Virus record (IMG/VR): IMGVR_UViG_3300005527_000306
Span: 1 to 23,112 of that record
Origin: a virus
Direction: 5' to 3' (one strand)
DNA: 23,112 nt
Shown here in pieces: positions 1 through 23,112 of this stretch. The translations under genes and the position numbers were made by a program. The notes beneath the pieces are model-generated. The model worked only from the letters and a program-made list of their open reading frames with translations. It searched no databases and was not told the DNA's origin. How positions within the stretch are numbered: the stretch's first letter is position 1; each line of letters opens with the position of its first letter.

Positions 1-527
1 TCCAGTTGCCCGGCCACAAGGTCCGCTCCAGACCCACCATAAAAAACAAACTCAAACTCGACCGGCGTTGGCGCAGAGCCAGCAACGATCAGCCCGTTCC
101 TTGCAAGATTTTCGGGTGCCGTCGCGCTGTAGATGGTGAACGAAGACGAGCCAGAAGTAAACGACGACGTAAGAAAACTTCCGCCCACAATCAGTGTTGA
201 AAGATTGACCTCGACATTTGTTATTGGCCCACCAGTAAAGAACGTCGGCACAACAAAGCGCAGCCCGGTTGCGACGCTGTCCGCCGGTATCGAAGCGACC
301 TCGACCATCGCTACCCCACTGACGTGCGAAACAAGACTGGGCGTGTCGAACGCGGTCGTGTATTTCACCCACCGTTCCACGTTGTCGGGCAGGACGCCAG
401 CAGCGGGAACCGCACCTTCAAGCACCGCGAGACGCCTTTCCTTGGCGTTGATCTCGTCTTGGATCGAGATGAACTGCCGTTGTACCCCCCCTGGGCTAGT
501 GTCCCCGGAAAGGCGGAAGTAACTCAT
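1..527 (-). CDS. Probable virion appendage or tail protein, N-terminal part (runs off the window)
   Basis: An open frame starts at ATG 527-525 and stays open to the window edge, giving at least 175 residues. Its start overlaps the stop of the internal core protein D gene as ATGA, so it is probably translationally coupled. Residues about 15-37 form a short charged, heptad-like segment (QRQFISIQDEINAKERRLAV), possibly a trimerising coiled coil. The rest is rich in Val, Ser, Thr and Gly and looks like beta-structure. Codon use differs from most of the window, with many third-position T and A codons (TCT, TTT, ACT, GTT, ATA), a pattern seen in exchangeable host-recognition genes. Its place after the internal core genes is where T7-like phages often carry tail fibre or other structural genes. 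I recognise no specific family, so an appendage role is inference from position and composition. Confidence 0.7.
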   Translation of the reverse strand, partial: MSYFRLSGDTSPGGVQRQFISIQDEINAKERRLAVLEGAVPAAGVLPDNVERWVKYTTAFDTPSLVSHVSGVAMVEVASIPADSVATGLRFVVPTFFTGGPITNVEVNLSTLIVGGSFLTSSFTSGSSSFTIYSATAPENLARNGLIVAGSAPTPVEFEFVFYGGSGADLVAGQL

Positions 528-3500
528 GGCCGCTCCTCCCTCTTGGACTGCTTGGGCAAGTCTCGGGTGAGGTAGTTGATGATTCCATCGACACCCATCA
601 CGCGGGGCACCCACAGCGCACCCTTGAGGTCGCGGACGTTCTGCTGGCTGAAGTCGTAGTTCGGGTTGATCGGCCCAAAGATTGCGTCTTTAGAACGCCA
701 CGCAGACCTTGCCCAGTCGAACGTCGGGTTGTCCAGCAGCGTGCCGCGCTGCCCGGTCGTGCGGGCGAAACTGAACACCTCGTCAAACCCGAACATCGGG
801 GCCACGGTATCGACCGCCGATGGAAGCAGCGACGAGTACGCCGCCTGCGAGAACCCGGCTTTGATGAGGCCCTCAGCCGAGAGGTACTTCTTCTGCCACT
901 CCAGCCGCTTGTCGGGTGGGAGTTCCAGCGATCGAAGGTAGCCGACCACTGCAAACCCAGCAGCAGCACCGATCGAACTGATCCCCCACTGCATGAACGC
1001 CGCCTTGTCGGCCATGGCGACGTTGTAGAGCAGTTTGCCCTCCCACGCGCCGAAGATGAACGTCCGCAACTGGGCGATCACCTTGCCCATCTCGGTGGTC
1101 ATCCAGCGGGCGTATGCCGCGGGGTTGTTCTGCTGCACCAGCCGGCTGGTTTGGAGCTGTAGCGCGTTGCGGAAGGCCGACCCTGCACCCACGTCGTCCC
1201 ACGTCGAGAAGTCGAGCTGCACGTTGCCCAGTTCGTCGCGGGGGGCCTTGCGGAGTTGGACGGCGATGCGCTCGAGCATGGCCTCGTCCTGGATGCCCAG
1301 CCCGAGCCGACGCTGGGTGCTGAGTTTCTTGCCCGACCACACCTTCGTGGCCACCCCATCTATATCAACCTCGATGTACTTGCCGCTGCTGGCGATGTCC
1401 GCCCAGCGGTTCAAGACCGACAGGCCCGCCACACGCTCGATCGCCGTCTGCCCTGGAGCCGTCAGCGAGACATTGGACGCCAGCCGCGTGCCCTTGGAGA
1501 TGAGTTCCTCGACCTTGTTGGTGCGGGCCATCTCGTCTGCAAAGCCCGGCAGCACGCGCTTGGCCGAGTAGGACTCGCCCAGACCAGTGAAGTAGGCCAT
1601 CTCCCGAAGGCTCTGGTCCTTGAGTTGGCCGTTCTCAAGCCGCTTGAACATGCTCGCCACGTCGGGCATGTACTTGGTGACCAGCGCGGGGCCAACCTCG
1701 GCCATTGCCCCGACGATCTCGAAGGAGTTGCGGATGCCTGTCGTCGCGTTGCTCATCAGCCGGATGTAGTTGAGGTTCCTGATCGCCCGCATCGTGCGGA
1801 CAGTCGCCGTGTTCTCTGTCAGCGGCACGCCCTGGGCGAGTTTCAGGCCAATCTCGATCTTCGACAAGTCGCGGTTGATTGCTCGCTCGGAGTACCCGGG
1901 CGTCGCCTCGGCCTCATTGCGCAGAGCCTTGAGCAGGTCGCCAGTCGTCTCAATCTTCTTGCCGGTGATCTGCGAGGCGTTGCGGTAGACCTCCGAGACC
2001 GCAGCCTGGCCCAGCACCCGGCGGGTGTAGACGCTGGCGATCGCCTCGGCGTTGTTCTCCAGCAAGTCCTCGATGCCCAGCGTCGTCTCGTTCCCGGCGA
2101 GGTCCACAACGTCCTGGCTGTGCGTCTCGTCCAGGGCCGTGCGGCGCCGTGCCTGCGACATGACCCCACGCTTCTCGGGGTCGCGCCCGAGTTTCTCGGA
2201 GATCGCCAGGATTTGACGCTCGCTGACCTGACCGCCGACCTGCTCACGGAGCATCGCGGCGATCTCCACCGGGTCAGAGAGTTCAATCGCGGCCACGGCG
2301 TCGCCGGTGTTCTTGGTGCCGACCTTCTTGAGCCAGTTCTTGGCAATGATCGTGGCCAGTTCGTCGGCGGTGATGCCGTCGCTCTTGCCCAGCCGGAATC
2401 CGCCGATCTTGTTGTATCCCTTGATGACGGCGTTCCGCACGACATCCAGCACCGTGTCCTCGTCAAAGCGGGCGTAGGCGTCGTCGATCTTGTTGCGGCT
2501 GCCCATCCGGGTGAAGTAGGTGTCGCTCTGGTCGAAGCGGTCAAACCCCTTGACCCCGTGCCGGGCCGCAAGGCTGTGGTTTTCGGCAAACAGTGCCCGG
2601 AGCCGGTCGGCGGCGTTGTTGACCTCGGCGTTGTCGGTGTATTCACCGCGCGGGCGGCGGACGGCGCGGCCAACCTCCTCCATGAACTGGTCGCGCGGGA
2701 CGGGTTCGACGCCGGACTCTCGCGCCTTGGCGATGTGCCGGGCGTAAGTCGCGTCGTTCTCGCTAAAGAACCTGCTGACGATGCCTTGCGTGCGGCCCTC
2801 AGCCCACTGCGGGGCGTCCAGAACCACCGCGCGGCCCTTGCGGGGGATCAGGTCGGTCAAAACCATCGCCCCAACGTCGCGCACGGCCCCGACAGGGGAC
2901 TGGCCGACGTGAGAACCCATGCTGAAACGTCCTGTCAGCATCACCGTGTCGGTCCCGGGGACCATGAGCTGAGCGCCGAGCGTGCTCTTGGGCATGTCCC
3001 GCACGCTGCTGACGTCAAAGTCGCCGATCTGCTTGGGCGGAAGTTCGATTTCTGGCACCGCAGGCGCGTCCTCACCGGGTGGAACCTCGGTAAACCGCCT
3101 TTCGGCAAACGAAACCGGGGCCTTGTCGGGTGCCGGGGCTGGCCCGTCGGCCATGTCGGCAAGAACCTCGTCGATGACCGGCTTGTTGACCGCCTCGATC
3201 TCCGCCGTGCGGGCCGTCTGGTCGATCTGGTCCTTGAAGTAGAGTTGCTCTTCCTTCGTGGCGATTGCAACGGGGTCGAATCCGTCGTCCTTGGCCTGCT
3301 TCTTGATGGCCTCCCACTGGGCGTCCTTGACCATCCGACGCCCCACGGCGTCGCGGGCCTGGGCGTAGCGGGTGATCGACCCCAGCCCCGCCGTAAGCCC
3401 GCCAAAGGCTAGTTGCGTGCCGGCGTTGACCAGCAGCTCGCTGTTGGAAACGTCCTCACCAGCGACCCGAGCGCCCAAGTCAGCGGCGATCGACCCTGCA

Positions 3501-4168
3501 GCGCCGCCACCGCCCATGCCGACGGCCTGCTTGACGAACGTCTGGCCCGCAAGGTGCCCACCGAGGCCGAAGCCGAAGCCCGTCAGCCCAGCCGTGGCGA
3601 TCTGGCGGTTGGTTACGCGGGGGTCTGAGACCGATCGAACACCCTCCAGAGTGGCAAAGGTGCCCCCGGCGACCAGCCCAGACCGCACAGCAAGCCCAGC
3701 CCGGCCCACGTTCGCGGCCATGCCCGCGCCACCAGTAAGCATACCCGCCGCCAGCATGAACGGGTTGGTCAGGGTCTCTCCGATCGTGATGGCCTTGCCC
3801 AGCGTGCCCGCGTCGCTGAGAACCTGCTCCTGCTTGGCCAGGTCTAGGTAACGCACGCGCAGGTACTCGGCGTGCTTCTGACTCACGGCACTGGCAAACC
3901 CCGTGCGGAAGTGGGGGGGGATGCCGTCGCTGAGGCGGTCAAACTCCGGCTGAGTGAGTTGGTACGTCGGGTCGCGGTCAAACGTCTGCTCGAACAGGGT
4001 GGCCCCCAGTGAGCCGGTGAAGCCGTTGTAGTACGCCGCCGAGAGTTTGTCCCCGAGGTCCATCTTGGCGTTCCTGGCCTCGGCCTCGGCGTCGAGTTGA
4101 CGCTGGCGGGCGATGGCATCCGCGTTGGCCTCGAAGGTCGGCGGTGCCGTCAGGATGGTCTCAGACAT
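524..4168 (-). CDS. Internal virion (core/ejection) protein D, T7 gp16-like, without transglycosylase domain
   Basis: The product has 1214 residues; T7 gp16 has 1318. In T7 this protein forms part of the internal core, is ejected first and builds the channel across the cell envelope. The start ATG lies 3 nt after the core protein C stop, behind a GGGGGAGA ribosome site. The best family evidence is near residues 1000-1050, where SRLVQQNN, ARWMTTEMGKVIAQLRTF and a following Gly-Trp-Glu-Gly-Lys stretch match the conserved late segment of gp16 proteins. A hydrophobic Ala/Gly-rich stretch at about 125-185 and another at about 1060-1085 could enter membranes. The N-terminus begins directly with a segment resembling the part of T7 gp16 that follows its lytic transglycosylase domain, and no SLT-type catalytic Glu motif is seen. 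The family call is strong; the lost domain rests on reading alone. Confidence 0.88.
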   Translation of the reverse strand: MSETILTAPPTFEANADAIARQRQLDAEAEARNAKMDLGDKLSAAYYNGFTGSLGATLFEQTFDRDPTYQLTQPEFDRLSDGIPPHFRTGFASAVSQKHAEYLRVRYLDLAKQEQVLSDAGTLGKAITIGETLTNPFMLAAGMLTGGAGMAANVGRAGLAVRSGLVAGGTFATLEGVRSVSDPRVTNRQIATAGLTGFGFGLGGHLAGQTFVKQAVGMGGGGAAGSIAADLGARVAGEDVSNSELLVNAGTQLAFGGLTAGLGSITRYAQARDAVGRRMVKDAQWEAIKKQAKDDGFDPVAIATKEEQLYFKDQIDQTARTAEIEAVNKPVIDEVLADMADGPAPAPDKAPVSFAERRFTEVPPGEDAPAVPEIELPPKQIGDFDVSSVRDMPKSTLGAQLMVPGTDTVMLTGRFSMGSHVGQSPVGAVRDVGAMVLTDLIPRKGRAVVLDAPQWAEGRTQGIVSRFFSENDATYARHIAKARESGVEPVPRDQFMEEVGRAVRRPRGEYTDNAEVNNAADRLRALFAENHSLAARHGVKGFDRFDQSDTYFTRMGSRNKIDDAYARFDEDTVLDVVRNAVIKGYNKIGGFRLGKSDGITADELATIIAKNWLKKVGTKNTGDAVAAIELSDPVEIAAMLREQVGGQVSERQILAISEKLGRDPEKRGVMSQARRRTALDETHSQDVVDLAGNETTLGIEDLLENNAEAIASVYTRRVLGQAAVSEVYRNASQITGKKIETTGDLLKALRNEAEATPGYSERAINRDLSKIEIGLKLAQGVPLTENTATVRTMRAIRNLNYIRLMSNATTGIRNSFEIVGAMAEVGPALVTKYMPDVASMFKRLENGQLKDQSLREMAYFTGLGESYSAKRVLPGFADEMARTNKVEELISKGTRLASNVSLTAPGQTAIERVAGLSVLNRWADIASSGKYIEVDIDGVATKVWSGKKLSTQRRLGLGIQDEAMLERIAVQLRKAPRDELGNVQLDFSTWDDVGAGSAFRNALQLQTSRLVQQNNPAAYARWMTTEMGKVIAQLRTFIFGAWEGKLLYNVAMADKAAFMQWGISSIGAAAGFAVVGYLRSLELPPDKRLEWQKKYLSAEGLIKAGFSQAAYSSLLPSAVDTVAPMFGFDEVFSFARTTGQRGTLLDNPTFDWARSAWRSKDAIFGPINPNYDFSQQNVRDLKGALWVPRVMGVDGIINYLTRDLPKQSKREERP

Positions 4169-4171
4169 GGG

Positions 4172-6418
4172 TTACATCTCCCCCGGACGTTTGCGGCCAG
4201 ACGGAAGTTTGATGGGCCTGGGCGCGTTGCGGGCGTTCTGCCTGGCGATGATCGCCGCGTCGGCTTCTTTGCCGATGGCCCGGGCCTCGGCCTCCAAGCC
4301 CGCGGGGGTGAAGTAGACGGCCCCCTCGGTTGCACCTGACGACGGCGCGGATATCCCCGCACCTTTGATAGTTACACGCCACAGCCCTGTGCGGGTGTCG
4401 TGCGCCAGCGTCAGGTCGCTGGCCGTCAACCCGCTGTTCGGCTCGGCGGCGACGTACCGCCCGATCAGACGGTCTGCAATCGCGGGCAGTTGGCTCTTGG
4501 CCGTGTCGCTGATCGGCACACCGCGCAGGCCGACGTAGTACCCGTTGATGAAGACGTTGTCGTTCTGCACGTTCTTGGCTGCACGCTCGACGGCCACGGT
4601 CGGACTCACCCCCATCGCGGCATAGACCCTCGCGGCGGATTGCACGCGCTGGTACAGGTCGCCCGTGTTGGCGGCGTCATCCCTGAACCAGCCCCGGCTG
4701 GCCAGGGTGCGGACCTGCTCGTCGATCGCCGTGCTGCTCGGGGCACGCCCGGCCTGATCGAAGACCACACGGCGGGCGGTGATCACAGCCTGGGCGAGAC
4801 GCTGCTGCTGGGCCTCTGGGGTAGGTGCCGTCTCCGGCGAGCCGATCTCCGGCAGGCTCATCGCCACGCTCACGGCGTCGTAGAAGTCCCGCTGGCGCGG
4901 GTCGCGGATCATGCTGTGCAGGTTCTGCGGGCTGGCAGCCTCCAGGTTGCGGTAGAGTTCCACCCCCGCGATCACCGCCGGCGGGATGTTCAACGTGCCG
5001 TCCTTGCCCTGCTGGAGGACGTTGGCGTCGCTGGCACCAGCGTACCCGGCGGAGAGCACCGACTGCCAGGTGTCCGGCTGGACGCCGTTCTTGCCCGCCC
5101 AAAGAGCCTGCCGACCGATGATGTTCTGGGCGATCTGGCGGTTGCCCAGACCACCCTTCTGGCCCGCGGCGATCTCCTCGGTGGCGATGGTCTCGAACGC
5201 CTGATCCGTGGCCAGGCGAACCAACTGCTCCCCGGTGCGCTTGACCGTGGCCCCGCTGGGAGTCTGCACATCCAGGCCGCGAACCGCCAGCATGTTGAAC
5301 GCAAGCGTCCCGCTGTTGCCGGCGGCGAAGACCTGCCCGACCGCCGAGCCGACGATCTGGTTTTCTTCGAGGTCTTTGGTCGCCTTCATCGTCGCGCGTG
5401 CGGCCTCTTCCTCGCGGCTGTTGATCGTCTGGAGCATCGAATCGGCTTGGTCGCCGCGCAATCCCGGCCGCATCTCTTCGAGCGTGGACCGTGCCGACGC
5501 GAAAGAATGCCCGGGGACGCCCCGCTCGGCGTTGTAGAGGATCGAGCCGATGGTGTCGCGGGCTGATTCGTAGCGTTTGCCCTGCTGCTGGTCCTGAGAC
5601 TTGAGCAGGTCGAGCCTTGCGGCGGCGATCTCTGGGGCGAACATGCCGCTGGGCACGGCGGCGGAGACCATCTCGAACCGTGCGCCGTCGCCGGCGTCCG
5701 CCGCTGCCTTCAGCGCGGCCAGGTAGGTCGTGCTGCCAGCAACGGCGTCGCTGACGCCCGTGGCCTTGACGGCCATGTAAGCCGAGTTGAGTTCCTCGGG
5801 GGTCTTGGCCATCGTCGCGGCGGTAGCGGCGCGGACGGCGGTGTCCTGCCGGGCCTGGGTGATGACCACGCCGTCCCGATCGGTCAACGCGCGAGAGACG
5901 TTATCGAGGATGCGATTGCGGTACCCCTCCGCCTGGGCCTCTGTCATCCCCTTCTCGGCCCGGAGTGCGGAAACCCGCTGCTGCACGATCTGGTCGGCCT
6001 GATCCGCAGCGCTGACGCCTGGGAGCCGGGCCAACTTGCCAGCGGCGATGTCCTGCTCAATCTGGGGCAGGTCGGTCGCCCCGGTCAGAGCGCCGTCGCC
6101 AGTCTCGACAGCCCGCACCTCGCGCTCGTACTGCGCGTTGTAGGTCTCGGTCTGTGCCATTAGGTCGCGGCGCTGCGCGTCTTCGTAAGCCTTCTTCTGC
6201 TGCACGCTCTCGGCAAGATTGGCGCCCTTCTGCACCACGCCCAAAACCGTGGCGAGTTGGTTGGCCAAAGAGACCCCATCGGCACCGGGAGAAACGGCGA
6301 CGCCCGGCGCGTTTGCGGATGCGGCAAGGCCGGCATCCGGCATCCTGATACCGCCGCGCCGACGGGTGGAGGCTGCTGGCGCGCCACCTTCAAGCACGGT
6401 GCTGGGTACTTGGCTCAT
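4172..6418 (-). CDS. Internal virion (core/ejection) protein C, T7 gp15-like
   Basis: The product has 748 residues, almost exactly the 747 of T7 gp15, and lies between proteins resembling gp14 and gp16, which is the T7 order. The protein is Ala-, Gln- and Glu-rich and appears mostly helical, with long charged helical stretches such as VQQKKAYEDAQRRDLMAQTE near residue 75. It has no signal peptide or clear membrane segment, as expected for a soluble core subunit ejected with DNA. The C-terminus is basic and Pro-rich (residues about 730-748). The ribosome site is weak (GGGAA about 9 nt before the ATG). The call rests on length, composition and position more than on residue motifs, because gp15 proteins diverge strongly. 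Confidence 0.78.
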   Translation of the reverse strand: MSQVPSTVLEGGAPAASTRRRGGIRMPDAGLAASANAPGVAVSPGADGVSLANQLATVLGVVQKGANLAESVQQKKAYEDAQRRDLMAQTETYNAQYEREVRAVETGDGALTGATDLPQIEQDIAAGKLARLPGVSAADQADQIVQQRVSALRAEKGMTEAQAEGYRNRILDNVSRALTDRDGVVITQARQDTAVRAATAATMAKTPEELNSAYMAVKATGVSDAVAGSTTYLAALKAAADAGDGARFEMVSAAVPSGMFAPEIAAARLDLLKSQDQQQGKRYESARDTIGSILYNAERGVPGHSFASARSTLEEMRPGLRGDQADSMLQTINSREEEAARATMKATKDLEENQIVGSAVGQVFAAGNSGTLAFNMLAVRGLDVQTPSGATVKRTGEQLVRLATDQAFETIATEEIAAGQKGGLGNRQIAQNIIGRQALWAGKNGVQPDTWQSVLSAGYAGASDANVLQQGKDGTLNIPPAVIAGVELYRNLEAASPQNLHSMIRDPRQRDFYDAVSVAMSLPEIGSPETAPTPEAQQQRLAQAVITARRVVFDQAGRAPSSTAIDEQVRTLASRGWFRDDAANTGDLYQRVQSAARVYAAMGVSPTVAVERAAKNVQNDNVFINGYYVGLRGVPISDTAKSQLPAIADRLIGRYVAAEPNSGLTASDLTLAHDTRTGLWRVTIKGAGISAPSSGATEGAVYFTPAGLEAEARAIGKEADAAIIARQNARNAPRPIKLPSGRKRPGEM

Positions 6419-6439
6419 GTGTTGGTTCCCGGGTTCTGG

Positions 6440-6985
6440 TTACTTGCGGCGCTTGGGGACAGACTGTGCCTTGCGACGGGCCGCGTCCTTGGCGTTGAGT
6501 TCTTCCTCGGACACCGGCGGGCCGGTCATGGCCGAGTCCAGCGACAGGCCCGTCTGGGCACCACTGAACGCACCCATGACACCAGCCATCAGCGGGTCCG
6601 TCTTCTGGCTCTGCAAGGTGTCTAACTGAGATTTCACCGAGGAGTTCAGATTTACAAGCCCGCGGCCCGTATTCCCCACCCCGACGGCGTTGTTCTCAAC
6701 CGTGTTGATCGTCGCCTGATTTGCCAGGGCCGCGTAACTGCCAACGTCCGACGATCCAGCCTGGCTCGCGGCCACGCGCAGACTGCCGATCGTCCTGCGG
6801 TTCTCCCTAGCGGCTTTGAGTTCCTCAAGGCTCAGCGCAGCGGCGGCCTGATCCCCCTGAATAGCCCCTGCCTCAACCACGTTGTCCTGCTGTCGCTTGA
6901 TCTTGCTGTTGCCCGAGTTGGCACCGACGACACCAAGGCCGGTGCCGACAAGCGCACCGACCCCGGCGGATGCTTCTGGTCCCAT
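6440..6985 (-). CDS. Internal virion protein B, T7 gp14-like
   Basis: The product has 181 residues; T7 gp14 has 196. I chose the ATG at 6985 because it lies 11 nt after the stop of tail tubular protein B and has an AAGGG ribosome site; the frame extends further upstream only as shadow inside the preceding gene. Residues 1-25 are Gly/Val/Ala-rich and hydrophobic (GVGALVGTGLGVVGAN), like the N-terminus of gp14. A charged helix follows (LEELKAARENRRTIGSLRV) and then a small-residue region with the AASQAGSSDVGSYAALANQA pattern typical of this family. In T7, gp14 is ejected into the outer membrane. The C-terminus is basic (ARRKAQSVPKRRK). Position before the gp15-like gene supports the assignment. 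Confidence 0.75.
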   Translation of the reverse strand: MGPEASAGVGALVGTGLGVVGANSGNSKIKRQQDNVVEAGAIQGDQAAAALSLEELKAARENRRTIGSLRVAASQAGSSDVGSYAALANQATINTVENNAVGVGNTGRGLVNLNSSVKSQLDTLQSQKTDPLMAGVMGAFSGAQTGLSLDSAMTGPPVSEEELNAKDAARRKAQSVPKRRK

Positions 6986-6996
6986 TGTGTGTGCCC

Positions 6997-9900
6997 TTAG
7001 TTGATGGTGCGGTCGATCAGGAAACCCAGCGACGTGATCGTCATGGGCTTGGCCGTGATGCTCTCGATGATGATTCGGGTGTCCCGCGCGTCCCCGCCGA
7101 CATTGGCCTCGAACTCGCCCTCTTCTTCGATCTGTGCCCCGGATGCCGAGTAGGGTGGCCCGGGGACCATCGTCCGCACACGGTCTGCACGGTTGCGCTG
7201 CACGCACCGCACGCGGTAAGAGCCGGAGTCCTTGTGCCCGACGATCACCGAGAGTATTTGGGCGTAGGAACCGCTGACCACGCGCCCGTTGCCGTCGCGC
7301 ACAAAGGGCGGTGTCGGCTCATGGAACGACACCATCGGCCGGCCCAGCACGCAGTCTGTCGCGCTGTGGTCACCCGTGCGTGTAACCGTCGTGCCCGGGG
7401 ACGTGGTGGCTACCAGCTCGGTCCCGTCGGGCTTGACGATCGCGGTGATGCTCGTGTCGGTCAGGCCACCGGGCAGCGTCCACGTCGTCGTGCCCGCCGC
7501 AAACACGCCGCGAATGACCATCACCCGGTCCAGGCACGGCACGTAGGGCGTGCCGTTCTCGGCCACAGGGACGCTCAGGCTGTGCGATTCCAGGGTGTAC
7601 TGACTGCCCCTCTTGACGATCATCATCAGCGTGCGGTCCAGCACCGCCATCGACCGAACGGTGTTGCCGGCGCCGAACTCCCAGACCGACCACGCCGACT
7701 GGAGTTTCTCAGAGCCGTTGTAGAAGTACGAGTAGGTGTAGATCACCGAACCGTCTGTCGGCAGCACCAGGACCATGTTGGAGCCGGGTGCTACGTCGAT
7801 CGACTTGATCGTCGGCAGCAGAAGTCCGGGCACATGCGAGCCGACGTTGTTGGCGAACAGGAGCGTCTCGGTGTCGCTGTAGGCGTACTCGTAGAGCGTC
7901 CCGCTGGAGGCCATCGCCCCAGCGAAGAAGACCCGAGCATCAGACGCCACGGGCCGGACGCCCGGGGCGCTCTTGTACCGCGTGCCCATCGTGATCGAGG
8001 CGGACGACGGCGTGAGGTCTCCGACCGCGCTGAAGTCAAACTGCTGCCCGGCCTTGCTGAACAGCGTCAGCACGCTGCGGATGGGGACGGCGAAGTCCAG
8101 GTCTACGACCGATTCCTTGTCCCCGACCACCGACCGCTGGATGGGATCGTCATCGGTGATGTTGGCCGGGTTCTCGACGAAGAACTGGTAGTAGTCGTTG
8201 TTGGCAGAGCAAAGCACGCGCTCGCCGCCGATCAGCAACAGCCGGTTGTCAAAGAAGCCAATGTCGGCGATCGGGCGACCCGAGGCCAGCAGCTCAGGTA
8301 GCGGGTTGCTCTCGGGCGATCCGTCAGGGCGGAACCCCCATTCCAACTCCCGCAGCACAAACGTCGGCGGGTGGGAGTACGAAGCGTTGAGGTACAACTG
8401 ACGGCGGTTGTTGCGGACAGTCGCGTCCAGCACGCCCTGCCAGATGATTACCTCGTCGATGGTGCCCGAGAAGGTGCTGCCGATGTTCCCCGCCGACGGC
8501 TGGCCAGGCGTCGATAGGACCGAGAACGGGCCAACGCCGGTCTCCGTGAGCGGGTAATCGGTGCCGTCAACGGACAGTTGCAGCGTCCCGCCCTGGCCTG
8601 AGTGGGTAACCACAACCTCGTGCATCCCCGCGGCGGTGATCGGGGTTGCGATAGCCGTGGCAAACTCGCGCCCGTTGACGCTGACGGTCATAAACCCGTT
8701 GGCAAAGCCAGAGGGTCCCTTGTTGGCGTAGACGGCGAACGCCACTGAAGTGAGGACGCCGCCGAAGCCCCGGCTCACCACCGCCGTCAGCCCCAGAATC
8801 GTGCCGATTGCGCCGGTGTTCACCTTGGCCTTGCACTCGAAGGTAAACCCGTTGGCGACCGCAGCCTCGAACCCATCCAGGGCAGGCAGGGTTACGCTCT
8901 GGGTCGTGCCGTTGAAAGTAACAGCGGTGTTGGTGTCCCCGGCGATCGTGCCCGCAACACCAAGCGTTGGCGCGGCGACGTAGGTGCCGTTGGCTCCCTT
9001 CATCTGCTCGACGGCGACGGTGCCGGACGTATCGCCCAGTCTCCACCACCAGAGCGGTCGCATGGATATCGTCATGGCTGACCAGCCACCGGGCCAGACG
9101 CCACCGAGGGCAGTGCGGATCAGAGCCACGGGCATCGTCTGAGGGTTGAGTTGGGCCGTGGCCTGACCAGGGGGGGGAACCCTGACCCAGCGGTCCTCGG
9201 GCGTTGAGGTCGCCAAGTCAGACAAGCCAGTGCCAGCCGCAATCGTCATGCCAGTCAGCCGGAACGGACGCCCTGCCGGTGCCGTGGCCAGGGCGTAGAC
9301 CTCGGGGTCCAACGGGGCCAGCACCGCGCCAGAGGATGGAAACGACGCTGACTTGCCAGACCACGGGCTTGTGATCGTGAAGTACCCACGATCCGCACCA
9401 GCCCCGCCAGCGGTGTTCATCGAGGTAAACGACACCAGCGCGTTGACCGCGCCAGCGTTGCGGATGGCCCGTTGCAGCGCAGCCGCCACGTCTTGCAGGT
9501 CCGCCACACCGGCTTGGTTCATGTCTACCCGGAAGTCCACCGAGTCGCCGATGTCGATGAACGCCACGGTGCCGGTGTTGGCCGGGGGAACAGCGTACTC
9601 CAGCGTGATCGAGTCGTTGTTGACCCGGCTGGTGATCCGCGCGTGCGTCGGGGTAAAGCCCGTGCCCGCTGTGATGTTGATGAACTTGTTAGGCTCGAAC
9701 GTCCAGTTGGTAAACGCCCCGGTTTTGGTCAGGGTCTTGGTGGCCTGGACCCATGTGCAGTTAGTCTGCGAACTCAGGAACGTCGAGAAGAAGACCCGAG
9801 CGCCCATCGGGTTGTAGTCCCGGTTGAGCCAGATCGCCACCCCGGACCAGTTGGAGTCCATCTCATCCATCCGCATCGTTGCGAACGTGCTCAGGCCCGG

Positions 9901-10455
9901 CTTGTACCGCCAATACCCCGGTGCCGCAGCAGGCGAGTCGTCTGTCGCCCGCAGTGTGGCGTTGGGTGCCGGGGTCCGGGACGTGAGTATCTCGTATGTC
10001 CGGCACTCGCGGTCGAGCGTGTAGGAATCGCTGCTCTTGGATGCCGGTACGACCGTTGTGTTCAGCAGCAGCGTGTAGTCCCCGATCGACACACACCGGA
10101 TCGACGCTGCGGGGCTGCTTCCAAGGTAACTGGATGCCCGACCGGCGTAAACCACACCCTTGACGCCATCTTTGGTGCGGATAGAGACTACCCCGGCGCC
10201 GTACAGCAGCCCGTACTGCTCCACCGAGTCGCGCATGATGGGGTGAATCCGAACGTCAGCGTCCGCAGCAAGGCCCGCAAACTCGTCCAGCACCGCGAGG
10301 AACCGCGAACCCCAACGCCTGACGACGCCGTTAGCCGGGTCGTAGATGACGTTCTTGGCGTCCTGGGCCTGGCCGGGGTAGCGGTTGCGGGCAGGCTGAC
10401 GGCTGATCCCCCCGGTGATCCCGTCGAAGGTGAAGCGTGCTTGTTCAGTAGCCAC
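6997..10455 (-). CDS. Tail tubular protein B (nozzle), T7 gp12-like, with inserted LamG domain
   Basis: The product has 1152 residues, far longer than the 794 of T7 gp12. I place the start at GTG 10455-10453 because GGAGGAA lies just upstream; this gives an 11-nt overlap with the tail tubular A stop. The N-terminus (ITGGISRQPARNRYPGQ) matches the gp12 signature, where T7 has KGGISQQP followed by RYPDQ. The phrase SIGDYTLLLN near residue 140 and the blocks GFFDNRLLLIGGERV and SANNDYYQFF after residue 730 are also gp12-like. Between about residues 465 and 690 sits a separate domain that starts with three consecutive Trp (469-471) and ends with GTIDEVIIWQGVLDATVRNN, the usual pattern of a concanavalin-like LamG domain. 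The protein forms the tail nozzle, and the inserted lectin-like domain could bind glycan on the cell surface (inference). An 8-C tract occurs in the VPPPG region near residue 425. Confidence 0.95.
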   Translation of the reverse strand: MATEQARFTFDGITGGISRQPARNRYPGQAQDAKNVIYDPANGVVRRWGSRFLAVLDEFAGLAADADVRIHPIMRDSVEQYGLLYGAGVVSIRTKDGVKGVVYAGRASSYLGSSPAASIRCVSIGDYTLLLNTTVVPASKSSDSYTLDRECRTYEILTSRTPAPNATLRATDDSPAAAPGYWRYKPGLSTFATMRMDEMDSNWSGVAIWLNRDYNPMGARVFFSTFLSSQTNCTWVQATKTLTKTGAFTNWTFEPNKFINITAGTGFTPTHARITSRVNNDSITLEYAVPPANTGTVAFIDIGDSVDFRVDMNQAGVADLQDVAAALQRAIRNAGAVNALVSFTSMNTAGGAGADRGYFTITSPWSGKSASFPSSGAVLAPLDPEVYALATAPAGRPFRLTGMTIAAGTGLSDLATSTPEDRWVRVPPPGQATAQLNPQTMPVALIRTALGGVWPGGWSAMTISMRPLWWWRLGDTSGTVAVEQMKGANGTYVAAPTLGVAGTIAGDTNTAVTFNGTTQSVTLPALDGFEAAVANGFTFECKAKVNTGAIGTILGLTAVVSRGFGGVLTSVAFAVYANKGPSGFANGFMTVSVNGREFATAIATPITAAGMHEVVVTHSGQGGTLQLSVDGTDYPLTETGVGPFSVLSTPGQPSAGNIGSTFSGTIDEVIIWQGVLDATVRNNRRQLYLNASYSHPPTFVLRELEWGFRPDGSPESNPLPELLASGRPIADIGFFDNRLLLIGGERVLCSANNDYYQFFVENPANITDDDPIQRSVVGDKESVVDLDFAVPIRSVLTLFSKAGQQFDFSAVGDLTPSSASITMGTRYKSAPGVRPVASDARVFFAGAMASSGTLYEYAYSDTETLLFANNVGSHVPGLLLPTIKSIDVAPGSNMVLVLPTDGSVIYTYSYFYNGSEKLQSAWSVWEFGAGNTVRSMAVLDRTLMMIVKRGSQYTLESHSLSVPVAENGTPYVPCLDRVMVIRGVFAAGTTTWTLPGGLTDTSITAIVKPDGTELVATTSPGTTVTRTGDHSATDCVLGRPMVSFHEPTPPFVRDGNGRVVSGSYAQILSVIVGHKDSGSYRVRCVQRNRADRVRTMVPGPPYSASGAQIEEEGEFEANVGGDARDTRIIIESITAKPMTITSLGFLIDRTIN

Positions 10456-11278
10456 GTTCTTCCTCCAGGTTCGAGTAGCCTGCCCGGCGAGAACGGTTAC
10501 CACGCATCGCCCGAGCCTCAGCCGTCTCGTGGCTGTTGAACCTGCGCAGGTCAGAGTCCTCGTCCTCGGCCTCCATCCGGGCCTTGTCGCGGTTGTCGGT
10601 GATCGTCGCCTCGTTGGAGATCGAACCCTTCTTGTAACGCTGGAAGGCCATAGCAGCCTCGATAGCGATGTACCGGGCGAGTTTGTTGCTGAGTTGATCG
10701 AAGGAAATGGTCTGCGCCAGCGTCAGTTTGACCAGCCCGGTGAACACAAAGGTCCGGTCGGCGTCGTTGAACAAGCGACCACCCCGCGGCGTGATGCGGA
10801 GAGGCTCATCAGACGACTGCCTGACCGTGATCCAGTCCGTGCCCACCCGCAGGAAGCCGTCGGTTAAGGCTGTGCGAGCCGACCCAGCACGGGTGGCACC
10901 GCTGGCCGAGCCGGTGAGCGTCTGGCCCCCGGTGAAGGCCACCGTGCCACGGTTGGCCAGGAAGATCGTCGATCCCACGACGGCCTGGACGATGCCCTTA
11001 GCACCGCTGACGGACTCGCCCACGCTCTCGCCGACCAGGAAGGAGTACGCCGCGCCAGGACCAGTGCCGACGGTAAACGCGATCGAGTCGGTGGGCGGGT
11101 AGACCTCAACGGCTGGGTCGGTATTCTGCGCCCACCCGCGCTCGAGAATCCTGATCCGCTCACGGTCAAGGATCGACTCGGCCTCACCGGCATCGCTGGT
11201 CTGCCCGGTGTCGAGCGCAAGCACCGGGGCAAGCCTCATCTCAGTCAGCATGAGGTTGATGCCTTCGAGTGTGGTCAT
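10445..11278 (-). CDS. Tail tubular protein A (gatekeeper/adaptor), T7 gp11-like, with inserted beta domain
   Basis: The product has 277 residues against 196 in T7 gp11. The start ATG has GGAGG five nt upstream. The N-terminal helical part (INLMLTEMRLAPV, then ESILDRERIRILERGWAQN, residues 7-52) matches the gp11 layout of a first helix, a second helix and the RGW motif. The C-terminal part after residue 140 resumes the family pattern, including helices and DNRDKARMEAEDEDSD. Residues about 68-134 are extra: short Gly/Val/Thr/Ser-rich strands with repeated G-x-V-x-G steps and a Ser-Gly-Ala-Thr turn, which looks like a small beta-sandwich insertion of the sort seen in longer gp11 relatives. In the virion the protein forms the ring that joins the portal to the nozzle, and the nozzle gene follows with an 11-nt overlap. 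Confidence 0.93.
   Translation of the reverse strand: MTTLEGINLMLTEMRLAPVLALDTGQTSDAGEAESILDRERIRILERGWAQNTDPAVEVYPPTDSIAFTVGTGPGAAYSFLVGESVGESVSGAKGIVQAVVGSTIFLANRGTVAFTGGQTLTGSASGATRAGSARTALTDGFLRVGTDWITVRQSSDEPLRITPRGGRLFNDADRTFVFTGLVKLTLAQTISFDQLSNKLARYIAIEAAMAFQRYKKGSISNEATITDNRDKARMEAEDEDSDLRRFNSHETAEARAMRGNRSRRAGYSNLEEERGY
10460..10466 (-). promoter_or_regulatory. Ribosome binding site deciding the GTG start of tail tubular protein B
   Basis: GGAGGAA on the minus strand is followed after 4 nt by GTG at 10455. The next candidate start upstream, GTG at 10503, has no comparable site and would add 16 residues with no counterpart at the gp12 N-terminus. The site lies inside the last codons of tail tubular protein A. 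Confidence 0.8.
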
Positions 11279-11302
11279 GGTGCCTCCGGCAACTGGGTGA
11301 AA

Positions 11303-11374
11303 TAGCGACGGTGGGAATCGAACCCACGACCTCTGGGTTATGAACCCAGCGAGATACCGCTTCTCTACGCCGCG
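11303..11374 (-). tRNA. Initiator-type tRNA-fMet (anticodon CAU)
   Basis: A complete cloverleaf folds on the minus strand. The acceptor stem has six pairs at positions 2-7, with C1 opposite U72 unpaired. The D stem is GAGA/TCTC, the anticodon stem CTGGG/CCCAG, the anticodon loop TTCATAA (CAU at 11342-11340), and the T arm GTGGG-TTCGATT-CCCAC. The three marks of bacterial initiators are all present: an unpaired position 1-72 beginning with C, the A11-U24 pair in the D stem, and three consecutive G-C pairs at 29-31/39-41. U72 replaces the usual A72. The D loop is short (7 nt). The discriminator is A73 and the 3' CCA is not encoded (TTT follows), so a host enzyme would add it. It begins 7 nt after the stop of the 787-aa gene, and 24 nt separate it from tail tubular protein A. 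An elongator tRNA-Met or tRNA-Ile(CAU) is unlikely given these marks. Confidence 0.93.
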
Positions 11375-11381
11375 TCATGTG

Positions 11382-13745
11382 CTATCGAACGTCGGAATCA
11401 AGCCTCTGCCCAGCCAGGATTGCCGCCCCGCTGGGCTGGAACAGGATGCTCGGCACGGGCCGGGCCGCGCCCGGAAAGATCGACTGCATGAGCGTCAGAG
11501 ATCCGTAACTGCCAGATGGGATCAGGGTAATTCCAACGCCCGTCCCAGGCGTGCCGGGCGCACCGATGAAGGCGACGGACGAAAGCGGCGTGATCGGCGC
11601 AAAGAAGAGGTTGTTCAGCGTGTTTTGGTTGTAGGTCTGTGCAAGCCGGTTCAACAGTGCCTGCCCTGCGTTGAGTGCAGCCCACATCGCACCTCCTTGT
11701 GCAAAGGTGTCAGTTGTTGTACCCTGAACGGCCACGGGTTCGGCATAAAACACCCTATTTCCAGTAGAGATCAGGGGGCCGATGATGCTCACCATCGACC
11801 CAACCCAGTTGTCAAGGAACGCTTGCCGTGTAGTATTGCTTATACCCATGACACTGATGTTGGTGTGCAAGTAGCACGGTATGAATATGTCCCATCCGCG
11901 CAACTCTGTCAGCACCCGACCGTGGGAGCCAGCGAAGTCTGATGTAGTAGTGCTAGAACCCCTACCGAGCAGCGTCCACCAGATAATGTCCGGCGTGTTT
12001 GTGTTGGCCGGCTTGCTGCTGCGAAACCCGTTGGGGAAGTTGTTAGCGAACCAACCGACAGAGAAATCTTGTGCCCAGTTGCCAGGGATCGACGCGGCGG
12101 GCGTAAGTCCACCGCCGATGCTGCCGCTTTCCGTGTAGTTGTCGCCAATGAACGCCGCCGGGACGCCTGCGGCAACAAGCCCGGCATCCATTGCGATCGC
12201 GCTGCCAAATGTGTACGTTGCCGTGGCAACGCCGGGGTCCAGGCCGATTGGCCAGGTCTGGTTCAAGCGACCAGCAGCAAGGATGGCCCGGCCTCCAACA
12301 TTCTGCGCAAACAGGCTTGTCAGATCAACCAGCGCGTACCGCATCTCGCCAGTGGTTTTGTTGAACCCGAGATAGATGCCGAACCTGATATGTGATGGGT
12401 ATGCCCCCGAAGCGTCTCGCAGACCCGCAACGTCGCAGAGGTAGCGTGCGTTAGCCGCGGGGCCTTCCTGGAGGATGCTGACGTTCGTCGTGCCCGTGGG
12501 AACGACGCTCACCGACGCCATGACCGTGCCATTCCTGCCAGAGCCGGGCCGCATGATCGAGTAAGTTGCGCTGCACGTATTGGGCACAAACTCCATCGGC
12601 CACCAGACCCACGACCAGCCGTTGAGGCTCGGCACCTGTCCGATATCACCCTCAACGCCAGACCCGTTGCTGGTATAGGTCCGAGTGATGTTCCCGTTGG
12701 CAGCACCAGAGGCGAGCCACCTCGCACGGAAGGGGTTGTTACCGCTGGCCGTGTAGTTTGTGTACGTCCACGTCGGCGACCCGCTCAGGTTCTCGATGCC
12801 CATGCGGCTCGCGTCGGGCAGGGCGGCGGTCGTGGCCAGCGCGCTCGGCTCCCAGGAGTAACTTGTCAGGTTGCTCGGTGGGCCGTTGAACGTGTCGCGC
12901 GCAAACCACCCGGCATTGACCGTCGAGGTGATGGCGGGGTAGATGCGGACGCCAAGGGGTGTTCCAGGACCGACGTTTACACTGTTCGCGTTGTTAGCGG
13001 TCCATACCCACAGCCTGCCTGTTGTGTTCCCGAGCACACCGAAGCCGGTTGTCGCGTTAGGGATGTCCGCCGTGATCGCGCCGGCAAACCTGCCGTCAAT
13101 CGCAAAACCGATGTAGCCTGCGCTGGTGTAGCGAACAAAGACGGTGATGCGGTAGATGCGGTTGAACTCCAACTGCGCAGTACCGGTGCCGCTGCCGACG
13201 TACTGGTGGGTCCCGTTGAGAACGACCGTAACAGACCCGCCCACCGTCAGAGTTACGGCGACGCCTGAGACGTTGCCAACCGCGTCTTTGCGGGCAGTGA
13301 ACGCCAGCACACCCTCCCTAGGGGACGTGCCAACGGTCAGCCGGAGAAGTTCGAGGTTGTTGTGCGTGCCCGCCACAAGCGAGGCTTGGGTAGCCGTGAA
13401 CATCACGTTGATCGACTCGGTGGCGATCAGGTTCGCGTCGGCACCATTGAACGGAGGCGTCGCACCGGCCGGGTTCAAGAACTGGAACGTCGCCGCGGAG
13501 TTGCTGTTGTACTGGATGTACTTGGATGTGCTGTCGCTGCCAAAGACGTACAGCGGCGCGATGGAGAACAACCCCGTGTTCCCAGAACTCACGGCTGTCC
13601 CGTCGGCAACACCAGCCCAAGCCGACGGCACGATGTTGGCGTTGACCACCACCTGCGCCCCGGCACGGGCAGGCCCGAGCAAAGCCACCGCTGCAACACC
13701 GATGACAGTGAAAAGCCGACCGATCAGACCCGTCTTGATACTCAT
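11382..13745 (-). CDS. Large secreted protein: signal peptide, lectin-like beta domains, SGNH-like region
   Basis: The product has 787 residues. Its start overlaps the preceding stop as ATGA. Residues 1-30 form a textbook Sec signal peptide: basic start with K4 and R10, hydrophobic core FTVIGVAAVALL, then an A28-G-A30 cleavage site before Q31. Residues about 90-270 look like a concanavalin-type beta-sandwich (YRITVFVRYTSAGYIGFAID followed by GRFAG), and a second beta-rich region covers about 280-560. Residues about 580-720 have an SGNH-hydrolase-like rhythm: a hydrophobic strand IIWWTLLG (about 587-594), a second strand WDIFIPCYLHTNIS (about 617-630), a helix TRQAFLDNWVGSMVSIIG, then a strand RVFYAEPV. 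The catalytic Ser, the GxND motif and the DxxH motif are not in recognisable form. It could be a secreted carbohydrate-binding protein, an exported esterase relative, or an unusual fibre. Several A/T-ending codons hint at a different origin. The function is unknown. Confidence 0.8.
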   Translation of the reverse strand: MSIKTGLIGRLFTVIGVAAVALLGPARAGAQVVVNANIVPSAWAGVADGTAVSSGNTGLFSIAPLYVFGSDSTSKYIQYNSNSAATFQFLNPAGATPPFNGADANLIATESINVMFTATQASLVAGTHNNLELLRLTVGTSPREGVLAFTARKDAVGNVSGVAVTLTVGGSVTVVLNGTHQYVGSGTGTAQLEFNRIYRITVFVRYTSAGYIGFAIDGRFAGAITADIPNATTGFGVLGNTTGRLWVWTANNANSVNVGPGTPLGVRIYPAITSTVNAGWFARDTFNGPPSNLTSYSWEPSALATTAALPDASRMGIENLSGSPTWTYTNYTASGNNPFRARWLASGAANGNITRTYTSNGSGVEGDIGQVPSLNGWSWVWWPMEFVPNTCSATYSIMRPGSGRNGTVMASVSVVPTGTTNVSILQEGPAANARYLCDVAGLRDASGAYPSHIRFGIYLGFNKTTGEMRYALVDLTSLFAQNVGGRAILAAGRLNQTWPIGLDPGVATATYTFGSAIAMDAGLVAAGVPAAFIGDNYTESGSIGGGLTPAASIPGNWAQDFSVGWFANNFPNGFRSSKPANTNTPDIIWWTLLGRGSSTTTSDFAGSHGRVLTELRGWDIFIPCYLHTNISVMGISNTTRQAFLDNWVGSMVSIIGPLISTGNRVFYAEPVAVQGTTTDTFAQGGAMWAALNAGQALLNRLAQTYNQNTLNNLFFAPITPLSSVAFIGAPGTPGTGVGITLIPSGSYGSLTLMQSIFPGAARPVPSILFQPSGAAILAGQRLDSDVR

Positions 13746-14074
13746 GGTGTGTTCCTTCGTGTGCGTTCGTCGATGCGGGCAACGCCCGCAGAGATGGATG
13801 AAAGTTCGCGGCTCAGTGCTTCTAGACGTTCGTTGAGTTTGTTCAGTGTCGCGTTTACGGCCTCAACATCCACATGCGCTCGGCTTACGTCAGACTCGAT
13901 CAGGGATAGTCGCGTGTCCTGGATAGCGTCTGCCTTGCGTTCGTCGGCCACAAGGCTGCTTACCCAGAACACAAAGCCACTGACCATCGCAACAAGGATG
14001 CCTATCTGGATGAGGTAGTCCTTGATCGCTAGCGACACCTTCGTTTTGTCGTTCACCGTTCCGTTGGCAGTCAT
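13742..14074 (-). CDS. Membrane-anchored coiled-coil protein, candidate inner-membrane spanin
   Basis: The product has 110 residues. A strong GGAGGAG site precedes the ATG, which overlaps the lipoprotein stop as ATGA; its own stop overlaps the start of the 787-aa gene in the same way. Residues about 20-42 form one transmembrane helix (LIQIGILVAMVSGFVFWVSS). From about 44 to 105 the sequence is charged with a clear heptad pattern of hydrophobic residues (VEAVNATLNKLNERLEALSR), that is, a coiled coil. An N-terminal membrane anchor followed by a periplasmic coiled coil is the plan of Rz-type inner-membrane spanins, and the gene directly before it encodes a small lipoprotein. It is somewhat short for Rz (about 150 aa) and could instead be another membrane-tethered coiled-coil protein. 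Confidence 0.75.
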   Translation of the reverse strand: MTANGTVNDKTKVSLAIKDYLIQIGILVAMVSGFVFWVSSLVADERKADAIQDTRLSLIESDVSRAHVDVEAVNATLNKLNERLEALSRELSSISAGVARIDERTRRNTP

Positions 14075-14382
14075 TGCGCTCCTCCCGGTGGCAGGGTGGG
14101 CTTCTTGCCCGGCAGCAGGGCCATGAGTTCGTCAAAGTGTTCCGGTGGCATGGCGACCCACCCGCCGATGTCAACCCTGACCACCTGCTCGGGTCCGCTC
14201 AGGGGCCGGGCATTGACCGTCCGGTTCTCCAGCACCTGCACCGGCTGGCCCGCTTTGAGAAGCACCACCGACCGCTCCACCGTCGGCCCCAGCGTCAGAC
14301 CGCCGTTGCACCCACCGATCACGGATGCCGCCCCAACGCTCAGGGCCAAGACGGTCAACCGGCAGAGGCTTGTTCGTTTCAT
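14071..14382 (-). CDS. Small lipoprotein, candidate outer-membrane spanin
   Basis: The product has 103 residues. The N-terminus has a lipoprotein signal: K2 and R3, R8, a hydrophobic core LTVLALSVGAASV and a lipobox I22-G23-G24-C25. Cleavage before C25 would leave Asn at the second mature position, compatible with sorting to the outer membrane. The mature part is about 79 residues, ends Pro/Gly-rich (PTLPPGG) and holds a VVRVDIGGWVAMPPEHF stretch. The codons have the strong G/C third-position bias of the window. It lies between holin-like and spanin-like genes, so a lysis role as the o-spanin partner is plausible, though no Rz1 homology can be claimed by eye. The ribosome site is weak, which fits translation coupled to the frame that overlaps it from 14473. 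Confidence 0.72.
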   Translation of the reverse strand: MKRTSLCRLTVLALSVGAASVIGGCNGGLTLGPTVERSVVLLKAGQPVQVLENRTVNARPLSGPEQVVRVDIGGWVAMPPEHFDELMALLPGKKPTLPPGGAQ

Positions 14383-14473
14383 GGAAGGTCTCTTTTGCGG
14401 GCTTGTCGGTGCTGAAGATGCCGACGATGACCTTCAGGATCGAAGTCAGTGCGGCACCTACCCACGCGGGCAT
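14171..14473 (-). CDS. Small hydrophobic-start protein overlapping the lipoprotein gene in another frame
   Basis: The frame opens at ATG 14473-14471, overlapping the holin-like stop as ATGA, and fills the 90 nt otherwise left empty before the lipoprotein start. The first 50 residues look coding: MPAWVGAALTSILKVIVGIF is hydrophobic or amphipathic, followed by a hydrophilic stretch with STDKPAKETFHETNKPLPVD. After about residue 50 the product becomes low-complexity (Gly, Ala, Arg, Pro), as expected where the lipoprotein frame dominates, so the true C-terminus is uncertain. The overlap with the lipoprotein gene is 212 nt. The arrangement recalls Rz/Rz1, where the lipoprotein is read from another frame of the first gene, but this product lacks the coiled coil expected of Rz. 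Confidence 0.5.
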   Translation of the reverse strand: MPAWVGAALTSILKVIVGIFSTDKPAKETFHETNKPLPVDRLGPERWGGIRDRWVQRRSDAGADGGAVGGASQSGPAGAGAGEPDGQCPAPERTRAGGQG

Positions 14474-14670
14474 CACTTGGACACCTGCTCCTCGGTGCTC
14501 ACGCTCTTGTCGCGCGAGTTCCAGCCCAGGGCAATAACGGCGCAGGCGGCGACGATCGCCTCAATCGAGATGGTCGTCGCCGGGTCATTGTCCAGCAGGT
14601 ATCCGACCTGGGTGAAGATGATCGCAAGGCCCGCGACAATGCCCGAAACGGTGGTTTTCCAAGACTTCAT
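14473..14670 (-). CDS. Holin-like small membrane protein
   Basis: The product has 65 residues. ATG 14670 is preceded by AGGAG with 8 nt spacing, which decides this start. There are two predicted membrane helices, at about residues 8-26 (VSGIVAGLAIIFTQVGYLL) and about 34-50 (ISIEAIVAACAVIALGW), joined by a short loop LDNDPATT. The tail is charged (NSRDKSVSTEEQVSK). Small size, two helices and a hydrophilic C-terminus fit class II holins, and the next genes are lipoprotein and spanin-like. The lead MKSWKTTVSG and the final SRDKSVSTEEQ pattern resemble a widespread group of small phage membrane proteins that are often annotated as holins without proof. Confidence 0.68.
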   Translation of the reverse strand: MKSWKTTVSGIVAGLAIIFTQVGYLLDNDPATTISIEAIVAACAVIALGWNSRDKSVSTEEQVSK

Positions 14671-14733
14671 GGGATGCTCCTGAGAGGGAAAGCCCCATCG
14701 CCCCATTTCTGGAGCGACGGAGGGAAGGAGATG

Positions 14734-15108
14734 TCAGGCAGAGGTGACGACTTCGATGGCCGATGCGCCGTAGAAGTTCATCTTGTCTGTGGTGGTGTTG
14801 TGGATCAACAGACCCTTGAGTGCCGCGTTCCAGGCAGGGCGAGCCGCCGTGGTCAGTTTGGGCAACATCACGCCGCCACCCTTGGCCAGAAGCCGAAGGT
14901 GAACGCTCGTTACAGCAGCGTCGTCGTTGCCGGCCTGGAGGTCAACGGCACGGTTTGCGCCCACCAGCGCCGCGCCGTTGCCGTTGACTTGCAGGTAGTC
15001 ACTCTTGTCATTGTCGAACCGACCCGTGGTGGGATTGATCGGCTTGATCGCTTCCACGTCGTTGGCGCGGAGGATGCCGGACGTATCCAAGAAACGGAGA
15101 ATGGGCAT
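14734..15108 (-). CDS. Fibre-like small virion protein following the capsid gene
   Basis: The product has 124 residues. The ATG at 15108 has GAGGAG 6 nt upstream, which rules out the in-frame TTG at 15126 located on the terminator U-tract side. The N-terminus reads MPILRFLDTSG. The middle is polar, with LQVNGNGAALVG and AVDLQAGNDDAAV. The C-terminal 50 residues (LPKLTTAARPAWNAALKGLL then IHNTTTDKMNFYG) closely follow a phrase common near the ends of phage tail-fibre and appendage proteins, in which a Leu-Thr-Thr-x-x-Arg start is followed by a Gly-Leu-x-x-x-Asn-Thr-Thr-Thr core and a Phe/Tyr-rich end. Its place right behind the capsid gene suggests a head fibre or decoration protein. That role is inference; the fibre-like C-terminus is seen. 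Confidence 0.7.
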   Translation of the reverse strand: MPILRFLDTSGILRANDVEAIKPINPTTGRFDNDKSDYLQVNGNGAALVGANRAVDLQAGNDDAAVTSVHLRLLAKGGGVMLPKLTTAARPAWNAALKGLLIHNTTTDKMNFYGASAIEVVTSA

Positions 15109-15114
15109 AAGAAA

Positions 15115-15120
15115 CTCCTC
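15115..15120 (-). promoter_or_regulatory. Ribosome binding site of the fibre-like gene
   Basis: GAGGAG on the minus strand lies 6 nt before ATG 15108 and immediately after the terminator U-rich stretch, so the site is carried by read-through transcripts or by transcripts starting or processed at the hairpin. Confidence 0.8.
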
Positions 15121-15154
15121 AAACAAAGCCCACCCCGGGGAGGCCCGGGGCGGG
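15121..15154 (-). terminator. Factor-independent terminator after the capsid gene (Tphi-like position)
   Basis: On the minus strand an 11-bp GC-rich stem (CCCGCCCCGGG paired with CCCGGGGTGGG, one G-U pair) closes on a 4-nt CCTC loop and is followed by CTTTGTTT. The stem arms are 15154-15144 and 15139-15129. It lies about 50 nt after the capsid stop, exactly where T7 has the Tphi terminator behind gene 10. It would lower transcription of the lysis and tail genes relative to capsid. The U tract is interrupted by one G, so partial termination is likely. Confidence 0.88.
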
Positions 15155-15204
15155 GTATGAACAGGTGAAGGGATGGGACGTGCTTGTATCTGCCGGAGCA
15201 GAGA

Positions 15205-16239
15205 TCAATAGAGCGCGACGCTCAGGGCCTTCCAAGGCTGATGGATGCCCATGCCCCACCGCTTGCGGTGCTTGACCAGCGTGGTCTCGTTGTCCTCGTT
15301 GAACACGGCCTTCGCCCACTCGCCCTTGCGCATGATGGCGACAGGACCCTCGTCCTCGCTGTCCTTGCACGCGCCGACCATGATCGGCCTGCCGGTCGTG
15401 ATCGAGCCGCCGGAGAAGTCGCCGTTGTACTTCGTCAGGTCGGTCGTTACGTTCGAGTTGGGCAGGTGCTTGGTGAAGACGATGTTCCAGCCCATGAAGT
15501 TCTCGACCTTGCGGTTGACGATCGGGCTGTCGCCGACGGGGATGAAGTCCTTGCTCGTCACCCGCGTACCGGCAAGCAAGATCGTCTTGACCGACGGGTC
15601 GGCGAACATATAACGACAGTTTGGGTCGGTCGGCCAGTTCATTCGGTCGGCCTGCTCAGACGCATCAGAGAGGTAGCCGATGAGCGTCTCAGCCGAGGTG
15701 TTGTTGCGCGGCCAGTTGACCGTGTCGGTCAGGTCAACGGAAGCCACGTCGCGGGTCAACTGGATACCGCCGGAGTGGACCCCAGCGATGGCAGGCGCAC
15801 GCGACGCCAGTACCAGCACCCTGAACCCCACGTAGTCCTCGTACTCGGCGTGCTGCCGGGCGAGGTCTTTGGCGCGGGGCTTGATCGCATCCCACGGCAC
15901 ATCCTCTTCGTCCTCGACCGCCACGCGGCGGGCAAGGTTGATCGGATCGTCGATCGTCAGGTCCGTGTAGTCCTGAACGTCGGCCTGGGCCTCGATCAAC
16001 TGGCCAGGGCCACGGCGCGGGGGCACGCCGTTGTAAGCGAGGCTGGCCCCGCCGAAGAAGGGCATGCGCTTACTGAGCAGCCCCTTCTCGTTGCTGATCT
16101 CGTTGATGATGCCGGAGGCGACCAGAAGGTTCGCGTCGCGGTACTGCTCGGCCATGTAGGTTTCGAGCTGGGTAAAACTCAGGGCGCGCTCGTTGCCACG
16201 GGCAAGCGCTGCGCGCGATAGGACAATGGGATCGGCCAT
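15205..16239 (-). CDS. Major capsid protein, T7 gp10A-like
   Basis: The product has 344 residues, next to the 345 of T7 gp10A. It forms the icosahedral shell with an HK97 fold. The start ATG has GGGAG about 7 nt upstream. The sequence follows the gp10 pattern: an N-terminal segment leading into ANLLVASGIINEISNEKG, a charged E-loop-like region around TIDDPINLARRVAVEDEEDV (residues 92-113), CRYMFADPSVKTIL in the middle, and a C-terminal KHRKRWGMGIHQPWKALSVA that matches the conserved Arg/Tyr-Gly-Met-Gly-x-x-x-Pro ending of T7-like capsids. It lies downstream of scaffold and the 128-aa gene and just before a strong terminator. I saw no slippery site or open frame for a 10B-type frameshifted minor form. 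Confidence 0.95.
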   Translation of the reverse strand: MADPIVLSRAALARGNERALSFTQLETYMAEQYRDANLLVASGIINEISNEKGLLSKRMPFFGGASLAYNGVPPRRGPGQLIEAQADVQDYTDLTIDDPINLARRVAVEDEEDVPWDAIKPRAKDLARQHAEYEDYVGFRVLVLASRAPAIAGVHSGGIQLTRDVASVDLTDTVNWPRNNTSAETLIGYLSDASEQADRMNWPTDPNCRYMFADPSVKTILLAGTRVTSKDFIPVGDSPIVNRKVENFMGWNIVFTKHLPNSNVTTDLTKYNGDFSGGSITTGRPIMVGACKDSEDEGPVAIMRKGEWAKAVFNEDNETTLVKHRKRWGMGIHQPWKALSVALY

Positions 16240-16463
16240 GGGAAAACTCCCGGTGTGGTGCGAATGACAAAGACGCTGCTTTGCCGGTCGCCTCAGTCGC
16301 GGAGTTGTCCACAGCGTCGCGGCCCCTGACGGGGTTGTCGCTCAGCGTGCAGGCTCGTGCCTGGGCTTGACGGACTGGCGGTCTGGGCACGGATGCACCC
16401 TGGGGTGGTCGTGCTCAGACTACCGAAACCGGCCACCGCACTGTCGCGCGGGGGCCAGAGTGT
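16240..16463 (-). other. Largest intergenic region, before the capsid gene; no feature identified beyond the capsid ribosome site
   Basis: About 224 nt lie between the second in-frame stop of the 128-aa gene and the capsid start, unusual in so compact a genome. It contains GGGAG before the capsid ATG and a small CCCC-GTCA-GGGG hairpin at about 16324-16335 with no U tract. By analogy with T7, where phi10 precedes gene 10, this is where a late promoter would be expected, but I cannot recognise a promoter consensus and found no copy of a shared motif at other gaps. Confidence 0.5.
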
Positions 16464-16517
16464 TTACTTGTTTGCGTTGGCCTTTGCCTTTTTGGCAGCC
16501 TTCTTGGCACTGCTCTT
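16464..16517 (-). other. In-frame Lys/Ala-rich extension after the TAA stop of the 128-aa gene
   Basis: Directly after the TAA at 16520-16518 the same frame reads KSSAKKAAKKAKANANK and then a second TAA at 16466-16464. The 17 residues (7 Lys, 6 Ala) are typical of a real basic protein tail and unlike random translation of GC-rich DNA. It may be a readthrough tail or the remains of the original C-terminus after a new stop. Confidence 0.6.
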
Positions 16518-16904
16518 TTACTGAGGAGCGTCCTCGGTAGCGTCCTCCTCATCATCGCCACCATCACCCGTAACAGCCGCGCGGATGATCGCAATCTGCG
16601 CGGTGAGGTTCTTCACCTCGTCCTGGAGGTCCTCGGCGAACTTCTTGAGGTCTTCGTACTGCTTGGCAGTTACGGGCGCATTCGGGTTCTTCGACGGCGC
16701 AGACTCGCCCTTCTTGCTCAGGATCAGCGCGATCGCTTCCTGTAGGGCAATCTCCTGTGATTCTCCCTTTGCTTCCCCGAGCAAGTTGCCCGCGGCGTCG
16801 GTGATATGGCACATCGTGCCGTTGTCTGTGTGGAAGAACCGGATGTCGGCCTTCCAGGTGCGAGTCAACTCTCGAATCTGCTCGTTGTTCAGGTGCGTCT
16901 GCAT
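16518..16904 (-). CDS. Unknown protein between scaffold and capsid, acidic C-terminus
   Basis: The product has 128 residues. Its GAGGT ribosome site overlaps the scaffold stop, 8 nt before the ATG. Residues 1-62 appear mixed alpha/beta (TWKADIRFFHTDNGTMCHIT, then LLGEAKGESQEIALQEAIAL). After a Pro/Asn linker, residues about 78-110 form a predicted coiled coil (AKQYEDLKKFAEDLQDEVKN). The end is strongly acidic (GDGGDDEEDATEDAPQ). I do not recognise a family. The location between scaffold and capsid suggests a head-assembly or minor capsid role. Reading through the stop would append a basic Lys/Ala tail to the acidic end, giving 146 residues. Confidence 0.82.
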   Translation of the reverse strand: MQTHLNNEQIRELTRTWKADIRFFHTDNGTMCHITDAAGNLLGEAKGESQEIALQEAIALILSKKGESAPSKNPNAPVTAKQYEDLKKFAEDLQDEVKNLTAQIAIIRAAVTGDGGDDEEDATEDAPQ

Positions 16905-16910
16905 CGTCGT

Positions 16911-17837
16911 TTACCTCTTTCGTGGTGGGGGAGTCGTTCGCCATTGACGGGGGGAAGCCTCGACGCGCTGGCGCAGGGCGTCGTCTTTGTACCAGTTGCC
17001 TTTGCCGTGGACCTTGTCGGCCTCCCAGATCGCCTCCCACATCAGCGTGGAGTCGCCGAACGGGGTGGCACTGTCGCCACCAGCGGCGACGGACTGCTGG
17101 ACCAGAGGTTTAGCACCGCTGACCTCCTGGTTGTAATCGAACAGCAGGGCCTTGATGGTCGGCAGGGCCTTCTTTGTGTCGGCCAGCGCGGCGTTGATCT
17201 CGGCGTGCTGATCGGGCGGGATTTTGGACGTTGCCCACGTCAAGAGCGTGCCGAGCTGCTGCTCGCCGCCAGCGATCTTGATGGCCTCGGCGCGGGTCTG
17301 TGCGGCCTGGGCCTTCATCTCCGTCTCGCGGGCGCGGTAGGCGACCAAATCCGCCTGGGCCGTCTGGGCGATGAGTTTCTTGGGGAAGCCGTACTTCTTG
17401 TGGATCGCGTCGATCTGCTCGTCGGTAAGTTTGCCGTCTTTGAGCAGTTGGGCCTTGATCTCCTCTTGCTTGAGGCCAGCGCCAGTGATGATCCCCGTGA
17501 AGTCCTCGGGTTCGGCACCGGGCGGCGGGGGCGCGGCGAGTTTGAGCGTCGCGTCGGCTTCGGGTGCATCAGCACCGGGCGCTGGCGTCGCTGGCTTGTC
17601 GGCCTTGCCACCGCCGATCTTGGCCTGTGCCTCCCTGTAGGACTGGCTGAGGGCTTTGAGAGATTCCTCGGGCGTTGCTCGGATGAACTTCTTGTCCACA
17701 TCGGCGTGCCACGCCGGGGGCGTTTCGGGGGCCTTGCCGTCCCCGGTGTCGGGCGGCGGCGACTCCGCGGGGGTCTTGTCCGCTGGTGTGGTGCCGCTGG
17801 CTGGGGGGGCGTCGGTCGCGCTGTTGGTCTCGGGCAT
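16911..17837 (-). CDS. Capsid assembly scaffolding protein, T7 gp9-like
   Basis: The product has 308 residues; T7 gp9 has 307. It is hydrophilic throughout. The first 105 residues are Pro-, Ala- and Asp-rich and likely disordered. A gp9-like core follows, with GLKQEEIKAQLLKDGKLTDE and a predicted helical region at about 140-230. The C-terminal part FGDSTLMWEAIWEADKVHG and WYKDDALRQRVEAS resembles the end of gp9 proteins, and the last residues (RQWRTTPPPRKR) are basic, as needed to bind the inside of the shell. It starts 9 nt after the portal stop and precedes the capsid gene by one gene. Confidence 0.88.
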   Translation of the reverse strand: MPETNSATDAPPASGTTPADKTPAESPPPDTGDGKAPETPPAWHADVDKKFIRATPEESLKALSQSYREAQAKIGGGKADKPATPAPGADAPEADATLKLAAPPPPGAEPEDFTGIITGAGLKQEEIKAQLLKDGKLTDEQIDAIHKKYGFPKKLIAQTAQADLVAYRARETEMKAQAAQTRAEAIKIAGGEQQLGTLLTWATSKIPPDQHAEINAALADTKKALPTIKALLFDYNQEVSGAKPLVQQSVAAGGDSATPFGDSTLMWEAIWEADKVHGKGNWYKDDALRQRVEASPRQWRTTPPPRKR

Positions 17838-17846
17838 TGGGGGCCT

Positions 17847-19439
17847 TTACTGGGCGAGGGAGTTGTTCTGTGTTGCGGCTGCCTGCGCCACGTTGCCGGC
17901 CACGTCGATGGCCTTGTTGACGGCGGCGCCGCGTGCGGCTTGGGCCTCGTACTCGGCTCGCTCTTGCTCCAGCATCGCCCGGCTCTTGACCAAGCCCGGC
18001 TCGTCGATGTTGGAGGACCGTGCCAGCACGTCCACAAGCACGCCAGTGTCAATCTTGCTCATCGCGGTCTCGCCGAGTTGGGCGACAGCCGCTGCGAAAC
18101 TGAGCGTCTCGCGGCCTTTGGACATCTTCGACAGCGACGACACGCCCGTGAGCAGTTCGAGCCGGGTGGCCTTGGGAGTCAGCGGGGGGGTCAGGCGTTG
18201 CTTCTCGGCCAGGAACGCCACGCGGGCGATAATCCCGCCCTGCAAACGCTCGGCGATGGGGCCGTAGAACCCGCCCAGGATGCCCTCGACCTCGGCGGCG
18301 ACCTGCTGCCATGAGACGCTCGACCGCATGGCGTCCCCGGACTGGCTCAGGTTGGCAGTCGTCAGCATGTTCTTGGAGAGGCGATCACTCACCCGCGCGA
18401 TGGCCGACTCGACGATCGAGAAGTCGGCAAGGCGGTTGAGTTGCACCGCGGCGAAGTCTTGCACCTGACCACCAACGACCTTGGCACGGATTCGTGAGCC
18501 GGATGGTTTGGCAAGGTCTGTGTCCTTGATTGCGCTGGTGTAGTCTGTGGCCCACAGGAACTTGCTCGCGGCGTCGGCAAAGTCCAGCACCTTCATCGAC
18601 AGCACGTCCAGCGAGAGCAGGTCGCCCCGCAGCGCGTCGATAAACGCCCGTCCGTAATGCTCGCCGGTGACTTCCTCGAAGGGGACGGAGACCATCGGCG
18701 TGATGCGCTCGTCGCTCTCGGCCACGGTCCACCCGTTGACCTCGATGGTCTGGACCCACACCTTCGACCACGGCTGCCACTCGATGTGCGTGAACTGGTC
18801 GATCCGCCGGTCCCGGGCCGACTTCTTCTTGAGAACCTCGGGCTTGAGTTTGGCCGTCTTGAGTTGCTTCTCGGTTAGCGTCATCGCGTCGATGGACTCT
18901 TTGACCGTGTGGGAGATCACATCGAACGACTCGTCCCGCTCGGTTACGTAGCGGTCGCGGCGGTGGACCTTGAGGCGGAAGTCATCAACGACCTGCACCA
19001 GCGTGTCGCCGGTGATGAGCAGGTGGCTGATGGCCGTGCGGACGCGGGAGTTGAACCCGTAGGCCCGGCGGTTGTTCTCGTCGCTCAGGTTGGCCGACTG
19101 GAGCAGCGACAGCAGCAGCACGTCCCGCCAGAACAGGCGGTCGGCCATGTCCTGCTTCATCGTCGGATCGACTTCGGGATTGGTCTGAATCTCAGGCGCA
19201 AGCGCGGTTGTGAACCACGGCTGGGGGGGGAACATGGCCACCAGGATGCGGCCCTCGATGTTCGACATGCCCATCGCCCCGTCGCTCTGGTAGTTCTGGG
19301 GGAGTTTGGAGTCCTTGTTGTGGCCCTCCGCCGGTAGAACCCAGGGCTTCGTCAGCCGGGCGTTCTCGCGCGCTTCGTTGAGGCTGGTGGTCCGCGAGTT
19401 GTGCGCGGCCGACCAGTGCGCGGCGATGTTGGACTTCAT
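17847..19439 (-). CDS. Portal (head-tail connector) protein, T7 gp8-like
   Basis: The product has 530 residues; T7 gp8 has 536. It forms the ring at the capsid vertex through which DNA passes. The family layout is clear: an early region LPQNYQSDGAMGMSNIEGRI (residues 46-65), FPPQPWFTT, the SHLLITGDTLV stretch, the signature GEHYGRAFIDALRGDLLSLD in the middle, then SVSWQQVAAEVEGILGGFYG and PIAERLQGGI in the last third, corresponding to the Arg-x-Thr-Ala-Glu-Glu region of connectors. The C-terminus is Ala/Gln-rich and helical. The start overlaps the stop of the 67-aa gene as ATGA. An 8-C tract encodes the FPPQ segment. Confidence 0.95.
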   Translation of the reverse strand: MKSNIAAHWSAAHNSRTTSLNEARENARLTKPWVLPAEGHNKDSKLPQNYQSDGAMGMSNIEGRILVAMFPPQPWFTTALAPEIQTNPEVDPTMKQDMADRLFWRDVLLLSLLQSANLSDENNRRAYGFNSRVRTAISHLLITGDTLVQVVDDFRLKVHRRDRYVTERDESFDVISHTVKESIDAMTLTEKQLKTAKLKPEVLKKKSARDRRIDQFTHIEWQPWSKVWVQTIEVNGWTVAESDERITPMVSVPFEEVTGEHYGRAFIDALRGDLLSLDVLSMKVLDFADAASKFLWATDYTSAIKDTDLAKPSGSRIRAKVVGGQVQDFAAVQLNRLADFSIVESAIARVSDRLSKNMLTTANLSQSGDAMRSSVSWQQVAAEVEGILGGFYGPIAERLQGGIIARVAFLAEKQRLTPPLTPKATRLELLTGVSSLSKMSKGRETLSFAAAVAQLGETAMSKIDTGVLVDVLARSSNIDEPGLVKSRAMLEQERAEYEAQAARGAAVNKAIDVAGNVAQAAATQNNSLAQ

Positions 19440-19639
19440 GGCAGGCGTATCCCCTGGCCCACTGGCGTGGTGGTGTTGATGGCGGGGTCGATCACGACCG
19501 ACTCACGCCCCTTGCGCTGGCGCTGCATGGCCCGGCGGGCGGCGGCGATGGACTTGGCGTCGATGTTCGGCTGTGCCGATGGGCGCTCGGTCGGGCCGGG
19601 GTCCGGTGCCGGAGCGTCCGGGGTGCCAATGTCACTCAT
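19436..19639 (-). CDS. Small basic protein immediately before the portal gene
   Basis: The product has 67 residues from ATG 19639, overlapping the previous stop by 8 nt and the portal start by ATGA. The first 24 residues are Pro-rich and disordered, and the middle is helical and basic (KSIAAARRAMQRQRKGRESV). It ends in IDPAINTTTPVGQGIRLP. Many T7-like and related podoviruses carry a small protein with an Ala/Arg/Lys helix followed by a Gly-Arg-x-Ser/Thr turn just upstream of the portal; their role is not established. Tight coupling on both sides makes this a real gene. Confidence 0.75.
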   Translation of the reverse strand: MSDIGTPDAPAPDPGPTERPSAQPNIDAKSIAAARRAMQRQRKGRESVVIDPAINTTTPVGQGIRLP

Positions 19640-19874
19640 CGTCGTCCTCCTCGTCTGGGCCAAGACTCTCCCGGCGCGCGGCCTTCGCGGCGGCATGGGC
19701 TTGGCAGACGGCCTCGTAGACCGAGTGCTGCCCGGCGGCGTAGACCAGCGCGTACCTGTCGTCCTCGCGTGCCAGTTGTGAGGGGTGCTGCACGACCGCA
19801 GGGAGGTACATCCCGTCCATCGCCTTGCGGAGTGCCCCGAGCGTCTCCAGCGGGAGTTCAGTGAAGCCAGGCAT
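19632..19874 (-). CDS. Small unknown protein with acidic tail
   Basis: The product has 80 residues. The start overlaps the upstream hydrolase-like gene by 17 nt and has AAGGAA upstream. It appears helical, with LPLETLGALRKAMDGMYLPA and HSVYEAVCQAHAAAKAARRE, and ends in an acidic tail (GPDEEDDDE). No membrane segment or signal is present. I do not recognise a family. Its place in the coupled run before the portal suggests a morphogenesis accessory role. Confidence 0.7.
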   Translation of the reverse strand: MPGFTELPLETLGALRKAMDGMYLPAVVQHPSQLAREDDRYALVYAAGQHSVYEAVCQAHAAAKAARRESLGPDEEDDDE

Positions 19875-20295
19875 GGGGGTAGTTCCTTGTCAGCAGGCGG
19901 TGGGCTAGGCGGTGGGGGGTCAGTGCCCACGGCAGGTCAACCCCACCCGTGCGGGCGGCTGCCCTTGTCGCGGCCACACAGTCGCCCCAGCCAGCGGACC
20001 ACAGTCCGATCGGTGGCCAACCCGCCAGGCTGGCCAGGTCGGGCGGGCGTGGGCAGGGAACCTCGATGGCCAGCCCGAGGCCGGGGAAGTTCTGGGCATA
20101 GTCCAACAGGGGCCACAGCCGGGTGCCAGCCGGGCCAGTTTCCAGCACGATCGACCCGTCCGAGAGCGCAACGTGGGTGAACCGCACGCGGCGGTCGAGC
20201 ATCTGGATGCCCAGCACAATCGCCCGATGACAGTGCGATCTGAACGCCCCGCTTCCATCAGAGAACAAAACAAGTGCCCTGATGGGTGCAGCCAT
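19858..20295 (-). CDS. Probable permuted NlpC/P60-like (papain-fold) cysteine hydrolase
   Basis: The product has 145 residues. I chose ATG 20295 since upstream codons are shadow of the polymerase gene and the intergenic gap. The layout fits the circularly permuted NlpC/P60 superfamily: a catalytic-type His first in FTHVALSDGSIVLET (His41), followed by a Gly-rich loop, then a Cys at the start of a helix in WGDCVAATRAAARTGG (Cys106). The third, polar residue cannot be fixed by eye. Such enzymes cleave peptidoglycan peptides or amide and thioester bonds. Here it lies between the RNA polymerase and the portal block, so it could be a virion or lysis peptidase or an enzyme acting on host targets. 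There is no signal peptide or membrane helix. It is the only candidate wall-degrading enzyme seen in the window. Confidence 0.6.
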   Translation of the reverse strand: MAAPIRALVLFSDGSGAFRSHCHRAIVLGIQMLDRRVRFTHVALSDGSIVLETGPAGTRLWPLLDYAQNFPGLGLAIEVPCPRPPDLASLAGWPPIGLWSAGWGDCVAATRAAARTGGVDLPWALTPHRLAHRLLTRNYPHAWLH

Positions 20296-20339
20296 ATTTG
20301 TTCGCCGATGGCTAACGCACTGAATGGGTAATCGTGTGG

Positions 20340-22904
20340 TTACTGAAAGGCATAAGACTCTTGCTCGATTCCGAGGACGCGCGTGATGTCCAGCGTCCCG
20401 TGCTTTGGCGGCGGCGGAAGAACGACCTCGGGGTACAACGCCGCCCACTCCGCAGCCAGTTCGGCAAGGATGTCGCGCGTGTAGAGCATGACAAGTTGCT
20501 CTAGGACGATCTGCCTGCCGCGCTTGGAGTTGCCCGCGTGGAACCAGAAGTTGTCATGCACCAGCATCATCTCGATGTGCTCGGCACGGCACGCCACCCC
20601 GACCATGTGCGCGTGCGTCGAGTCGAGGCTGTGGATGAAGTTGGCCGCGATCCCGTTGACGTGCTTCTTGACGCGCACCGGGGCCTTCTCGTCCTCGTAG
20701 TCGATGTAGGAGATCTCCTGGAGGACGGTCTTGATTTTCTTGTAGGTGTTCTTGCGGTAGCCCTGGATCACCGGGAACCCGAGCGGGGTTGTCCAGCGAA
20801 CCAGATGCCCAGCCGTGGCGATCCGCAGGGCGCACGCCCGCAGCCAGGCCATGATCTTCGCCGCCACGTAACTGACCTTGGCCAAGCACTTCATCGTGAT
20901 CTTGGCGAGGTACGCAGACCCGCGTGTTACCTCGTCTTGCGTGAGGCCATGCTCGACAATCTCGTCGCGGATTTGCTGCCTGGCACCTGACTCGGTTACG
21001 CCGTAGGTATCAGCGAGAACCGTGGTTTTGAGCGTCTTGCGCTGGATGCACCGCTCGACGACACGCGCGATCGGGACAAACTCCTCGTTGGTCTCAGCCA
21101 TGACTTCCCGCAGGACCATCTCGGAGATGATCGTGTAGGGGTCGTGGATTACTCCGGTCGGCAGCAGGTTGACCGCAGCAGCGCCGATGGGGTCGCGCCC
21201 GAGCATGGCGTAGTGCTGGAGTCCGTTGCACGCCCCATCCCACTGGCATGGCACAAAGCGCCCGATGCCGTCGGGGTCGGCCACGCCACGGCACGCCGCG
21301 ACAAACTGCCAGGGGTTCTCCGCTTGCAGCGCCAGCCCGGACGGCTCGTCGGCCTTGGCGATTCGCTTGATCTCAGGCAGGTTGCTGTCCACCCAGGCCA
21401 CGCGCTCGTGGTACAACTGCTTGTCCACGGGCTTGCCGAACATATTGGCCGCGTGAATCTTGAGGTACCGCAGGCCGTCCGGCCCGGGCCTGATGCCGTT
21501 CTTGAACAGCAGCAGCCCGCGCGAGATATCGTCGCCCTGGTGGTTCAGTTGGGCGGGGATGGCGTACTGCCGGAACCGGAAGTCACCCTGGCAGGGGAAC
21601 CACATCGGCAGCGCGGCGAACCGCTCGGCCACCGTGATCTTGTCGAGGTAGCACCTGCGGTCGGCTGTGCGGCGCCGGTTCTCGGTGGCGTTGACCCGCA
21701 CCTTGGCCTTCCAGTCTTTGAGGTCATCGGGCAGCACCCGCTTCCACCGCTGCCCGCGCGGGGCCGTCTTGCGGTAGCCGTTGGGCTTCGGCACCGGGGG
21801 CAGGTTGTCGGCGTGCGGGACGCCCGCGTGGTTGCCGCCCTGTTTGTAGATCGCCTTCATGTCGTCGAGGGCCTTGGTGTTCACCGCCAGCGGTGTCGAT
21901 TGGAGGCACCAGTGGGCAAAGTGCAGTTCGTCCAGGCGACCATCGCGCGTGCGTGCCGCCAGTTCCCGGCGGAGTTCGGGGCTGGGCTTGGAGACCAGCG
22001 GCGTCCTGATGCGGATGTAACCCCCCGGCGTGTCCCGTGTCGCGGGCATCGGCTCAACGACCATCGGCTGGTACTGCGGGCGCATGAGTTCCCGCGCCGC
22101 GTGGCCCTCGGCGACCAGTTCGATCGCCTCGTCGGTCAACTCAACCATCCCGACGCGGTACTTCTTGCCGGGCACCTTGATCTTCTGGCGACGGAAGGCG
22201 GGCTGGAAGGGCTTGTCGTACCCGTCGGTCGTACACCACTCGATGCACGACCAGAGCAACCGCTCGCCCAGCATGATGCACGCGCGCCGGTGGTCGCTCG
22301 CGTCCGAGAGGTTGCGGCGTGCCCACCAGTTGATCTTCTTGGGCTGGCTCGCGCGGAACCGCTCGACGATCAGGTTCAACAGTTCGTTCTCGTCGGGCAT
22401 GCGCACCTTCGGGTCTGGCCGCTTGCCGCTGGCGATCTCCTCCTTCATCCGGTTGCGGTACCTGCGCCGGGCGTACTTGTCGTGGTCCTTCATCTCGGCG
22501 AACAGCAGCTCGGCCAGCACCGCGCGGCCGATCGCGTGGGTGAGCCGAGCCACGGTGATCCCGTCGGTGTCGGTCAGGCACATGCCGAGGGACTGGTTGA
22601 GTGCGATCACCGCCAGCACGTCGGGGTGAATCTCGTTGAGCACCGGCCTGATGACGGTCGAGTTGTGAATCTTTGCGCCCGCCGCGATCGAGCGTTTGAG
22701 TTTGCTGATGTCGGCGGAGACGGCGCGGAACCAGTGCCCGACCAGACGCTCGCCCGGCTTGAGGTTTGCGCCGTTGCCCTTGTCGGTCTCCTTCTGGGCG
22801 AGTTCGCGGTAACGCTTCACGCCGTCCTCGACTGCGCTGCGCTCCAACTCAAACTCGATGTCGATGAGGCTGCCCGCTATCAACCGCTCGGTGGCTTGGT
22901 GCAT
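20340..22904 (-). CDS. Single-subunit T7-like DNA-directed RNA polymerase
   Basis: The product has 854 residues; T7 RNA polymerase has 883. It transcribes phage late genes from phage-specific promoters. All key residues are in place: Asp556 in motif A (QWDGACNGLQHYAMLGRDP), Lys626 and Tyr634 in motif B (KTTVLADTYGVTESGARQQ), with the same 8-residue spacing as T7 Lys631/Tyr639, and Asp784 in motif C (MLVHDNFWFH). The preceding NFIHSLDSTHAHM block also matches the T7 family. The C-terminus ends YAFQ where T7 ends FAFA, the catalytic foot. The N-terminal domain (residues 1-300) is diverged. The location just upstream of the structural genes is phiKMV-like. The start ATG has only a weak GGA site and lies inside a 29-codon frame that overlaps it. 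Confidence 0.98.
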   Translation of the reverse strand: MHQATERLIAGSLIDIEFELERSAVEDGVKRYRELAQKETDKGNGANLKPGERLVGHWFRAVSADISKLKRSIAAGAKIHNSTVIRPVLNEIHPDVLAVIALNQSLGMCLTDTDGITVARLTHAIGRAVLAELLFAEMKDHDKYARRRYRNRMKEEIASGKRPDPKVRMPDENELLNLIVERFRASQPKKINWWARRNLSDASDHRRACIMLGERLLWSCIEWCTTDGYDKPFQPAFRRQKIKVPGKKYRVGMVELTDEAIELVAEGHAARELMRPQYQPMVVEPMPATRDTPGGYIRIRTPLVSKPSPELRRELAARTRDGRLDELHFAHWCLQSTPLAVNTKALDDMKAIYKQGGNHAGVPHADNLPPVPKPNGYRKTAPRGQRWKRVLPDDLKDWKAKVRVNATENRRRTADRRCYLDKITVAERFAALPMWFPCQGDFRFRQYAIPAQLNHQGDDISRGLLLFKNGIRPGPDGLRYLKIHAANMFGKPVDKQLYHERVAWVDSNLPEIKRIAKADEPSGLALQAENPWQFVAACRGVADPDGIGRFVPCQWDGACNGLQHYAMLGRDPIGAAAVNLLPTGVIHDPYTIISEMVLREVMAETNEEFVPIARVVERCIQRKTLKTTVLADTYGVTESGARQQIRDEIVEHGLTQDEVTRGSAYLAKITMKCLAKVSYVAAKIMAWLRACALRIATAGHLVRWTTPLGFPVIQGYRKNTYKKIKTVLQEISYIDYEDEKAPVRVKKHVNGIAANFIHSLDSTHAHMVGVACRAEHIEMMLVHDNFWFHAGNSKRGRQIVLEQLVMLYTRDILAELAAEWAALYPEVVLPPPPKHGTLDITRVLGIEQESYAFQ

Positions 22905-22969
22905 TTGTCGTCCGTGACGTGAGGGAATCCACTGCCGGCGCGTTGGCGCGGGGGAGTGGGGATGGTCAT
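22880..22969 (-). CDS. Possible leader peptide overlapping the polymerase start
   Basis: A 29-codon frame begins at an ATG that overlaps the upstream stop as ATGA and ends 25 nt inside the polymerase gene. The product is Pro-rich (MTIPTPPRQRAGSGF at the start) and has no recognised features. Its translation could carry ribosomes to the polymerase start, which has a weak ribosome site, but it may be a chance frame. Confidence 0.25.
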   Translation of the reverse strand: MTIPTPPRQRAGSGFPHVTDDKCTKPPSG

Positions 22970-23112
22970 TGGGTAACGGTCTTTTGCTGCTGCCTCGCCC
23001 ACGCGACGGCCTTCCACGCCGCCACGACCGGGCAGGGGTCGAGGTGGGCCATGCACACCCGACCCCCTTGATGGATCACCCAATACTGGTTGGGCGTGAT
23101 CCCGTGCGGGCC
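22966..23112 (-). CDS. C-terminal end of an unknown gene (starts outside the window)
   Basis: The frame open from the window edge to TGA 22968-22966 encodes 48 residues with natural composition: GITPNQYWVIHQGGRVCMAH, then LDPCPVVAAWKAVAWARQQQ. Two Cys and a His lie close together (C-M-A-H-L-D-P-C), a possible metal site. I cannot assign a family. It is on the same strand as, and coupled to, the region just before the polymerase. Confidence 0.6.
   Translation of the reverse strand, partial: GPHGITPNQYWVIHQGGRVCMAHLDPCPVVAAWKAVAWARQQQKTVTQ

What the first reader, a model, noticed from the sequence alone, without database searches (positions are those of the whole stretch)
11303..11374. Phage-encoded initiator tRNA with a C1/U72 mismatch
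Seen: a full cloverleaf with CAU anticodon, A11-U24, three G-C pairs at 29-31/39-41 and unpaired C1 opposite U72. Known: these features set bacterial initiator tRNA apart from elongators; the 1-72 mismatch permits formylation and resists peptidyl-tRNA hydrolase, and the G-C pairs direct it to the P site. Bacteria use A72, so U72 is unusual. Inference: a phage initiator tRNA could support late-gene initiation, or replace host initiator tRNA cut by a defence nuclease. Its place between a secreted-protein gene and the tail genes puts it in the late transcript.
Basis: partly seen in the sequence, partly recalled or inferred. Interest (0 to 1): 0.8.

Follow-up and report, generated by a model that had tools for sequence, protein, structure and literature searches.

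The report
Phage-carried initiator tRNA, ordinary planctomycete type
A bacterial virus that probably infects planctomycetes carries its own copy of the tRNA that starts every protein; the gene looks real and intact, but such tRNAs occur in many phages, and the supposedly odd end mismatch is the usual form in planctomycetes.

Summary
A full initiator-type tRNA(CAU) lies at 11374..11303 on the minus strand, with C1·U72 unpaired, A11-U24 and three G-C pairs at 29-31/39-41. It sits between a 787-aa gene and the tail-tube gene of a T7-like phage. A second public contig overlaps the window at both ends. The closed map is about 43.4 kb and carries an integrase and a repressor, so the phage is probably temperate. 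This is its only detected tRNA. The same phage, 100% identical, was binned in a Phycisphaeraceae (Planctomycetota) MAG.

The claim that U72 is unusual is wrong for this setting. Among 246 Planctomycetota genomes, 115 have a canonical initiator tRNA with U72 and 18 have one with another base. Initiator tRNAs in phages are also not new: at least 120 viral stretches, annotated phage examples, and a published jumbo phage with the same functional proposal (PMC7760394, PMC9686651).

Most likely it is a working, host-type initiator tRNA made with the late genes, adding to the initiator pool. Any role against tRNA-cutting defence is untested. Verdict: new member of a known kind, low interest.

The parts
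11303..11374 (-). Initiator-type tRNA(fMet), anticodon CAU, C1-U72 mismatch, A73, no encoded CCA
   Evidence: ARAGORN, Rfam RF00005 63.1 bits, initiator-versus-elongator log-odds +47.3, stem pairs all formed
11382..13745 (-). 787-aa protein with a hydrophobic N-terminal signal-like stretch; its stop codon lies 7 bases before the tRNA
   Evidence: ORF; no Pfam or PHROG match
10445..11278 (-). Tail tubular protein A homologue; starts 24 bases after the tRNA, with GGAGG just before its ATG
   Evidence: PF17212 E 3.1e-20, phrog_446; upstream bases
6997..10503 (-). Tail nozzle (tubular protein B) homologue
   Evidence: PF25675 E 3.2e-94
524..4168 (-). Internal virion protein
   Evidence: phrog_342 E 1.1e-96
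15205..16239 (-). Major head protein
   Evidence: phrog_267 E 2.2e-11
16911..17837 (-). Scaffold / head assembly protein
   Evidence: phrog_1052 E 3.9e-11
17847..19439 (-). Portal / head-tail connector
   Evidence: phrog_449 E 1.2e-66
20340..22904 (-). T7-like RNA polymerase
   Evidence: phrog_414 E 4.2e-148

Best explanation
The gene is a working initiator tRNA of the planctomycete kind, carried by a probably temperate T7-like phage of a planctomycete host. It is transcribed as part of the late gene run and cut out by host tRNA-processing enzymes, and the host adds CCA. Host MetRS charges it, host formyltransferase formylates it (the C1-U72 mismatch, G2-C71, C3-G70, G4-C69 and A11-U24 are all present), and it enters the ribosomal P site through its three G-C pairs. 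Its most likely benefit is a larger supply of initiator tRNA while many phage proteins are being started late in infection. Shown: sequence, fold, initiator features, place, and the match to the planctomycete U72 type. Inferred: transcription, processing, formylation, use, and the benefit.
For: Fold and score. Initiator rather than elongator by log-odds. Aligned with planctomycete initiators, all 20 counted stem pairs form in all 10 sequences; pairs 6-67, 13-22 and 28-42 are changed on both sides in the phage copy and still pair, so the cloverleaf has been kept while the sequence diverged. U72 is the planctomycete norm, and the same phage sits in a Phycisphaeraceae MAG. It fits tightly between two late genes on their strand, with no terminator-like site nearby. 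No other tRNA was found in the two loci that cover the rest of the closed map, so the one tRNA kept is the initiator, which codon compensation does not explain.
Against: No expression data. The sequence differs from every planctomycete initiator read in full here at about 11 or more positions (best 61 of 72 identical), so the host match is of type, not of sequence. Host assignment rests on binning. No relative of this phage with the tRNA at the same place was found: the two distant tail-tube relatives show none in the stretches fetched, and a search of the whole contig behind one of them found none. Conservation among phages is therefore untested.
Confidence: 0.6

Rival explanations
1. Counter-defence: the tRNA replaces host initiator tRNA cut or modified by a defence toxin such as a VapC-type nuclease.
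For: Some VapC toxins cut initiator tRNA, and phage tRNAs have been proposed to restore cut pools (PMC10264068). The initiator is the only tRNA detected in this phage.
Against: The anticodon loop UUCAUAA is standard apart from U at position 32, which also occurs in some planctomycete initiators, so no escape mutation is evident. The same paper reports that enterobacterial phages generally avoid encoding tRNA-fMet where VapC cuts the anticodon. No PIN domain was found in the MAG holding the phage, though the MAG may be incomplete.
Confidence: 0.12
2. Integration-site relic: the tRNA is a piece of a host tRNA gene picked up by integration and imprecise excision, with no function of its own.
For: The phage encodes a tyrosine integrase. 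Temperate T7-like phages such as LUZ100 carry a tRNA-Leu next to the integrase, explained in this way (PMC10134795).
Against: The tRNA is complete and lies about 18.5 kb one way and 23.6 kb the other way from the integrase, inside the late gene run. Near the integrase only a 12-base match was found, and it lies inside a coding frame.
Confidence: 0.1
3. Passenger: a captured host gene kept by chance, neutral for the phage.
For: No related phage with the tRNA was found.
Against: It is well diverged from known planctomycete initiators while all stems still pair. The paired changes could instead have arisen in an unknown donor host.
Confidence: 0.15
4. Elongator Met or Ile2 (CAU) tRNA misread as an initiator.
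For: ARAGORN names it only tRNA-Met.
Against: A11-U24, the three G-C pairs and the C1-U72 mismatch are all present; the log-odds is +47.3 for initiator.
Confidence: 0.02

Closest known systems
Initiator tRNA(fMet) of Planctomycetota
   Same: C1-U72, A73, A11-U24, three G-C pairs, CAU, AGGUC variable loop
   Different: The phage copy has a 7-base D loop, C6-G67, A13-U22, U28-A42 and no encoded CCA; 61 of 72 bases identical to the nearest planctomycete sequences read in full
tRNA-fMet of Stenotrophomonas phage vB_Sm_QDWS359 and the matching tRNA of Variovorax phage VBv52
   Same: Phage-borne initiator-type tRNA with A11-U24 and three G-C pairs; in QDWS359 it lies next to the large-terminase gene
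   Different: C1-A72, CCA encoded; QDWS359 is a Mesyanzhinovviridae phage, not T7-like
tRNA-fMet of Erwinia jumbo phage pEa_SNUABM_47
   Same: Published phage tRNA-fMet, with a published proposal that it supports phage translation starts (PMC7760394, PMC9686651)
   Different: Jumbo phage with many tRNAs; its sequence was not compared here
phiLM21-like Sinorhizobium prophages with tRNA-fMet
   Same: Temperate phages, 15 of them with a single tRNA, four of these tRNA-fMet (PMC12429752)
   Different: Different phage group and host; sequences not compared here

Membership tests
Bacterial initiator tRNA(fMet) | No Watson-Crick pair at 1-72 | tested here: met
   C1-U72
Bacterial initiator tRNA(fMet) | Three G-C pairs at 29-31/39-41 | tested here: met
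   G29-C41, G30-C40, G31-C39
Bacterial initiator tRNA(fMet) | A11-U24 | tested here: met
Bacterial initiator tRNA(fMet) | CAU anticodon and A73 | tested here: met
Bacterial initiator tRNA(fMet) | G2-C71, C3-G70, G4-C69 (minor formylation determinants) | tested here: met
   determinants from PMC9976931 and PMC7949028
Bacterial initiator tRNA(fMet) | Is charged, formylated and used in initiation | not testable with these tools
   Needs biochemistry
Planctomycete type of initiator tRNA | U at position 72 | tested here: met
   115 of 246 genomes with U72 against 18 with another base, by strict patterns; the phage copy itself is one of the 115, since it lies in G001
Integration-site relic tRNA of temperate T7-like phages | Lies next to the integrase gene | tested here: not met
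   About 18.5 kb and 23.6 kb away on the closed map
Phage tRNA that escapes an anticodon nuclease | Anticodon-loop change at the cut site relative to the host | tested here: inconclusive
   Loop UUCAUAA has only U32, also seen in a planctomycete initiator; the host's own initiator tRNA was not found in the MAG

The most novel reading that the evidence does not exclude
A small temperate T7-like phage keeps a single tRNA gene, an initiator, in its late operon because the host inactivates initiator tRNA during infection; the phage copy restores translation starts.
Probability: 0.1. Interest if true: 0.6.

Novelty: new member of a known kind. Interest (0 to 1): 0.22.

Why it matters
It corrects the idea that U72 marks an odd initiator tRNA: U72 is the usual planctomycete form, and C-U and U-U are common in viral initiator tRNAs. 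It adds a clear case of a phage whose only detected tRNA is the initiator, which codon-compensation accounts of phage tRNAs do not cover. Many phage initiators appear in records only as tRNA-Met, so they are probably under-counted.

Tried and rejected
Elongator or Ile2 reading: rejected by features and log-odds. Integration-site relic: considered once the integrase was found, and disfavoured by distance and by the lack of a credible att match near the integrase. Finding relatives through the nozzle, portal and RNA polymerase: gave only 100% identical copies or nothing; the tail-tube protein gave two distant relatives without a tRNA. The MAG's own initiator tRNA: not found by DNA similarity or by the initiator patterns, so no host-phage comparison was possible; a short anticodon-loop pattern gave no more matches than its reversed control and was uninformative. 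Repeats and promoter/terminator scans around the tRNA showed nothing useful. The first paper search on the 1-72 base failed on a term-length rule and was rerun.

Full report
What is there. ARAGORN and Rfam agree on one tRNA at 11374..11303, minus strand. Read 5'->3' it is CGCGGCG UA GAGA AGCGGUA UCUC G CUGGG UUCAUAA CCCAG AGGUC GUGGG UUCGAUU CCCAC CGUCGCU A. Position 1 is C and 72 is U, so the end pair is open; A11-U24, the three G-C pairs, CAU and A73 are present. No CCA is encoded: the next bases are UUUCACCC. A log-odds comparison with 117 initiator-type and 20 other CAU tRNAs places it firmly with the initiators (+47.3; +18.3 outside the columns used to gather the initiators).

Where it lies. 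The window is a virus record of 23,112 bases. Protein families identify a T7-like phage: RNA polymerase, portal, scaffold, head protein, tail tube, nozzle and internal virion protein, all on the minus strand. The tRNA starts 7 bases after the stop codon of a 787-aa gene and ends 24 bases before the ATG of the tail-tube gene, which has GGAGG before it. No terminator-like or sigma-70-like site was found within a few hundred bases, which fits readthrough from late genes but does not prove it.

The whole phage. Another IMG/VR contig (3300028428_000098, 29,249 bases) is 100% identical to the window over 8,832 bases at one end and 140 bases at the other, so the map closes at about 43.4 kb (23,112 + 29,249 - 8,832 - 140). 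The other part holds a tyrosine integrase, an S24-type repressor, a T7-type large terminase, a DnaB-type helicase, an ERF-family protein and a PD-(D/E)XK nuclease, so the phage is probably temperate. No further tRNA was found there. The integrase is about 18.5 kb from the tRNA one way round and 23.6 kb the other.

Host. The tRNA pattern search of bacterial genomes returned one contig, from a Phycisphaeraceae MAG. That contig is 100% identical to window 227-14201, and a second contig of the MAG is 100% identical to window 14331-23112. Phage GC (0.64) is close to the MAG contigs sampled. Binning is not proof of host, but it agrees with the tRNA type.

Is U72 odd? With a strict initiator pattern, 115 of 246 Planctomycetota genomes gave a match ending in U72-A73 and 18 gave a match with A, C or G at 72. 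One of the 115 is the phage copy in the MAG. All 30 planctomycete U72 loci read in full have C1. In viral contigs, 100 readable initiator-type tRNAs give C-A 26, U-U 24, C-U 15 and U-A 10 as the leading 1-72 combinations. Some of those contigs may include host flanks.

Kept under constraint? Aligned with nine planctomycete initiators, every one of 20 stem pairs is formed in every sequence. The phage copy differs on both sides at 6-67 (C-G for G-C), 13-22 (A-U for C-G) and 28-42 (U-A for C-G) (alignment columns 6/68, 13/23, 29/43). The changes may have arisen in the phage or in an unknown donor.

What is known. Annotated cases include Stenotrophomonas phage QDWS359 (tRNA-fMet) and Caulobacter phage CcrSC (noted as tRNA-fMet); others are listed only as tRNA-Met, such as Gordonia phage GodonK. 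Published cases include pEa_SNUABM_47 (PMC7760394), with a proposal that its initiator tRNA supports phage translation (PMC9686651), and phiLM21-like prophages (PMC12429752).

How it probably works. Late transcription, host processing, charging, formylation and P-site entry follow from established initiator-tRNA biology (PMC7949028, PMC9976931) and the features tested here; none of these steps was measured. Extra initiator supply during late synthesis is the simplest benefit. Counter-defence is possible, but the anticodon loop shows no obvious escape change, and no PIN-domain toxin was found in the MAG.

Verdict. It is a new member of a known kind, with an ordinary planctomycete-type end mismatch.

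Noticed in passing
L092:1466-2635 (minus), IMG/VR contig 3300028428_000098: A second head-protein gene of the SU10 type (PF17236, E 2.4e-57) lies between the repressor and the integrase, although the phage already has a T7-like major head protein at window 15205-16239. Whether this is a misjoined contig, an extra gene or a remnant is undecided.
   Followed up: no
window 14201-14363: Three IMG/VR contigs and both MAG contigs of the same phage all break within this stretch, which suggests strain variation or an assembly problem at the lipoprotein-like and neighbouring small genes.
   Followed up: partly
[quoted passage not shown] possibly a second related phage or a shared regulatory element.
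   Followed up: no
window 11382-13745: The 787-aa late protein with a signal-like N-terminus has no Pfam or PHROG match.
   Followed up: no
window 6997-10503: The nozzle protein carries a weak laminin-G/concanavalin-like stretch at residues 532-694 (below Pfam's cut-off), possibly an inserted sugar-binding domain.
   Followed up: no
L086:6959-8149: A 396-aa frame in the early region has a weak sigma-70 region 2 match (below cut-off) in a phage that also has its own T7-like RNA polymerase.
   Followed up: no
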